64,000 nt of DNA from an uncultured Saprospiraceae bacterium (GTDB lineage Bacteria; Bacteroidota; Bacteroidia; Chitinophagales; Saprospiraceae). Under the pieces are notes generated by a model that made no database searches, was not told the DNA's origin, and saw only the letters and a program-made list of their open reading frames with translations. This document shows, in pieces, positions 1 through 64,000 of the stretch. Location: assembly GCA_938001865.1 (NCBI GenBank), contig CALLAW010000055.1, positions 1 to 64,000 on the forward strand, read 5' to 3'. The position numbers were made by a program, and so were the translations under genes. Within the stretch, counting starts at the first letter, position 1. Each line of letters starts with the position of its first letter.

Positions 1-2820
1 TGTTTTGTAATCGATGACTTCGACGTGATCCTTGTAGATGTCCATCCGATCGATATTACCTTGCATCGGTACATCGTTGATGACTACGTTTTTGATTGGT
101 ACTTCAAACTTCATATCATTTGGCCGCGACCATTCTGCCTTGTAAGTATTGTAGTATCTCTCCAGATTTTCTTTTCCATGTCTCAAGTAATTTTCTAGGT
201 CTTTGGGTTGAAAGTGTGAGCTGAACTTATTGAGACCATCTGTATAGTGCTTGTGTAATCTCTCTAAAGGAAGTTGATTGGTTCCTTCCGGTAGCTGTTG
301 TTTGAGATGCTTCTCTAGAGCATAGTGGATGGCATTTCCATATCCCATATTATCTGTCCTTGCACTTGGGATGTGCAGGATGACTTCAAAGTAGAAGGTG
401 ATTGGACAACGGAGATACTTATTGACATGAGTGATATTCATGACATAGTTTTCTAAGCGTTGATTGAGCTTTGACTCATCTATCCAATGCAGTTTTTTGA
501 CAGTTGGGAGTTGCATTCGCTTGCCTTGATAGTCAGCTAATAGATTAGGGTCAGGATGAATGTCGGTCATTGTAAGGTCAGTAGCATCTATGAGCTCACC
601 TGTGAATTGTACAGGAGTAGTCGGCTTACTCGATGTCTCTGTATTTTGCATGCCATAAGTGATCAATAGCTCCTTCTTAGCCCTTGTCATTGCAACATAG
701 TAGAGTCTTCTAGATTCCTCTATGTCGATTTGCTTTTGTTGGTCTTTGTATTCGTCAAGCTCTGCCTTTGTCATTGGTATATCTTCGAGAGGAGGTAACT
801 TGATAGTGCCAGGGAAGTTGATTTTCTTCCAAGTACTTGTACTAGATCCAAGCATGATGGTCGTATCAAACTCCATCCCTTTAGCCCCATGACAGGTAGC
901 GAATTGTACTCCATTGGCATCAGAGATGATATCTAAGTAGGAGAGTGGAATCTCATTTTCTTCCATCAATCTGATCTGAGTGATGAGGTCTAAGAGTTGG
1001 TAGTGATCAGTCTTCGCTGCTTCATCTTTGATGAAGTCAAAGAGAGTGTTGAGGAGTTCGAGTTTCCAGTAATTGTCACTCGCAGTAAGTGCATCTGTGA
1101 GGAATCCTCCTTCTTCCAATATCTTTTGGAAGAGAATCTGTACTGTCGACTCGGAGACGAGTTTTGTCCAACCTTGTAGTATGTCGATTGCGATGTGGAT
1201 GTTTGTGTCTTTGCCTATTGCCTTGTTCAGGTGTTCTACATCAAAGATGACATCAGTCCAGGTGATGAGTTTTTTATCATCGTTCCCTTCTCTTCTGGCT
1301 TTGAAGGCTTCTGCATTAATCTCTTTGAGATAACGTCCAATCTTATAGACATCATTGAAGCTGATGTCAAAGGCAGGGAGATTGAAGTAGTCGGGTATCA
1401 AGTGATCTACTCTGTAGTCTCCCTTTTGGAGGTTAGAGATGAGCTCTAGTACATTGATGATGTTGACGATGTATGGTACCTTGAGTACATCGACTTTACG
1501 CTTGACGTTGACAGGAATATTCTCTTTGGTCAAGACTTTGATGAGCTCCTTTGCCACCTTGTGCTTCTTGAATAGTACTGCAATCTCAGACAAGTCTCTT
1601 CCTTCTTCCTTTGCCTTACGGATATAGTCATAGATGTAGGCTTCCTCTGCAATGACATTTTCGAATTGGAGTAGCTGTGGAGCAATGTCGACAGCCTTGT
1701 TCTCTCCTTCTGCGATGAAGTTCTTGTCAAAGTCGAGTCTCTTGGAGAGTCGTCCTTCATTGTAGTCTATGACTTTTTTGGATGCTTCTACGATGTGAGT
1801 ACTTGATCTATAATTATTGAGTAATACGATAATCTTTGGATCAAATCCCTTCTGGTAGTCAGCGAGATTTTCGAGATTAGCTCCTTGGAATCTGTAGATA
1901 CTTTGATCATCATCTCCTACAACGAAGAGGTTGGGTAGGTCTACATCTTGGACGAGGAGTGAGAGGATATTCATCTGCGATCCATTACTATCTTGGAACT
2001 CATCAGCTAGGATGTAGTGATACTGCTCTTGATAGTCTAGTCTGATGTCATCATTGGTTTTGAGAGCATCTATCGTCCACTCTATCATATCGTTAAAGTC
2101 ATAGCGATTGGCGACTTTCATTTTGGCATTATACTTATCGTAAGTTTCGATAGCGGCGAGTGATCGTTCGTAACTTTTTTTGACCTTGGCAAATGTTTTT
2201 TCGTTCAGGTCACCCGCTTTGATCCCTTTATTTTTGTTTGCTCTCTTGTATTTGTATTCCGGATCTTCTGTTTTGTGGAACTCTAGTCTTTCTTTGATTC
2301 TATCTTTGAGATACTCAGTAGACCAATGCTCTTGCTTCATTGTATTATAGAGTGACTTCAGGTTGCCTACTGCATTATACTTGGAGTAGTCACTTACTGT
2401 GAAGAGAGGGTTGTCATAGTCGAGTTCGTCGATGATCTCTTTGAGGAGTTGTACTGATTCTAAGTCAGAGATTGCATCGAGTTTGTAATTGTCAAAGTGA
2501 TCTGGATTCTCAGAGATGACCTTACGGGCAAATGAGTGATAGGTATGAATATGTACCTTATAAGCATCTGCTCCCATGAACTTCATCAGACGCTTCTTCA
2601 TCTCTAGGGCACCTTGCTCGGTAAATGTCAAGCAGAGGATATTGTAAGCCTGTGTATCTGTTTGCTTCAAGATGTTACAGATACGTAGGGCAAGGATCTG
2701 TGTCTTACCTGTACCTGGACCTGCGACGACCATCACTGGTCCTTCGGTAGTGTCTACTGCCTGTCGCTGTTCGGTATTGAGTCTGTTATATTCTGTGTCA
2801 AAAGTTGCTTGATACTTCAT
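1..2820 (-). CDS. UvrD/Rep-type ATP-dependent helicase with C-terminal PD-(D/E)XK nuclease (partial, 3' end beyond window)
   Basis: The minus strand is open from an ATG at 2818-2820 to the left window edge (about 940 residues), so the gene is cut. Superfamily 1A helicase motifs are readable: NTEQRQAV (Q-motif) near residues 15-22, Walker A GPGTGKT at 34-40, DEFQDS near 271, GDDDQSIYRFQG, and YVAMTRAKKEL. The last readable part has GNIDRMD and then VIDYK, the D-(D/E)xK signature of RecB/AddB-type nucleases. A DNA repair or recombination helicase-nuclease is therefore likely. No partner AddB is visible. The start is preceded by a TA-N3-TTTG sequence about 25 bp upstream, a weak promoter candidate. 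The gene is divergent from the bestrophin gene. Confidence 0.9.
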   Translation of the reverse strand, partial: MKYQATFDTEYNRLNTEQRQAVDTTEGPVMVVAGPGTGKTQILALRICNILKQTDTQAYNILCLTFTEQGALEMKKRLMKFMGADAYKVHIHTYHSFARKVISENPDHFDNYKLDAISDLESVQLLKEIIDELDYDNPLFTVSDYSKYNAVGNLKSLYNTMKQEHWSTEYLKDRIKERLEFHKTEDPEYKYKRANKNKGIKAGDLNEKTFAKVKKSYERSLAAIETYDKYNAKMKVANRYDFNDMIEWTIDALKTNDDIRLDYQEQYHYILADEFQDSNGSQMNILSLLVQDVDLPNLFVVGDDDQSIYRFQGANLENLADYQKGFDPKIIVLLNNYRSSTHIVEASKKVIDYNEGRLSKRLDFDKNFIAEGENKAVDIAPQLLQFENVIAEEAYIYDYIRKAKEEGRDLSEIAVLFKKHKVAKELIKVLTKENIPVNVKRKVDVLKVPYIVNIINVLELISNLQKGDYRVDHLIPDYFNLPAFDISFNDVYKIGRYLKEINAEAFKARREGNDDKKLITWTDVIFDVEHLNKAIGKDTNIHIAIDILQGWTKLVSESTVQILFQKILEEGGFLTDALTASDNYWKLELLNTLFDFIKDEAAKTDHYQLLDLITQIRLMEENEIPLSYLDIISDANGVQFATCHGAKGMEFDTTIMLGSSTSTWKKINFPGTIKLPPLEDIPMTKAELDEYKDQQKQIDIEESRRLYYVAMTRAKKELLITYGMQNTETSSKPTTPVQFTGELIDATDLTMTDIHPDPNLLADYQGKRMQLPTVKKLHWIDESKLNQRLENYVMNITHVNKYLRCPITFYFEVILHIPSARTDNMGYGNAIHYALEKHLKQQLPEGTNQLPLERLHKHYTDGLNKFSSHFQPKDLENYLRHGKENLERYYNTYKAEWSRPNDMKFEVPIKNVVINDVPMQGNIDRMDIYKDHVEVIDYKT

Positions 2821-2945
2821 AAGGATAGATTCGCTTTGGTGCAAACCTTAAAGCTAAGGAAAATCATAATTGGAATTGTAACCACTTGCGTTAAAAAAAA
2901 CTTTAGGCTCGAATGGTATCTTTACAGCAACAAATCAATATTCCT

Positions 2946-3971
2946 ATGTATATCTACAGAAATATCTCCCCTAAGATTATTTTTAAATTCGCTTGGAAGC
3001 GAGTCTTATTTTTCTTGCTCTATGGGAGTTTTGTAGTTTATATTTACCATTACTTCCAGCACCAAGGTTACAATCTTGGTATCCCATATTTACCTTTGAG
3101 TACGATAGGTATTGCAGTTGCATTCTACCTAGGATTTAAGAATAATCAGTCTTATGATCGATTCTGGGAGGCCCGTAAGATCTGGGGAGGGATCATCAAT
3201 TATAGTCGGACGTGGGGCAATCAAGTGATCAGCTTTGTGACAGATCACCACAGAGATGACACATTGAGCAAAGAGGAATTGCATCGCTACCATCATGTAC
3301 TGATTTATAGGCATATCGCATACATCAATGCACTGCGCCTCCAACTCAGGATGCCTACATCATTTAGCTTGACTGCGACTAAGCGTGGACGTAAGGTGCC
3401 ATTCTACAAGGGTGTACCAGGTGGTGATGATTGGCTAGCTGACGTGGCTCCATTCTTGTCCTGCAATGATGAAGTCTCTGTGATCAAGGACAAGGTCAAC
3501 ACTGCGACTCAGATCATTCGTAATCAAGGAGAAGCATTGAATGACCTCTATCAGAAGGGGTTGATCGAGGACTTTCGTCATATGGAGATGATGCGAGTCT
3601 TGGAAGAGTTCTACAACCTCCAGGGAAAGTGTGAACGCATCAAGAAAACTCCGCTGCCAAGGCAATACTCATTTTTTAGTGCAGTGTTTGTTTGGATCTT
3701 TGTGCTGATGCTTCCATTCGGTCTCGTAGGTGCCTTTGGTGAGATGGGACATAACTATATCTGGGTCACAGTACCGATCTATACAATCATTGCGTGGATT
3801 TTCTTTACCATGGAGATAGTCGGTGATAGCAGCGAAGACCCCTTCGAAAACACGATCAACGATGTACCCATGACAGCACTGTGTCGGACTATAGAGATTG
3901 ACCTCAAGGATATGCTCGGAGAGGATAATCTCCCTGAGGGAATTAAGGCAGTGGATGGAGTGTTGATGTAA
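2946..3971 (+). CDS. Bestrophin-like (UPF0187) membrane channel protein
   Basis: Bestrophin/RFP-TM family protein, predicted anion-channel-like inner-membrane protein. Two hydrophobic segments lie near the N-terminus, followed by the family hallmark GFKNNQSYDRFWEAR and a GGIINYSRTWGNQ stretch. Another hydrophobic pair lies around residues 245-290 (numbered from the ATG at 2913) and is followed by GDSSEDPFE, also typical of the family. An upstream ATG at 2913 would add 11 residues, but it overlaps a TATCTTTA box (2917-2924) resembling the Bacteroidota -7 element, so I prefer the ATG at 2946. Bacterial homologues include the KpBest channel; the physiological ion is unknown here. Stands alone, divergent from the helicase gene. 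Confidence 0.85.
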   Translation: MYIYRNISPKIIFKFAWKRVLFFLLYGSFVVYIYHYFQHQGYNLGIPYLPLSTIGIAVAFYLGFKNNQSYDRFWEARKIWGGIINYSRTWGNQVISFVTDHHRDDTLSKEELHRYHHVLIYRHIAYINALRLQLRMPTSFSLTATKRGRKVPFYKGVPGGDDWLADVAPFLSCNDEVSVIKDKVNTATQIIRNQGEALNDLYQKGLIEDFRHMEMMRVLEEFYNLQGKCERIKKTPLPRQYSFFSAVFVWIFVLMLPFGLVGAFGEMGHNYIWVTVPIYTIIAWIFFTMEIVGDSSEDPFENTINDVPMTALCRTIEIDLKDMLGEDNLPEGIKAVDGVLM

Positions 3972-3997
3972 GTCAGTGATTTTGGTTATTTTTATAT

Positions 3998-4459
3998 ATG
4001 CAAAACATTTTTAATCAGGATTTTAGAGAATTTATTGAAGCGTTAAATACTTATAATGTAGAGTATATACTTGTAGGTGGCTATGCTGTAATACTCCATG
4101 GCTATCTCAGGACAACAGGTGATTTAGATATTTGGTTAAACAGAACAGAAGCTAATTATTTGAAGTTTATCAAAGCCGGGAATTCCTTTGGTCTACCTAC
4201 ATCTCAACTTTCAGTAGATAAATTTCTTAGTAATTTTGATATTGACGTTTTCTCATTTGGAAGACCACCAATGGCTATAGATATTATGTTAGAAGTTAAA
4301 GGGTTAAACTTTAAGGAGAGTTTTGAAAAGGCTCAGATACAAGAAGTTGAAGGCTTATCAGTCAATCTCATTTGGTTGCCACATTTAATTACTTCGAAAA
4401 GGGCTTCTGCACGGGGGAAAGATCTTGTAGATGTTGAATACTTAGATCAAGAGGAATAA
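3998..4459 (+). CDS. Nucleotidyltransferase-fold protein (DUF6036/AbiEii-like)
   Basis: The 153-aa protein has the minimal nucleotidyltransferase signature: VGGYAVILHGYLRTTGDLDIWL, that is hG(G) followed by DxDhW near residues 27-48, and then FDIDVFSFG and MAIDIML, which could give the third acidic residue. This fits the MNT/AbiEii-like families often seen in toxin-antitoxin or housekeeping contexts. It starts 26 bp after the bestrophin stop and is followed 10 bp later by a conserved-looking 76-aa protein on the same strand, so the two probably form a pair. Function unproven. Confidence 0.7.
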   Translation: MQNIFNQDFREFIEALNTYNVEYILVGGYAVILHGYLRTTGDLDIWLNRTEANYLKFIKAGNSFGLPTSQLSVDKFLSNFDIDVFSFGRPPMAIDIMLEVKGLNFKESFEKAQIQEVEGLSVNLIWLPHLITSKRASARGKDLVDVEYLDQEE

Positions 4460-4469
4460 ATAAAGATTA

Positions 4470-4700
4470 ATGTACGTTAAAACGTCTATGAGGGAAGCAA
4501 GGTTTGACAAAACTGCTTATGCGGAAAAGACTTACGAAGAAGCAGATAATACTGTTGCTTACTGGATGTCTAGAACTCCTACCGAACGTGTGGTTGCTGC
4601 ATATCACCTTTCTCTCCGAGCTTACGGAATAGACCCCAATGGACCTCATCCCAAGATTGATCTTACAATCTTTAGTACTCGAAAGCATGCTGTGAAGTAG
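4470..4700 (+). CDS. Small conserved-type protein paired with the nucleotidyltransferase
   Basis: The 76-aa hydrophilic protein contains AYWMSRTPTERVVAAYHL and ends in TIFSTRKHAVK. From memory, small proteins of this pattern (YW.S.TP.ER..AA, then FS.RKH) recur next to nucleotidyltransferase-like genes in Bacteroidota, and it begins 10 bp after one here. No catalytic motif is visible. A cognate partner or antitoxin role is an inference. The antisense ORF covering the same bases (4467-4688) lacks such a pattern and is taken as a shadow. Confidence 0.6.
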   Translation: MYVKTSMREARFDKTAYAEKTYEEADNTVAYWMSRTPTERVVAAYHLSLRAYGIDPNGPHPKIDLTIFSTRKHAVK

Positions 4701-4709
4701 CTCTGTAAT

Positions 4710-6146
4710 CTAGTATCGAATGCAGACATTCTTCGGCTCAGTAAAAAACTTCAAGGCATCAAATCCTCCTTCTCTCCCCACACCTGATTGCTTTACACCT
4801 CCGAATGGTGTCCTCAGATCACGTTGAAGCCAAGTATTGACCCAGACGATTCCTGCTTCTATCTCTTTGGCCATACGATGAGCTCGACTGAGATTTTCAG
4901 TCCATAGCGTAGCGGAGAGCCCGTAATTACTGTCATTGGCCATCTGTAGTGCTTCTGCCTCCGTCTCAAATGGAATAATCGTGACCACTGGTCCGAAGAT
5001 TTCTTCCTGGTTGGTCCGACAAGAATTGTCTAATCCTTCGATAATAGTAGGAGAGATGTAATAACCGTCTTCATATCCTTCTGGATGGATCGCTTCTCCG
5101 CCGCATAAGATATTGCCACCTTCTTGTTTTGCTATCTCTATGTAGGAGAGTATTTTATCATAATGTAGCTTGGAGACGATAGCTCCTACTCTGGTATCTG
5201 ACTCTGACGGATGACCGACCTTCATTGCTTTGGTCTTCGCGACGAAGTCAGCCTTGAACCGATCGTAGATGCTTGCTTGTACAAGTATACGACTCCCACA
5301 CAAGCAGATCTGACCTTGATTGGCAAACGATGAGTTGAGAGTCGTCCTCAGCATCTGATCATAGTCACAGTCAGCAAAGATGAGATTAGGATTCTTACCA
5401 CCCATCTCGAGTGAGAGCTTCTTGAACATCGGCGCTGCAACTCTAGCGATCTCTCCACCTACGCGAGTACTTCCTGTAAATGAGATAGCTTTGATCTTTG
5501 GATGTTTTGTCATTTCGGCACCGACCTTGATCCCGTCTCCATGGATGATATTGAGTACGCCAGGTGGGAGCCCCGCCTGTCGGCAAATGTCACTCAAGAG
5601 ATAGGCAGTCATTGGTGTGACCTCAGAGGGTTTGGCGATGACAGTATTGCCAGCTGCAAGTGCTGGAGCAACCTTCCAAGTGAAGAGATAAAGTGGAAGA
5701 TTCCATGGCGAGATAGTGCCAACTACTCCAAGTGGTTGTCTGAGAGTATAGTTGATCGCATCAGTCATTGCATGTGACTCTGATGCAAACTGTGTAATCG
5801 CTTGCGCAAAAAATCTAAAATTATCTGAGGCACGTCTAATGTCTACCTTCTTAGCCAACCATAGTGGCTTACCATTATCTCGAGATTCGGCAGCAGCCAA
5901 GTCATCTAAGTTGTCATCAATCAGATCTGCAATCTTGTGCAGATACCTACTCCTCTCATCTATAGAGAGTGCAGACCAGCTTGGAAAAGCATCGCTTGCC
6001 GCTTGAAATGCAACAGCGACATCACTCTGATCTGAGTCTGGCACTTGGCCATAGACTTGACCGCTAGCTGGCTCATAGAGGTCGATATAATTTCCTGATG
6101 AGGGCGGGAGGATTTTTCCGTTGATATAATTGTGTAGGGTAAGCAT
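4710..6146 (-). CDS. NAD(P)-dependent aldehyde dehydrogenase (hydroxymuconic/aminomuconic semialdehyde dehydrogenase-like)
   Basis: Full-length ALDH (478 aa). Visible hallmarks are SPWNLPLYLFTWK (substrate/cofactor region), the coenzyme motif FTGSTRVGGEI near residue 222, LEMGGKNP with the general-base Glu near 245, GQICLCGSR with the catalytic Cys near 281, and EEIFGPVVTI near 385. The overall look, including DNGKPLWLAKKVDIRRA at the N-terminus and the ending VCIRY, resembles 2-hydroxy- or 2-aminomuconic-6-semialdehyde dehydrogenases used in kynurenine or meta-cleavage pathways; this sub-assignment is a judgement without alignment. No pathway partners lie in the window. The upstream side is the 244-bp tandem repeat array. 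Confidence 0.88.
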   Translation of the reverse strand: MLTLHNYINGKILPPSSGNYIDLYEPASGQVYGQVPDSDQSDVAVAFQAASDAFPSWSALSIDERSRYLHKIADLIDDNLDDLAAAESRDNGKPLWLAKKVDIRRASDNFRFFAQAITQFASESHAMTDAINYTLRQPLGVVGTISPWNLPLYLFTWKVAPALAAGNTVIAKPSEVTPMTAYLLSDICRQAGLPPGVLNIIHGDGIKVGAEMTKHPKIKAISFTGSTRVGGEIARVAAPMFKKLSLEMGGKNPNLIFADCDYDQMLRTTLNSSFANQGQICLCGSRILVQASIYDRFKADFVAKTKAMKVGHPSESDTRVGAIVSKLHYDKILSYIEIAKQEGGNILCGGEAIHPEGYEDGYYISPTIIEGLDNSCRTNQEEIFGPVVTIIPFETEAEALQMANDSNYGLSATLWTENLSRAHRMAKEIEAGIVWVNTWLQRDLRTPFGGVKQSGVGREGGFDALKFFTEPKNVCIRY

Positions 6147-6309
6147 AGTGATTGTATTTACTATTTAGTAGCTCTAATCTAACACCTTCCCATACGACTC
6201 AGACGAAAACAGCGAGAAATCTTATTCTTGTTTTGCGATTATCAAGTGGATCCATCTGTGATAGACCCTGAGTACCTACCGGTACACTTCACTTATTATC
6301 AGGAAACAG
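6147..6309. other. Non-coding spacer upstream of the aldehyde dehydrogenase gene
   Basis: No gene is supported here. This is the presumptive promoter region of the aldehyde dehydrogenase gene (transcribed leftwards), but no clear TAnnTTTG box was found. It joins directly to the tandem repeat array. Confidence 0.5.
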
Positions 6310-7258
6310 CACCGTCATTACCCCTCCCTTTCCATTTCGACCGCAGGAGGACGTGTCCTCCGAAGTGGAGAAATCTCGCTGTATCGAAGACGTAGATAAT
6401 GTGCATCGAAGACGACGCATATACAGAGATCCTCAGAATGAGATGCCTCCTCTACAGGCGGACAAGTCCTCCACAGGCGGACAAGTCTATTCCTTTCGGT
6501 CAATCGATATGGAAAGTAGATTTCGGACTACCCTCGTTCCATTGCAACCTAATCACCGTCATTACTCCCCCCCTTTCCATTTCGACCGCAGGAGGATGTG
6601 CCCTCCGAAGTGGAGAAATCTCGCTGTATCGAAGACGTTTATAATGTGCATCGAAGACGACGCATATACAGAGATCTCAGAATGAGATGCCTCCTCTACA
6701 GGCGGACAAGTCCTCCGCAGGCGGACAAGTCTATTCTCTTCGGTCAATCGATATGGAAAGTAGGTTTTCGGACTACCCTCGTTCCATTGCAACCGAAGCA
6801 CCGTCATTACTCCCCCCTTTCCATTTCGACCGCAGGAGGATGTGTCCTCCGAAGTGGAGAAATCTCGCTGCATCGAAGACGTAGATAATGTGCATCGAAG
6901 ACGACGCATATACAGAGATCTCAGAATGAGATACCTCCTCTACAGGCGGACAAGTCCTCCACAGGCGGACAAGTCTATTCCCTTCGGTCAATCGATATGG
7001 AAAGTAGATTTTCGGACTACCCTCGTTCCATTGCAACCTAATCACCGTCATTACTCCCCCCTTTCCATTTCGACCGCAGGAGGATGTTTCCTCCGAAGTG
7101 GAGAAATCTCGCTGTATCGAAGACGTAGATAATGTGCATCGAAGACGACGCATATACAGAGATCTCAGAATGAGATACCTCCTCCAAAGGCGGACAAGTC
7201 CTCCAAGGGCGGACAAGTCTATTCCCTTCGGTCAATCGATATGGAAAGTAGATTTTCG
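6310..7258. repeat. Tandem array of about 3.9 copies of a 244-bp non-coding repeat
   Basis: The anchor CACCGTCATTA occurs at 6310, 6554, 6799 and 7043, giving periods of 244, 245 and 244 bp. Copies are nearly identical; the fourth lacks about its last 30 bp. Each unit contains an inverted repeat (GGAGGAC-GT-GTCCTCC in copy 1, degenerate in the others), two related GTATCGAAGACG/GCATCGAAGACGACG blocks, and an internal doublet of ACAGGCGGACAAGTC. The period is not a multiple of 3 and reading frames shift between copies, so the many short ORFs are not convincing genes. It lies between two leftward genes. Origin and function unknown. Confidence 0.93.
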
Positions 7259-7301
7259 AAGACGACACATCTCAAGTAACACCAAAGCAACTCAACATAC
7301 A

Positions 7302-7350
7302 CAGTTGGACGTGTCCTCCGCAGGAGAGGAAATCTCGCTGTATCGAAGAC
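7302..7350. repeat. Degenerate fragment of the 244-bp repeat
   Basis: The segment contains GGACGTGTCCTCCGCAGGAG and then GAAATCTCGCTGTATCGAAG, which match the start of the 244-bp unit with small changes. It is separated from the array by about 45 bp of non-repeat sequence and looks like an eroded fifth copy. Confidence 0.75.
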
Positions 7351-7408
7351 GATCCACCACAAGTAACACCAGTCACTCAGATTTTGGGCTGTATTGGGAA
7401 GGGCAGGC

Positions 7409-8308
7409 TTAGCTCGACTGCTGCAGTCTACGCATCGTCTGAACTAGCATCTCAGTCCTTGCATCAGAGAGGGGGAGGAGTGGCAATCTGAGTCGTCCAT
7501 TGCCTATCCCAGCGATCTTCAAGGCAGCTTTGATACCAGTAGGGTTGCCTTCTGCATAGAGATGTCTATGCATCGGATAGAGGATTTCGTTGTATTGTTT
7601 GGCGAGTATCACATTTGCCGCAAGGCCTGCATCTACGAGTGCCTTAGTCTGCTTGGGATAGATATTGGCAATGACTGAGATTACTCCATCACCGCCAGCT
7701 CCCATCATAGGCAGACATGTCTCATCATCACCGGATGTCACTACGAAGTCTGTTCTGGACCGATTATAGATGATATGGCTTGCTTTGATCAGATCACCAG
7801 AGGCTTCTTTGATTCCAATAAACTTGTCATGAGAGGCACAGAGCTCTACTGTGGTAGTCCATGCCATATTGGAGACGGTACGGCTCGGTACATTGTAGAG
7901 CATTATGGGCACAGGGCAGCACTCGGCGATAGCTTGATAGTGTAGCTTGAGTCCTTGCTGAGTAGGTTTGATGTAGGCTGGACAAGATGATAAGATGGCA
8001 TCTATACCTGTGAAGTCAAATGTCTTGATATAGTCACAGAGGACTTTGGTGTTGTTCCACCCAAAACATCCTGCCATTAGTGGTAACTTGCCAGCATTCT
8101 TCTCTATGACGAAGTCGAGTACTTGTCGTTTTTCTTCAAGGCTGAGGAGATCTGCCTCTCCTGTACTGCCAAGTACTACTAAGAAGTCAACGCCGCCGTC
8201 AGAGACATGTGTTATTAATTTGCCTAGAGCATCATAGTCTACGGCATTATCATGAGTGAATGGTGTCACAAGTGCTACACCGAGGCCTTTCCAATTTTTC
8301 TGACTCAT
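7409..8308 (-). CDS. dapA: 4-hydroxy-tetrahydrodipicolinate synthase
   Basis: Condenses pyruvate with aspartate semialdehyde in lysine/diaminopimelate synthesis (cytoplasmic). The 299-aa length is normal for the DapA/NAL family. Visible motifs are GVALVTPFT at the start, VLGSTGEADLL (family GTTGE loop), YNVPSRT with the active-site Tyr near 137, and GIKEASGD with the Schiff-base Lys near 166. It starts 6 bp after the accA stop on the same strand, so the two are probably co-transcribed. DapA itself is the best call, but other pyruvate-dependent family members cannot be fully excluded from motifs alone. Confidence 0.9.
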   Translation of the reverse strand: MSQKNWKGLGVALVTPFTHDNAVDYDALGKLITHVSDGGVDFLVVLGSTGEADLLSLEEKRQVLDFVIEKNAGKLPLMAGCFGWNNTKVLCDYIKTFDFTGIDAILSSCPAYIKPTQQGLKLHYQAIAECCPVPIMLYNVPSRTVSNMAWTTTVELCASHDKFIGIKEASGDLIKASHIIYNRSRTDFVVTSGDDETCLPMMGAGGDGVISVIANIYPKQTKALVDAGLAANVILAKQYNEILYPMHRHLYAEGNPTGIKAALKIAGIGNGRLRLPLLPLSDARTEMLVQTMRRLQQSS

Positions 8309-8314
8309 GGGTGG

Positions 8315-9280
8315 TTATTTGCTCACTTTCTGGATGTTGAACTCACCCATATTGCTATACTTCGCAATTCTCTGTTCGATGAGTTGGTCGACCGGGATGG
8401 TCATGAGTTGCGAGATTTCTTTTTTGATATGAGATTTGAGGGTCTTTATCATTTTGTCGTGGTCATTGTGAGCACCGCCGATAGGTTCTTTGATGATATC
8501 GTCAACGAGACCAAAGTTCTGCATATGTTCTGGTGTCAACTTGAGCTGTTCCGCAGCTTGCTCTTTGTAGTCCCAACTTCTCCATAAGATGGATGAGCAT
8601 GACTCTGGTGAGATGACAGAGTACCAGGTATTTTCCAACATGAATACACGATCTCCTAGTCCGATACCTAGAGCACCACCTGATGCACCCTCTCCGATGA
8701 TGTAGCAAGCGATAGGGACTCTGAGTTGTGCCATTTCGATAAGGTTTTTTGCGATTGCTTCTGCTTGACCTCTCTCTTCTGCTTCGATACCTGGATAGGC
8801 ACCTGGTGTATCGATCAGGCAGACGATTGGCATATTGAATTTCTCACCAAGTTTCATCAATCGGAGTGCCTTGCGATAGCCTTCAGGATTGGCCATTCCA
8901 AAGTTACGGTACTGTCTCATCTTGGTATTGTCACCTTTCTGATGTCCAATAAATACCATGGCTTGACCATTGATACGACCAATACCACCAACGATCGCCT
9001 TGTCGTCTCCAAAGTTACGATCACCATGGAGCTCTATGAAGCTCTTGCACATGCCGTGGATGTAGTGGTTGGTATATGGTCTCAGCGGGTGTCTAGAGAG
9101 TTGTACCCGTTGCCATCCTGTGAGATTATCGTAGATCTCTTTCTTTTTCTCAACGATTTTCTTTTCGATTTCAATGATCTTATCACTTACGTCGATATCG
9201 CCAACTGCTTCGATCTCTTTGATCTTGTCAAGTTGGGTGTATAAGTTTTCTATTGGTTGTTCAAAATCTAGAAATATCAT
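8315..9280 (-). CDS. accA: Acetyl-CoA carboxylase carboxyltransferase subunit alpha
   Basis: Transfers the carboxyl group from carboxybiotin to acetyl-CoA with AccD in fatty-acid synthesis. Recognisable segments are [11 protein letters not shown] at the N-terminus, [62 protein letters not shown], and [13 protein letters not shown] longer frame starts at 9298, but a perfect TATCTTTG box sits at 9301-9308 (minus strand), so transcription would begin inside that extension. The second ATG (9278-9280) also gives the usual family N-terminus. The protein is then 321 aa. First gene of an accA-dapA operon. Confidence 0.95.
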
Positions 9281-9300
9281 ATTATTCAGCTTAGTCAAGG

Positions 9301-9308
9301 CAAAGATA
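9301..9308 (-). promoter_or_regulatory. accA promoter -7 box (TATCTTTG)
   Basis: Read on the minus strand, the bases spell TATCTTTG, a perfect match to the Bacteroidota TAnnTTTG -7 element. It lies 20 bp upstream of the chosen accA ATG at 9280. No clear -33 TTG was found at the ideal distance. It helps decide the accA start. Confidence 0.6.
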
Positions 9309-9373
9309 TGCTAACATCTATGGGAATGATTCTAACCATTTAATTATTTTAAAAAAAAATTAGGATAAAAAGG

Positions 9374-9403
9374 TTGACTACAAATAAGAGAATACTATAT
9401 TTG
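9374..9403 (+). promoter_or_regulatory. Promoter of the tRNA-Asp locus (TTG-N19-TATATTTG)
   Basis: TTG at 9374-9376, a 19-bp spacer and TATATTTG at 9396-9403 match the Bacteroidota sigma-ABfr consensus exactly. Transcription would start near 9410 and read rightwards through a roughly 330-nt structured leader into tRNA-Asp. Divergent from accA. Confidence 0.7.
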
Positions 9404-9458
9404 CACTCGCTTCTAATGTGAAGTATTTGGAACAATGATTGAATTCATTATTTCTACT

Positions 9459-9759
9459 CTGCAAACAATGGCTTGCAGAGAGTAGAACAGCAGGTATTCT
9501 AACCTGTCCTACAAATAAAAATATTAAAACGAGATGTAATCATCTCATCAAGATCTGGTCTGGTAGTTCAGTTGGTTATGATGACTGAGTGGTCTGCAGA
9601 GCAGAATTGTGAGATAGCAATCTCACAATAATGAAGGAACTGCAAACAACGGCTTGCAGGGAGTAGAGCAGCAGGTATTCTAACCTGTCCTACAAATAAA
9701 AATATTAAAACGAGATGTAATCATCTCATCAAGATCTGGTCTGGTAGTTCAGTTGGTTA
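9459..9759 (+). repeat. 120-bp direct duplication (9459-9578 and 9640-9759) in the tRNA-Asp leader
   Basis: Two near-identical 120-bp blocks 181 bp apart start at CTGCAAACAAyGGCTTGCAG and run through TATTAAAACGAGATG into the first 22 bases of tRNA-Asp. Block 1 therefore contains a truncated tRNA-Asp copy (9557-9578) that diverges after GGTTA. Each block has a CTGCAA/TTGCAG hairpin, a GAGATG-TAAT-CATCTC hairpin, and a 15-mer (9490-9504; 9671-9685) exactly complementary to tRNA-Asp 9755-9769. A perfect 10-bp hairpin (9606-9629) lies between them. Confidence 0.9.
9557..9578 (+). pseudogene. Truncated tRNA-Asp 5' fragment
   Basis: The 22 bases are identical to the acceptor 5' strand and D-arm start of the intact tRNA-Asp at 9738, then sequence identity stops. 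It cannot fold into a tRNA. Part of the leader duplication. Confidence 0.8.
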
Positions 9760-9811
9760 GAATACCTGCCTGTCACGCAGGGGGTCGCGAGTTCGAGTCT
9801 CGTCCAGACCG
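9738..9811 (+). tRNA. tRNA-Asp (anticodon GTC)
   Basis: A complete cloverleaf: acceptor GGTCTGG pairs with CCAGACC plus discriminator G, the anticodon arm CCTGC-CTGTCAC-GCAGG carries GTC, and the T-arm has GTTCGAGTC. The 3' two thirds (from 9762) is repeated at 31166-31216, so this gene was the integration target; the insertion restored an intact tRNA at the left end. Confidence 0.97.
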
Positions 9812-9812
9812 C
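9762..9812 (+). other. attL: left 51-bp direct repeat of the integrated element
   Basis: The 51 bases from ATACCTGCC through CCAGACCGC are identical to 31166-31216. They span the anticodon arm to the 3' end of tRNA-Asp, the standard target of tyrosine-recombinase elements. The element lies between this repeat and its partner. Confidence 0.92.
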
Positions 9813-9820
9813 TGGAAATC

Positions 9821-9852
9821 AAGGAGTTATGAAGAAATTCATAACTCCTTTT
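9821..9852 (+). terminator. Rho-independent terminator after tRNA-Asp
   Basis: AAGGAGTTATGAA, a GAAA loop, then TTCATAACTCCTT give a 13-bp perfect stem followed by TTTCC. It is supplied by the element and replaces the original terminator now at 31217-31250. Confidence 0.8.
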
Positions 9853-9856
9853 CCTT

Positions 9857-9888
9857 TTTGCGTGTCAATTGCGTGAAATTACTCTTTG
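9857..9888 (+). promoter_or_regulatory. Promoter of the left-end HTH gene, overlapping paired TTGCGTG heptamers
   Basis: TTTG at 9857-9860, a 19-bp spacer and TACTCTTTG at 9880-9888 resemble the Bacteroidota promoter (one extra base in the -7 box). The spacer contains TTGCGTG at 9858 and 9869, 11 bp apart. The same pair occurs at the right end (31049, 31060), so this may also be a recombinase or excisionase binding site. Confidence 0.5.
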
Positions 9889-9940
9889 TATTTACTGGTC
9901 TTATTTTATCACTATCTTTACTGATAGCACGACATCTATT

Positions 9941-10225
9941 ATGAGTACAACAGATATTAAGGTCATATGCTTAGAATCAGAAGCTTTTTATAAGCTTGTG
10001 GACGAAGTAATACAGAAACTTAAGTCAGAAAACAACCAAAATTCTAAAGAGCAATGGATAGATGACGCAGAGGCAATGCAGCTTTTGAAGATTGGAAAAA
10101 CTACTTTGTCAAAATATAGATCAGAAGGTTTTATCAGATATTCTCAAATAGGAAAGAAAGTTATTCTGTATGACAGATTTTCAATCATAGAATTTATTGA
10201 GAATAACGTAAAGGAATCATTCTAA
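9941..10225 (+). CDS. HTH DNA-binding protein, excisionase-like (MerR/HTH_17 type)
   Basis: The 94-aa protein starts with MSTTDIKVICLESEAFYKLV and carries WIDDAEAMQLLKIGKTTLSKY and then FIRYSQIGKKVILYDRFSIIEFI, the winged-helix pattern of excisionase-family helix-turn-helix proteins common at the ends of Bacteroidota mobile elements. A frame from 9869 adds 24 residues, but these overlap the promoter, so the ATG at 9941 is preferred. Probable role: excision or regulation of the element, with the integrase at the other end. It overlaps the next gene by one base (TAATG). Confidence 0.75.
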   Translation: MSTTDIKVICLESEAFYKLVDEVIQKLKSENNQNSKEQWIDDAEAMQLLKIGKTTLSKYRSEGFIRYSQIGKKVILYDRFSIIEFIENNVKESF

Positions 10226-10461
10226 TGAAGAATATCAAAATAATTAAGAAAGCATTTAACGATGGATATTTATTGCAAAAGCTTAATCCAGAACTAGCAG
10301 TAAGGGTAGCAAAGGCTTTTGATGATCCATCTCATGTTTATGCAAAAGGATTCATCTCTGGTGCAATTGAATACATTACGGAAAAAGGATTGGCTCAAGA
10401 TGTTAGTATTGATATAGCAAAAAATAAAGAAATAATAAAATCAATAAAAAGGAGTATATAA
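10225..10461 (+). CDS. Small hypothetical protein of the mobile element
   Basis: The 78-aa basic protein contains PELAVRVAKAFDDPSHVYAK and ends in KEIIKSIKRSI. Its ATG overlaps the stop of the HTH gene, so it is translationally linked to it. No motif is recognised. Probably a small regulatory or accessory protein of the element. Confidence 0.55.
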   Translation: MKNIKIIKKAFNDGYLLQKLNPELAVRVAKAFDDPSHVYAKGFISGAIEYITEKGLAQDVSIDIAKNKEIIKSIKRSI

Positions 10462-10534
10462 TCATTGAATGTCTAAAAGTGTTCAATTTATTAAGTTGCT
10501 AAATAAGATTACTTCAGGGTAGAACATTAATTTA

Positions 10535-13500
10535 GTGTTTTCCTGTTTGGGAGAAATTGTTACAATAGAGTATGAGATTTGTAACAATAGAGATTACCCT
10601 TTAAATGAAATTGAATTAGTAGTTTCTCTTAGTGAAGGACTTGAATTATTAGATATAGGTTCTTTAGGTGATGGATTCGAGACTATCCCTGATGATACAC
10701 TATTACCAGAAGATTGTAAGAATTACTCAATTTTATTAGAGATAGGTGAAGATGTAAGCCTATATGAGCAGGATTTAAATGCAAGCCTTACAATTAGCCC
10801 CGATGGGTGTAATAAGACAGAAATTATTGATTATATAATTGTACCAACTGAAAATGCGCAAACTTTAAATTTTGGTTATGTCGTAAATGAAGACAATAAA
10901 ATCTTACTACAAATGGAAGTTTGTAACATTTCTGATGATTTAGTTGAAAATCTCATTTTACAACTTTCCATTCCATCTAGTATTACAATTGATAATGTTG
11001 GTGAGTTTTATCCAGTACAAGATGGTGTTGAAACAAACTTGACATTATTGCCTGGCGAATGTAAAAATTTAGTTGTTAGAATTCTTGATCCAAACTGTAT
11101 CTGTGACATCTTTGATTTTACTGCGAATCTTCTTAGTTGCAATAGTCCATCTGAAACAATTGAATTTGATTCTGATGAATTTTATTTTCTTGGTGTTTCT
11201 GCTCAATTTAGTAATGATTGTTCATTACTTCTAGCAGAAATTCTTGATTCTGAAATTTGTTTTGATTACCAATGGAAGGTAAATTCACAATCACCAATAT
11301 CAGGGACAACAATTGATGAAGAACTTTTGCAATTGGGTAATAATACCATTGAGGTGACTGCTGTGGCCCCATGTGGAACAACTAGTATTGAAGTGTATAA
11401 TATTGACAATGACTGTATAAACTTAGAATGCCCAACAGATAATGAAACTATTTACGTATTAGACGATAATAATAATCTTTTTTCTGATGTTTTTAATGAT
11501 CCAGCAAATGGCCTCACGAATCCTGTAATTAACCAGACTTTCTATATTGAAAACAACCTTGAAATAGACATGGGAGTAACTTTCCAAAATTGTACATTCT
11601 TTTTCGAAAATGGTTCTGAACTTAACATCTCAGAAGCTGATGATCAGGTTTCTTTTTTATTTTCTCATTTAACTGCCTGTGACCAATTCTGGGATGGTGT
11701 AGACCTAGAAGATTCTGCAAATGTACAATTTAGATTTGGTACAACGATTGAAAATGCTATTACAGCAATCGAAGCATCATCCGGAGCTGTAGATCTTGTT
11801 TTTTACAGGTCCGAAATTCTTGATTGTTTAACAGGAGGAAGATTCGTAAATGCAGATCATGACATTTTATTTGATGAGTCTAACATTACATTTAACGAGT
11901 TTAACATTGATTTGCCGTCAGGTTCGGTTCCAAGAGGGTTGATTTTCAATGAGGTTGATAATGTTTCACGTATAAGACGAAGTCATTTCACAAACCTGTT
12001 TACTGGTATAAATATATCAGGCTCGGCAGTTGAAGTTAAAAATGGGTGTACATTTAGTGATATAGGTAATAGTAACGAACTTATTTGGGATGAAATTGCT
12101 GGAAACGCTACTGCAATAGAAGCTAATGATAATTCTAATGTTATGGTTAACCATGGAAATGTGTTTGCAAATTGTTCAAGAGGTATTGTGGCAAGTAACT
12201 CTAACCTATCTATAACACATCAGAATGTTTTTGATGTGTTTACTCATGCCATCGCTTGCGAGGGTCCTACATCAATAGTTGATGTTAGGAATAACGAAAT
12301 TGTTGCAAAAAGAGTAGGAATTGGTTTTACAACTGGATTCATTGAAATATATGATAATGAAATACAAATTTCAAATTCTGGATTTGGCAACATTGGAATT
12401 GGTATTGATTTGTCAAGATTAGTAGGTGGACATATTAATTCTAATTCAATTACAATGTTGTCGGGTACGGATGGGATGCAAATCAGAAATTGTAAGAGGG
12501 TTGGCGTCAGAGAGAATACGATTTTGCAAGATGGGGTAATAATAAATATGAGAGATGGTATAGCTATAGAAGGTTCTGAACTGAACATGTTATTTAGGTG
12601 TAATAGAATTGCTAATGCAACAAATACAGATTGGCATTTCGGTATTTCTGTTAATTTATCTAATGATATTGATCTAATTTTAAATGAAATAGAAGGACAA
12701 TGGATTGGTATGGATTTTCATGAGCTGTCAGGAATGCATTTTTTGATAGAAAATAATTTCATTGGTGGACACTTAGGTTTGGATATCTCATCTGTATTAG
12801 GCGAACAAGAACACCATGGTAATGAATGGCAAGATGGGTGGGATATTGCAGTAAGAAGTGACCTGTCAGCTGATGATAATACAAATTCTCGTTTCATTAC
12901 TGATTGTAATGTTGATAAATATTGCCCTGATCCTAATCTAGTTGAGGCAATTGGTCAATTATTTGATGATCAAGATGGTGTTGTTACACATAGTACACCA
13001 TGTACTAACAATCCTGGAGATGATGATGAAGAGGTTAATTTACATGATCCAATAGACGAATTAGAATTCTTGTGTGAAGGAATAATGAATAATGACAGCC
13101 TTTCATGTGAAGAGCAATGGTTAGAAAACTATCAGCTTTACTCTCTTGTAAAATCAATAAAAGATACTACAAAATTGACGAAAACAAGATGTCTAAATGC
13201 ATTCTTAGTAGGTATTGCTTCAACAGATATTGTAACTTTCTACACAATAGATTCTTTACTAACGAGTAATATTGACTCTAACTATTTGTTGGATATTGAT
13301 AGTCTATTTAACGGATTATTGATCGCAGTAGATGATTCTGATGATAATGCTGCTAATTTATACTCTCAAATTATTAAAACACAATCTACCAAGGCAGACA
13401 GTTTATGGAATAATCAATTAAATGTAGCTGATTCTTTGTTAACAACAATTCGAGACACCTGTATGTTGACTGAAGTTTGGAAAACTGTATTTGAGACTAT

Positions 13501-13942
13501 AGTTCATGAAACAATATATGGTTACAATAGAGATAGTTCAACTATAGATTATATGCACAATATTGCACAATACTGTCCTTCAGACATTGGCAAGGTCATT
13601 TTTTATGCAAGAGATTACATGAATTCAATAAATGAGAAAGAGTATATAAATGAATGTCAAAACACCGCAGTTGTTCAAAGAGAGAAAAGCAATATTTCAA
13701 CTAATGAGTTTGAGATTTCAATTTATCCGAACCCTGTGTACAATACTCTCAACATAGACACAGACTTAAAGCAAATTTCAAAAATTTCGTTGTACAATCT
13801 CTCAGGTATAGAAGTTAAATCAGCATCACTAAATATCGGAATCAAAACTACAATTGACGTAACTGATATACCTATTGGTATGTATATCATTACAATACAT
13901 TCTAGTAAACACACCTATACCCAAAAAATTATTATTCAATAA
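10535..13942 (+). CDS. Large extracellular beta-helix protein with T9SS sorting domain, apparently 5'-truncated
   Basis: The frame (1135 aa) opens at a GTG with no signal peptide and enters directly a DUF11-like domain (VTIEYEICNNRDYPLNEIEL), followed by a second one near residues 100-190. Residues about 330-800 form repeated short strands with N-rich turns typical of right-handed parallel beta-helices. A helical region follows (870-1050). The last 75 residues have IYPNPVYNTLNID and end in TYTQKIIIQ, a type A T9SS C-terminal sorting domain. A T9SS cargo normally needs a Sec signal, so the 5' end seems to have been lost at about 10500-10535, or the true start is elsewhere. Function unknown; adhesion or glycan binding is possible. 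Confidence 0.6.
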   Translation: MFSCLGEIVTIEYEICNNRDYPLNEIELVVSLSEGLELLDIGSLGDGFETIPDDTLLPEDCKNYSILLEIGEDVSLYEQDLNASLTISPDGCNKTEIIDYIIVPTENAQTLNFGYVVNEDNKILLQMEVCNISDDLVENLILQLSIPSSITIDNVGEFYPVQDGVETNLTLLPGECKNLVVRILDPNCICDIFDFTANLLSCNSPSETIEFDSDEFYFLGVSAQFSNDCSLLLAEILDSEICFDYQWKVNSQSPISGTTIDEELLQLGNNTIEVTAVAPCGTTSIEVYNIDNDCINLECPTDNETIYVLDDNNNLFSDVFNDPANGLTNPVINQTFYIENNLEIDMGVTFQNCTFFFENGSELNISEADDQVSFLFSHLTACDQFWDGVDLEDSANVQFRFGTTIENAITAIEASSGAVDLVFYRSEILDCLTGGRFVNADHDILFDESNITFNEFNIDLPSGSVPRGLIFNEVDNVSRIRRSHFTNLFTGINISGSAVEVKNGCTFSDIGNSNELIWDEIAGNATAIEANDNSNVMVNHGNVFANCSRGIVASNSNLSITHQNVFDVFTHAIACEGPTSIVDVRNNEIVAKRVGIGFTTGFIEIYDNEIQISNSGFGNIGIGIDLSRLVGGHINSNSITMLSGTDGMQIRNCKRVGVRENTILQDGVIINMRDGIAIEGSELNMLFRCNRIANATNTDWHFGISVNLSNDIDLILNEIEGQWIGMDFHELSGMHFLIENNFIGGHLGLDISSVLGEQEHHGNEWQDGWDIAVRSDLSADDNTNSRFITDCNVDKYCPDPNLVEAIGQLFDDQDGVVTHSTPCTNNPGDDDEEVNLHDPIDELEFLCEGIMNNDSLSCEEQWLENYQLYSLVKSIKDTTKLTKTRCLNAFLVGIASTDIVTFYTIDSLLTSNIDSNYLLDIDSLFNGLLIAVDDSDDNAANLYSQIIKTQSTKADSLWNNQLNVADSLLTTIRDTCMLTEVWKTVFETIVHETIYGYNRDSSTIDYMHNIAQYCPSDIGKVIFYARDYMNSINEKEYINECQNTAVVQREKSNISTNEFEISIYPNPVYNTLNIDTDLKQISKISLYNLSGIEVKSASLNIGIKTTIDVTDIPIGMYIITIHSSKHTYTQKIIIQ

Positions 13943-13962
13943 AGTCGTATCTTTCTGTAATT

Positions 13963-15483
13963 ATGAATAAAATATTTATATCAACTGTGATTCTCATTTT
14001 TATTTTCTGCTTAACAGTTGTAGGACAGAGTAAATATGACTACCAATGGATATTTGGCAATGATCCTGATCCTACTCCTGGAGTTGAAGCATTAATCTTA
14101 GATTTCAATGGGAATAAGAGGACTTTATATCCTTTTAACTTTGGAGAAACTGATGATCAAATAGATTTTAACCAAGCCTCCATTTGCGATCATGATGGCA
14201 AGTTACTATACTATGTCAATGGGTGTGCAATCTATGATAGCACATTCCAGGTTATGGAGAATGGAGAGGATATCAACCCTGGAGAAGTACATGAAGAGTT
14301 TTGCAGATTTGGTATCTATCCTGTGTTGGGAGGGTCTCTTTTATTAGAAGACCCAACAGGATTAGGAGTCTATTACCTTCATAAGAATGATGTTTGGGTT
14401 GAAGATCAAAATGGAAGTACAGATGTTACATTCCCTGATCTGATGTATTCATATATTTCTTATTCAGAAAACAAAGTCATTAAAAAAAATATTAGAATAG
14501 ATTCAATTAGGTATAAACAAGCCGGATATTTTGAATCAATTAGACATGAAAACAATATCGACTGGTGGGTATTTGATTTTGTTGAGGATGAATATGGTGG
14601 ATATTTAGCAAAATTTCTTATTGACTCGACTGGAATACAACACTTTGAAGATTGGGATTACCCTAACAAGGAATCCTTAAATGAAAGTTGTAGCTCAGCG
14701 GGTCAATCGTGCTTTTCCCCTGATGGGTCTCTTTACGCTAGATATTGCAGTCTTACGGGTCTTGATGTTTTTGACTTTGATCGTGAGACTAGTGAATTGT
14801 CTAATTATCGTCACCTTGATATCTTTGGTCTAGGAGAAAACTTTAGTGGTCTTGCTATCTCACCAAATAGTCGTTTTATTTATGTCAGTGATGGCGATAT
14901 GCTGATGCAGGTTGACCTCTGGGAAGAACAACTCTTTAATGGTGTAGAATTGGTTGGAGAGTATAATGGCACGGCTAACCCCTTTCCTGCAAAGATTGTC
15001 TGGATGCAAATCGGTCCAGATTGTCGTATCTACATAGTCAGTTCCAACAGCTCAGAGTCTATGCATTACATCGATAGCCCGAATGAAAAGGCGAGTGCTT
15101 GCAACTTTATGCAAAATGGTCTAAAATTCCCATACTCAATCAATCCAGGTTCGATTCCAAATCATCCCGTCTTTCGTTTTGATGGTGAAGAAGTTTGTGA
15201 CTCTACAATTACAAGTCTCTTTAACATTCCTATTGAAATATCATACGACCTAGACCTATATCCCAATCCAACTAGTGATGTTTTGAACATTGACTATCCT
15301 GAAGATTTGCACCGAACAGTTTTATCTATCATGGATATCTCAGGAATGATAGTAGAATTTCACGAAATTGACTATTCTGGAAGTTATAGATTATCTGTAG
15401 ATAATTACAAAGCAGGCATCTATATTGTTGAGGTGATCTCTAATCAAACTGTATATTCCAGTAGGTTCATTAAGATTGATTAA
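13963..15483 (+). CDS. Secreted propeller-like protein with T9SS sorting domain
   Basis: The 506-aa protein starts with a hydrophobic signal peptide ending near VVGQ. Blades such as CFSPDGSLYARYC, LAISPNSRFIYVSDG and IGPDCRIYIVSSN suggest a WD40/SMP-30-like beta-propeller. The C-terminus DLYPNPTSDVLNIDYPED onwards to SSRFIKID is a T9SS type A sorting domain. It begins 20 bp after the beta-helix gene and is likely co-transcribed. Related surface proteins are abundant in Saprospiria-like genomes; the role is unknown. Encoded in the mobile element as cargo. Confidence 0.75.
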   Translation: MNKIFISTVILIFIFCLTVVGQSKYDYQWIFGNDPDPTPGVEALILDFNGNKRTLYPFNFGETDDQIDFNQASICDHDGKLLYYVNGCAIYDSTFQVMENGEDINPGEVHEEFCRFGIYPVLGGSLLLEDPTGLGVYYLHKNDVWVEDQNGSTDVTFPDLMYSYISYSENKVIKKNIRIDSIRYKQAGYFESIRHENNIDWWVFDFVEDEYGGYLAKFLIDSTGIQHFEDWDYPNKESLNESCSSAGQSCFSPDGSLYARYCSLTGLDVFDFDRETSELSNYRHLDIFGLGENFSGLAISPNSRFIYVSDGDMLMQVDLWEEQLFNGVELVGEYNGTANPFPAKIVWMQIGPDCRIYIVSSNSSESMHYIDSPNEKASACNFMQNGLKFPYSINPGSIPNHPVFRFDGEEVCDSTITSLFNIPIEISYDLDLYPNPTSDVLNIDYPEDLHRTVLSIMDISGMIVEFHEIDYSGSYRLSVDNYKAGIYIVEVISNQTVYSSRFIKID

Positions 15484-15740
15484 TCTGTATTTAGATTGAG
15501 TTATCACGACTTCATTGGTACATTCTTGCCTGAAATAGAAATTGTTTCTCAAAATTTGAGAAGGTTATCATAATGTCCTAAAAAATTAAACTTGTGGACA
15601 TAACTATAAGTCCTCTTGCAGTCAAGAGGTTTTTCTTGCAGAAAGCACTATTCGTGCATCTTCAGAAAAATACCCTTCGGCAACTTGACTGAGAGTACTT
15701 GATAGTTTAATGGTTGTCCTTTAATTTCTTCTAAACTATT
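15484..15740. other. Intergenic stretch with hairpins, no gene seen
   Basis: No coding frame is convincing. It contains a near-perfect palindrome around 15545-15561 (TTCTCAAAATTTGAGAA) and the terminator-like hairpin at 15612-15634. The last part is the leader of the broken ORF at 15741. Confidence 0.5.
15612..15634 (+). terminator. Terminator-like hairpin
   Basis: CCTCTTG, a CAGT loop, CAAGAGG and then TTTTTC form a 7-bp stem with a U-run. It lies about 130 bp after the T9SS propeller gene and could end that transcript. Confidence 0.5.
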
Positions 15741-16058
15741 ATGAATACTCGATACGATTTGAAAAATGAAGTTATCTCAGAATTACAAGAACGACGTTCT
15801 ACAGAGTGAATGACTAAGTCATATGATGATATCATTGATTACATGCATTGAGTAGTTGAAAATGCTATTCCTGTATACACGACAGATCTACTAGAAGTAG
15901 CAGCAAGCAATTTGTGGATAGCAACTGTAGAGCCTTCTAATATACCTACAGATCATGTAGACCCTGTCAAACTTATAAGCTTAAATATTTATGAACTACT
16001 ATGTGAAGAAGTCCACGAATGGTATGAAGTTAATCGAGCAGATAAAGATGATTACTAA
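15741..16058 (+). pseudogene. 105-codon ORF interrupted by two in-frame TGA codons
   Basis: From ATG 15741 to TAA 16056-16058 the frame reads MNTRYDLKNEVISELQERRS..., broken only by TGA at codons 23 (15807-15809) and 37 (15849-15851). After the second TGA the frame continues with VVENAIPVYTTDLLEVAASN and ends in NRADKDDY, amphipathic and protein-like. Reading TGA as Trp gives TEWMTKSYDD and DYMHWVVENA, which look natural; two TGG codons also occur. A terminator hairpin follows 15 bp after the TAA. Other element genes stop at TGA, so decay (TGG to TGA) is the simplest reading; origin in a TGA-recoding phage is an alternative. Not otherwise recognised. Confidence 0.6.
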
Positions 16059-16072
16059 AATTCACATAATAT

Positions 16073-16104
16073 ATAAAAGAGGAAGTTATTACTTCTTCTT
16101 TTAT
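16073..16104 (+). terminator. Rho-independent-type hairpin after the TGA-interrupted ORF
   Basis: ATAAAAGAGGAAGT, a TATT loop and ACTTCTTCTTTTAT make a 14-bp stem with one G-U pair, with T-rich descending arm. It follows the TAA of the broken ORF by 14 bp. Confidence 0.6.
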
Positions 16105-16257
16105 TATGTATTTTGATTATTGGTTAATTTAGATCAGTGTAAAAACATCACTTTCTGCTTCAATATTTTTGGAAAATAAATACTATAAGATGCAATCATA
16201 TGTATGGTCCAAAAACTGAATTAATTAGTTTATTTTAACAATGAATAACCAACTTTC

Positions 16258-19071
16258 ATGAGTCAACTTTTAGAATATGTGGGTACTAGGTGGTATAAAT
16301 GTGATTTGCATTTACATACACCTGCGAGTGAGTGCTTTCAAGACCAAACAGTTACCCCTGAGCAATGGGTCGATAGAGCTATTGAACAAGGATTAGATTG
16401 TGTTGCGGTCACTGACCATAATACCAATGCATGGGTTGATGCTATAATTGACGCAGCAATAGACAAACCTCTAACTGTATTTCCTGGAGTAGAAATTACT
16501 TGCGACACAAGTAAGGTTCATATTCTAGTGCTATTTGACCCATCAAAAAATGCTCAAGATGTATATGACTTTCTGATAAAGTGCGATGTTGCCAGAACCT
16601 CTTTTGCAAAGCAAGATGCACATACAGAAAAATCAGCTCTTGATGTTGCCGAAATAGCTTATCAAAGCGGTGGTCTGGTTATTCCTGCCCATATTGATGA
16701 ATATAGTGGTCTAGATTTTAGTAATGATATCCTTGATGGCTTCTATAGACGTGATTATATTAATGCTGTTCAAGTAGTTCACAAACCTTTTCTTGACCCA
16801 ACTTTATCAGTTAGAGGTAATGATGTCTTAAAGAATGAAATAAATACTCTGAGAGGAAATCCGACGCCTGAACTTTCAGAAGATATCATTAAGAATTGGC
16901 ACAAACCAGTTAAACTTGCTTTGGATCATGATATAGCCATTACAACATTTTCGGATAACCCTCATGCTCCATTAAATACGAAACATGGGTTAGCTGGAAT
17001 TGGCTCTAGATATACGTTGATAAAAATGGGTGAAACTCCAAATCTGGAAGGCTTAAGACAAGCTTTTCTATTGCCTAATTTTAGGGTATGGAATGATTTT
17101 GAGGTTGATCCTATTCCATATGTGCAGCCAGAACTATGGATTAAGTCCATTAAGATTAAAAACACAATAGTATCAGGAAAGACAGACCCTTTATTAATTA
17201 ATTTCAACCCACAATCAAATTCAATTATAGGTGGTAGAGGTAGTGGTAAATCTAGTATCCTACGCTTTTTGAGAGGTGTCTTCAATCGTACTGAAGACCT
17301 TGGGGAACTTGATGAGATATTAAAAGATCACCAAGAGTTTTATCAAATCTATGATGCACAAACAAAAAAAGGTGCATTGCTTGAAGATTCTAGTATTGAG
17401 GTTGAGTTTATTAGAAGAAAAGTTCTGCATCTTATCAAAGCAGAAATTGTAGATAACCACGGAACACAAAATGTTTCTATATCTAAGTATGACACTGAGA
17501 ATGAGGAATGGGAAGAAATTGAAGAGCCTGATGAGTTTATTAATTTCTTTGAATACGAACATTACTCTCAAAAGCAAATCTATGAAATAGCTCAAGAGCC
17601 AAATTCATTGAAAGAAAGAATTGATAGCTCAATAGAAGATATAGATCAATTACAACAAAATTTGACAGTAAAAGAGAATGAATATTTAGAAGTTGCCACT
17701 GGAATAAGAACTATTGAGTCTCAAATTGCGAATAAGACCAAACTAAAGACTGATATAAAAGACTTAGAAGATCAGATTGAATCCTTTAAGAAGAGTGGAC
17801 TTTCTGATTTGATTGAAAATAATCAGAATTATTTGACAGGACAAAGTAAAATATCTGGACTAGATGAACAAATGGTGGAACAAGAAAACTCTTTACAGGA
17901 GTTTATCGATGACTTTGGAATTGAGGCAATTGAATTAAGTGAACTTGGTGATGAAGAAAAAGCTGAATTAGATACATTAGTTAAGGAAGCTGTTGATGAA
18001 TATGGTTCTTTGAATAAGCAATTAGTGGCTCTTAAAGTAAAAGCTGAAGAAATACGTACGACATATAATACTAAAATTGCAGCAACAGTTTGGGACAAAG
18101 CCCGTCTCAAGAATGAAAAAGACCTAGAAGACGAAAAAGAGAAAAGAATAGAAGAAGGAATTGATGACTTGGAAAAGTTTGATGAGATATCTGCAGCGAA
18201 AATAACAAAAGAAGGTGAGCTTGCAGAGATAGTTGAGTTAGAAGTAAAGCTTACGATAGAAAGAGCAAAATTAGTAACATTAAAAGCTGATCATCTATCT
18301 ATAGTTAAACAGATTACGGCAAAAAGAAATGAGTATGTGCAAGAGTATATGCAAAAAGATAGAGTTAAGGTAAAAATTAGCTCCTTCAGAAATAAGAATC
18401 ATTTTGAAGATCGGTTGAGAGACTTATTGCAAAGACCAACTGGCTTTGAGGCTGGAATAAAAGCTTTGTCAGACTTGTGTTTTACTGGTAATGCTGAACA
18501 AAAGATAATAGAAGTCAAAGATGTATTCAAAAAGATAAGAGTAAACGCAGATATTGAAGCTATTGTAGATGGACATTTTGTAAATCTTGTTAAGGGTTTA
18601 ACTCCTGAGCAAATGGATCGTTTAGAATTATTCTATCCTGATGATGAAATTAAAGTTGAATATAAGCCAAATGATGTAGGAGGATGGAAATCGTTAGAAG
18701 CAGCATCTGCCGGGCAAAAAACTACAGCTATTTTGACTCTTATATTACTTGATGGAGATACTCCATTAATATTGGATCAGCCAGAAGATGATTTAGATAA
18801 TAGGCTGGTGTACCAACTTATAGTAGATAGATTGAAGGAAGCGAAGAAGAAACGTCAAATTATTGTGGTAACCCACAATGCAAACATTCCAGTAAACGGA
18901 GATTCAGAATACATTATTTCTATGGATTCAGAAAGCAAGTATATTAAAGTGTTACATGAAGGAACTGTAGAATCACCCGAAATTAAGAAGGAGATATGTG
19001 ATGTAATGGAAGGTACTAAAGAAGCGTTTGAAATGAGATCAAAAAGATATATGCACAACGAAGCTAGTTAA
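16258..19071 (+). CDS. PHP-domain/SMC-like AAA ATPase fusion, probable anti-phage protein
   Basis: The 937-aa protein has an N-terminal PHP phosphoesterase domain: DLHLHTPAS (HxH), AVTDHN, PGVEITC, PAHIDEYSG, and FSDNPHAPL. An SMC/RecN-like ATPase follows, with Walker A GGRGSGKSS at 325-333, a long Glu/Lys-rich coiled coil (about 455-710), an ABC-like signature region AASAGQKTTA near 820, Walker B PLILDQPEDDLDN near 836-848, and VTHNANIPV. PHP-plus-ATPase single proteins occur in defence islands and one, named ppl, was shown to be antiviral by Gao and colleagues (2020); assignment to that exact family is from domain order only. Stand-alone cargo gene of the element. Metal-dependent nucleic-acid or nucleotide cleavage is plausible. 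Confidence 0.8.
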   Translation: MSQLLEYVGTRWYKCDLHLHTPASECFQDQTVTPEQWVDRAIEQGLDCVAVTDHNTNAWVDAIIDAAIDKPLTVFPGVEITCDTSKVHILVLFDPSKNAQDVYDFLIKCDVARTSFAKQDAHTEKSALDVAEIAYQSGGLVIPAHIDEYSGLDFSNDILDGFYRRDYINAVQVVHKPFLDPTLSVRGNDVLKNEINTLRGNPTPELSEDIIKNWHKPVKLALDHDIAITTFSDNPHAPLNTKHGLAGIGSRYTLIKMGETPNLEGLRQAFLLPNFRVWNDFEVDPIPYVQPELWIKSIKIKNTIVSGKTDPLLINFNPQSNSIIGGRGSGKSSILRFLRGVFNRTEDLGELDEILKDHQEFYQIYDAQTKKGALLEDSSIEVEFIRRKVLHLIKAEIVDNHGTQNVSISKYDTENEEWEEIEEPDEFINFFEYEHYSQKQIYEIAQEPNSLKERIDSSIEDIDQLQQNLTVKENEYLEVATGIRTIESQIANKTKLKTDIKDLEDQIESFKKSGLSDLIENNQNYLTGQSKISGLDEQMVEQENSLQEFIDDFGIEAIELSELGDEEKAELDTLVKEAVDEYGSLNKQLVALKVKAEEIRTTYNTKIAATVWDKARLKNEKDLEDEKEKRIEEGIDDLEKFDEISAAKITKEGELAEIVELEVKLTIERAKLVTLKADHLSIVKQITAKRNEYVQEYMQKDRVKVKISSFRNKNHFEDRLRDLLQRPTGFEAGIKALSDLCFTGNAEQKIIEVKDVFKKIRVNADIEAIVDGHFVNLVKGLTPEQMDRLELFYPDDEIKVEYKPNDVGGWKSLEAASAGQKTTAILTLILLDGDTPLILDQPEDDLDNRLVYQLIVDRLKEAKKKRQIIVVTHNANIPVNGDSEYIISMDSESKYIKVLHEGTVESPEIKKEICDVMEGTKEAFEMRSKRYMHNEAS

Positions 19072-19156
19072 GAATCTATCTGTAACGAATTCTTACATTC
19101 ATCTTTTAAAGTTTCATAAACGCTATTGATGGATCTTCTTTGATCTTAAGTGTAAC

Positions 19157-19211
19157 AGCCAGATTGCAGTTGTGCCGTCACAATTTTCAATTGGTCACTA
19201 CTGCTCTGGCT
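19157..19211. other. Imperfect inverted repeat near the 3' end of the relaxase gene, possible oriT or terminator structure
   Basis: AGCCAGATTGCAGT (19157-19170) pairs with ACTGCTCTGGCT (19200-19211) with a 2-nt bulge, and an inner CAATT-TTC-AATTG hairpin lies between them. No T-run follows on either strand. It sits in the 159-bp gap between the PHP-ATPase and relaxase stops. Confidence 0.35.
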
Positions 19212-19230
19212 AGTGAGAGCCCTAGAACCC

Positions 19231-19764
19231 CTATCTCGACCTTCTCGATTTTCCTATTTTAAGATGCTTTTTTATGACACTGTTTTTAAGTTCAGGGTAG
19301 GTGCTTATCATATATTCTTCGAGTTCTCTTTTTATATTGGAGAATTTCGATCTAGAAATCCTTATTGATTTCGATGATTCTCTCTCATTAGATGACAATA
19401 GGAAATGTACATGAGGGTGAGCAGTGTCATAGTGTGGAAATGCTAAACCTAAACCATCAGTACGTTTTTGAAGATACTGGCGAGCTAGATCTTCCATGAT
19501 TGTTGGATTAGAGATAATTGTTTCTTTATCTAGATTGGAGAAACTTATTATTTCGTGATACATTGCTATTGTGGAGCGATTGTTCTTTGTTCTATATGCG
19601 TCGTTCTTCTTAAAAGCTGCAATGATATCTCCTTTGCTATTATTACCAGAGTCTATGTTGTGGAGTATTATCCAAGATAGTTTTCTGTCTTGATCCTTAT
19701 CTAGAATGTATTTAACTGGCTGTGCATAGTTGTTAGATTTCCTTGTGAGACTTTTTATTATCAT
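19231..19764 (-). CDS. Relaxase/mobilization nuclease (MobA-like), short
   Basis: The 177-aa protein starts MIIKSLTRKSNNYAQPVKYI and contains HYDTAHPHVHFLLSSNE, the metal-binding HxH motif (motif III) of MobA/VirD2-type relaxases. Tyr13 or Tyr19 could be the nicking tyrosine. It ends in a basic tail IGKSRRSR and has no C-terminal extension; many relaxases of this group are longer, so a truncation or a minimal form is possible. Its start overlaps the MobC stop (ATGA). Last gene of the minus-strand transfer operon. Confidence 0.82.
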   Translation of the reverse strand: MIIKSLTRKSNNYAQPVKYILDKDQDRKLSWIILHNIDSGNNSKGDIIAAFKKNDAYRTKNNRSTIAMYHEIISFSNLDKETIISNPTIMEDLARQYLQKRTDGLGLAFPHYDTAHPHVHFLLSSNERESSKSIRISRSKFSNIKRELEEYMISTYPELKNSVIKKHLKIGKSRRSR

Positions 19765-20357
19765 AAGCTGTCTAGGTAGTCAGCAAGGTGCTTAATTAGC
19801 TTCTTAATTTTCATCTTGTCGTACCTCACTTCTTCCCAATCAAGATTTAGCATTTTCTGATTTGGTTTACTTAGATATTCTTCTAGTTCATTTCTTAAGG
19901 CTTCAAGTTGGTCTTTCATGATCTTGAATCCATTCAAAATCCTAATAAGGTTACTCTTGTCAGTCTTTATAGTTCCAACGTCAGAATTTTGCCTCAATGA
20001 TGATAAGTGCATTTTGTGTACAACTTGATTTATATTATTCCCGATTTTATCTATAGACACTTTGAGTTTTCTTATTTCTTCAGGATTATGCGGTAGGTAC
20101 TTCTTCTCCTGATATGCAACAATTGATTCCACCATTAGCATATTAAGAGAGTATTTAGGGTAATTCTTTTTTAGTTCTTGTATCTTCTTGTATTGCTTCT
20201 TGGTTAGTCTAATTGTTAGTTTCTTACCACCAATCCTTCTCCTGTTATATTCTCTATAATATGCTTTTTTATACTGCTTCTTAAGAGTGTCTACGTCTAG
20301 ACACGATACGTCTTTCTTTAATTGAATATATTCTCTTTGTGTCGGAAAATCTTTCAT
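19761..20357 (-). CDS. mobC: MobC-like relaxosome accessory protein
   Basis: The 198-aa basic protein has a ribbon-helix-helix-like segment KKLTIRLTKKQYKKIQELKK and the typical MobC stretch IDKIGNNINQVVHKMH. It would bind oriT DNA and help the relaxase. The gene overlaps both neighbours through ATGA junctions (stop TGA), showing translational coupling of coupling protein, MobC and relaxase. Confidence 0.8.
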   Translation of the reverse strand: MKDFPTQREYIQLKKDVSCLDVDTLKKQYKKAYYREYNRRRIGGKKLTIRLTKKQYKKIQELKKNYPKYSLNMLMVESIVAYQEKKYLPHNPEEIRKLKVSIDKIGNNINQVVHKMHLSSLRQNSDVGTIKTDKSNLIRILNGFKIMKDQLEALRNELEEYLSKPNQKMLNLDWEEVRYDKMKIKKLIKHLADYLDSL

Positions 20358-21883
20358 TCTTCTTCATCTGTTGTGAGTAACTGATTGAGTTGTTCCTCAA
20401 AGGATAGGTGTTTGGCTAGATTAATGTTGACAGCCTGTTTGAAATTTATTCTTTTTATTGTACCACTAGCATGTGTATGTTTCACTGGTGATAGTTTGCT
20501 GACTAAGTTGCCATCATCTTTTCTCAGATTGTATTTTCTCTTGAGCCACCATGATCTATATAGTGGCTTCATCTTTATAAGAACAGGCAGGTTATTAGCT
20601 GAGACAAATAGAGCAGTATTTGCTGGTAGTCTTCTAATTTCATCCTTTGTCATCAGTGGCCTACCATTAAATTTGTCATTGTTATCCTTACCACCTTGAA
20701 AAGTAGTTATACCTACTAAGGACTCTTTGATATAAGTCAAAGTCTTATTTGATTTAATACCCGCGAGCATTATCCAATGGCTGCAATTGTTGCAGATTAT
20801 TTCGCTCACACTAGTATCATACCTATCTGTAAGTTGATCTAAGTTCTGTAAGCAATGGAAGAGCATAACCTTTTTGCTTCTTACTGTAGAAATGATGCTC
20901 TGATAGTTCGGAATTGGTAGTAGTTGAGCAAACTCTTCTAGCATAAAAACTAAAGGTTTATCTGTCTTGTTTAATGGTGTATTAATTATGTCATTGAAAA
21001 GCCTAGACAGAAGTAATGTAATAAATGGAGCATAAGTTGATTCTTTGCCAATAGGTAAAGCTAGAAACAAAGCAGATCTAATTCTTCTTATGTCGGCTAT
21101 TGATGGTAGTGTTGTATGTGTTTGTATTTTTAGTAATGCTGAAGGTGTAAAAGGAATCATGACTGACATTGCTCCAGAAACAATGCCATGAAATATTTTT
21201 TCATCTTGATTGAGCATCCTATCAATGCTCAACATTGTTTCTTCGTCATCTGTTTGATGGTGCATCCATTGTCCTGTTTTTTTGGGGAATGCCTGCAACT
21301 GTTTTATTGTTTGTAGTATGTTAGGCAAATGAAGATCTTCATTTGAGTCATGGAGTACTTGAGCAATCAGAGATATCATTTCTATAGTTCCATATCTCCA
21401 TATACTTTCTGTATTCGATCCCTTATTCACCATGTCATACATGTCAGTTACCAATCCTTGGAATTCAGAAGGCTTTAGAGCATCAAATGGATTCCACGAT
21501 ACTGAGTTGTTAATGTCTTGGAGATTTAGGACGTAGACTTGCATATCCTGTGTCTGCATCCATCCACTGCAAAGATTCCATAGTTCCATTTTTGGATCAT
21601 TGATTACAAGTGAGTTTCCTTTAGCTGATAGATGGTATACATTTTTAAGAATCAAGTTTTGGGTCTTTCCTGAACCTGTTGGAGCCACAAGTATCGTATG
21701 CTTATAACTTTCTTTTCTACTAAGTGACTTGAATCCAATTTTAACCCCCTTGTTGGATAGCTTCAAGATTGAAGATCTTTTATCGAATCTTGCTGATCCA
21801 TAGTCTACTTTTTTGATTCGTGGAATCACAAAGCTTACGAGAAAGAGCAAGGTTAGAATTAGTGCAGTTATTATGTTTATCAT
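20354..21883 (-). CDS. Type IV coupling protein (VirD4/TraG family)
   Basis: The 509-aa protein starts with one hydrophobic helix (about 4-20), has Walker A APTGSGKT at 67-74, INDPKMELWNLC, a Walker B-like PLVFMLEEFAQL, and MLFHCLQNLDQL, all standard for VirD4/TraG ATPases that deliver the relaxase-DNA complex to a conjugation pore. The element has no visible type IV secretion apparatus, so it should depend on a helper for transfer. ATGA overlap with MobC; 7 bp after the preceding small membrane protein. Confidence 0.88.
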   Translation of the reverse strand: MINIITALILTLLFLVSFVIPRIKKVDYGSARFDKRSSILKLSNKGVKIGFKSLSRKESYKHTILVAPTGSGKTQNLILKNVYHLSAKGNSLVINDPKMELWNLCSGWMQTQDMQVYVLNLQDINNSVSWNPFDALKPSEFQGLVTDMYDMVNKGSNTESIWRYGTIEMISLIAQVLHDSNEDLHLPNILQTIKQLQAFPKKTGQWMHHQTDDEETMLSIDRMLNQDEKIFHGIVSGAMSVMIPFTPSALLKIQTHTTLPSIADIRRIRSALFLALPIGKESTYAPFITLLLSRLFNDIINTPLNKTDKPLVFMLEEFAQLLPIPNYQSIISTVRSKKVMLFHCLQNLDQLTDRYDTSVSEIICNNCSHWIMLAGIKSNKTLTYIKESLVGITTFQGGKDNNDKFNGRPLMTKDEIRRLPANTALFVSANNLPVLIKMKPLYRSWWLKRKYNLRKDDGNLVSKLSPVKHTHASGTIKRINFKQAVNINLAKHLSFEEQLNQLLTTDEEE

Positions 21884-21890
21884 ATAATTC

Positions 21891-22226
21891 TTATTTGCCG
21901 AATAAAATTCTTTTGACGCTATCAGCTATGCTTGTGAATATCCAAGCTACGGAGGAGAAAATTCGATGAATAAATGTCTTAAGCAAATGATCTGCACTTG
22001 CAGAACCTTTATTGAATATAATGATGATTAATTTTGCAAAAATCGCTGCTGTTAGTGCTAATGCAAGCCCATCGGAAAGATTATGACAAGCAGCTTCAGT
22101 TAAATAAGGAAAAAAAAAGCCGTGGAAAAATGAAAAAAAAAGCAAGGAAAGCTCCTCTTTTACAATAAGAAAATAGTAAACTAATTTGTCAGAAATCTGT
22201 TTTAAAAATTCGTAAAATTTATTCAT
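21891..22226 (-). CDS. Small membrane protein of the transfer operon
   Basis: The 111-aa protein has two hydrophobic segments (SLLFFSFFHGFFFPYL and LALALTAAIFAKLIIIIF) and a basic tail ending in RILFGK. It overlaps the upstream gene by 8 bp. No family recognised. Position suggests a role with the coupling protein at the membrane. Confidence 0.6.
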   Translation of the reverse strand: MNKFYEFLKQISDKLVYYFLIVKEELSLLFFSFFHGFFFPYLTEAACHNLSDGLALALTAAIFAKLIIIIFNKGSASADHLLKTFIHRIFSSVAWIFTSIADSVKRILFGK

Positions 22227-23124
22227 GTTCAGGATTTATAATCGAATGCAAGTATTTTACCCTATCTGAGAAGTGTAAGTTAGGAAGGTGTTTTGTTCCA
22301 AATAAGCTAATATGATTGGTTAGTTCTTGTTGGTACTGGAGTAATGATGTGATGACTTTTTCTTTAATAATGAGTTCATCTCCTTCCAATTTTTGAATCT
22401 GTTTTTGATAGCGATATTCGATTATCTTGTATACTATGTTAGAGTAACTAGCCCCAAATTTTGGTGTATAGAGCACTAAACTCGAATGAGTAACAATAGA
22501 TAAGAAACTAAGCCCTCCCGCTCTTATTTGTAGTCCTTTTACTTCTTGAACATAGCCTTCTGCTGATATATGTCCCAATTGATATAACATGTCAGCAACT
22601 GATACAGAATCAAAGTATTCACTCAAGGAAAGTGCTGGAATGAGTAATGTACTGCAAAAGGCAAAAATGGTGAAAATCACTTTTTTGATTTCTTGTGTAG
22701 ACTTATACCAAGGGATAGAAGGTATTATATGATCAATCCCATAGAATCTGGACTTAACAACTCCTAGTATTAATTCGGCTCCTGTGATCATAAATGCTCC
22801 ACAGAAGCATAAGAACCTCATATTATCTTCAGAGCCTACGGAATGCACAATATTTTGTAAAGCTCCATAACCAAGAGTGAAATCTATTCCAACAACTATT
22901 AATAAAAAAGCTGCGACTAGTCCGTATCGCATTTGATTATAGATGCCAGCTGAGTGGACATTCAAATCATTCTTGCTATTAAAGTCTGTAAGTCTTGATA
23001 CAGATTTTTTGTGTAGGCATTGTATTGTGAACCACTTCAAATCTAAAGCCCAAGTTTTTCGGTAGGCGAGTTTTAACTTTCGCATATTGCGAAGAGTAGC
23101 CAATTTTATTATTAATTTTTTCAC
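22219..23124 (-). CDS. Multi-pass membrane protein of the transfer operon, unknown
   Basis: The 301-aa protein has hydrophobic segments around residues 69-90 (GLVAAFLLIVVGIDFTLGYG), 105-122, and 150-170 (VIFTIFAFCSTLLIPALSL), with a further one near 205-220, and a charged C-terminal third that could be coiled coil. No recognised family. It lies between the VWA-like lipoprotein gene (21 bp upstream) and the 111-aa membrane protein (8-bp overlap), in one transcription unit with mobilization genes. Confidence 0.65.
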   Translation of the reverse strand: MKKLIIKLATLRNMRKLKLAYRKTWALDLKWFTIQCLHKKSVSRLTDFNSKNDLNVHSAGIYNQMRYGLVAAFLLIVVGIDFTLGYGALQNIVHSVGSEDNMRFLCFCGAFMITGAELILGVVKSRFYGIDHIIPSIPWYKSTQEIKKVIFTIFAFCSTLLIPALSLSEYFDSVSVADMLYQLGHISAEGYVQEVKGLQIRAGGLSFLSIVTHSSLVLYTPKFGASYSNIVYKIIEYRYQKQIQKLEGDELIIKEKVITSLLQYQQELTNHISLFGTKHLPNLHFSDRVKYLHSIINPEHE

Positions 23125-23145
23125 GCTATTAATTTTTGTTGATAT

Positions 23146-23949
23146 TTATTGATCTAATATGTACCGCACTGCGTTTTCTATAGAAGTCATCTTGAGGTGT
23201 TTGTATCTTTCAAGGTTCCCAGATTTCAAGCTTGTATTTACCACTATCAGCTTTACATCATCTGGTAGTGAAGAAGGAAATTGACTATGAGACCTAAAGT
23301 CCATTCCATCAGAGATTATTATGATGTACTTTTTAGGATTTGATAACGCTACAGATTCTTCAAGCATTACCAGTTTTGCGAGTTCAACGGCAGAGGCGAT
23401 ATCAGAAGCTCCTTCGATATTGCTATAGTCATAAATTGGAACAGCTTTCCTATCAAATTCCTCTATTGAGTAGAGATTGTTTCCAGAATTCCCGTTCTTA
23501 ATCTCTGAGACTTTCTGTTGATGTCGTAGAATGCGTTTTTGATACTTTTTGCTATTCTCTCCTGCTTTCTTTTGAGGGAAGGGAAGCTGATTAATATGGC
23601 TATACCTCGCAAGGTGAGATTTTGAGTTATACCCTATCTTTCCTAGCACAATTTCCCCTCCCGAAGTCTTGACTAATTGAAGTAAAGGAGCAATATGTCG
23701 TCTTTCTAGCATAGGTATTCCAGCAGCGTCAATAGAGCCACTATGGTCAGCGAATAGCACAACCTTAAGGTGATTTGCGGTTTTTACTTGATTGTTAATT
23801 ATGGGTATTCCTACAGAAGTAGTACTTGCATCTTTAGGAGTTGGGGGCTCTACTCCACAAGCTACGAAGAGTGTAGAATGTAAGATAACTAAGCAAAAGA
23901 GCTTAAAAGCTACTATTGGAGTCCTTGGATTTAATTTTGTTGTCTTCAT
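23146..23949 (-). CDS. VWA-like lipoprotein
   Basis: The 267-aa protein has a lipoprotein signal with LFVAC, lipidated Cys31. The sequence KVVLFADHSGSID fits a von Willebrand A beta-strand with a MIDAS-like DxSGS (Asp-His-Ser-Gly-Ser). A later KKYIIIISDGMDFRSHS fits the VWA strand carrying a second MIDAS Asp, and a DIASAVELAKLV helix is also seen. It overlaps the radical SAM gene by 4 bp (ATGA), so the two are coupled. A surface or periplasmic metal-binding adhesion module is suggested; a role in mating contact is an inference. Confidence 0.7.
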   Translation of the reverse strand: MKTTKLNPRTPIVAFKLFCLVILHSTLFVACGVEPPTPKDASTTSVGIPIINNQVKTANHLKVVLFADHSGSIDAAGIPMLERRHIAPLLQLVKTSGGEIVLGKIGYNSKSHLARYSHINQLPFPQKKAGENSKKYQKRILRHQQKVSEIKNGNSGNNLYSIEEFDRKAVPIYDYSNIEGASDIASAVELAKLVMLEESVALSNPKKYIIIISDGMDFRSHSQFPSSLPDDVKLIVVNTSLKSGNLERYKHLKMTSIENAVRYILDQ

Positions 23950-24923
23950 AACGTTACTTTAGTTTTATGATTGATTGAATATTTAGTCGCGTGAATGTTG
24001 TTTTTGTCTTTAGTAAATACTTTGGATATGCCATGTATCAATTGAAGTAGGTCATTGTCCATAATTGATCCTGCGTTTGTATAATTGAGTTCACTATTAA
24101 CCCCATATATCTTTCCTCTGGGATCTATGAAAACATATCTTCCGTAAGCGGATTCTGATTTTTGAGTCTGTATGTCGAAATTAAGTCTGGCATGATATCT
24201 ACTGTCTACTTCATTGACTATTGAAGCAAATTTTTCTGTAGTTATTTCGTAGGCATCTTTATTGATTTCACCATAGCTAAAAGGGCTGAATTGATACAGT
24301 TTCCAGCGGTCTATAACATTATTATAAGGGTAAAGCAAATCTCCAATACCCGATATCCCTTTAATGTTCTTCTTAGAAACAACTGTTCTAACAGTTGTTT
24401 CTATCTCTGGATATAGCTTCAAAATATCCAAGGTGTCAAAGAAGGATTCCCATTTGCTTAGGTTACCCGCTCTCATTTCCTTATTGATTTTAGAATTCTC
24501 GCCATCTAGAGGTATCCCAATATCATCTACAAATTGGAGTATGTCTTTGTATCTTCTAGGAAGTAATAAAGTGTTTGAGCTTAGAGTGGTTCTATAGCCT
24601 ATTGATTTAGCATAGCTTAGAATTTGTGCTAAATCTTTTCTGAGAAGTGGTTCACCGCCTGTAAAAACTACTGACCTTGTCCCGAATGCTCTAAAGAACG
24701 CTAGTGTAAAAAACCAATCTCGAGTAGTAAGACCATCATCCATAAGGTGATCTGGCCCCCAACAAAAGGTGCAAGCAAGATTGCACTTTGCAGTTAGATT
24801 AATATCAATATTTTTCGGAAAAACATTCCTGAATTTGTCAATATAGAATGAATACATCATTCTAAATGTCTCTAGTAGTTGTGAGGTAGGGATTGAAGTC
24901 CAACGAATTTTAGGTATCTTCAT
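23946..24923 (-). CDS. Radical SAM protein, first gene of the transfer operon
   Basis: The 325-aa protein carries the [4Fe-4S]-binding motif CNLACTFC (Cys47, 51, 54) followed by WGPDH, a GGEPLLR SAM-binding motif and LSSNTLLLP. A C-terminal half without clustered cysteines argues against a SPASM domain. The viperin signature is not present. It overlaps the VWA lipoprotein gene and heads a seven-gene operon ending with the relaxase, an odd place for a radical SAM enzyme. Substrate unknown; modification of the coupled lipoprotein is speculative. Confidence 0.82.
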   Translation of the reverse strand: MKIPKIRWTSIPTSQLLETFRMMYSFYIDKFRNVFPKNIDINLTAKCNLACTFCWGPDHLMDDGLTTRDWFFTLAFFRAFGTRSVVFTGGEPLLRKDLAQILSYAKSIGYRTTLSSNTLLLPRRYKDILQFVDDIGIPLDGENSKINKEMRAGNLSKWESFFDTLDILKLYPEIETTVRTVVSKKNIKGISGIGDLLYPYNNVIDRWKLYQFSPFSYGEINKDAYEITTEKFASIVNEVDSRYHARLNFDIQTQKSESAYGRYVFIDPRGKIYGVNSELNYTNAGSIMDNDLLQLIHGISKVFTKDKNNIHATKYSINHKTKVTL

Positions 24924-24990
24924 GTTGAATTAATTTGATTCTCTGTTGGAGCCGGCCAAAGCAGTTAGCAGAGAGTTAGTAATGTATGAT

Positions 24991-25019
24991 AGATCAAGTT
25001 TTACTTGGTCTATTTTTTT
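24991..25019 (+). terminator. Possible terminator hairpin (+ strand)
   Basis: AGATCAAG, TTTTA loop, CTTGGTCT and then ATTTTTTT form an 8-bp stem (one G-U) with a U-run on the plus strand. No plus-strand gene precedes it, so its client is unknown; a short RNA starting near 24925 is possible. Confidence 0.35.
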
Positions 25020-25059
25020 GTATATAGGAAGTTCTCAATTTCTGAGAGCTACATTATGA

Positions 25060-25257
25060 TTAATAGTATAAACTCAAAGCAAACTTTGGTCTGATTACCA
25101 TAGCAGTCCATTGATTGCAAGATGTGCAGAAAAGTACTTTACTAGTTCTGTATCTTCCGCAACCACATACTTTTATCCATCGTGGCGTTTGATTATTTGA
25201 TATTTGTGGAATCTGAGCAGTTTGAGCTTGCTCACAGCTTTGTTTAAATCTAAACAT
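25060..25257 (-). CDS. Possible small zinc-ribbon-like protein
   Basis: A 65-aa frame starting MFRFKQSCEQ contains VCGCGRYRTSKVLFCTSC, giving CxC-x9-CxxC spacing as in zinc ribbons. An upstream ATG at 25296 would extend it to 78 aa. No strong neighbour link or promoter is visible, and the frame could be chance. The rest of the region 24924-25806 holds only the hairpin at 24991, the RNA candidate at 25373-25549 and the promoter at 25753. Confidence 0.3.
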   Translation of the reverse strand: MFRFKQSCEQAQTAQIPQISNNQTPRWIKVCGCGRYRTSKVLFCTSCNQWTAMVIRPKFALSLYY

Positions 25258-25359
25258 AGTTTGTGAATTTTGATGTAGGAATAGCCTGAGAGGCAATTAG
25301 TTACTAAGCATTCAAGTTGAACACTATACATCAAAACACCATATGAGGAGGTTTTTTAC

Positions 25360-25367
25360 TACCTTTG
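25360..25367 (+). promoter_or_regulatory. Candidate -7 box (TACCTTTG)
   Basis: A perfect TAnnTTTG sequence on the plus strand inside an intergenic region. No convincing -33 element was found at 19 bp. A transcript starting near 25373 would end at the strong terminator at 25520-25549. Confidence 0.4.
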
Positions 25368-25372
25368 TACTA

Positions 25373-25549
25373 TTGAAAAAACGCTTGCATTTAAAGCGAT
25401 TTTTTATAAAAAGATAGAGCCTCAGGGGGGCGAGTCTTGTGTCAATCTTTGAACTTGTAGTTGTTGATGAACTACTTAATTAAAAGGTCTTAGATTTTTG
25501 TATGAGTTCTCCTGTAGCCAGCACTTGATCTTTATCAAGTGCTTTTTTT
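25373..25549 (+). ncRNA. Candidate small RNA of about 175 nt
   Basis: Bounded by a TACCTTTG box and a strong terminator, with no ORF of note. Contains an early CGCTT/AAGCG hairpin and a CCTCAGGGGGGCGAG segment, G-rich compared with the AT-rich surroundings. No known RNA family recognised. It could instead be a leader of the downstream operon (starting 25807) with an attenuator, but that operon has its own promoter at 25753-25783. Confidence 0.4.
25520..25549 (+). terminator. Strong Rho-independent terminator
   Basis: AGCACTTGAT, CTTT loop, ATCAAGTGCT make a 10-bp perfect stem followed by seven T residues. No protein gene precedes it on this strand, which supports the RNA candidate. Confidence 0.8.
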
Positions 25550-25752
25550 GTGGCTTTGCTTAAGATAAAGTTAATAAATATAAATTATAAGGACAATAAA
25601 ACAACTTAAAATTTCTCCAATAAAAAGATTAAATAGCATAAGATGTTGATATACAGAGGTGTATGTAAATTTGCAATTTCTAATAAAATCCCATGTAAAT
25701 TAACAGTGTGATGCATAAATAGTTAAATGCTTCATATAATTACTGCCATTTA

Positions 25753-25783
25753 TTGCCTTATGTGCCGCTAATTACTATCTTTA
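25753..25783 (+). promoter_or_regulatory. Promoter of the radical SAM/transporter operon (TTG-N20-TATCTTTA)
   Basis: TTG at 25753-25755, 20-bp spacer and TATCTTTA at 25776-25783 approximate the Bacteroidota promoter. The TTG had been a possible start codon of the next ORF; read as a -33 element it places the true start at the ATG at 25807. Confidence 0.5.
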
Positions 25784-25806
25784 CAGACAAGAAAAAACAA
25801 CGTAAT

Positions 25807-27045
25807 ATGGCAAGAGAATACTATACTCTAGGCTCAGTTGAGGAGGACAGGCTTTTTTTTGAGGAGATAATAAAGCTTCTTAAAATAAGAATGGCTACTG
25901 AGGGATGGAGGAATAATTCTCTTGAGCTTTTGGCATATCTCAAGTCAAAGTATGGGCTCAAATTAACGACACCAAAAGTCAATAAATTACTAAAGGGAAA
26001 TATAGAGGACTTTAACGTATTTCAGAAGAAATACGAAATTGGTTTTAGAGATCTCTATAAGTACGAGCCAGTCCAAGTGAAAAAAGATATTCTTAAAAGA
26101 GCAGATTTTCTAGATTATTATGACATCAACAAAGTGTCAACACTTCAAATGATGAAGGCTATGACTGGGGGTCAATTTTGTTTTTTCTTTAATACCTACT
26201 TAGACCAAGAAGATTGGCATAGTCCATTGATACATTTACATCAATCAATACAGAAGACAACTGAATATTACATAAACTATAAGAACAAAGAATTTAAACA
26301 AAGAAACTTTAGAATAATGTTCTTGTCTTGGACTGAAGAGCAGTTGGTAGAAAATCTGTACCCAAAGCTAGAAGACGAAATTCAGAAGGGGTTTTTCTAT
26401 CAAAATTTTGATCTATCAGTTCATGTACACAAAGCACTAGGCATTAATCTTGCAGTTATTTGTCTTGACCAATTAGCAAAAATTATAATCAAGAATCAAG
26501 ATTTCTTTAATAATATTATCGTCTTAAGTGCACTTGGCTTAACGAATATCTATGAAGCCCTTAATTTAAATGTTTCTGATAGAGAAACGAAAGTTGTAAA
26601 ACAACTTAAGCTGGACTTAGAAGCTATGAGTGAAGTTCCAACAAGTAGGAGCAATAATCCAACTGATCATTATATTGGATTAGATTATCTAGTAATAAAG
26701 AAGGAGTACGAAGAGAAAAGAGACATTTGGGTTGCATATAAAGATGAGAGACTTGGATTATCATTCTCATCAATGAACTCTGAATTTGCTGAGGATTTCT
26801 ATAAGTACAAAAAAAGATTTTCAGATTTAATAATTAATGAACTTACTAAAGAACAACCTTCTGATAGAATGGAATGGAATATTCCTGAGGAGGGATCTGA
26901 AATAGACGAAGAAGAAAGAGTCAAATTAGAATTAAAATTTTACCATTTACTAGATTCTACTTCGGTATGTTCTTCAGAAGATGTGAAACAGCTAGTCTTT
27001 AAAGATGAATTTGTAGCATCTAAAAAACTTAAGAAATTTCAATAG
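25807..27045 (+). CDS. Hypothetical protein, first gene of the MiaB-like/transporter operon
   Basis: The 412-aa soluble protein starts MAREYYTLGSVEEDRLF. It is rich in charged and aromatic residues. An N-terminal part (LELLAYLKSKYGLKLTTPKVNKLLKGN) could be a helix-turn-helix, but this is not certain. The C-terminal part is acidic. No family recognised. The stop TAG is immediately followed by the TTG start of the radical SAM gene, so expression is coupled. Regulator or structural partner are both possible. Confidence 0.6.
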   Translation: MAREYYTLGSVEEDRLFFEEIIKLLKIRMATEGWRNNSLELLAYLKSKYGLKLTTPKVNKLLKGNIEDFNVFQKKYEIGFRDLYKYEPVQVKKDILKRADFLDYYDINKVSTLQMMKAMTGGQFCFFFNTYLDQEDWHSPLIHLHQSIQKTTEYYINYKNKEFKQRNFRIMFLSWTEEQLVENLYPKLEDEIQKGFFYQNFDLSVHVHKALGINLAVICLDQLAKIIIKNQDFFNNIIVLSALGLTNIYEALNLNVSDRETKVVKQLKLDLEAMSEVPTSRSNNPTDHYIGLDYLVIKKEYEEKRDIWVAYKDERLGLSFSSMNSEFAEDFYKYKKRFSDLIINELTKEQPSDRMEWNIPEEGSEIDEEERVKLELKFYHLLDSTSVCSSEDVKQLVFKDEFVASKKLKKFQ

Positions 27046-28146
27046 TTGAATACGATATATAATATACACAATGGTTGTGAATCTAATCTTTATGATTCTG
27101 AAAAGTCTAAACTGGACTTTCTTAAAAGAGGTTACGCCAAGGCTGAAACTAAAGAGGATGCAGATGTGATCTTATTCCATAGCTGCACATTCTCGCAAGA
27201 GAAAGAGGATGAGTCGAATAGGATCATTAATGATTTAGTTGCTAAAGGAAAAAAAGTAATTGTATCAGGCTGTTATCTGTCGGAAATAGAAAATTTAAAC
27301 AGCGTTGAGTACATTAGGCATGAGGATTTAGAAAAAAGGTTTGGAGGCTTTGATCATGATTTGAAGTTATTGGAAGCTCATCAGAAGAAAAACGGAATGG
27401 ATTACAATTATCCTTTTGTTCAAATATCAAAAGGCTGTTATGGTTCATGTACATTCTGTAGTATTAAGCAGGTAAAAGGCGTTCATAAGAGTAGATCTGT
27501 AGAAGACATTCTATATGACATTGAAGTACGAAAAGAATTCTCAGGTATTAAACTTGTTGGAGAAGAGGTTGCTGGTTATGGTCGAGACATCGGCTTGACC
27601 TTGCAGGATTTAATTCTAATAATAGTGGAGCACTATCCGAACTTGAAAATTAAAATGGGCAGTCTGAATGCAAAGATGCTAAAGGTGTTTACTGATAATG
27701 AATTAAAAATATTCAGTCACCCTAACATTTCTGGTAATGTTCATATACCAATTCAGAGTGCTAGTACTTCAGTTTTGTCTGCTATGAAAAGAGGATATTC
27801 AATCGAAGAGTATGTTACTATATATAATACACTGAAATCCATAGGGGTCAAAAATATTTCAGGAGATATAATTATTGGTTTCCCGAATGAAACAAAAGCT
27901 GACCATCAGCTGAATTTAACAATGATGGAGAGTTATGATTTTAATTTTATGGAAGTGTTTATTTATCAAGAGAGACCAGGTACAAAAGCTGCGGCAATGA
28001 AGCAAATTGATTATCCAATAAGAAAGATGCGAGCTACTGAGATTCTGGCTAGTTATCTTGATAGGTACAGTGCATCAAAGAATATACCTTTGCAACAACT
28101 TATGCGAGGACAGCCTATTTTTAATACAAATTTTAATTTTATATAA
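27046..28146 (+). CDS. MiaB/RimO-like radical SAM methylthiotransferase without TRAM domain
   Basis: The 366-aa protein has the UPF0004-type N-terminal domain with three cluster-ligand cysteines, C11 (NGCESN), C47 (HSCTFS) and C76 (SGCYLS), and the radical SAM motif CYGSCTFC (Cys131, 135, 138). It continues with HIPIQSAS, MKRGYSIEEY, IIGFPNET and EVFIYQERPGTKAA, all conserved in MiaB, MtaB and RimO. It ends soon after, so the RNA-binding TRAM domain of these enzymes is missing, and the gene is not the housekeeping MiaB. The TTG start directly abuts the preceding stop codon. Followed by a 60-aa protein and a transporter. Confidence 0.82.
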   Translation: MNTIYNIHNGCESNLYDSEKSKLDFLKRGYAKAETKEDADVILFHSCTFSQEKEDESNRIINDLVAKGKKVIVSGCYLSEIENLNSVEYIRHEDLEKRFGGFDHDLKLLEAHQKKNGMDYNYPFVQISKGCYGSCTFCSIKQVKGVHKSRSVEDILYDIEVRKEFSGIKLVGEEVAGYGRDIGLTLQDLILIIVEHYPNLKIKMGSLNAKMLKVFTDNELKIFSHPNISGNVHIPIQSASTSVLSAMKRGYSIEEYVTIYNTLKSIGVKNISGDIIIGFPNETKADHQLNLTMMESYDFNFMEVFIYQERPGTKAAAMKQIDYPIRKMRATEILASYLDRYSASKNIPLQQLMRGQPIFNTNFNFI

Positions 28147-28147
28147 A

Positions 28148-28330
28148 ATGATTGAATTGCAATTAAGTGAGTCAGTAGCTAATAAGCTCAAAGCAGGAAA
28201 TGTTACTCTTGATGATCTTAAGAATTATATAAACAAGCACAAATTCAGTTTCGCTATTTGTGAAGAAGAAGAGGATCAGGAATTTTTGAAAAAATCATAT
28301 GAGTACAAAAGAAAAGACTTGGAGCAGTAA
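28148..28330 (+). CDS. 60-aa small protein between MiaB-like enzyme and transporter
   Basis: ATG at 28148, two bases after the upstream TAA. Sequence begins MIELQLSESVANKLKAGN, continues to FAICEEEEDQEF with one Cys followed by four Glu, and ends YKRKDLEQ. It overlaps the transporter gene by 32 bp. The longer frame from 28058 lies inside the upstream gene and is not used. A small acidic protein between a radical SAM enzyme and a transporter recalls RiPP precursors, but no known leader or core repeat is visible; a regulatory small protein is equally possible. Confidence 0.6.
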   Translation: MIELQLSESVANKLKAGNVTLDDLKNYINKHKFSFAICEEEEDQEFLKKSYEYKRKDLEQ

Positions 28331-29810
28331 TCTCTTCTTTATTCTTGCTACATTGGGAGCATCAGTAGGCCTTGGTAACCTTTGGAGGTTCCCATACATG
28401 GCATACGAAAATGGAGGTGGTTCATTTTTTATACCTTTCATAATTTGTTATTTTCTAGTAGCTCTTCCGTTAATATTTCTAGAATTTGGTATGGGGTTTT
28501 GGTCTAAAGGATCAGCTGCGACAGCGTTTAAAAAAAATTCTAAGAAAACAACGTGGGTTGGCTGGTGGTTACTGGTAACTACGTTCGTGATTGTATGTTA
28601 TTATTCTGTGATTATGGGTTGGTGTTTTCAGTATGCTTTGCATAGTATCGGTCAAGATTGGGGTAATGATCCTTCTGGTTTTTTCTACAGTCAAATAGTT
28701 AGAATTTCTTCAGGTGCGACAGATGTTGGAGGAATCAGTATAAAATCAGTAGCTTCATTAATTGCCCTTTGGGTAATCACTTTTCTTGTTTTAAGAAAAG
28801 GAATAAAAGGCTTATCTACCTTCTTGCTAATTTCTGTACCTCTCCCTATAATATTAATAGTTGTCTTAGCTTTTAGAGGGGTAAATTTGCCAGGAGGAAT
28901 GGAAGGTTTGACCTATTTCCTGAAGCCTAAATATGACGAGTTTTTCAGTATTAGCGTTTGGTCTGCAGCTGCATCGCAAGTGATATTGTCTTTAGGAATA
29001 GGAATGAGCCAGATGGTAGCGTATTCGTCAAGAAGAAAGGAAAGTAGTAATAATGTCAAATCAGCATTCGCACTCATAACAGGTGATTTTCTTTTTTCTC
29101 TTTTTGCAGGGATAGCTGTATTTGCAACATTTGGAGCAATGCAAGCAAATTTAGGAATTAATATCGGTGAGGCTGCAGGTGAATACAAGGAACTTAAAAG
29201 TCTTACATTAGCATTCGTAACTTATCCAGCTGCGATATCCAGTTTGCCATATGCTTCATTTTGGGGATTTGCATTTTTCTTTATGTTAGTCCTTTTAGGC
29301 ATAGATAGTCTATTTGCAGTTGTTGAAGCAAGTATGACAGATCTTGAAAAGCTTTTCCCGAAAATAACTAGACAAAGGTTAATCGGACTTTTTTGCTTTG
29401 TTGCATTCTTAGGAGGTCTTCCGTTTTCGACAGGAGCGGGATTATATTGGCTTGATATTGTAGATCACTGGATTGAATATTATGCTATCTTCTCTATTGT
29501 ATTCCTTCAGTGTGTCTTTTTTGCTAACTCTTCAAAATTCACGGAGCTTGCAAAGAGTTTAAAATTCAATATTGATTCCAAGTTTTTTAAGATTTGGAAA
29601 TTCATGCTTAGGGTTGCATTGCCTTTTTTATTTTTTGGGTTTCTAATTAGCAATTTCATAGAAGAAATGAATGTGCCGTATGGCAAAGGACAGTACGCTG
29701 AAAGCCTATTATTGTATCTTGGGTGGGGTGTTATGTTTTTTGCTATAGTTTTAGGAGCTATAATTTCAAAGTATTTTAATAAAATTGAAGACACAAATTC
29801 AAAAGTTTAA
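28299..29810 (+). CDS. Sodium-dependent transporter, SLC6/NSS (SNF) family
   Basis: The 503-aa membrane protein starts MSTKEKTWSSNLFFILA and has the family signature ATLGASVGLGNLWRFPY with NGGGSF in TM1-2. About 12 hydrophobic segments follow. Substrates of bacterial NSS proteins are usually amino acids or similar amines, taken up with sodium. It overlaps the 60-aa gene by 32 bp and ends convergent with the integrase gene, sharing the bases of both stop codons at 29807-29810. Unusual cargo for a mobilizable element. Confidence 0.9.
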   Translation: MSTKEKTWSSNLFFILATLGASVGLGNLWRFPYMAYENGGGSFFIPFIICYFLVALPLIFLEFGMGFWSKGSAATAFKKNSKKTTWVGWWLLVTTFVIVCYYSVIMGWCFQYALHSIGQDWGNDPSGFFYSQIVRISSGATDVGGISIKSVASLIALWVITFLVLRKGIKGLSTFLLISVPLPIILIVVLAFRGVNLPGGMEGLTYFLKPKYDEFFSISVWSAAASQVILSLGIGMSQMVAYSSRRKESSNNVKSAFALITGDFLFSLFAGIAVFATFGAMQANLGINIGEAAGEYKELKSLTLAFVTYPAAISSLPYASFWGFAFFFMLVLLGIDSLFAVVEASMTDLEKLFPKITRQRLIGLFCFVAFLGGLPFSTGAGLYWLDIVDHWIEYYAIFSIVFLQCVFFANSSKFTELAKSLKFNIDSKFFKIWKFMLRVALPFLFFGFLISNFIEEMNVPYGKGQYAESLLLYLGWGVMFFAIVLGAIISKYFNKIEDTNSKV

Positions 29811-31048
29811 ATCTCAACTAATCCATCTTGAGCTTCATCCAGCACTGATATATCAAATCCTTTCAAGTAGATCTGAGTTGTTTTAATACTTTTATGTCCC
29901 ATCATTTGACTGATTACTTCGATAGGTTGTTTGTTTTCAAGCAGATGTGAGGCGAATGAGTGCCTAGCATGGTATGTACTTATTGACCCAAGTTCAGATG
30001 CTGATGCTAAGTCTCTTAAAGCTTTATTACATCGTTTCATAGCGTTCTTAACAGCATTATACTTTTGCGTTTCAGACTGATCTAACCTCAACACATTAAA
30101 AATGTAATCCTCATTTGATTTTCCTAGTAGATACTTATCTAATATGGATAATAACCTTCCGTTGATCTTGATAGATAAATGTTTACCTGTTTTAGCCCTA
30201 TTGTATTCAATTCGTCCGTTTGGTTTGATGTCAGAAAGCTTAAGATAACACATGTCTTTAAACGACATCCCATATAAATAGTAAGATCCAAAAAAAAAGT
30301 CTTTGGCTCTTTGATGCCAACCAGTCTTGCATTCAGCTCCAGCCAAGGCTTTGAATTCCTCCTTTGTTAAAGCTCTCTTGATTGTTTCTTTCGACTTTAT
30401 TTTATATTTTCTAAATGGATTACTTCCTTCGTCAACTGCACCTGTTAATCTTGCCTTGTTATATAATGCTCTTATGGCTCGCATGTATACAGAAAGTCCA
30501 TTTATAGCCTGATCTGTTTTATTGCGTTCCATATACCATTTTTCAAATTTTATCAGCCACGTAGAAGTAATGTTGGAAAGTGGAAAGTCAACAGGAGTCT
30601 CTTTTTTATTCTTTGAGAATTCTTTGACAGCTTGATATGCAGAAGCGTACCATCTAGCTGTACCCAACTTGTTTTCTTTCTTTAAAAGTTGGATATGACT
30701 TTCGAAGAAGCCAAAAGTCAAGTTAGTTGTTGATTTGATAAGTAGTTCTTTAATTTCTTTATGAGAATGCGAAGCGTCTATCCTATCGTTTGCGACAAGC
30801 GAATCCATTTTTGATTCTAACTCTAACTGAAGAGATTTGAGTTTTCTATTTTGTACTTTATATCTGTCTCCATAGCTTTTTTTCACAAAGGGATCATTTG
30901 AAGACCAGTGTTTAGAATTTACACTTAAGCCCGAACCTAGGTCTATTGTTTTACCAAAGACTATAGTTCTTAATATAACTGGATAAGTACCATCTTTCTT
31001 TTTTCTTCTTTGGTCTAGAAAAGGCTTTACTGAGAAGTCAATCTTCAT
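29807..31048 (-). CDS. Tyrosine recombinase (integrase) of the element
   Basis: From MKIDFSVKPFLDQRRKK (ATG at 31048) the protein is 413 aa with an N-terminal arm-binding domain, a SAM-like core-binding domain (TWLIKFEKWYMERN) and a catalytic domain. Catalytic residues seen are HARHSFASHL (HxxR), MMGHKSIKTTQIYLKGF (His and nucleophile Tyr). The first catalytic Arg is not in the expected place (YLYGMSFKDMCYLK instead of GLR), as known for the CTnDOT integrase group. A start at 31072 would translate the TTGCGTG repeats, so 31048 is preferred. Located next to attR; it should catalyse tRNA-Asp integration. Confidence 0.92.
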   Translation of the reverse strand: MKIDFSVKPFLDQRRKKKDGTYPVILRTIVFGKTIDLGSGLSVNSKHWSSNDPFVKKSYGDRYKVQNRKLKSLQLELESKMDSLVANDRIDASHSHKEIKELLIKSTTNLTFGFFESHIQLLKKENKLGTARWYASAYQAVKEFSKNKKETPVDFPLSNITSTWLIKFEKWYMERNKTDQAINGLSVYMRAIRALYNKARLTGAVDEGSNPFRKYKIKSKETIKRALTKEEFKALAGAECKTGWHQRAKDFFFGSYYLYGMSFKDMCYLKLSDIKPNGRIEYNRAKTGKHLSIKINGRLLSILDKYLLGKSNEDYIFNVLRLDQSETQKYNAVKNAMKRCNKALRDLASASELGSISTYHARHSFASHLLENKQPIEVISQMMGHKSIKTTQIYLKGFDISVLDEAQDGLVEI

Positions 31049-31066
31049 TTGCGTATAATTTGCGTG
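31049..31066. other. Right-end paired TTGCGTR heptamers (candidate integrase arm sites)
   Basis: TTGCGTA at 31049 and TTGCGTG at 31060, 11 bp apart, match the left-end pair at 9858 and 9869: 19 of 22 bases are identical over TTTGCGTnnnAnTTGCGTGAAA, in the same orientation. They sit right upstream of the integrase ATG, so binding could also control integrase expression. Confidence 0.5.
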
Positions 31067-31165
31067 AAACATATGGTTTTAAAGATACCAACAAATCCTC
31101 AAAACTGCTGTAAAACCTAGTAGTTGTGTCACATGAAATCAAATATGATCATATAGAATTACAAT

Positions 31166-31216
31166 ATACCTGCCTGTCACGCAGGGGGTCGCGAGTTCGA
31201 GTCTCGTCCAGACCGC
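31166..31216 (+). other. attR: right 51-bp direct repeat (tRNA-Asp 3' remnant)
   Basis: Identical to 9762-9812. It is the original 3' part of the chromosomal tRNA-Asp, followed by its original terminator, and marks the right end of the element. Confidence 0.92.
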
Positions 31217-31250
31217 AAAAGCCTTTAACACATCGTGTTGAAGGCTTTTT
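31217..31250 (+). terminator. Original Rho-independent terminator of tRNA-Asp
   Basis: AAAAGCCTTTAACAC, an ATC loop, then GTGTTGAAGGCTTTTT form a 14-bp stem with one G-U pair and a U-run, directly after the tRNA remnant. Confidence 0.85.
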
Positions 31251-31294
31251 GCATTAATTATAGAGGATCCACTCAAAACTAGGGAGGGTCTGAT

Positions 31295-31368
31295 GCCGAC
31301 TTAGCTCAGCTGGCTAGAGCAGCTGATTTGTAATCAGCAGGTCGGGGGTTCGAGTCCCTCCGTCGGCT
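31295..31368 (+). tRNA. tRNA-Thr (anticodon TGT)
   Basis: Cloverleaf: acceptor GCCGACT with CGTCGGC plus discriminator T (one T-C mismatch at pair 7-66), D-arm GCTC...GAGC, anticodon arm GCTGA-TTTGTAA-TCAGC with TGT, and T-arm GGGGG-TTCGAGT-CCCTC. Followed by its own terminator. Confidence 0.95.
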
Positions 31369-31379
31369 CTAAAGATTAA

Positions 31380-31411
31380 AGGGTTTCAGAGTGATCTGGA
31401 GCCCTTTTTTT
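31380..31411 (+). terminator. Terminator of tRNA-Thr
   Basis: AGGGTTTCAGA, a GTGA loop, TCTGGAGCCCT (11-bp stem with two G-U pairs), then a run of T. Confidence 0.85.
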
Positions 31412-31453
31412 GTTTTTTCTGACTCGAGTGGAGTATCACCCACCTCTGAATCG

Positions 31454-32209
31454 TCATTTTCCATTAAGATCTTCCGTGTTAATCTCAAGCATTTCTAATT
31501 CTTTAATACTCCAATCACAGCAGAGTGCAGCCATATATTGACCTTCGATATCAAGATTGAATACTTTCCATCTGTTGCATTCTTCTTGATTCCAATGGAG
31601 TGACATGAGATTGTGATATCCATCATCGAATGGTCTCATTGTAATCTCAGAGAGTGGTGCCTGCAATCCCATGCCGATTGCTTTAATATAGGCTTCTTTT
31701 TTGGTCCATATCCGATAGAATGCATCATGTAGATTTTCAGTGTTGAGAGAAGTAAGGCTGGTTATTTCTCTTTTGGAAAAAACGGAATTTGCGATACCGA
31801 GATAATCAATCGAATCATTGCAATATTCCACATCGATACCTATTGGTTGCCTTCCCATGCTGATCAGGATGATCTCTCTAGAATGTGAAAGATTGAAGTG
31901 AAAGTTGGGATAATTGAGGAAGAATGGTTTACCATACTTCCCAAACCCAATTTGCAATTTACTCGGATTGACATCCAAATGATGAGATGCAATCAGTCTC
32001 AGAGCATACCTCGCTATCAAGTAGGTATCACGATCATTTTTGTATTTAAATTTTTCTGCTCTCTCTATTTCGATGGATTCTAGACTATCACACTTGAGTA
32101 GGATCTGGTCTAGGTGAGTGAGTTGAGCCTTGTCAATCTTGTAGACGTGGACACACTCGGACTGTATGTCACTCCAGATGCCACCTTGCTGCCATGATTT
32201 AACTCTCAT
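31454..32209 (-). CDS. 4'-phosphopantetheinyl transferase, Sfp type
   Basis: Activates carrier domains by attaching phosphopantetheine from CoA. The 251-aa length is that of Sfp/Gsp enzymes. Motifs: FGKYGKPFF (P1 region), FNLSHS, PIGIDVEY (Mg-binding Asp and Glu) and WTKKEAYIKAIGMGL (catalytic Glu and Lys). It overlaps the 3' end of the large NRPS gene by 11 bp, so it belongs to the cluster and should prime all three carrier-containing proteins. Last gene of the minus-strand hupE-NRPS-PPTase operon. Confidence 0.93.
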   Translation of the reverse strand: MRVKSWQQGGIWSDIQSECVHVYKIDKAQLTHLDQILLKCDSLESIEIERAEKFKYKNDRDTYLIARYALRLIASHHLDVNPSKLQIGFGKYGKPFFLNYPNFHFNLSHSREIILISMGRQPIGIDVEYCNDSIDYLGIANSVFSKREITSLTSLNTENLHDAFYRIWTKKEAYIKAIGMGLQAPLSEITMRPFDDGYHNLMSLHWNQEECNRWKVFNLDIEGQYMAALCCDWSIKELEMLEINTEDLNGK

Positions 32210-35200
32210 AATCTATCAGAGTATTACTTACGCTAGTTGCCATCTCTACCGCAGACTGACCTTGGAAGATTTCTAGATGTGTTCCATCTATTGTCTGTGA
32301 TGTCACACCATTCATAGCGAGGAGTTCCCAATTATCAATGTGATAATTTTTAAACTTGTCGTTGGCATTTTGGCTACTCCTGATGAGACTGATACTGATC
32401 TCTTGAGGTGACCATTGATACCTAGACATCAACTCCCTCAATTGCTTGCCTGTATTGAATAAGTGTTGGCTCTGGGCATCTGTAGGAGCCTTAAGATTGG
32501 AGTACTTAAAGTAATTAGAAAACGCTTCTCTTAGTTTAGGGAGATTGAACGTGACTACCCAATTGAGCCACTTAGAGAGTTTAGAGAATTCCTTGAAGTG
32601 CGGTGGTGGTGAATCGATGATGTAGATTACACCAGTCTCAGATTCTAAGAGTTTAGCAATCTCGAATGTCACAGCATTACTGAAGCACGTCCCAAGTAAG
32701 TGATATGGTCCAGAGGGATATTTTTCTTTAATTTTCTCGACATAAAATTGTGCCATCTGGGCAATTGATTCGAAGGTCACCTTACTCCCATCTAGTCCTA
32801 TAGGCTGTATCCCATAGACTGGACGATTAGGATCCATCGCTTCTGCAAATTCTTTGTAAAACATGATGTGACCTTCACCTGCATGGAAGCAGAAGACTGG
32901 TGGAAGATGCCCTTCCTCTTTGAGTGGGTAGACGCATTCCCAACTGCTGAGATTATCATCTCCGCTGAGTTGTGTGGCTAGTGCTCTGATCGTCTTATGC
33001 TTGAGTAATAGGATAGGTGAGACATTGAGTCCAAATCTTTCATTGATCCGATTGAATATCCTGACTGCCTGTATCGATTTCCCTCCGATGTCAAAGAAGT
33101 CATCATCTAGTTGGATATCATTAACCTCCAAGGTGTCTTCCCAGATGATTTTAATCGACTGTTCGAGACTCAGCGAATCGTCTAATTGAGATTGGCGAGT
33201 AGGAGACGTCATCTCTTGATCAGAAGTAATCTGATCTGCTACGAATGTTGTGCTGATATCAATCTTTGCCTTCCCCTCTGTGACCTTTATGTTTTCTAAT
33301 AAGTTGAGGAGGTCATTGTTGAGTTGTGAGATTTCAGCTTGACTGTAGAGAGCCGCATTATATCTCAGGCTTACCTTGATCTTGTCTCCAGGGACGATGA
33401 CTAGGCAGAGAGGCACTGTAGTACTGATGTCACTGCTAAAGTTCTTGTAACTGAGGCCTTCTTGAGTCGATTCTGGCGGTGCAAAGTTCTCTACGATGAC
33501 CAAGGTGTCAAAGAGATCAGAAGAGTCGAGCTTAAGGTCTTCAAGGCTAACTGCATCTCTGACTAAGATTTCATTGAGAGTCTCTTGCAGTCCAAGGAAG
33601 TCTATTTCATGGTCTTGGAGATGGTTGATCTTGACTGGGAGTACCGAGCTGAACATGCCCACGAGCTGATCCATGGCTTCGACTGGGAGAGACCGACCTG
33701 ACTGAGTCAGTCCTACAACTACTTGATTTCGCTGGAGGTATTGACTCAGTAGCCATGACCAGATCCCGATGAAGTAATTGTTGATTGTAATCTTTGAGTC
33801 TTGGATAGATCGCATAAGGTCAGTACTCTCTTCGCTGCTCAGAGTGTGGACTGTCGACTCAAATGTATAGGTCGCAGTATTACCTACTTTGAGTTTGCTT
33901 GGTTGGAGATTCCTGAGATATGCATTCCAAAAGTCAAGACTTTGATACTCATCTCGGACAGTATCAAAGGTGTCTTTCCATGTGGTTAGCGTTGTGATTT
34001 CAGGTAGGGTAGCAGGCTTTTTATTCGCTAACCCATTATAGATCTTCATGAGATCAGAGAAGAGATTACTCGTGCTCCATCCATCAAGTGAAATGTGGTG
34101 ACAGACAAGTAAGAGACTACACTCCGATGGTTTGTACTCAAAGCAGACAAGCTTGTTGGGTGGTGCTGTACCTAAGTCTAAGCTAAGATTTGACGGGTCA
34201 TTCTTCCAGTCTGTGATAGTCTTGTCTATCTGATCGCCATCAACATTGACATACTCTATAGGGGACGTTATCTCCTCTAGGATGACTTGCAGCGGAGCAG
34301 ATAATCCCTCCCAGACGAAGTGTGACCTCAAAGAATCGTGTCGATTGGTCAGTGTATCCCACGCTTGTTGTAAGATCGTACGATCTATCGTCTCTGTTAA
34401 GTCTACTGTCGCGACGATCAGCCCTTGGTCTGATGATGGATTTTGTAAGTGGTGAAAGAGGATTGCAGACTGTGTCGCAGTCAAGTCTATCAGCTGCGAT
34501 AGGTGTTGATTGTTATCTGCTACATGTTGATTGACCTTGACGAGGTCGGCTTTAGTCAGTCGATACTTATAGTCCGATATCGTCTTGAATGGTGTTGCCT
34601 GATCAAGTGCTTGTGCAGACTGCTCAAGAGTTTCAACTAAGCGATCTAGCCAGACTTGCATTTCTGCATACTGCAGATTTGATCCATCATATGAGTAGCC
34701 AATCTCTAGTTTGCCATCTTTGATCCAACTGTTGATTTCGATAAGGCAATCTCTTTCACTTTCGGCAGCTCGCATCCCTTCTCTGACGAATCTCACATCG
34801 ACAAGGTTGTCATAGTCTGATGCTTCCTGCTCTCCGAGGTGATTGATGATCACAGTAGGTCTAGCTGGTCTCTTGAGTTTATGAGAGAGATACTGGAGTA
34901 CGCCATAAGAGACACCATCATCGGGCACTTGTCTGAGTTGATCTTTCACCTCACTCATGGACTGTAGAGCTTGTGATGGAGCAGTTACCTCCAAGTATAC
35001 TGGATAGTAAGTTGTATGCCAGCCTATAGAGTTAGTCAGATCCACACCGTCGATATTCGCCTTGCGACCATGCCGTTCCACCATCAGTGTTAGCCCAGTT
35101 TCTTGTGTTTGTTCTTGGTAGACTTGTATGAAACTCCCGATGATCAGTTCATCGATTTTGAAGTCACTGACTTTGGTTCCCTTTCTTCGTAGTGTGTCTA

Positions 35201-38200
35201 GTGTGGACTTTTTCACTGAGGTAAAGAGTGTCTTCACGTCCCCCTCAGTACCAGGCGTATATTGCGAAAAGAACTTGGATTCTTTCTCTAAGATAGTGTC
35301 CCAATAGTCAACTTGCTTATCATAGAGAGCGGTAGTTGAGAGTTGGTTTATTCTATTGATCCACTTGAAGTAGTCTGTCTGACTCTGTTGCTCGCTTGGT
35401 GTTTTGCCACCTAATACATCATTGATTTGATCGAGGAGGTGAGACCAAGAGACTGCATCTATGACGAGATGATGTGCTATGATCTGAGCACCCGTCACCA
35501 TCTCATTATCGCTAGTAATTGCTACTTTGATGAGTGGTCCTTGGGTGATATCTATGTCGCAATCTTGACCTTCCTTGAAGAAGTAATCCTCGGCAGCGAA
35601 TCGCTTCCTCTTATGGAACCACTTACCATACTCTTTGAAGAAGATGGTATTAAATATCTCATGACTCTGTAATACCTGAGAGACCTTATCGGTAAAGTCC
35701 TTCTTCGAGATTGGAGTATTCAAGAGACACTGGTATGATTGCCACCAGTGATTATGGTTAGCATTGTATGTATCAAAGAACCACTCTTGGATCGGGGAGA
35801 GTGGTAGTTGATCCCAGAGCAAGGCTTGAGATTTTACGGCAGTATCATCAGTCAGCTGATTGGCGAGTGACTTGATCGTCTGATGCGAGTAGAGGTCCTT
35901 AGGGGAGATATTGATCCCTTGCTTCCTCGCCTTTGCTACCAAGCGGATGACCTGTATAGAGTCACCTCCTAGCTCAAAGAAATTATCTCCAACACCAATT
36001 GATTCTTCGCTTAAGACTTCTTGCCAGATACCGAGCAATTGCTGTTCCTTTGGAGTGAGTGTATTGTGGGAGACAATTGTCTTCTTACGATTCTGGACAC
36101 TGGCTTTCAGAGCCTTAGTATCGACTTTGCCATTTGGCATGAGCGGATACTCCTGCAGATGGATGAGCTGATCTGGCTGATAGTGTTTAGGGAGTTTTTC
36201 GGCAAGGTAGCTAGCGAGGTTGTGAGTGTTTACTTCTTCTTGACTCTCTACAAAACAGCAAATCTCATTTCTCTCTTTATGGTAGATGGTTGTAGACTTG
36301 ATCTCTGGCTGATATTGATTGACGATAGCGTCTATCTCTCCAAGCTCTATTCGGTGCCCTCTGATTTTGATCTGATTGTCTCGCCGTCCTAGGAAGATGA
36401 GGTTACCATCTGCATCCCACTTAGCCCAGTCACCAGTCCTGTACAGTCGCTTACTTAATTGACTCGCTTCGTCGAAGATGAACTTATCATTTTTGGGATT
36501 ATTCTTGTCTAAGTATCCATTGGTCACCGAGTCTCCTCCGATATAGAGCTGTCCAGCCATGCCTCTAGGGATGAGGTTATGGTCTTTGTCGAGGAGATAG
36601 AGATTACTATTAGCGATCGGTTTGCCGATCGGGATATTGGTCAAGTCTGTGGCAGCTGTTACCTCATAGGCACTTGCCCAGACTGTTGCTTCTGTTGGTC
36701 CATATTCGTTGTAGAGTCTGACTGTTGGCTGCTGTTGCAAATGTGTGGATGCTACATTTGGCGAAAGCACCTCACCTGCAAGGATCAACACTTGGAGGTT
36801 GCTCAGTACTTGTGCTGGGATAAACTCCAGATAGGTCTGATAGAGACTTGGTATCATCAAAGAGTGACTTATCTCTTCCTTGGCGATGAGCTTACTGACT
36901 AGGTCTAGGTCCTTAGTCGATTCTTTCCGAGGGATGACGAGTTTGCCTCCATTGATCAGCGTCCAGTAGATCCCGGCGATCGAACTGTCAAACGAAAAAG
37001 ATGAGAGCATCAAGTAAGCGCTAGGATGCTGATCATAATACTCTAATCGAGCTCGAGTCGAGTTCATCAAGTTGGCATGAGAGATGACAGCTGCATTGGG
37101 TGTGCCAGTACTCCCCGAAGTAAAGATCACATAGGCAGGGTCATCTTTCTTAATCGTGAGATCTGGATTACTCTCATTGCCAGAGATCTCTTCATAGAGG
37201 ATAGATTCGCAATTGTACTGAGCTACTTCGTGGTTCGTAGTCGTAATCATGAGGTCTATACCTGATGACTTGATCACTTTGTGTAAATGTTCTGCGGGGT
37301 AGGTACTATCCAGAGGGAGGTAGGCAAGTCCAGCCTTCAGCACACCTAGCATAGAGACTACAAAGTCTGCAGTCTGCTCCATCAAGATGGCCACAATGCC
37401 ATGCTTAGGTGTATGGTTGATTAAGGTATTTGCTATTTGATTTGATTTCTTGTCGAGGGCATCATAGGTGTATGATTGTGACTCGTCGATCAAGGCAATG
37501 TCGGTTGCAGAGGCATTACTGAAGATCTCATCGATAATAGTATGAGTGTCTGGCAGAGAGATCTGTGGGCCTTGGCCAAGCGTGAAGAGCTCTGCTCGTT
37601 CTGATTCACTGATGTATGCTAGGGCATTGACTGGAGTCTCTGGATCAGCTAAGACATGTTGCATCAGACTGATATAGTGATCTAGAAATCTCTGTATATA
37701 ATCCTCTGTGTAGAGGTCGGTCGCATACTCTATGGTGATGTCAAAGTCGGTTGCACTCTCTGACACATAGAGTGTCAAGTCAAACTTAGCGACCCCAATA
37801 TCAAAGTTTTCAGGCTTGAGAGTGATCCCATCTGCAAACCTTGTAGATTCGGTATCTTGGTGAAAGAGGAACATCATCTGAAACAACGGATTAGTATCAG
37901 CAGATCTCTCTGGATTGACCTCATTGATAATGTTCTGAAATCCAATTTCTTTATGCTTGAAAGCATCCAAGACCGTCGATTTAGCTCGACTGAGTAGGTC
38001 CGTAAATGTGAGCTCATCCTCCAGTTGTGTCCTCAGTACTATCGTATCATTGAAGAATCCTACGATGTCCTCGTAATCGGTCTTTGATCGAGTAGAGATC
38101 GGTGTGCCCAGTACGATATCTTCCTCTGAGGAGTACTTATGGATGAGGAGTTTGAAGAGACTCAAGAAGAAGATAAACGAAGTAGTTTTCTGCTCCTTAC

Positions 38201-39029
38201 AGTAACTCTTGATCCGATCGAATAAGTCAGAAGGCACATGCTTATCAGTGTATTTTCCCTCGAATGTAGAGTTCTGATAAGCCCCAGTATTAGGTGCTAT
38301 GATGGTCGTGGGGTTCGCCTCCTTGAGTTTATCTTTCCAATAGTTAATCGTCGATTGATTGATGGGCTGACTTGCTGTCTCATGGACGTAATGAGCATAC
38401 TGAGCAGCTAGGCTAGGTAGGATGTTATCAGATTTGCTCTCATCACTTATGATAGACTGATAAGCCATTGAGAGAGATTTTCTAAGGATTCGCATTGACC
38501 ACTTATCACTGATGATATGGTGCATATTGACAAGTACCCAATAGTGATCTTCTGCCAATTTACATACAGTGAGACTCGACAGAGGTCCCTTCTCTAGATC
38601 ATAGATAAACCTTGCTTTTTGCTTTGATAAAGAGTGGATGGCAGAGGTCAGTTCTTCATCTTTGAGATGTGTATAGTCTGCATACTCGTAGGCAAATGCA
38701 AAGCTCTCTTGTATCTGACAGTAGATCTCACCGTCCTCCATGACGAATGTAGATCGAAGCAGATCCTGCTGTCTGCCCACTTGCTTCCAAGCTTCGACAA
38801 GTGCTTCAGTATCTAGGTATCCTCTGATCTTCCATGTCTCACTGAGGTTGTAGACTGGATTGTCAGGGTGGAGCTGAGTGAGGAAGTATAATCTCTTCTG
38901 GCCTTCTGAGGGGACATATCTCTGGGTGTCGATCTGAGTGTCCTCCTTCTTGGATTCAGGTGTCTGAGTGCTATTTACAGCATTCCATTGGCTGAGTAGA
39001 GATTTTGGTTTGTCATTTGGGGTAGGCAT
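32199..39029 (-). CDS. Nonribosomal peptide synthetase, C-A-T-E-C-T-TE (2276 aa)
   Basis: Domains in order (approximate residues): condensation 40-470 with MHHIISDKWS near 168; adenylation 490-975 with IFTSGSTGTPNA near 635, NEYGPTEATVW near 771 and GRRDNQIKIRGHRIELGEI; thiolation with FFELGGDSIQ near 1023; epimerization 1080-1510 with HHLVIDAVSW near 1188 and DGVSYGVLQYLSHKL; second condensation 1530-1930 with CHHISLDGWS near 1645; thiolation FFDIGGKSIQ near 1985; thioesterase 2020-2276 with LLGTCFSNAV near 2113 and GTHLEIF near 2250. The second module has no adenylation domain, so its carrier must be loaded in trans or left for a transfer step. The thioesterase has Cys where Ser is usual. 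My hand-read A code is D-S-A-M-I-A-E-V-W, not assignable. One residue should be epimerised to D. Confidence 0.92.
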   Translation of the reverse strand: MPTPNDKPKSLLSQWNAVNSTQTPESKKEDTQIDTQRYVPSEGQKRLYFLTQLHPDNPVYNLSETWKIRGYLDTEALVEAWKQVGRQQDLLRSTFVMEDGEIYCQIQESFAFAYEYADYTHLKDEELTSAIHSLSKQKARFIYDLEKGPLSSLTVCKLAEDHYWVLVNMHHIISDKWSMRILRKSLSMAYQSIISDESKSDNILPSLAAQYAHYVHETASQPINQSTINYWKDKLKEANPTTIIAPNTGAYQNSTFEGKYTDKHVPSDLFDRIKSYCKEQKTTSFIFFLSLFKLLIHKYSSEEDIVLGTPISTRSKTDYEDIVGFFNDTIVLRTQLEDELTFTDLLSRAKSTVLDAFKHKEIGFQNIINEVNPERSADTNPLFQMMFLFHQDTESTRFADGITLKPENFDIGVAKFDLTLYVSESATDFDITIEYATDLYTEDYIQRFLDHYISLMQHVLADPETPVNALAYISESERAELFTLGQGPQISLPDTHTIIDEIFSNASATDIALIDESQSYTYDALDKKSNQIANTLINHTPKHGIVAILMEQTADFVVSMLGVLKAGLAYLPLDSTYPAEHLHKVIKSSGIDLMITTTNHEVAQYNCESILYEEISGNESNPDLTIKKDDPAYVIFTSGSTGTPNAAVISHANLMNSTRARLEYYDQHPSAYLMLSSFSFDSSIAGIYWTLINGGKLVIPRKESTKDLDLVSKLIAKEEISHSLMIPSLYQTYLEFIPAQVLSNLQVLILAGEVLSPNVASTHLQQQPTVRLYNEYGPTEATVWASAYEVTAATDLTNIPIGKPIANSNLYLLDKDHNLIPRGMAGQLYIGGDSVTNGYLDKNNPKNDKFIFDEASQLSKRLYRTGDWAKWDADGNLIFLGRRDNQIKIRGHRIELGEIDAIVNQYQPEIKSTTIYHKERNEICCFVESQEEVNTHNLASYLAEKLPKHYQPDQLIHLQEYPLMPNGKVDTKALKASVQNRKKTIVSHNTLTPKEQQLLGIWQEVLSEESIGVGDNFFELGGDSIQVIRLVAKARKQGINISPKDLYSHQTIKSLANQLTDDTAVKSQALLWDQLPLSPIQEWFFDTYNANHNHWWQSYQCLLNTPISKKDFTDKVSQVLQSHEIFNTIFFKEYGKWFHKRKRFAAEDYFFKEGQDCDIDITQGPLIKVAITSDNEMVTGAQIIAHHLVIDAVSWSHLLDQINDVLGGKTPSEQQSQTDYFKWINRINQLSTTALYDKQVDYWDTILEKESKFFSQYTPGTEGDVKTLFTSVKKSTLDTLRRKGTKVSDFKIDELIIGSFIQVYQEQTQETGLTLMVERHGRKANIDGVDLTNSIGWHTTYYPVYLEVTAPSQALQSMSEVKDQLRQVPDDGVSYGVLQYLSHKLKRPARPTVIINHLGEQEASDYDNLVDVRFVREGMRAAESERDCLIEINSWIKDGKLEIGYSYDGSNLQYAEMQVWLDRLVETLEQSAQALDQATPFKTISDYKYRLTKADLVKVNQHVADNNQHLSQLIDLTATQSAILFHHLQNPSSDQGLIVATVDLTETIDRTILQQAWDTLTNRHDSLRSHFVWEGLSAPLQVILEEITSPIEYVNVDGDQIDKTITDWKNDPSNLSLDLGTAPPNKLVCFEYKPSECSLLLVCHHISLDGWSTSNLFSDLMKIYNGLANKKPATLPEITTLTTWKDTFDTVRDEYQSLDFWNAYLRNLQPSKLKVGNTATYTFESTVHTLSSEESTDLMRSIQDSKITINNYFIGIWSWLLSQYLQRNQVVVGLTQSGRSLPVEAMDQLVGMFSSVLPVKINHLQDHEIDFLGLQETLNEILVRDAVSLEDLKLDSSDLFDTLVIVENFAPPESTQEGLSYKNFSSDISTTVPLCLVIVPGDKIKVSLRYNAALYSQAEISQLNNDLLNLLENIKVTEGKAKIDISTTFVADQITSDQEMTSPTRQSQLDDSLSLEQSIKIIWEDTLEVNDIQLDDDFFDIGGKSIQAVRIFNRINERFGLNVSPILLLKHKTIRALATQLSGDDNLSSWECVYPLKEEGHLPPVFCFHAGEGHIMFYKEFAEAMDPNRPVYGIQPIGLDGSKVTFESIAQMAQFYVEKIKEKYPSGPYHLLGTCFSNAVTFEIAKLLESETGVIYIIDSPPPHFKEFSKLSKWLNWVVTFNLPKLREAFSNYFKYSNLKAPTDAQSQHLFNTGKQLRELMSRYQWSPQEISISLIRSSQNANDKFKNYHIDNWELLAMNGVTSQTIDGTHLEIFQGQSAVEMATSVSNTLIDYES

Positions 39030-39037
39030 CCTCTCCG

Positions 39038-40303
39038 TTATTTGAGTCCGATGATTTTGAATACTTTATTGATCGCTTTGCCGATATAATTATCTAATAG
39101 GAAGTCCACCTCGAAGAATCTCTCTATACACCAGTACAGAGATGCAATGATCAAGAATATTGAGGTATAGACTAATATCTTTCTGTAGTATGGCTTCTTT
39201 CTGAGGAAGTAGAGAATTGGGAATATTGCTAAGACGATCAGTGCTTGACCAATCTCTACACCGATATTGAATCCGAGTAATGAGAATGCTAGATAGTCAC
39301 CTTCGATTCCCTTCTCACCGAGTACACTCGCGAATCCCATTCCATGGAAGAGTCCAAAGAGGAAGGTGATTAGACTCTCACTCCTGTTGAAAATTGGATA
39401 GATATTATGCAATGCTGCGAGTCCGATAGAGAATGCAATGATCGACTCTACGATCCGACTGTCTAGGCTGATGTATCCTAGAGCAGCAAGACTAAGCGTA
39501 ATCGAGTGTGCAATCGTGAAGAGTGTTACGATCTTTAAGATGTAGAGGATAGCAGGCTTGAATCTATCGACACCCTCTATCTGTAGTCTGTCAGCCATGT
39601 TACGTTTCTTGATCACTGATGGGAGTATCAGAGCAAGGAGGAAGAAGATATGATCGATGCCAATATAGATATGCCACATTCCCAACTTGATCAGGGCCAC
39701 GAATCCCTTCCACATAGAGTTGTCACTCAGAGAGAGAGTCTGAGTACGATCACTAGGAGAGAAGATTAATGAGCTTACTGATTCGTTATTAATAATACCT
39801 GCCTTCCAATTGTGCTCGATGATGGTCAATCCTCTATGGATGTCATCTTTATCAAAGAGGACTTCGTAGTTGATCTGGAGCTCTTCTGGAGTGACACTCA
39901 ATGGCTGTAGGTCAAAGTTGTAGAGGATGTAGACAGCCTTACTCAATGGTAAGATCTCTAGGTCGTTGAAGTTGAGATTGAGCTGTTGGTTACCAGCTTT
40001 GATATCCACCTTAGAGAGTAAGTACTCCTTGAGTTGAGGTGCATATTGTTGCCATGCTTGAGGAAGATCTTTCTTCTCTATTTCTGCATTTTTTTCTTTG
40101 AAGTATGGGCTTGGATCGATCTCTGTGCCTAGGGCTTTATTGATATCCTTGATCGTCATCTCTATCGTGCCTTCGATATTGTCTTGGTATACTCTGAAGT
40201 AGAGGTAACTCTGGTCAGGATTGTGGGCTAATAAGGTATTGAATGCTAAGAAGAGCATAGCTATGATACTCGACTTGACGATTGGGTTTAAGGGTCTAAG
40301 CAT
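39038..40303 (-). CDS. HupE/UreJ-like membrane protein in the NRPS operon
   Basis: The 421-aa protein starts with a signal-like segment (MLRPLNPIVKSSIIAMLFLAF ... LLAHNPDQ). A soluble extracytoplasmic region of about 200 residues is followed by GMWHIYIGIDHIFFLLALI, TLFTIAHSITLSLAAL and GLFHGMGFAS, the His-rich membrane helices of HupE/UreJ proteins, often linked to nickel or cobalt. The ATG at 40303 is preferred over 40423 because a TACATTTG box lies at 40380-40387 inside the longer frame. It ends 8 bp before the NRPS start, so is co-transcribed. Why a metal-permease-like protein heads an NRPS operon is unclear; export or metal binding by the product is conceivable. Confidence 0.78.
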   Translation of the reverse strand: MLRPLNPIVKSSIIAMLFLAFNTLLAHNPDQSYLYFRVYQDNIEGTIEMTIKDINKALGTEIDPSPYFKEKNAEIEKKDLPQAWQQYAPQLKEYLLSKVDIKAGNQQLNLNFNDLEILPLSKAVYILYNFDLQPLSVTPEELQINYEVLFDKDDIHRGLTIIEHNWKAGIINNESVSSLIFSPSDRTQTLSLSDNSMWKGFVALIKLGMWHIYIGIDHIFFLLALILPSVIKKRNMADRLQIEGVDRFKPAILYILKIVTLFTIAHSITLSLAALGYISLDSRIVESIIAFSIGLAALHNIYPIFNRSESLITFLFGLFHGMGFASVLGEKGIEGDYLAFSLLGFNIGVEIGQALIVLAIFPILYFLRKKPYYRKILVYTSIFLIIASLYWCIERFFEVDFLLDNYIGKAINKVFKIIGLK

Positions 40304-40787
40304 GAGATGTTTTTTCTTATGTTTGATTATTGTTAGAGATGAAGTAATCCTTCTAGGGATTCCATGATACTCATAAGGACAAATGTACCTTGTCCATTTA
40401 TTTTTCATTGAGCAAGATGACATTTAAATCACAATTATCGTTCTCACTCGGGAGATAGGCCATCGTCAAGGGACGAGATTACCTCTTATTGACAGCGATA
40501 TTTCAGAGTTTATCATTGGACTTAATATTGTCTGTACGGTGATTGGTGGGTGATTGGATGATTGGACAATCGATTTTTTTTCGAGTCTTCATATCTTTTT
40601 GAAAGTAGTGTGTAATCTAAGTAGGTATTGAGCTTCCTTCATGGGATATAGTCGATTGCTTTACTTGATGTTTGTTTAGGAGAAATATCAAATTAGTTAT
40701 AATTTGCCCCTTGTAAACGAGGAAGGATAGTGGCAGTATACAGGCCAGATCGATGACTTACTAAGAGAGAATATTAAACACATCTAT
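40304..40787. other. Divergent promoter region of the NRPS cluster
   Basis: No gene here. Leftward: TACATTTG box at 40380-40387 for the hupE-NRPS operon. Rightward: TTTG near 40673 and TATAATTTG near 40699-40707 (non-ideal spacing) may start the six-gene plus-strand operon. No known regulator site is recognised. Confidence 0.45.
40380..40387 (-). promoter_or_regulatory. hupE-NRPS operon -7 box (TACATTTG)
   Basis: Minus-strand TACATTTG matches the TAnnTTTG consensus perfectly and lies 77 bp upstream of the chosen hupE ATG; the -33 element is not clear. Confidence 0.5.
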
Positions 40788-41939
40788 ATGGATTTTTCTT
40801 GGTCACAAGAATATCAAGATTTTCACCGAAGCGTAAGAGAATTTTCAGAGTCAGAGTTATCAAGTAACATCATCGAAAGAGATCATGCGGGTCACTTTTC
40901 TGAAGAGCTATGGAGTAAGTGTGGAGACTTCGGTCTACTCGGCTTGGCCGCCGAACCGCAATATGGAGGCACTCACTCAGAGATAGATGTACTCAGATCC
41001 GTATATGGCTTACAGGCACTCGGCTATGGATGCACAGATGTGGGCCTTGGACTTGCGATCAATGCTCACTTATGGACAGTGGCGATGACCATCTCTAAGT
41101 TTGGTACTGAGTCTCAGAAGCAACAGTTCCTTCCCAAGATGTCCTCAGGAGAGTGGAAGGGTTGTCATGGATTGACTGAGGATCAGGCTGGATCAGATGT
41201 CTTCAGTATGCAGACTCAAGCGACTCAGGTCGATGGCGGATTTTTGCTCAATGGACACAAACGATTAGTAACCTTAGCTCCGATCTGTGATGTCGCATTG
41301 ATCTTTGCAAGTACCAATCCAGATCATGGTAAGTGGGGGATTACGGCTTTTCTCGTTGATGCACATTCGCAAGGTTTTACCCGTCATCCAGTACAGGACA
41401 AGATGGGACTGCGTACAGTGCCGATAGGTCGACTAGAGTTTGACGATTGCTTCGTGCCAGAGGATAATGTCCTTGGTAAGGTCGGAGCAGGATGGAGTAT
41501 CTCGAGTTACTCACTTGAGTATGACCGATGCTGCATGTTAGCTTGTAAGCTTGGTTCTATGGAGAGGCAGTTGGATGATACGGTCGTTTTCGCTAAAAAT
41601 CGAAAACAATTCGGAACTTCGATTGGGAAGTTTCAGGCTATCTCTCATCGAATCGCAGAGATGAAATCTCGATTAGAAATCTCCAAACTCCTCTTATATA
41701 AAATGGCTTGGATGAAGAAAAATGAGATGCCAGGGATGCTCGACGGAGCTATCCTCAAACTCTTCCTCAGTGAGAGTTATGTGGAGTCGAGTCTTGATGC
41801 AATCAGAGTGCAGGGTGGTACTGGATATCTCACAGAGAATGGAGTCGAACGTGCCCTCAGAGATGCTGTGGGTGGAGTCATCTATGCAGGGACTTCTGAT
41901 ATCCAGAAAAACATCATTGCTAGCCATCTGGGTCTATAA
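40788..41939 (+). CDS. Acyl-CoA-dehydrogenase-like flavoprotein, probable prolyl-carrier dehydrogenase
   Basis: The 383-aa protein has the ACAD fold: GLTEDQAGSD, GHKRLVTLAP, RKQFGTSIGKFQAISHRIAEMK and a C-terminal GTSDIQKNIIASHLGL like that recalled for PigA. The usual Glu of short-chain ACADs in YEGT is absent (YAGT). An isovaleryl-CoA/PigA-type base is expected in SLEYDR (Glu244 or Asp246), where Asp may replace the usual Glu. Next to a stand-alone A enzyme and a free carrier protein, it fits the FAD enzymes (PigA, RedW, PltE, CloN3) that oxidise prolyl-S-carrier to pyrrole-2-carboxyl-S-carrier. First gene of a tightly packed operon. Confidence 0.85.
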   Translation: MDFSWSQEYQDFHRSVREFSESELSSNIIERDHAGHFSEELWSKCGDFGLLGLAAEPQYGGTHSEIDVLRSVYGLQALGYGCTDVGLGLAINAHLWTVAMTISKFGTESQKQQFLPKMSSGEWKGCHGLTEDQAGSDVFSMQTQATQVDGGFLLNGHKRLVTLAPICDVALIFASTNPDHGKWGITAFLVDAHSQGFTRHPVQDKMGLRTVPIGRLEFDDCFVPEDNVLGKVGAGWSISSYSLEYDRCCMLACKLGSMERQLDDTVVFAKNRKQFGTSIGKFQAISHRIAEMKSRLEISKLLLYKMAWMKKNEMPGMLDGAILKLFLSESYVESSLDAIRVQGGTGYLTENGVERALRDAVGGVIYAGTSDIQKNIIASHLGL

Positions 41940-41940
41940 C

Positions 41941-42741
41941 ATGATGATCAAAAAAATCATTAGAGATACTCGCAATATCGGATTGCACTCCATTGGATTG
42001 CTGACCTATCGTAATCGGATGTCTCCAGATTTCTTGATCATCGGTGCTCAGAAGGGAGGGACTTCATCATTGTTCTATTACCTCAAGTTTCATCCGCAGA
42101 TTGTCCGACCAATCAAGAAGGAGATTCACTACTTCAATCTATTCTACGCTAAAGGTATCAAGTGGTACTTGGCACATTTCCCTACGAGGAGTAATGGGAA
42201 GATTACTGGAGAGGCTTCACCAGATTATCTCTATCATCCACTGACAGCACAGAGAGTCAAGGCTCTCAATCCTGAGATGAAGTTGATCGTACTCTTACGC
42301 AATCCTATCAAACGAGCTTACTCAGCCTATCAGATGAATAAGCGGATGGGTATCGATCAGCGTGAGACATTTGCAGCAGCAGTCAAGTACGAAATGTCAC
42401 ATCCGGATAACGGTAGTGCAGATTACACTTACGATCAGCACAACTTCTTCTACCTAGAGAGAGGGAAGTATGCACAGCAATTAGCAACATGGACAGAGCA
42501 CTTTGACACCGATCAGATACATGTCGTGGAGAGTGATACATTCTTCAATCATACCAATGAAGAGTTACACAAGATCTATGACTTCCTAGGGATCAAGCAA
42601 GTCCTACCTGACAATCTCAAACCAATGAATGTAGGTCAGTATCCACCTCTGACCGATTCACTATATCTCAGTCTCAAGCAATACTTCGAGCAAGACTTGG
42701 CAGATTTAAAACACAAATGGAACATCGAAATTGATATTTGA
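41941..42741 (+). CDS. PAPS-dependent sulfotransferase
   Basis: The 266-aa protein from ATG 41941 (one base after the previous stop) has the 5'-phosphosulfate loop FLIIGAQKGGTSSLFYYL near residues 30-47 and the 3'-phosphate-binding LLRNPIKRAYSAY near 118. These are the two PAPS motifs of the sulfotransferase_1/3 family. The ORF extension back to 41722 lies inside the dehydrogenase gene and is not real. Position suggests sulfation of the peptide product (hydroxyl or amine). Overlaps the following adenylation gene by one base. Confidence 0.88.
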   Translation: MMIKKIIRDTRNIGLHSIGLLTYRNRMSPDFLIIGAQKGGTSSLFYYLKFHPQIVRPIKKEIHYFNLFYAKGIKWYLAHFPTRSNGKITGEASPDYLYHPLTAQRVKALNPEMKLIVLLRNPIKRAYSAYQMNKRMGIDQRETFAAAVKYEMSHPDNGSADYTYDQHNFFYLERGKYAQQLATWTEHFDTDQIHVVESDTFFNHTNEELHKIYDFLGIKQVLPDNLKPMNVGQYPPLTDSLYLSLKQYFEQDLADLKHKWNIEIDI

Positions 42742-44282
42742 TGAGTAGAATATTGACCCATAATGTCCTCCGCTCTGCAGAGAATCATCCTGATCGTATC
42801 GCATTTAAGCAATTGGATCAAGCGATTACCTATACCCAATTAAGAGATCAATCTTATCAGCTCGCTAATACTCTCATCCAAGCTGGCATCAAGAAAGGTG
42901 ATAGAGTTGGAATCTTCATGAATCGATCATTTGAGAGTGCGGTGAGTGTCTATGGAATCTTATTTGCGGGTGCTGCTTATGTCCCTATTGATACCAATTT
43001 ACCTCCGAGTAGAGTCCTTGATGTCGTCAATGATTGCAACATCAAGATCATCATCTCTAAGCAACAATTCAAGAAGAAGATTGCAGGCATTTGCACTGAG
43101 CAGTCCTCATTAGTGACGGTTGTCGGACTAGATGATGACCCTTCCGATCAAGTCAAATCGCTAGGTTGGAAGACTGTCCGAGACGCTGATACACAGGCAC
43201 CCGACCGGAAGATCGCTGAGGAGGATATCGCCTACATTATCTACACATCAGGGACTACAGGTAAGCCCAAAGGTATCGTACATACACACTCTAGTGGATA
43301 CAGTTATGCCAAGCTCTCTGCAGAATTGTACGACCTGACATATACTGACATCTTGGGTAATCACTCACACCTCCACTATGATATCTCCACGATGGGATAT
43401 CTGACCATGCCCTATGTCGGTGGATGTACTATAATCATACCAGAGGCTCATACTAAGTTTCCAGTGAGTCTAGGTCAGATGATAGAGCAAGAGGGGATGA
43501 CTGTGTGGTATTCGGTCCCATTGGCGTTGATCCAATTACTCACTTCGCAAGCACTCGTAGATAAAGATATGACGGCACTCAGGTGGGTGTTATTTGGTGG
43601 AGAGATCTTTGCCATCAAGTACTTCAAGCAATTATTTGAGCTCTTGCCAAATGCAGTATTCAGCAATGTCTACGGCCCAGCAGAAGTCAATCAATGTACA
43701 TACTTTCACTTTGATCAAGACACTCAGTTGGGTGACGCTATACCACTTGGGCAGGCTTGGCCTGAGACTCTGCTAGATCTCATCGATACCTCATCGTCAG
43801 ACGACGAGGTAGTCGGCGAACTCGTAGTAGCCTCGTCTACACGTATGCAAGGTTACTGGAACAAAAAATCTCTCACAAAGGAGAAGAGTGTCACCCTGCT
43901 CAATCCAAATGGAATCACAGACACGTACTACAAAACTGGAGATATCGTCAAGCGAACATCGATCGGCGAACTCATATTTATCGGAAGAAAAGATAGACAG
44001 ATCAAGATACGTGGATATCGAGTAGAGCTAAATGCTATCGAAACTATTCTTCTCTCTCACCAAGCGATCAAAGAGGCAGCAGTCTATGCGATCAAAGAAG
44101 GTGATATCAACCAAATCTATGCTAACATTGTATTAGATAGTGATAGTATAGATGAGGTGCTTCTCAATAAGTATCTTGCACAATCATTACCAACATATGC
44201 CATACCTCAGAACTATCGTATCGTACAATCAATCCCTAGGACAGGAGCAGGCAAAGTAAATTACAAACTCTTATCAAAATGA
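42741..44282 (+). CDS. Stand-alone adenylation enzyme, probable L-prolyl-AMP ligase
   Basis: The 513-aa protein has A3 IIYTSGTTGKPKG, A5 NVYGPAEVNQCTYFHF, A7 YKTGD, A8 DRQIKIRGYRVELNAIE and A10 RTGAGKVNYK, with no carrier or C domain. HLHYDIST, VWYSVPLAL and LFGGEIF, and the CTYFHF after the A5 motif, resemble PltF/RedM/PigI-type ligases that load proline on a free carrier. A hand-read code D-I-M-Y-L-G-V-Q-C-K does not prove this. ATG at 42741 overlaps the upstream TGA; a TTG one codon earlier is less likely. Next to carrier protein (4-bp overlap) and dehydrogenase. Confidence 0.85.
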   Translation: MSRILTHNVLRSAENHPDRIAFKQLDQAITYTQLRDQSYQLANTLIQAGIKKGDRVGIFMNRSFESAVSVYGILFAGAAYVPIDTNLPPSRVLDVVNDCNIKIIISKQQFKKKIAGICTEQSSLVTVVGLDDDPSDQVKSLGWKTVRDADTQAPDRKIAEEDIAYIIYTSGTTGKPKGIVHTHSSGYSYAKLSAELYDLTYTDILGNHSHLHYDISTMGYLTMPYVGGCTIIIPEAHTKFPVSLGQMIEQEGMTVWYSVPLALIQLLTSQALVDKDMTALRWVLFGGEIFAIKYFKQLFELLPNAVFSNVYGPAEVNQCTYFHFDQDTQLGDAIPLGQAWPETLLDLIDTSSSDDEVVGELVVASSTRMQGYWNKKSLTKEKSVTLLNPNGITDTYYKTGDIVKRTSIGELIFIGRKDRQIKIRGYRVELNAIETILLSHQAIKEAAVYAIKEGDINQIYANIVLDSDSIDEVLLNKYLAQSLPTYAIPQNYRIVQSIPRTGAGKVNYKLLSK

Positions 44283-44527
44283 CAATTGGAGAAGAAATAA
44301 TCAGAATATTAAAACAAGACATCTTACAAGATGATGACTTTGAAGTAGACTTAGAGACAGATCTACTCACCTCTGGTGCTCTAGACTCTATGGCTCTTAT
44401 CCGATTGGTTGCCGCCATAGAGACACAGTATGAGATAAAGATACCACCAACAGACTTGGTCATCGAGAACTTTATCAATATCCAATCTATCGAACAATAT
44501 CTCAGTAATACACTAGCGAGTAAGTAA
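44279..44527 (+). CDS. Free acyl/peptidyl carrier protein
   Basis: The 82-aa acidic protein has LLTSGALDSMALIRLV; the Ser in LDSM is the phosphopantetheine site. Same size as PigG/RedO/PltL carriers. Starts at ATGA overlap with the adenylation gene, and ends two bases before the NRPS gene, so stoichiometric expression is likely. Predicted to carry prolyl and then pyrrolyl thioester. Confidence 0.9.
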   Translation: MTIGEEIIRILKQDILQDDDFEVDLETDLLTSGALDSMALIRLVAAIETQYEIKIPPTDLVIENFINIQSIEQYLSNTLASK

Positions 44528-44529
44528 CG

Positions 44530-47500
44530 ATGCAGAGAGCACTACCACTATCAAGATTTCAATCCAATATCTGGAAAGGACAGAAAGTCCGACCCGATGC
44601 ACCACTGTACAATATGGTGTTTACCTTTGATATCCATGGAGAGATTGATGTAGACAGATTTGGTCAGGCATGGAGTATCCTCGTGGATAATACCACAATA
44701 CTCAAGCTCGTCGCTGACGAGTCAGACCCAGAGGCAATAAGTCAAATGATAGGAGGTGAGCAGAGTCAGATCGAATATATCGATATCACTACACGACCCA
44801 ACTTTGATCTGCAACAATGGTTAGATCAGCATCATGTCAGAGACTTTGACTTGACGCAGCAATCATACTACACTGCATTGATCAAGATCAGCGAGGGACA
44901 CTATATCTGGTACTTCAATCAGCATCATCTCTTCACTGATGCATACTGCTTCCAAGTCCTCTATGAGAGACTCTCAGAGATCTATAGTCAATTGGAGTCT
45001 GGTGCTGACCACGTCACGATTAGTGATGATGGAGATGACTATATCCGTAACTTCGAAGCAGTGGATGGAGATCAATCTCGAGAGGATGCACTCTCTCATG
45101 CATTTAGGCAGAAGTCATTTTCACTCTATGGTGCTCAGTTTAGAGATCCTTCGGTGACGAGCTCTACGCGGACATTATTTGACCTCGAGTCGACCACTGT
45201 TGATGCAATATTAGCTAAGCTTGGAGAATTGAAGCTCAGGACGTTTTCGGCTAATTTGGATCTCTTGGCATTTCTGATGTCCAATCTGGTGATTACGCTA
45301 TCCAAGGTCTCTGATAATCATGAAGTGATCAATCTCTCCAATATCTTCTCTAAGCGATATACCAAAGACAGTAAGCAGATCGCAAGGCCACTCCTTGATA
45401 TTCGTAATAGTAGTGTACGATTGGGAGATGCAGATACCTTCAAAGCGATCTATGAGCAGATCTACTCATTCCTCATCATGCGAGATGAAACAGATCATAA
45501 GATAGACGCATTACCGCCTGTAATTGTCAATTTTTTTGACCTCAACTTTGGACAGTTTGCTGGGAGAAATACGACTTGCAAGTGGCATCATTGTGGTCAC
45601 ATGGACGATCACCACTACCTGAGATTGCACATACATAGATATGCATCAAGTGATGATCTACAGCTTGCATTTGACATCAAAGATGGACATGGGATTGAAG
45701 ATTTAGGGCAGAGGTTCCACCAAGATTTTGTGCTGTCGATAGAGAGATTACTCGAGGTAAATGCAGAACTACCACTCAATCAACTCTGCCTACTAGAGGA
45801 AGTGGAACTCAAGCAGTTGCAAGAGGAGGTAGCCACTTGTACGGATGTCACACTCTCTGACAACCTACATATCCAATACAAAATCCTACATGCACTCAAG
45901 ACCTACGAGGACCAAACAGCCTTGGTCTACGATGGGAATGAAATCTCATATCGAGTCCTCCGTGAGAGAGTATACTCAGTAGTACAATCAATACAGTCCA
46001 AGCAATATGGTGACAACCCTAAGGTGGTCGTATATCTAGAGAGATCTGATAATTATCTCTACGCAGTGCTTGGTAGCCTGCTAGCTGGAGCAGTATTCGT
46101 ACCTGTACCGATTGCATTTCCGATAGAGAGACTAGAGTATATCATCGACAATGTAGACGCAGACCTCCTCATCCATGCAGACCAAGATCTTGGTCAGCAG
46201 ATCGCAGCTAACGTAGACTCATTGCAGATCAGTAAGATGACTAGTCAGACAGTTGATCGCATAGATTTGAGTATCTCCGATTGGGATGATGAGATGTACG
46301 TCCTCTATACATCAGGATCAACAGGTAAGCCCAAAGGTGTGAGCATTCCCTATGGAGCATTTAGCAACTATATTGATGCGATTACTGAGAGATATCTCGA
46401 TGAGAGTATCTACCATATGCCACTCTTTACATCGGTGGGGTTTGACTTGACGATGACAAGTGTATTCTTACCTCTCTGTACTGGTGGGTCGATACATATC
46501 TATGGTGAGGATACTGGGATCGATCTCTCTATCCAAGATGTGCAGCTTGACACGAGGATCAATTGCTTCAAGTGTACTCCATCACACCTCAGGCTCATCG
46601 ATGACCAAGGAATACGAGCTAATGTAAAGTCAATTATCGTAGGTGGTGAAAATTTTCCAAGTGACTTAGCACAGCGGATCACTGAGCAAGCTAATGGTCC
46701 TCTTGCGATCTATAATGAATATGGACCGACGGAGGCGACAGTGGGCTGCATCGTACATCAGTATAGGAGTACGACCAATGGGGACAGAGTCGCTGTACAG
46801 ATCGGACAACCACTCAATAATTACTTCGCATATGTAGGGAATGATGTGGGGACACCTCTCCCTCGAGGGACAGTAGGAGAGCTCTATATCGGTGGGATCG
46901 GATTAGCCAAGGGGTATGTCAATGATCCTACTCAAACACTAGAAAAATTCAAAGAAGGAAATGCCTATATCTCAGGGAGATATTATCGATCAGGGGACTA
47001 TGCTAGAGTCAATGATGATGGCCAATATGAGTACCTAGGAAGGACTGACAAGCAAGTCAAGATCGCTGGTGTACGGATCGAAATAGGCGAAGTCGAAAGT
47101 GCTCTACTCAATCACGAAGCCGTAGAGGAGTGTGTCGTAGTAGCTCATACATCAGGTAAGGCCGTCAAAGAGGATTATACTTACTGTGGGACATGTGGAT
47201 TGCCATCTAACTATCCCAATGCTGACTTTGATGACAATAATATCTGCGGATATTGTAGAAGTTTTGAGAGCTATGAAGCCAAGGTAGATAAGTACTTCAA
47301 GACAGAGGAAGACTTCAAGGAAATCTTTGAGCAGACAGCAGTCCAGAGTCCAGAGTATGACTGTATCATGCTCTACAGTGGAGGTAAGGATAGTACCTAT
47401 GCACTCGGTAAGCTCGCGGAGATGGGACTCAGAGTACTGGCATTCACACTTGACAATGGGTATATCCCTAATAGCGCAAAAGATAATATCACTCGTGTTG

Positions 47501-48618
47501 TCAGAGCTCTTGGCGTCGATCACATGTTTGGCACTTCTCCAGCGATGAATGCCATCTTTGTAGAGAGTCTCAAGACTCACTGCAATGTCTGTAATGGATG
47601 TTTCAAGACTATCTACAATATCAGTCTCAAGGTCGCATTCCAAAAAAATATCCCATACATCGTGACTGGACTATCTCGTGGTCAGTTCTTTGAGACTAAG
47701 CTATCCGAAGAGCTCTTCTGGAAGCCTATGGATGATGTCAAAGAGATCGAACGGACACTCTTCGAAGCTCGTCAAGCATATCACACAGTCAAGGATACCG
47801 TCTATGACAAAGTCAACGGAAGCTTCATCGAAGAGAATAATGTCTTGGATAAGGTCAGGATACTAGACTTCTATAGATATCATGATGTGACCCTCAAAGA
47901 GCTCTATGATTATATCAATAATAGACTCCCTTGGGTCAGACCAGACGATACTGGAAGATCTACTAACTGTATTATCAATAAGCTCGGAATCTATATCCAT
48001 AAGCAAGAGAAAGGCTATAGTAACTATGCATTTCCATATAGCTGGGATGTCAGGACTGGACATAAGACCAAGGAAGAGACGATCGATGAGATAGAGGAGT
48101 ATATCGACGAGCAAGAGGTCAAGCAGATGATCAGTGAGATTGGCTATCAAGAGACACATCATACGGCACAACTCATCGCTTACTACAGAGGAGACCAAGC
48201 CTCTCCTGAAGAGTTGAGAGCATCGCTGAGGGAGAGTCTACCGTACTATATGATCCCATCTAAGTATGTGAGACTGGATCAATTCCCACTGACAGCTAAC
48301 GGTAAGATAGATACCGAACAGCTCAAGCAGACCCGAGCATCCAATAAGAAGGTACTCATCCACCCTAGCAATGAGATAGAAGAAGCACTGTTGCCTATCT
48401 GGCAGGAAGTGCTGGAGATAGAGGCACTGAGTATCGATGATGATTTCTTCGATATTGGTGGGACTTCTCTCGAGGCAATCAGGATCGCCGCAAGAGTAGA
48501 GAAGACGCTTAATTATAAGTTGTCGGTCAACTACGTATTTGAGTATCCGAGTGTCCAAGCTCTCTCTCAGTATATCATGGATGATATGCTCGCCATCATC
48601 GCTGCACAATCCAACTGA
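44530..48618 (+). CDS. NRPS C-A-T with PP-loop ATP-pyrophosphatase (WbpG-like) domain inserted into the A domain
   Basis: Domains: condensation (1-430) with NQHHLFTDAYCF near 130; adenylation from about 450 with LYTSGSTGKPKG near 593, NEYGPTEATVG near 729 and A8 DKQVKIAGVRIEIGEVE; insertion 882-1206; A9 LPYYMIPSKY and A10 ANGKID; thiolation FFDIGGTSLEAI near 1310. The insert starts with YCGTCGLP and ICGYC (Cys886, 889, 906, 909), then YDCIMLYSGGKDSTYAL (PP-loop 950-955), LAFTLDNGY, and CNVCNGC (1018-1024), the layout of N-acetyl-sugar amidotransferases such as WbpG. The hand-read A code D-L-T-K-I-G-E-V-G(-K) closely resembles known Asn codes. Insertion is in the A8-A9 linker, in frame and intact, the place where methyltransferase interruptions occur. 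Predicted to add a modified Asn to the pyrrole starter. Confidence 0.92.
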   Translation: MQRALPLSRFQSNIWKGQKVRPDAPLYNMVFTFDIHGEIDVDRFGQAWSILVDNTTILKLVADESDPEAISQMIGGEQSQIEYIDITTRPNFDLQQWLDQHHVRDFDLTQQSYYTALIKISEGHYIWYFNQHHLFTDAYCFQVLYERLSEIYSQLESGADHVTISDDGDDYIRNFEAVDGDQSREDALSHAFRQKSFSLYGAQFRDPSVTSSTRTLFDLESTTVDAILAKLGELKLRTFSANLDLLAFLMSNLVITLSKVSDNHEVINLSNIFSKRYTKDSKQIARPLLDIRNSSVRLGDADTFKAIYEQIYSFLIMRDETDHKIDALPPVIVNFFDLNFGQFAGRNTTCKWHHCGHMDDHHYLRLHIHRYASSDDLQLAFDIKDGHGIEDLGQRFHQDFVLSIERLLEVNAELPLNQLCLLEEVELKQLQEEVATCTDVTLSDNLHIQYKILHALKTYEDQTALVYDGNEISYRVLRERVYSVVQSIQSKQYGDNPKVVVYLERSDNYLYAVLGSLLAGAVFVPVPIAFPIERLEYIIDNVDADLLIHADQDLGQQIAANVDSLQISKMTSQTVDRIDLSISDWDDEMYVLYTSGSTGKPKGVSIPYGAFSNYIDAITERYLDESIYHMPLFTSVGFDLTMTSVFLPLCTGGSIHIYGEDTGIDLSIQDVQLDTRINCFKCTPSHLRLIDDQGIRANVKSIIVGGENFPSDLAQRITEQANGPLAIYNEYGPTEATVGCIVHQYRSTTNGDRVAVQIGQPLNNYFAYVGNDVGTPLPRGTVGELYIGGIGLAKGYVNDPTQTLEKFKEGNAYISGRYYRSGDYARVNDDGQYEYLGRTDKQVKIAGVRIEIGEVESALLNHEAVEECVVVAHTSGKAVKEDYTYCGTCGLPSNYPNADFDDNNICGYCRSFESYEAKVDKYFKTEEDFKEIFEQTAVQSPEYDCIMLYSGGKDSTYALGKLAEMGLRVLAFTLDNGYIPNSAKDNITRVVRALGVDHMFGTSPAMNAIFVESLKTHCNVCNGCFKTIYNISLKVAFQKNIPYIVTGLSRGQFFETKLSEELFWKPMDDVKEIERTLFEARQAYHTVKDTVYDKVNGSFIEENNVLDKVRILDFYRYHDVTLKELYDYINNRLPWVRPDDTGRSTNCIINKLGIYIHKQEKGYSNYAFPYSWDVRTGHKTKEETIDEIEEYIDEQEVKQMISEIGYQETHHTAQLIAYYRGDQASPEELRASLRESLPYYMIPSKYVRLDQFPLTANGKIDTEQLKQTRASNKKVLIHPSNEIEEALLPIWQEVLEIEALSIDDDFFDIGGTSLEAIRIAARVEKTLNYKLSVNYVFEYPSVQALSQYIMDDMLAIIAAQSN

Positions 48619-48619
48619 T

Positions 48620-49945
48620 GTGGCCAGGATACTGATACTGCATAGTGGACTCACTGGGATGACTCATGCTTGTATGGGCCTTACTCACAGACTCTCGACA
48701 CAGAGTCATCAGATATGGACTGGTACACTGAGAGACGTAGATCAGATACTCAAGGTAAATGGCATGCAGAGATATCCACTCCCATCAGTAAGCCTCGATC
48801 TCAAGTCACTCAATACTCAGCTGAGCAACCAATCTGATACTGGATCTCCTACCAGAGCACAGTTATACACGGCATATCATGATCAATTTGAATTTGGACA
48901 GCTCAACGCATTTATTGATTCAAATCAGATAGACTTATTGCTCATAGATATCGAGTTGCATGAGTACATTAGCTATGTGTCTACTCTGAGTATTCCGATG
49001 CTCTTAGTGAGTCAGTGGTTTTCTCTGTGGCAATCATCTGCCAATACTCCACTAGATGCTAAGACTCTGCCCAGAACTCTGCTAGGGCGGCAAGTCCAAT
49101 GGATGATCCATAAGGCTACAAGATATCTGCGTACAACAGTCAAGAATATTACTACCCAAGGGATAAATCGCCGAAGCTATCTGCTCCGATTAATGAAGCA
49201 ATATCACGTCGATATCAACAGCCTACAGTCATATACATTTCCACTTCCATTTACTTATCTTGATCTGCCAGTTATCTCGATGACACATCCTGATCTGGAG
49301 ATAGATCGACACAGTCGTGCAGGACTTACGTATGTCTACCCGATGGTATATAGCGATCGCAAGCAAGAGGTATCAGCAGTATTTGAGACAGTATTTACGC
49401 AAGTGCTAGAGCAAGTGTCTTCCTCTCAGAAGAGACTCATCCTTGTCAATTATACGACCATGGATAACAAGTCATCCAATATAGATAATCTCCTCAGTGT
49501 CCTCCAAGGGCTAACTGACTGTATCAGCATCATATCACTCGGTGGAGCATATGATCGTTACCAAAGCTACCAATCTGATCATGTCCATCTCTACCGTAGC
49601 ATCCCTCAATTGATGGTACTAGAGCATGCAGATCTGTCTATCCATCATGGTGGTATCCATACGATCAATGAGTGTATCCACTATAAGGTGCCTATGTTAG
49701 TCTTGAGTGGCGGGATGTATGATCAGAATGGTTGTGCTCTCAGAGTACAGCAGTATGGATGTGGGATAGCTCACTTTGAGAGTCAGATCTCGAGGAGTCA
49801 ATTAGAGGCATCTCTCACAGACTTACTTACTGATCCCGTCTATCGTCGCAAGATCGAGGAGCTCCATGCATCATACCAAGATGCTCTCAAGGCCAGCCCA
49901 TTAGAGACTCTGATCAGTCAGACTCTTCGGTCGTCTGATACTTAG
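48620..49945 (+). CDS. GT1-family (UGT/MGT-like) glycosyltransferase
   Basis: Starting at GTG 48620, one base after the NRPS stop, the protein is 441 aa (MARILILHSGLTGMTHACMG). C-terminal motif HHGGIHTINECIHYKVPMLV and then MYDQNGCALRVQQYGCGIA is the nucleotide-sugar site (HGG...DQ) of GT-B fold UGT/MGT-type enzymes. The frame back to 48539 lies inside the NRPS gene and is ignored. Last gene of the plus-strand operon; should glycosylate the peptide or a carrier-bound intermediate. Confidence 0.82.
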   Translation: MARILILHSGLTGMTHACMGLTHRLSTQSHQIWTGTLRDVDQILKVNGMQRYPLPSVSLDLKSLNTQLSNQSDTGSPTRAQLYTAYHDQFEFGQLNAFIDSNQIDLLLIDIELHEYISYVSTLSIPMLLVSQWFSLWQSSANTPLDAKTLPRTLLGRQVQWMIHKATRYLRTTVKNITTQGINRRSYLLRLMKQYHVDINSLQSYTFPLPFTYLDLPVISMTHPDLEIDRHSRAGLTYVYPMVYSDRKQEVSAVFETVFTQVLEQVSSSQKRLILVNYTTMDNKSSNIDNLLSVLQGLTDCISIISLGGAYDRYQSYQSDHVHLYRSIPQLMVLEHADLSIHHGGIHTINECIHYKVPMLVLSGGMYDQNGCALRVQQYGCGIAHFESQISRSQLEASLTDLLTDPVYRRKIEELHASYQDALKASPLETLISQTLRSSDT

Positions 49946-49994
49946 AGTCATGATCGTGGAAGTCTAGGAATAGGGAAGGGCTAGGTAATGTCAA

Positions 49995-51020
49995 TTAAGT
50001 GCTAGACTCTTCTATGATGGACAAGATGTATTGAGTCGTATCGATTTGGGATGAGAGAAAATTTTCTTTTTTCTTTTGCCAGTCAGATTGGAGGTTGGGG
50101 TTGCTCAGTAGAGACTTGATTTGAGACTTGATCTCTTCGATATCAGTCAAATGGTAGAGGAGGTCATAGCTGTCTTGAAGATAGTCGATGTAACCGAGTG
50201 AGATAGTATTGATATAGATGCTAGGCACACCGAGTAGAGCAGCCTCACAGGCAGTAGTAGCACCCTCACCGATGACCATACTTGAGTAGTAGAGAGCATC
50301 GTGTAAGTAATCACTCGGTAAGTTATACTCTAAATGCTTGAACTCTTGCTCGAGCTCATACTCCGAGGTGATGAAGACCTTGCCATGGGCTTCGAGGATC
50401 TCGATGATTGCTTGCTTCCCAGCGTGGGAGATGCCAGATTGATTGATGTCATGTGTTGCATCCCAAGACACAAATCTCAGTATGAAGTATGGCTGATCTG
50501 CAGTGACTCCGAGCATCTCTAGGACCTCTACTCTTGGAGAGAAGTTGTGTGGATGGAGATATGCTAACTCATGGAATCCTTTGTACTTTCTTTGCTTCTT
50601 ACCGAGATCTTTAGTAAACCACTCAGGAGTATGGATTTCATTGGCAAATGGTCTGAAGAATGCAATCTGCAACTTGGCATGCTCAGTATCTGTGAATACA
50701 ACTGTCTTGATACCAAGTAACCATCCGACATGTGATCCTCTGATGGCTACGATACCCATGATGATATCTGGGCGATGCTTGATACAGTAGTAGAGGAGTT
50801 TGATGTCGTGGACGATGAGTTTCCAGAGTTTGGCGATGAGAGAGATTCCAATAGATCCCATCGGATAGTACTGTACGTTCTTCTCATCGAGGAGCTTGTA
50901 TGCGAGAGGCTTATCACTTGCTGCTACGAGACATTGGTGACCCTGCTTGGTGAGTATTTGGTGAGCATGATACATAAAGTGTACATGAGCTGCATGGTTG
51001 ACATCAAAGAGGATTTTCAT
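49995..51020 (-). CDS. DUF354 protein (GT-B-like)
   Basis: The 341-aa protein begins MKILFDVNHAAHVHFMYHA and contains DIIMGIVAIRGSHVGWLLG, VFTDTEHAKLQ, FITSEYELE and IGEGATTACEAALLGVPSIYI, typical of DUF354, a glycosyltransferase-B-like family found in polysaccharide loci of archaea and bacteria. It is convergent with the GT1 gene and 49 bp downstream of the GT2 gene on the same strand. Whether it serves the peptide or a cell-surface glycan is unknown. Confidence 0.8.
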   Translation of the reverse strand: MKILFDVNHAAHVHFMYHAHQILTKQGHQCLVAASDKPLAYKLLDEKNVQYYPMGSIGISLIAKLWKLIVHDIKLLYYCIKHRPDIIMGIVAIRGSHVGWLLGIKTVVFTDTEHAKLQIAFFRPFANEIHTPEWFTKDLGKKQRKYKGFHELAYLHPHNFSPRVEVLEMLGVTADQPYFILRFVSWDATHDINQSGISHAGKQAIIEILEAHGKVFITSEYELEQEFKHLEYNLPSDYLHDALYYSSMVIGEGATTACEAALLGVPSIYINTISLGYIDYLQDSYDLLYHLTDIEEIKSQIKSLLSNPNLQSDWQKKKENFLSSQIDTTQYILSIIEESST

Positions 51021-51069
51021 GGATAGGAGTGTCTATTGATTGTCAAAGTGTAGATATGGAGTAGCAGCC

Positions 51070-52017
51070 TTATGATTCACCGAGTTTTTCTTTTTGATTT
51101 TTGAGGACGTCTTCTATCAGTTTCCTATTGCGTCCAAGGAGATCACCGATGATCCCAAGTGCAAAGAGATTAAATGAGAAGGAGATCAAGATACTTCCGA
51201 TGATTAACGACTGGATCTTACCGCTGCCATCGTGTACGAGGAAGTATTGGTAGAGAAATCTCACTATGGGTATCATACCCAAAATAAAGAATACGATACC
51301 AAGACTGATAAATACTTTGAGTGGCTTGTACAGGGCAAATGTCCTCAGTGCTCCGAATCCACTCTTCCTGATATGCTCCCACATATTGCTAAAGAGTCTT
51401 GATGGTCGAGTGGGCTTATTGGTACTGATAGGGATGGATGCTAACTGTAGTCTCTTCTCTGATGCTTGGATAGTTGAGTCAAGCGTATAGCTAAATTTTT
51501 CGGTAATATTAATCTCTAGGAGGGCATCTTTGCTATAAGCTCTGAATCCTGATACTGCATCTTTGAGCTGGTCTTCACCACTGAGTAAGACCACCATTTT
51601 GGTTCCGATCCATTGGAAACATTTTTTGATCTTAGAGAAGTGAGCAACGTTGGCCGTGCCTCTGTCTCCGATGACGATGTCTGCCTCTCTATTGAGTATT
51701 GGTTGGATTAATTGAGGGATAAACTGTCCTGGATACTGATTATCACCATCTGTATTGACAAGGATATCTGCCCCTTTGCTTAGAGCATATAATACTCCCT
51801 TCTGGAAGCTGATTCCGAGTCCTTTGTTACCGATATTCTGGATGATATGAGTGACATTGAGCTCTCTAGCGATCTTTACTGTCTCATCACTGCTGCCATC
51901 ATCTACGATCAGTATTTCTACTTGATCTACTCCTGGGATGTCTCTAGGGATCTCCTTGATGACTGTGGCGATTGTTTTCGCTTCATTCAGACATGGTATT
52001 TGTACGATTAATTTCAT
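51070..52017 (-). CDS. GT2 family glycosyltransferase, polyprenyl-phosphate type
   Basis: The 315-aa protein has an N-terminal GT-A domain: IPCLNEAKTIATVI, EILIVDDGSSDETV, NKGLGISFQKG, and NTDGDNQYPGQFI (DxD-like), then DAVSGFRAYSKDAL. Two C-terminal hydrophobic segments (VFISLGIVFFILGMIPIVRF; LIIGSILISFSFNLFALGI) fit the dolichol/undecaprenyl-phosphate sugar transferase group. Forms an operon with DUF354 downstream. The link to the NRPS product is positional only. Confidence 0.85.
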   Translation of the reverse strand: MKLIVQIPCLNEAKTIATVIKEIPRDIPGVDQVEILIVDDGSSDETVKIARELNVTHIIQNIGNKGLGISFQKGVLYALSKGADILVNTDGDNQYPGQFIPQLIQPILNREADIVIGDRGTANVAHFSKIKKCFQWIGTKMVVLLSGEDQLKDAVSGFRAYSKDALLEINITEKFSYTLDSTIQASEKRLQLASIPISTNKPTRPSRLFSNMWEHIRKSGFGALRTFALYKPLKVFISLGIVFFILGMIPIVRFLYQYFLVHDGSGKIQSLIIGSILISFSFNLFALGIIGDLLGRNRKLIEDVLKNQKEKLGES

Positions 52018-52213
52018 GTATGCTGGAGTTTGCTGCAGATGCTTATCACTTACTGAGGAGGTGGGGTGTGCATCTTCTCTGAGCTGTAGTTGTATGCAGC
52101 ACGTACAGGTACTCTATGCAATCGTCATGCTTGATCACAATAGAGGGAGTTTGGGGAAGCAGAGGAGTTGTTGTCATCATACTTATCGAAGTCTCTTGCA
52201 TCTCATCATTAGC

Positions 52214-53290
52214 TTATTTTTCTACTTTAGCTGTCTGAGTTAAGAAAGAGTAAGGGTTCTTTTCATCCAAGCTGGTATTTTCTAATTTCACATATCTCCC
52301 TAAATGCATACTCTTGGCATACTTGAGGAGGATATCAGATACTACGAGATCTTGGAGTGCTAGACCAGTAGAGTCAAATACAGTAAAGTTATCTCTTAGA
52401 TGTGAGAGCTCATTTGCTTTTTTGAGGCAATCTGTGAGATCTTCTCCGATATATTCATCACTGAGCTGTTGGCATTCACCTTCTATTTTGGCTTGAGTGA
52501 TCCAATCTGGACAGACATAGCTTTGCTTCAGATGAGAGAGAGGTACTTCAAACTTACCTGGAAAATCTGAGCCTATTGCATTGATATGTAACCACTCTCT
52601 AGGTACGAGATTGTCATAGAGTGGTCCTTCGCCGATACCGATTGATGTGGCTGTACTGACGATATCAGACTCTCTAATGATTGTGTCAATATCTGAGCTG
52701 ATGAATTGGCAATTTAGGTTCAACATTTGACAGCGATCAACGAATGACTCTTCTGTCTGCGGATCACTATCACAGTAGTAGACCTTACTGATATCATATA
52801 CTCTTGAGATTGCATGGAGTTGTGTGATAGCTTGAGCTCCGCATCCGATCAGACCGAGACTCTCACTCTTAGCATACCCGAAGAGCTTACTCGCTACGGC
52901 TGCGATTGCACCTGTCCTCAGAGATGTAGGGAGTACTCCATCTAGTAATGCCTTGAGATGACCTGTCCGTGTATCATATCTTGATACTGATGAGATGATC
53001 GTTGGGAGGCTATACTGATCTGGATTACGTGGATGATATCCTACGATCTTGATGAGGATTTCATCCTTGCTGATACTCCGTATGGGCATCCACTCCACTA
53101 ATCCTTCTGATGGTTTCGAGTAGTTGAATCCAGACCGGACTGGCATGATACTCTCTTGATTGTCATAGTTGATGAGGGCATCGTAGGTACCTTCAATGAG
53201 CTCATCCATGATATTGTCTAGACCCACAGATCTTACAATAGACTGTATGTCTTCGCCTGTTATGAGTAGGGTCTCTAAGCTTTCTTTCAT
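52214..53290 (-). CDS. Ornithine cyclodeaminase/mu-crystallin family protein
   Basis: The 358-aa protein (from ATG 53290) shows PTSLRTGAIAAVASKLFG, the dinucleotide-binding GLIGCGAQAITQL, CDSDPQTEESF and INAIGSDFPGKFEV, all characteristic of the family. Such enzymes form L-proline from ornithine, pipecolate from lysine, or reduce imines. A start at 53320 is possible, but the TAGATTTG box at 53346-53353 suits either. As the cluster seems to use proline for a pyrrole unit, proline supply is the attractive role; active-site residues do not prove it. 196 bp separate it from the GT2 gene. Confidence 0.82.
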   Translation of the reverse strand: MKESLETLLITGEDIQSIVRSVGLDNIMDELIEGTYDALINYDNQESIMPVRSGFNYSKPSEGLVEWMPIRSISKDEILIKIVGYHPRNPDQYSLPTIISSVSRYDTRTGHLKALLDGVLPTSLRTGAIAAVASKLFGYAKSESLGLIGCGAQAITQLHAISRVYDISKVYYCDSDPQTEESFVDRCQMLNLNCQFISSDIDTIIRESDIVSTATSIGIGEGPLYDNLVPREWLHINAIGSDFPGKFEVPLSHLKQSYVCPDWITQAKIEGECQQLSDEYIGEDLTDCLKKANELSHLRDNFTVFDSTGLALQDLVVSDILLKYAKSMHLGRYVKLENTSLDEKNPYSFLTQTAKVEK

Positions 53291-53345
53291 TCTTATTTTG
53301 ACTTTTAATTGTCTAAGCAACCAATAGTTATTCGTCGTCGATTGA

Positions 53346-53353
53346 CAAATCTA
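53346..53353 (-). promoter_or_regulatory. -7 box (TAGATTTG) of the cyclodeaminase-GT2-DUF354 unit
   Basis: Minus-strand perfect match to TAnnTTTG, 55 bp upstream of the cyclodeaminase ATG at 53290. No good -33 TTG at 19 bp. The remaining part of 53321-53595 holds no supported gene. Confidence 0.45.
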
Positions 53354-53595
53354 CCAATCCTTATTATCATTATACTGTTCAAAACTGAACTAATTGACTT
53401 CACTCATTACCCGAAAGCTTTTGAATGTGGCAATATGATGAGATATACGTAACATGAGCAGTGATTGGATTGAGATTGGCAGAGGTTAGATTGTAATTAG
53501 TGTCAGATCTGTGAGAGGGAAGTTGAAGGGGTTGTGGAGATCCGACTCTTGAGTAGGTAGGTATTGAGGTGAGAGATTGCTGCATAGAGGGCAAA

Positions 53596-53636
53596 AAAAA
53601 TGGAGATAACAAGTCTGACTTGTTATCTCCATTTTT
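53596..53636. terminator. Strong bidirectional terminator
   Basis: AAAAATGGAGATAACAAGT (19 nt), CTG loop, and its perfect complement ending in TTTTT form a 19-bp stem with T-runs on both strands. It ends the leftward GH3 transcript (stop at 53665) and separates the sugar-utilisation locus from the peptide cluster. Confidence 0.9.
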
Positions 53637-53664
53637 ATTATTTGGTGATTGATGTTATCTCATC

Positions 53665-55902
53665 TTACCCTCGGGTGAATGCACCATTCTGAGTATTGAC
53701 TGAGTCACCACCTACCATCACTTCGAAGTCGCCATCCTCTACGATATAGGTTCCTTGGTTGTTATAGAATCCAAGCGTAGTATCATCGAGAGTAAACTGT
53801 ACTGTCTGAGTCTCACCAGCTTTGATGAAGACTTTTTCGAATCCTTTGAGTTCTTTGATTGGTCTAGTGACACTTGCATACTTATCTCTGATGTAGAGTT
53901 GTACGACTTCATGACCGTCCCGTTTGCCACTATTGGTAACATTGACACTGACTGTAAATGTATTGCCTTGTTGTGTGATTGAGAGACCGCTATAGTCATA
54001 CTTGGTATAGCTCAGTCCATGACCAAATGGATAGAGGCCAGTATTGGGTACATCACTATAATGCGACCAGAATACCATATCTTTTGCACCACCTCGACCT
54101 GTGCTCTTCTGATTGTAGTAGAGGGGTACTTGTCCGACCTCCCTAGGGAATGTCATTGGTAACTTGCCACTCGGGTTATGCTCACCGAAGAGTACCTCTG
54201 CGATGGCATGCCCACTCATCGCACCTAACTGCCATGTCTCTAAGATGGCAGGGATATTGGCATCTTCCCAGCTTAGGTCGAGTGGCCTACCGTTAGTCAA
54301 TACGAGGACAACATTTGAATTGACTGCACAGATTTTTTTCAACATCTTGCGTTGAAGACCTGGGAGTCTGATATCGGCTCTACTTCTTCCTTCGCCAGAT
54401 TGATAACCATGCTCTCCTGCAACTACGATGACTACATCAGATGACTTGGCGAGCTTGACTGCCTCATCTATCCCATCGGTATTATCTTCATTGATCTTGA
54501 GCTCTTGGGCAAATGCTTCTGTACCACTCCAGACCTCTACTCCTCTTTCGTATTTCATGTTGTCCCCGAGGTAAGGCTTGAGCCCTTCTAAGACAGAGAC
54601 TGCTGAGTTGTCATCAGCTCCGAGTCTCCAACTACCGAGTACTGAAGTCTTACTTGCTGCTATCTGTCCGATTACAGCGACATTTTTTGAGGTTTTACTG
54701 AGAGGAAGCACACCATCGTTCTTGAGTAGTACGATGGATTTTTTTGCCATGTCCAGTGCCCCATCTTTGACTTCTTGGCTTACTGCCATAGATTTTTCTT
54801 TTTCTTCATCGCAGTAGAGGTATGGATCATCGAAGAGTCCGAGATCATATTTTACCTTGAGTATCCTGCTGACAGCATCATCAAGTACAGATTCTTTGAC
54901 TTCGCCTTCTTCCACGAGTTCTTTGAGATGATTGATATAGACATAAGCTTCCATATCCATATCACTCCCTGCGTTAGCACCAATCTTAGCGGCTGTCTTG
55001 TTATCCTTAGCGTAGCTGTGTGCTACCATCTCACCGATAGATCCCCAGTCAGATACGACGAATCCGTCGAATCCCCACTGTCCTTTGAGGATATCTCTCT
55101 GTAACCATGGATCACCAGTGACTGGGATACCATTGATCTCATTGAACCCATTCATAAATGTGGCAACACCAGCATCTACTGCTGCTTGGAATGGTGGCAG
55201 TATGACATTGTAGAGTGTAGAGAGACCCATATCTGTGGTGTTGTACTCTCGTCCTGCTTCTGCAAATCCATATGCTGCAAAGTGCTTAGCACATGCTGCT
55301 ATCGTGTTGGGATCAGAGAGGTCATCCCCTTGGAATCCTTTGACTCTAGCTGCAGCAATCTTAGTCCCGAGGTAAGTGTCTTCTCCTGCACCTTCCATGT
55401 TACGTCCCCACCTTGCATCTCTACCGATATCCACCATCGGGGCAAATGTCCAGTTGATTCCCACAGCAGCAGCTTCCATAGCTGCATACGCTGCTGCTTT
55501 TTCTATCGCTTCTAGGTCCCAGCTTGCTGATTCGGCGAGTGGTATTGGTCCAGAGATTTTGTGCCCATGGATGACATCAAATCCAAATAACATCGGGATA
55601 CCAAGTCTAGAGTTCTCTACTGCTAACTGTTGGAGAGCTTTGATTTCTTTGACAGTTTTGACATTGAGCATTGCTCCTACTTCCCCATTTTTGATCTGGT
55701 TGTATTTGTTTTTGGTGTCTTGGTTGTCTGGTACAGGTCCCGTCGCATCGAAGAATCCATTATACAAGTTCATCTGTCCGACTTTTTCTTCGAGGGTCAT
55801 CTGAGAGATGAGGTTATCTACAAATGCTGACCTTTTATCCTGTGAATTACCGATGAGACTTCCTATGAGAAGGACTGTTGCAAGTAAATATTTGATTTTC
55901 AT
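53665..55902 (-). CDS. bglX: Glycoside hydrolase family 3 beta-glucosidase
   Basis: The 745-aa periplasmic enzyme has a signal peptide (MKIKYLLATVLLIGSLIGNS), SQMTLEEKVGQMN, GFDVIHG, APMVDIGRDARWGRNMEGAGED, KHFAAYG and the nucleophile motif GFVVSDWG (Asp near 284). The (alpha/beta)6 domain contains GEHGYQSGEGRSRADIRLPG, and a fibronectin-III-like end (GHEVVQLYIRD) completes the BglX architecture. It hydrolyses beta-glucosides or beta-xylosides. Downstream of, and probably co-transcribed with, GH1 and the transporter. Confidence 0.93.
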   Translation of the reverse strand: MKIKYLLATVLLIGSLIGNSQDKRSAFVDNLISQMTLEEKVGQMNLYNGFFDATGPVPDNQDTKNKYNQIKNGEVGAMLNVKTVKEIKALQQLAVENSRLGIPMLFGFDVIHGHKISGPIPLAESASWDLEAIEKAAAYAAMEAAAVGINWTFAPMVDIGRDARWGRNMEGAGEDTYLGTKIAAARVKGFQGDDLSDPNTIAACAKHFAAYGFAEAGREYNTTDMGLSTLYNVILPPFQAAVDAGVATFMNGFNEINGIPVTGDPWLQRDILKGQWGFDGFVVSDWGSIGEMVAHSYAKDNKTAAKIGANAGSDMDMEAYVYINHLKELVEEGEVKESVLDDAVSRILKVKYDLGLFDDPYLYCDEEKEKSMAVSQEVKDGALDMAKKSIVLLKNDGVLPLSKTSKNVAVIGQIAASKTSVLGSWRLGADDNSAVSVLEGLKPYLGDNMKYERGVEVWSGTEAFAQELKINEDNTDGIDEAVKLAKSSDVVIVVAGEHGYQSGEGRSRADIRLPGLQRKMLKKICAVNSNVVLVLTNGRPLDLSWEDANIPAILETWQLGAMSGHAIAEVLFGEHNPSGKLPMTFPREVGQVPLYYNQKSTGRGGAKDMVFWSHYSDVPNTGLYPFGHGLSYTKYDYSGLSITQQGNTFTVSVNVTNSGKRDGHEVVQLYIRDKYASVTRPIKELKGFEKVFIKAGETQTVQFTLDDTTLGFYNNQGTYIVEDGDFEVMVGGDSVNTQNGAFTRG

Positions 55903-55911
55903 TTATAAGTA

Positions 55912-57294
55912 TTATTTATTATTAACAATATATTTGGCGAACCATTTAGCGGATTCCTTTGGGGTCCTCTTGAGTGTATGGAAGTCGACATAGTGAATAC
56001 CAAATCGCTTGCTATACCCTGAGGCCCATTCGAAATTGTCCATCAATGACCAGATGAAGTAACCTTTGAGCTTGACTCCGTTATTGATTGCTTTGTTACA
56101 TTCACCTAGATAACCTTCGAAGAAGTCAATTCGTTTTGTGTCAGCAATAATACCATTTTCTACAGTATCATTATAACTACAACCGTTTTCGGTGATATAG
56201 ATTTCTGGATTATCGTATCGATTCGCTATCCAATGGAGGAGTTTGCCACATCCCCAAGGGACTACTGCCCAGTTCATGGATGTTTTTTCCCATTGAGGAT
56301 CTACGGAGAGTTTGACATCTTGATCCTCTGAGAGTCCACCATTGCCGTAGACATCTCCAGCACTATCATCACCAGCATCATGGGCAGCATACATCGTGGT
56401 ATAGTGGTTGAGACCAAAGAAGTCAGATGACCCAAGTACAAGGGCTCTCTGCTCATCGGTAAATGTAGGGAGTCTATCACCGAGTCTCTCTCGCATCGCT
56501 TGAGGATACTGACCGAGATAGATGGGATCTGCAAACCATCCGAGGAAAAACTCTAAGGCACGCTGTGCTGCTTCTTTGTCTAGATCGCTGTCTGTTGCAG
56601 GCTCTCTCCAATCACAGTTGTTAGTAATGCCGATCTGTCCCTTCTGCTCTGATTGGTACTTATCTCGATAGCACTTGACTGCATGTGCATGTGCTAAGAT
56701 GAGATTGTGACCGACTTGATAAGGCTCGACATTAGATGTCCGACCTGGGGCAAATACACCTTGCCCATGCCCTAGGATCGCAATGACCCATGCTTCATTA
56801 ATTGTAATCCAGTTCTTGACGCGATCACCAAATCGACTGTAGCAGAGGTCTGCATAGTCTGTAAATAGTCGGATGGATTCGTCGCTTAACCACCCGTCAT
56901 ACTCTAGCTGTATCGCTAAGGGTAGATCCCAGTGATAGAGAGTTACCCAAGGTGTGATCCCATGCTTGATAAGTGTGTCAATGAGGCGATTATAGTAGTC
57001 TATACCTGCTTCATTGATTAGGGAGGTCGTCCCATTTGGCATGAGCCTCGACCACGAGATCGAAAACCGATAGGCTTCGATGTTGAGTGCTTTCATCATG
57101 AGGACATCTTCTTCCATCTTATGATAGTGGTCGCAGGCATCGTTACCAGTATCGCCATTGAGGATCTTACCTGGTACCTGACAGAAGGCATCCCATATGG
57201 ATGGCCCTTTGCCGTCTGCGAGATGCCCACCCTCTATCTGGTATGCAGAGGTTGCTGCTCCCCAGAGAAAGTCTTTAGGAAATGTTGTTGTCAT
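55912..57294 (-). CDS. Glycoside hydrolase family 1 beta-glucosidase
   Basis: The 460-aa cytoplasmic enzyme starts with FPKDFLWGAATSAYQIEGG, the GH1 N-terminal signature. Acid/base ITINEAW (Glu near 165, TxNEx form) and nucleophile YITENGCSYND (Glu near 368) are present, and it ends FEWASGYSKRFGIHYVDF. No signal peptide, so it acts on imported oligosaccharides or aryl/phospho-free glucosides. ATG overlaps the transporter stop by 4 bp. Confidence 0.95.
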   Translation of the reverse strand: MTTTFPKDFLWGAATSAYQIEGGHLADGKGPSIWDAFCQVPGKILNGDTGNDACDHYHKMEEDVLMMKALNIEAYRFSISWSRLMPNGTTSLINEAGIDYYNRLIDTLIKHGITPWVTLYHWDLPLAIQLEYDGWLSDESIRLFTDYADLCYSRFGDRVKNWITINEAWVIAILGHGQGVFAPGRTSNVEPYQVGHNLILAHAHAVKCYRDKYQSEQKGQIGITNNCDWREPATDSDLDKEAAQRALEFFLGWFADPIYLGQYPQAMRERLGDRLPTFTDEQRALVLGSSDFFGLNHYTTMYAAHDAGDDSAGDVYGNGGLSEDQDVKLSVDPQWEKTSMNWAVVPWGCGKLLHWIANRYDNPEIYITENGCSYNDTVENGIIADTKRIDFFEGYLGECNKAINNGVKLKGYFIWSLMDNFEWASGYSKRFGIHYVDFHTLKRTPKESAKWFAKYIVNNK

Positions 57295-58967
57295 TGAGAT
57301 GTTGAATTTAATCTTCTTGCTTGAAGCTCTTTTGTAAGTAATGTCATTTTCTGTCTATTGAGTGGGTAGAGAAGCATCAAGATAGCAGCTATGATTGTCA
57401 CTAGAGATGGGATCCAGCTCATCAGCATCTTGATTGCTGGTAGAGCCCCTTGGATGGCCTCTATACTATTGCCTTCGTAGTGATATGCTCCAAGTACAAA
57501 TCCAATAATAGCACCTGCGATCCCTCCGCCAAATTTGGTAGCAAATGATCCAGCTGAGTAGATGAGACCTGTAGCTCGTCTTCCATTTTTCCACTCGGAG
57601 TAATCAGCAATATCACCCAGCATCACGAAGAATAGCGTCGGTAGTATTGCTGATCCAAACTCTGAAATAATGCCTAAGATAAAGATGGCATTGATCTGAC
57701 TCGGATCACACAAAAAGATTAGTGCATTGAATAATCCAGAGAAGAGAAGTGCCGCAATGAAGAGATTCCTCTTCCCCATGATGCGACTGAGAGGTGCTGT
57801 GAGGAGTGCCCCCACTATAGATGCGACCCCCAATCCAAAGAGATATGTAGCAGATAAGATAGCATCTCCAATGTAGTGGGTAAAGTAGATAATCAGTATC
57901 CCTTGCTTGATGGCATTATAGATGTTGAATAAGAGTCCGATGATAAGGAGTATAACCCAAGGTCTATTCCTCAGGAGTTGCTTGAAGTCTTTTTTGAGGT
58001 CTCTATTTTGATCCTTAGGTGGTTGGATTCTTTCTTTCGTCGTAGCGAAAGTGATGAGCATCAGGATTGCAAGGAGGAGTGACATGAGATACATCGACTT
58101 ACTATACCCCTGCTGCTGGTCTATGATAGTAAGATCAGAATTGTCTAGTGACTCTACACCATTTACCGCAAAAGTATAGGTCTCACCTTGGATCATCGAG
58201 AAGTTTTGCCTTTTGGCTTGACCATCTAGTGGCTGCTGAGCCTTACTATCAGCCTGATCAACCATGTAGAGTGTTGCGATCCCATCACTCGTACTGATAT
58301 CTGCATGGTCGACATCCTGTGTAGCTGTTACTTGGACAGTGTGAGAGAGCTCTCCTGTCTTATTGATATTGAGTGTCGGTTGAGGATTGCCAAAGTAAGC
58401 CACTAAGAAGAGAAGAGTTACCTGTACAAGCATACCACCTGCAAATGCACCTGTCATCCTAAATGAGCCAATCTTAGTCCTCTCTTTATCATCACCTGTC
58501 ATGACACCCATCAGTGCTCCATAAGGGATATTATTAGCTGTGTATATCAGAGTGAATACAAAATAGGTGATATAAGCATAGATAATCTTGCCGGTCGTGC
58601 CAAAATCTGGAGTCGTAAAGAGTAATGCAAGGATAACTCCGAGTGGGATCGCAGTCCATAATATCCATGATCTAAACTTCCCATACTTAGACTGAGTATT
58701 ATCTCCGATGATACCCATAATAACATCACTGATCCCATCACTGAATCTTGCAGTCAAAAACAAGATACCAACTGTCGCTGGACTCAACCCAAAGACATCT
58801 GTATAGAAAATAAATAAAAAAGTCGCTACTCCTCTCCATGCGATGTTCGCTGCACCATCACCAAGGGCATATCCAACTTTCTCCATAAATGGAACAGTAT
58901 GATTGTTATCTAACGCTAGCTGGGTGTTGTGTTCTGGAGTGTGCATATCATCAATTAGGTTCATCAT
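57291..58967 (-). CDS. GPH-family (MelB-like) sugar:cation symporter
   Basis: The 558-aa protein has about 12 hydrophobic segments and typical GPH motifs: VGYALGDGAANIAWR, LTARFSDGISDVIMGIIGDNTQSKYGKFRSWILW, and NIPYGALMGVMTGDDKERT. An inserted soluble loop (about residues 190-285) with VTATQDVDHADISTSDG is unusual for MelB but seen in some Bacteroidota members. It imports glucosides for the GH1 enzyme; sodium or proton coupling is not decided. First gene of the leftward operon, with TAACTTTG box upstream. Confidence 0.9.
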   Translation of the reverse strand: MMNLIDDMHTPEHNTQLALDNNHTVPFMEKVGYALGDGAANIAWRGVATFLFIFYTDVFGLSPATVGILFLTARFSDGISDVIMGIIGDNTQSKYGKFRSWILWTAIPLGVILALLFTTPDFGTTGKIIYAYITYFVFTLIYTANNIPYGALMGVMTGDDKERTKIGSFRMTGAFAGGMLVQVTLLFLVAYFGNPQPTLNINKTGELSHTVQVTATQDVDHADISTSDGIATLYMVDQADSKAQQPLDGQAKRQNFSMIQGETYTFAVNGVESLDNSDLTIIDQQQGYSKSMYLMSLLLAILMLITFATTKERIQPPKDQNRDLKKDFKQLLRNRPWVILLIIGLLFNIYNAIKQGILIIYFTHYIGDAILSATYLFGLGVASIVGALLTAPLSRIMGKRNLFIAALLFSGLFNALIFLCDPSQINAIFILGIISEFGSAILPTLFFVMLGDIADYSEWKNGRRATGLIYSAGSFATKFGGGIAGAIIGFVLGAYHYEGNSIEAIQGALPAIKMLMSWIPSLVTIIAAILMLLYPLNRQKMTLLTKELQARRLNSTSQ

Positions 58968-59027
58968 GTACTAGCGTAGGTAGTGGTACGCTAGGTTGGC
59001 TAGAATTCTATCAAACTCCAACTAACA

Positions 59028-59035
59028 CAAAGTTA
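59028..59035 (-). promoter_or_regulatory. -7 box (TAACTTTG) of the transporter-GH1-GH3 operon
   Basis: Perfect TAnnTTTG on the minus strand, 61 bp upstream of the transporter ATG. The -33 region reads TTC in place of TTG. Confidence 0.55.
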
Positions 59036-59311
59036 CAAAAGTGTAGTGTTTGGAGAATAGAGGACTCATCTGACTCCTAAAACCCAGATTAAGTAGTAGA
59101 ATATTTGGCTTGAACGATATGTCAGGCATGTACTTCCCTGTAAGTGCCTATGTGCCAACAACTTGAGTAGATTTGAAATGATTCGAAACATGTCAAAATG
59201 AAAGAAAAATACTGAAAATGCAGCATGATATTGTGTCATATTGGGTAATCTACCATTGTTATTTGGTTTATTTTCCATTCTAAATCATGCTTTTGTCCTT
59301 TTACATTTGAG

Positions 59312-59343
59312 TTGAAATTACTATTACGTTAAATTACGGTTTA
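59312..59343 (+). promoter_or_regulatory. Candidate susC promoter (TTG-N20-TACGGTTTA)
   Basis: TTG at 59312 and TACGGTTTA at 59335-59343 approximate the Bacteroidota consensus. A start near 59349 gives a leader of about 48 nt to the ATG at 59397. Confidence 0.35.
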
Positions 59344-59396
59344 TGTATATTGTGAATTGTAATCAGAATCATCAAAGAAAATTTAAACTTTTAAAC

Positions 59397-62381
59397 ATGA
59401 AAAAACGCTTAAACTATTTGATTAATCAATGGGCAATTGTGTTCCTCTTTTGCATATTTGCAACCATTGGTTATGGCCAGAAAACAATCTCTGGAGTATT
59501 AACAGATGCGAGTGCTTCGCCACTCATCGGTGCCACTATTATGGTCCCTGGGACATCGACCGGTACCATTACAGATGTAGACGGGAGTTTCAGTCTGACA
59601 GTTCCTGACGATGCTACAGAGCTGAAGGTCTCATACACTGGGTACGAATCAATGATGCTTGACATCACTAATCAAAGAGAATTTTCGAGTATATCCTTGA
59701 GTGAATCTTCTGCCTTACTAGATGAGGTAGTAGTAGTAGGATATGGTAGACAGAAGAAAAGTGTCGTCACTGGAGCCATCTCTAAGGTAGATGTACAGCA
59801 ATTAGCCACTCGAGGAGTCGGAGAATTACAATCTGGGATGCAAGGTAAAGTTGCAGGTATTGATATCACGCCTACTTCTGGTGCTCCTGGATCAGGGTTC
59901 AAGGTGAAGATTAGAGGTACTGGATCTAATGGACCTACTGAGCCACTCTATGTAGTGGACGGTATGCGTACAAGAGATATTAGATTCATAGAAGGTGTCA
60001 ATATCGCAAGCATAGAAGTACTGAAAGATGCAGCCTCTGCGTCAATCTATGGAGCCGAAGCTGCTAATGGGGTAATACTCATCACTACGAAGAATGGCAG
60101 TGGTAACAAAGGGATCTCTTATAATGGTAGCCAAGGTATCCAGAGCTATAGAGGAGGTATGGAATTGATGAATACGGAGCAGTTTGGGTCATACCTTACA
60201 GCGGCTGGTGTATCAGATGACATTACTGCAGGTCTTGACACCGATACGAATACAGATTGGTTGGATGAGATGTTCACAACTGCGCCGACTTCACGTCACA
60301 ATATCTCGTTTTCGGGAGGTGATGATAATACATCTGTCTATATTGGTGCTGGATACTTTGATCAAGCAGGTATCGTAGGTGGAGCAGATGTCTCCAACTT
60401 CAGAAGGTTATCAGCTAATGTCGGAGTGAACTCTAAGGTTAGTGATAGGATAGAGATAGGATTAAATGCAACCTATGCTAACGAAAATGAAATCGGTTCT
60501 GGATTTGGAGATACTGGTGTAGGTGGTCTCATCGCAGCAGGGATCATCATGGATCCAAGTGTACCGAAAATATATACAGGAGCATTGCCTGCTCACGTTA
60601 CAGGATTAGATACTGGAGGTGTCCAATTAGCATCTGATGATGATGGTAATGTCTACGGATTATCTAATGGTGTCACTGATGGTGAAGTGATCAATCCATT
60701 CATCTATCTAGATGCAATCAATGGTGATGGACAATCAGTCAATAGACTCTTCGGATCAGTGAATGCTAAGATCAATTTGTTAGACAATCTTGATTTTACC
60801 ACTCGAATAGGAACAGACCTAGGATTCGGTACATTCCACAATTGGTCACCGAGCTACTACGCTAATCCGACAAGGAATGCAAGTGTCGCTAGTTCTGTAT
60901 TTAATAGTGTCAATTCTGTAGGAGTTCAATGGGAAAACTTCTTGACTTATGGATTAGCACTGAGCCAAAGTATAGATTTGGATCTCTTAGCAGGTACATC
61001 TGCATTTAGCTCTAACGTATCGGGTCACAATGCTAACGCTTCGGGTCTCATCAGTGAGATCCAAGAGGTGTCATACATTGATGGATCAGAGGCAGATAGC
61101 CAGATCAGAGCATTTAACTCTCGTCAGACTCTCCAATCATACTTTGGTAGAGCTAACTTGACGATCTCTGATAAGTATCTCTTCATGGCTTCATTGAGAC
61201 GTGACGGTACTTCACTCTTCCAAGAAGGGAATAGATGGAGAACATACCCAGGAGTATCAGTTGGATGGATCCTCTCTAGAGAAGGATTCTTTGGAAGTGG
61301 AGGAGTACTCAACTTCGCTAAGCTTAGAGCATCGTGGGGTCAAGCTGGTTCACTCTCTTCAGTAAGTCCTGGAGCTGGATTAGCATCACTCAACTTTTTC
61401 AACCAGTATAGCGGTCAGATCGCGGCTGATCCGAGTTCGCTTGCTAACCCTGACTTGACTTGGGAGACAAGTGAGCAGACTAATGTTGGTTTGGATCTAG
61501 GATTCTTCAATGATAAGATCAATTTTTCAGTGGACTGGTTCAACAAGTTGACAAGAGATCTGATCACAGGTGGATCTTCTCCTAACTTTATTGGTAACAA
61601 TGCTCCTCTGATCAATGCTGGAGTGATGCAGAATAGAGGTTTGGAGTTTGAGTTGGGATATCGTAATAGTGACAATGCACTGAAGTATCAGATTGCAGCA
61701 AATGTCACAACACTCAACAATGAAGTACTCGAGTTGACAGAAGGTACGATCATCCAAGGAACTAACTCTGATGTCGGTGTAGATTGGAATCCTTCTACAT
61801 TTGAAGCTGGCTTCCCAGCATGGTACTATAGAGGATACCAGACTGATGGTCTCAATCCTGATGGCACAGCTAATATCGTAGATGTCTCAGGTGATGGAGA
61901 GATCACACCAGATGACTTTACTTATATCGGTGATCCACACGCTAACCTGATCTATGGTGCAACAGTGAGACTAGAGTACAAAGGATTTGACTTCACAGTA
62001 TTCGGGCAAGGTGTAGCTGGTAATGAAATCATCATGGGTTTCAATCGGACGGATAGATTAGGTAATAAGCCTACAGTATTCCTTGAGGATGACTTCTTTG
62101 CTCCAGCAATCTCTGGTGAGGTATACTCATCTGATTTCATGGTGTTTGATGGATCATTCTTCAGATTCAAGCAGATACAATTGGGATACGACGCAGGTAA
62201 TCTGATAAACAAAGTTGACAATCTCAGGTTATATGTATCATTAGAGGACTACTTTACGATCACTAAGTACCCAGGTCTAGATCCAGAGATTGGCTCTGAC
62301 TTCGATGCAGCGATAGGGATAGATAGAGGTATCTACCCAGTACCAGGCAGGATCATGGTCGGTGCATCACTAGATTTCTAA
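59397..62381 (+). CDS. SusC-like TonB-dependent outer-membrane receptor
   Basis: From ATG 59397 the protein is 994 aa with signal peptide (MKKRLNYLINQWAIVFLFCI ... YGQ). An N-terminal carboxypeptidase-D-like domain (SGVLTDASASPLIGATIMVP) is followed by TonB-box-like DEVVVVGYGRQKK, the plug (VVDGMRTRDIRFIEGVNIASIEVLKDAASASIYGAE in family order), and a beta-barrel ending in VGASLDF. The upstream ATG at 59343 lies in the promoter region. It imports glycan oligomers with SusD across the outer membrane. Confidence 0.95.
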   Translation: MKKRLNYLINQWAIVFLFCIFATIGYGQKTISGVLTDASASPLIGATIMVPGTSTGTITDVDGSFSLTVPDDATELKVSYTGYESMMLDITNQREFSSISLSESSALLDEVVVVGYGRQKKSVVTGAISKVDVQQLATRGVGELQSGMQGKVAGIDITPTSGAPGSGFKVKIRGTGSNGPTEPLYVVDGMRTRDIRFIEGVNIASIEVLKDAASASIYGAEAANGVILITTKNGSGNKGISYNGSQGIQSYRGGMELMNTEQFGSYLTAAGVSDDITAGLDTDTNTDWLDEMFTTAPTSRHNISFSGGDDNTSVYIGAGYFDQAGIVGGADVSNFRRLSANVGVNSKVSDRIEIGLNATYANENEIGSGFGDTGVGGLIAAGIIMDPSVPKIYTGALPAHVTGLDTGGVQLASDDDGNVYGLSNGVTDGEVINPFIYLDAINGDGQSVNRLFGSVNAKINLLDNLDFTTRIGTDLGFGTFHNWSPSYYANPTRNASVASSVFNSVNSVGVQWENFLTYGLALSQSIDLDLLAGTSAFSSNVSGHNANASGLISEIQEVSYIDGSEADSQIRAFNSRQTLQSYFGRANLTISDKYLFMASLRRDGTSLFQEGNRWRTYPGVSVGWILSREGFFGSGGVLNFAKLRASWGQAGSLSSVSPGAGLASLNFFNQYSGQIAADPSSLANPDLTWETSEQTNVGLDLGFFNDKINFSVDWFNKLTRDLITGGSSPNFIGNNAPLINAGVMQNRGLEFELGYRNSDNALKYQIAANVTTLNNEVLELTEGTIIQGTNSDVGVDWNPSTFEAGFPAWYYRGYQTDGLNPDGTANIVDVSGDGEITPDDFTYIGDPHANLIYGATVRLEYKGFDFTVFGQGVAGNEIIMGFNRTDRLGNKPTVFLEDDFFAPAISGEVYSSDFMVFDGSFFRFKQIQLGYDAGNLINKVDNLRLYVSLEDYFTITKYPGLDPEIGSDFDAAIGIDRGIYPVPGRIMVGASLDF

Positions 62382-62415
62382 ACCATTAATAAGATTATTA
62401 TTAAATAAATTAAAT

Positions 62416-63936
62416 ATGAAAATATATACTAAAATTATCGCTTTGGCAATCTGTATGGTACTCGGTATCGTAGCTTGTCAAGATTATCTTGATGTCCCAG
62501 TCAATGGTGTCATCGTACAGGATAGCTACTATGAAGCTGACAAAGATGTCAATGCTGCCATACTTACAGCATATGATATCCTTACATGGAACAACGTATG
62601 GGATTGGGGTGCTCCGGTATTCATCAAAACTCTTCCAAGTGATGAGGGTACATGTGGTGGATCATCGCCTTCTGATCAAGCAGGTTACAATACACTAGAT
62701 GATTATACTTACGATTCTACAAATGACAAGGTATCTGCATTCTGGAATTTGAACTATTTTGGTGTTCATAGATGTAATACAGTACTTGACTTCGTGACTC
62801 CAGATACTGATTTTAAGGCTAGAGCAATTGGTGAGGCACATGGATTGAGAGCATACTATTACTTAGAGTTAGTCTCTCACTTTGGAGATGTTCCTCTCTT
62901 GACTACTACAGCGATTACACCTGAGGAGTACAATCAGCCTAGAGCTGCATCATCAGATATCTATGCTCAGATCGAGAGTGATCTCGCTGCAGCGATCGCT
63001 GCTCTTCCAGAGAAGTCAGGGTATGCAGACTCTGATAAGTTCAGAATCTCTAAAGGTACAGCACTGGGACTCTTAGCTAAGGCTCAGATGAACCAAGGTA
63101 ACTATAGCGGAGCACTTACTTCAGTGCAGACGATCGTCAACAGTGGAGAGTATGCTCTTGCTGATGACTTTGCATCTATCTTTGAGTTGGACGGTGAGTT
63201 TGGTTCTGGATCGATGCTTGAGGCAGTATTTACGAGTGAAGTAGGACATAACTGGGGTACTAACCCTTGGGATCTAGGTCTACCAGGAAGTACTTGGGAG
63301 TCTAACATGCATATCCAATTGATGGGTCCTAGAGAAGGCGTATTTGGCGATGCAGAAGATCTGGGAGTGATCCAAGGATGGGGATTCAATTACCCTTCTC
63401 CTAAGCTCTATGATGCATATATCGCTGCTGGTGATGATGTCAGAAGATTGGCTACTGTTGTAAGCGAAGAAGAATATCTCGCTGCAGGTGGAACATTTAC
63501 AGGTGATGCTCACGATTACAATGGCTATATCAGACTCAAGTACGGATCTAAGCCATCTGAGTCTAATGAGATATCTATCCAGCAAAACTATGGGACTAAC
63601 TGGAGATTACTCAGATATGCTGATATCTTACTCGTCGGTGCTGAAGCAGCTGCTCGTACAGGTGATGAGAATACATCTAGACAGTATCTCAATATGGTAA
63701 GAACAAGAGCAGGATTATCTGATATGATGGCATCTGGTAATGACTTACTAGAGGCGATTATCAACGAGAGATTCCTAGAGCTTGCATTCGAAGGATTTAG
63801 ATTCCAAGATATGGTAAGATGGGGATTAGCAGGTGATAACTTCGAAGGATTTGAGGTGGGTAAGCATGAATTGTTCCCAATCCCTAATGATGAGATTGCA
63901 AGAGCACCAGCAATGACTCAAAATCCAGGATGGTAA
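62416..63936 (+). CDS. SusD/RagB-like outer-membrane glycan-binding lipoprotein
   Basis: The 506-aa protein has a lipoprotein signal with Cys21 (GIVACQDY), the SusD N-terminal YLDVPVNG, helical repeats (AIGEAHGLRAYYYLELVSHFGDVPLL), and a C-terminal RYADILLVGAEAAARTG, NMVRTRAGL, INERFLELAFEGFRFQDMVRWG and LFPIPNDEI, all standard. It caps the SusC pore and binds the substrate. 34 bp after susC, same operon. With GH1 and GH3 the likely target is a beta-glucan or cellobiose-type oligomer. Confidence 0.95.
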   Translation: MKIYTKIIALAICMVLGIVACQDYLDVPVNGVIVQDSYYEADKDVNAAILTAYDILTWNNVWDWGAPVFIKTLPSDEGTCGGSSPSDQAGYNTLDDYTYDSTNDKVSAFWNLNYFGVHRCNTVLDFVTPDTDFKARAIGEAHGLRAYYYLELVSHFGDVPLLTTTAITPEEYNQPRAASSDIYAQIESDLAAAIAALPEKSGYADSDKFRISKGTALGLLAKAQMNQGNYSGALTSVQTIVNSGEYALADDFASIFELDGEFGSGSMLEAVFTSEVGHNWGTNPWDLGLPGSTWESNMHIQLMGPREGVFGDAEDLGVIQGWGFNYPSPKLYDAYIAAGDDVRRLATVVSEEEYLAAGGTFTGDAHDYNGYIRLKYGSKPSESNEISIQQNYGTNWRLLRYADILLVGAEAAARTGDENTSRQYLNMVRTRAGLSDMMASGNDLLEAIINERFLELAFEGFRFQDMVRWGLAGDNFEGFEVGKHELFPIPNDEIARAPAMTQNPGW

Positions 63937-64000
63937 ATACACATTGGAAGTTTTTTCTACATAACTATAAGTAGTTTAGGAGGATGCTATGATAAATAGC

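Follow-up and report, generated by a model that had tools for sequence, protein, structure and literature searches.

Four clades of methylthiotransferase, acting on two sorts of substrate (A37 of tRNA and ribosomal protein S12), are named in the consulted sections of PMC10702137, and RimO is the only protein-modifying member named there. The enzyme described here, encoded in a 64,000-nucleotide stretch of DNA (the window), has the same UPF0004 and radical-SAM core and the same six cysteines as MiaB, the tRNA i6A37 methylthiotransferase. It is 26.6% identical to the MiaB of its host over 365 columns and its best solved relatives are MiaB structures (PDB 7mjz and 7mjv), but host MiaB has a TRAM domain and the enzyme has none. 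The same core chemistry would be expected as in RimO, the S12 Asp methylthiotransferase (PDB 4jc0), although host RimO has a TRAM_2 domain (3.7e-22) that the enzyme lacks. Compared with the e-MtaB (archaeal-type MiaB-like-B) family, the enzyme is bacterial, is carried on a mobile element and is without the C-terminal part present in most complete archaeal sequences; a lysine after the CxxxCxxC motif is common to both, but this likeness counts for little because the scan pattern demanded that lysine.

Two other bacterial proteins, from Photobacterium sp. OFAV2-7 (L054) and Bacteriovorax sp. DB6_IX (L106), are like the enzyme in having the six cysteines, no TRAM and a score under the TIGR00089 cut-off. 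They are 25–26% identical to it, with a long linker ahead of the radical-SAM domain, and have in common with it a C-T-[FY]-C-S-I-K motif that was partly demanded by the scan pattern. The other three proteins of the gene set described below had no match in the DNA surrounding these two genes, which for the Photobacterium contig, starting at the gene itself, means the downstream side only. The Bacteriovorax TRAM-less relative (L106/L144) lies among other frames which, judged by eye, look radical-SAM and DegT-like and so resemble those of a biosynthetic cluster. In four viral stretches picked up by the pattern, the enzyme had no tblastn match at 1e-3.

The enzyme gene is the second of four that lie, together with mobility functions, between two copies of a tRNA end:

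9738..9812, + strand: tRNA-Asp (gtc), whose 3′ 51 bp (9762-9812) are the left attachment repeat.
19231..21883, − strand: mobilization genes for a relaxase (MobA/VirD2 type), a MobC-like protein and a VirD4-like coupling protein (domain and family profile matches).
25520..25543, + strand: terminator-like hairpin of 10 pairs followed by a T run, preceding the gene set (terminator scan).
25807..27045, + strand: gene 1, a 412-aa orphan protein read from ATG, with no recognised domain (ORF, codon use).
27046..28146, + strand: TRAM-less MiaB/RimO-type radical-SAM enzyme, 366 aa, with a TTG start right after the TAG of gene 1 and in frame with it.
28148..28330, + strand: gene for a 60-aa protein with three predicted helices, no transmembrane stretch and a single Cys.
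28299..29810, + strand: SLC6/NSS sodium-dependent transporter, 503 aa, overlapping the 60-aa gene by 32 nt.
29807..31072, − strand: tyrosine integrase, 421 aa (PF00589 1.8e-17, PF13102 8.7e-14).
31166..31216, + strand: right attachment repeat, a second copy of the 51-bp tRNA-Asp 3′ end (Rfam: partial tRNA at 31151-31207).

The tRNA-Asp gene is the integration site of a 21.4-kb element that encloses the four genes. Its flanks are perfect 51-bp direct copies of the tRNA-Asp 3′ end (100% identical), its G+C content is distinct (34% versus 43%) and the empty site is present in one genome of the same genus. Integrase, relaxase, attachment repeats and empty site together identify it as an integrative mobilizable element; of the conjugation genes only the coupling protein was recognised in it, not a full set. 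The suggestion in the initial annotation that an operon of this kind is mobile cargo was thus borne out by the element boundaries, the integrase, the relaxase and the empty site. Other, unrelated cargo was also seen in the element, including viperin-like and TrlF-like genes, which are kin of defence-linked families. Among 16 element proteins scanned, several of them without any family assignment, neither an exporter nor a protease was recognised, though some RiPP (ribosomal peptide) pathways do without these.

The four genes are intact and operon-like, and constitute cargo of the element: all four frames are open, with gene-like codon use. Gene 1 and the enzyme gene abut (0 nt) in one shared frame with a single TAG between them, 1 nt separates the enzyme gene from the 60-aa gene, and the last 10 codons of the latter double as the start of the transporter gene. 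Gene 1 could alternatively start from a TTG at 25753, giving 430 aa. Its product had been described as unrecognised, and indeed no domain was matched; its single-sequence fold prediction was unusable (pLDDT 33.4). Sequence searches found no convincing relatives of the 412-aa or the 60-aa protein, no close relatives of either or of the enzyme, and, within their scope, no further instance of the gene set.

The enzyme belongs to the broad family on the strength of UPF0004 (PF00919; 1.1e-13, 51.4 bits against a cut-off of 27) and Radical_SAM (PF04055; 4.4e-14, 53.4 bits against 29.5), together with the three UPF0004 cysteines and the CxxxCxxC motif. All six cluster cysteines noted previously (C11, C47, C76, C131, C135 and C138) occur in the enzyme and line up with their counterparts in host MiaB, MtaB and RimO, being invariant in 4/4 alignment rows, and the core motifs are kept. 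Apart from the TTG that follows the TAG, no ATG, GTG or TTG codon precedes C11, and there is no ATG ahead of residue 118; the TAG itself lies ten codons before C11, just ahead of the UPF0004 domain and near the point at which this domain starts in the aligned host enzymes. The reported lack of a TRAM end also held, as Pfam gave no match and the protein stops approximately where TRAM begins in host MiaB and RimO. The missing Pfam match by itself says little, because host MtaB, of a tRNA-modifying family, likewise gives no TRAM match at E 0.01. Loss of TRAM through a frameshift was rejected since the 60-aa gene, beginning one base past the enzyme stop, and the overlapping transporter gene leave no room for it.

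Scores against the NCBI family models were all under the cut-off: 209 bits for TIGR00089 (cut-off 251), 201 for e-MtaB TIGR01578 (314.7), the second-highest NCBI score, 179 for MtaB (357), 145 for MiaB (355) and 142 for RimO (357). Host MiaB, MtaB and RimO each score over their own NCBI cut-offs, and as the host owns all three, housekeeping does not call for a fourth copy. The TRAM-less control L035, a nanoarchaeal protein of 358 aa, scored above the cut-offs for both TIGR00089 (337.5 bits versus 251) and e-MtaB (390.6 versus 314.7), indicating that the divergence of the enzyme exceeds mere loss of TRAM. In the tree the enzyme stands alone on a long branch, outside every supported group. Of the clades examined by AU tests with the enzyme as a long-branch row, only membership of MtaB was rejected (p-AU 0.011); RimO (0.151), MiaB (0.215) and e-MtaB (0.323) were not, so that a tRNA or a ribosomal substrate is possible.

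It had been proposed that the missing TRAM fits a peptide or small-molecule substrate. For a peptide this argument is not supported: the protein-modifying RimO of the host has TRAM_2, none was matched in host MtaB, and TRAM-less L035 passes the cut-off of a tRNA enzyme, and therefore TRAM loss is no pointer to a peptide. On these grounds, and with no exporter or protease recognised, a peptide-substrate reading of the enzyme is not established.

The small protein itself is well founded as a gene. The first 50 codons of its frame score 0.233 per codon, compared with 0.164 for coding windows (SD 0.079, 273 windows), and 0/546 off-frame windows reach that score, although stop codons within the off-frame windows lower them; in an earlier, superseded scoring, moving the frame of this stretch by 1 or 2 bases gave −0.22 and −0.35. 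Codon use thus rules out a chance small ORF, and the placement first described, directly downstream of the enzyme and overlapping the transporter, was confirmed. The protein was said to be acidic, and its pI is 5.1, but it is only mildly so (13 D/E, 10 K/R); its predicted model has a mean pLDDT of 61.1. With its gene-like frame next to a modifying enzyme, it is at most a candidate RiPP precursor: no leader/core pattern was recognised and no known precursor family matched. A LysW-type carrier, an acyl carrier and a MetS-type small transporter subunit were set aside from their motifs by eye only, apart from a computed check that showed no transmembrane stretch; a resemblance to Nif11-type leaders, also seen by eye, had no Pfam match. 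Weak DIX, SAP and BNIP2 matches in the profile scans fell under their own cut-offs and were ignored.

We therefore regard the four genes as a real, unusual and mobile methylthiotransferase set in which the 60-aa protein is one candidate substrate. Spacings of 0 and 1 nt, together with the 32-nt overlap, tie the genes to one another, and our tentative proposal is that the enzyme acts on something that the set supplies, most likely the 60-aa protein, rather than on the usual A37 of tRNA. The intact core, the host's own three enzymes, the divergence beyond TRAM loss and the gene-like small frame speak for this; against it stand the want of a leader/core pattern or family for the 60-aa protein, the double use of its last 10 codons, an element in which neither exporter nor protease was recognised and whose SLC6 protein would import, the single instance of the set among the searches, and the AU tests. 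By analogy with its family, the enzyme would bind two [4Fe-4S] clusters, use one SAM to methylate a sulfur on the auxiliary cluster and another to make a 5′-deoxyadenosyl radical, and add SCH3 (or S) to a C–H of the substrate. With less certainty, the 60-aa protein from the adjoining, closely spaced gene may be that substrate, the 412-aa protein may be a partner, and the SLC6 protein may import an amino acid-like molecule which the product uses or to which it is related. It seems unlikely, if conceivable, that this is a fifth kind of methylthiotransferase, directed neither to tRNA nor to the ribosome; its dedicated substrate would then be the 60-aa protein encoded alongside, or a compound derived from that protein, and the system would include a helper protein and an amino acid importer of its own. 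A mobile and divergent methylthiotransferase that lacks TRAM and is encoded tightly next to a small protein and an SLC6 importer offers a test case for whether the family also modifies dedicated peptides or small molecules.

The transporter bears on a different, somewhat doubtful idea, that what the enzyme methylthiolates (or thiolates) is a metabolite derived from an amino acid and brought in by the SLC6 protein, the 60-aa and 412-aa proteins being accessory or regulatory. SLC6 proteins are importers, and the sodium-dependent transporter of the initial annotation is clearly one of them (PF00209, SNF, 1.7e-92, 311 bits against a cut-off of 27; NF037979, 77 bits against 50), its nearest plasmid-borne relative being 33% identical. 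Its first helix contains a GLGN stretch, which we take to be a mark of amino acid (not amine) carriers, and among solved structures its best named relatives are transporters of proline and glycine, but SLC6 specificity is not safely readable from sequence. The biosynthetic look of the Bacteriovorax neighbours and the element's lack of a recognised peptide exporter or protease also point to a small molecule; against it, tRNA and S12 are the only known substrates named in the consulted sections of PMC10702137.

The scores and trees also bear on whether the enzyme is an extra, divergent MiaB/e-MtaB-like protein that modifies A37 of tRNA, perhaps under stress or infection, with no need of TRAM. 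The pass of the TRAM-less archaeal L035, the archaeal-type tRNA enzyme as second-best family, the AU tests, which do not reject the e-MtaB or MiaB clades, and the presence in the same element of genes related to defence-linked families are all consistent with this. We nonetheless consider it unlikely, as the host already has MiaB and MtaB, the scores are well under the tRNA-enzyme cut-offs, and for a tRNA enzyme such close packing against the genes of a small protein and an SLC6 transporter would be unexpected. That the genes are a chance or decaying assembly with no common function, the enzyme perhaps being part of a former in-frame fusion with gene 1 that the TAG has split, would accommodate the shared frame, the late first ATG, the unrelated cargo and the lack of a conserved neighbourhood in what was searched, but is improbable given four open frames with gene-like codon use, the 0- and 1-nt junctions and a TAG placed just before the UPF0004 domain, close to its start in the aligned host enzymes.

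Around the gene set, Rfam gave two matches in 24900-25850, both under the family score, and terminator-like sites were more numerous than expected on the two strands of 24900-31300 (12 found versus 3.1 expected).

The gene coordinates proposed in the initial annotation were confirmed on the open frames of the window, and the set consists of four genes:

25807-27045, gene 1, an orphan of 412 aa ending in TAG
27046-28146, TRAM-less MiaB/RimO-type enzyme, 366 aa
28148-28330, gene for the 60-aa protein
28299-29810, SLC6 transporter gene

The enzyme starts with TTG at the base right after the TAG of gene 1, in a frame common to both genes, and the enzyme has no ATG until residue 118. At 27043-27048 the TAG alone stands between the two frames and is followed by the TTG; on its sequence, this junction may represent readthrough or an old fusion. 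The 60-aa gene does lie directly downstream of the enzyme gene, as had been claimed, with its ATG 1 base past the enzyme stop, and it does overlap the transporter gene, the last 32 nt being common to both. A terminator-like hairpin is located upstream of the set, at 25520-25543. The surrounding gene-poor stretch of about 880 bases (24924-25806) carries several terminator-like hairpins, and no Rfam family reached its own score there.

Codon use was scored with a training set of 22 hand-chosen frames of the window, with the gene being scored excluded for the coding windows. Codons 1-50 of the 60-aa frame gave 0.233 per codon, vs 0.164 (SD 0.079) for 273 coding windows. None of 546 off-frame windows scored as high (mean -0.492, SD 0.28), but these scores are lowered because such windows contain stop codons. 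Gene 1, the enzyme and the transporter scored 0.165, 0.108 and 0.079 in frame; in both remaining forward frames all three were below -0.46.

Pfam recognised UPF0004 and Radical_SAM in the enzyme and found no TRAM, in agreement with the initial annotation. The six cluster cysteines are also present as described; each aligns with its counterparts in the host MiaB, MtaB and RimO (25-27% identity to the enzyme in BLASTP), and all are invariant across the enzyme and three TRAM-less relatives, from Photobacterium sp. OFAV2-7 (L054), Bacteriovorax sp. DB6_IX (L106) and a nanoarchaeon (L035, 358 aa). Among solved structures, the best relatives of the enzyme are those of MiaB. The enzyme scored below every NCBIfam cut-off considered: TIGR00089 (209 vs 251), the archaeal-type tRNA enzyme e-MtaB (TIGR01578; 201 vs 314.7), MtaB (179 vs 357), MiaB (145 vs 355) and RimO (142 vs 357). 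The host MiaB, MtaB and RimO each exceeded their own cut-off and the TRAM-less L035 exceeded those of both TIGR00089 and e-MtaB, so the low scores are not simply due to TRAM loss; L054 and L106 fell below the TIGR00089 cut-off. The enzyme is filed as a putative divergent methylthiotransferase-type protein, not as RimO, MiaB or a RiPP enzyme.

The further suggestion that TRAM absence points to a peptide or small-molecule substrate was weakened by the controls. Host RimO, of a protein-modifying family, has TRAM_2; host MtaB, of a tRNA-modifying family, gave no Pfam TRAM match at E 0.01; and L035 passes the e-MtaB cut-off without TRAM. In the sections of PMC10702137 covered here, the authors state that all three methylthiotransferase domains contribute to substrate recognition, and their chimeras map the i6/t6 choice outside TRAM.

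For a tree, 61 candidate rows were collected (tblastn of at least 75 bits, open frame of at least 300 aa, CxxxCxxC), and removal by eye of 14 near-duplicates (13 archaeal, 1 of the same phylum) left 47. These rows are no fair sample of the family because many came from a scan pattern demanding part of the motif. The enzyme formed a long branch (2.42) in none of the starred groups; its grouping with the Photobacterium and Bacteriovorax rows had support of only 55/9 and shows nothing. With groups named after the tree had been seen, AU tests rejected placement with MtaB (p 0.011) and did not reject RimO (0.151), MiaB (0.215) or e-MtaB (0.323).

At 1e-30 the enzyme matched 12 of 395 phylum genomes, its own included, the other 11 matches being 28-32% identical in open frames of 441-475 aa; in the partly overlapping family and order samples (298 genomes each), its own gene alone passed 1e-31 and was joined by one other (frame 522 aa) at 1e-29, respectively. 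No match in plasmids (101 records) or phages (35 records) was as high as 60% identical; those listed were at most 30% identical, and the named ones were MiaB, MtaB or RimO, with one product called 'radical SAM superfamily protein'. No relative was confirmed in viral contigs. A motif-pattern scan of genome contigs gave at least 113 stretches, which with four viral stretches made 117 loci; the enzyme had a tblastn match at 1e-3 in 73 of these, and gene 1, the 60-aa protein and the transporter in none. Among the best matches listed, most frames extend well past the matched part, and the clear TRAM-less cases were L054, L106 and L035. The TRAM-less relative of Bacteriovorax sp. DB6_IX (L106, also on L144 at 4437-10787) lies beside frames that by eye are radical-SAM and DegT-like, and the stretch looks like a biosynthetic cluster; one radical-SAM gene there appears as two overlapping frames.

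Gene 1 had no convincing relative in the 298 order or 395 phylum genomes, where its two weak matches (22 and 16 bits) spanned 58 and 28 residues, or in plasmids, phages or viral contigs. The 60-aa protein had no match in plasmids or viral contigs; across 19 genomes (its own and relatives) it found its own gene and five matches at E 0.08-0.8, which sit within larger or broken frames.

The initial observation holds up, and this is an unusual set of genes; peptide modification is possible and unproven. As set out in the part of PMC10702137 covered, methylthiotransferases attach SCH3 to an unreactive carbon by means of two SAM molecules and two clusters. Because its cluster ligands are complete, the window enzyme would be expected to follow this chemistry, with two SAM molecules and two clusters. 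As substrate we tentatively place first, at less than even odds, the 60-aa protein or a product derived from it. Its position next to the enzyme gene, the tight spacing, gene-like codon use and a loose prediction of three helices (pLDDT 61.1) argue for it; the lack of a family, the charged sequence, a C-terminus constrained by the overlap, and the presence of an importer with neither an exporter nor a protease recognised argue against. A small amino acid-like substrate comes next and is itself unlikely. Less likely still is tRNA. That the four genes share no common function is improbable. A caution on peptide readings of such genes comes from PMC9177418, whose authors regard one antiSMASH prediction as a false positive because they take the cluster to serve ribosomal methylthiolation. 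Among the papers listed, from coverage with few subscription journals, no title or abstract describes such a system for methylthiotransferases with RiPPs, precursor peptides, biosynthetic gene clusters, the TRAM domain, TRAM loss or sequence similarity networks, which is a weak absence; no paper covered joined a methylthiotransferase and a sodium-dependent transporter in an operon.

The set is cargo of an element (9762-31216) bounded on both sides by identical 51-bp copies of the 3' end of tRNA-Asp. The element encodes a tyrosine integrase, a MobA/VirD2-type relaxase, a MobC-like protein and a VirD4-like coupling protein, and has a G+C content of 34.0% against 43.2% and 43.3% in the flanks. 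In a same-genus genome (G795, locus L153) tRNA-Asp (2616-2690) adjoins tRNA-Thr (2767-2841), both matching the two window flanks, so the element is absent from that site; past tRNA-Thr, G795 matches window 53.7-63.5 kb and not the NRPS stretch. An integrase match at E 1e-70 or better was found in 5 of 288 family genomes, its own included, the other four being 38-41% identical. For two of these four, about 20 kb was compared, lying chiefly to one side of the integrase gene, and no element protein apart from the integrase matched at 1e-5.

Other genes of the element and its border were noted:

10535-15483 (+), two large cargo proteins, each ending in a Por (type IX) secretion tail
16258-19071 (+), TrlF-family PHP-ATPase (627 bits vs cut-off 350), kin to the anti-phage protein Ppl
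23946-24923 (-), viperin-like radical-SAM gene, transcribed away from the gene set
31454-39029 (-), NRPS of 2276 aa directly outside the right attachment site, accompanied by a phosphopantetheinyl-transferase-like gene (both from translations, by eye)

The Por tails of the two cargo proteins would point to an origin in Bacteroidota. The viperin-like gene matched PADLOC pVip at 4e-30 and fell below the NCBI viperin cut-off (84.7 bits vs 180), so its product is perhaps not a true prokaryotic viperin. The PHP-ATPase is possible defence cargo.
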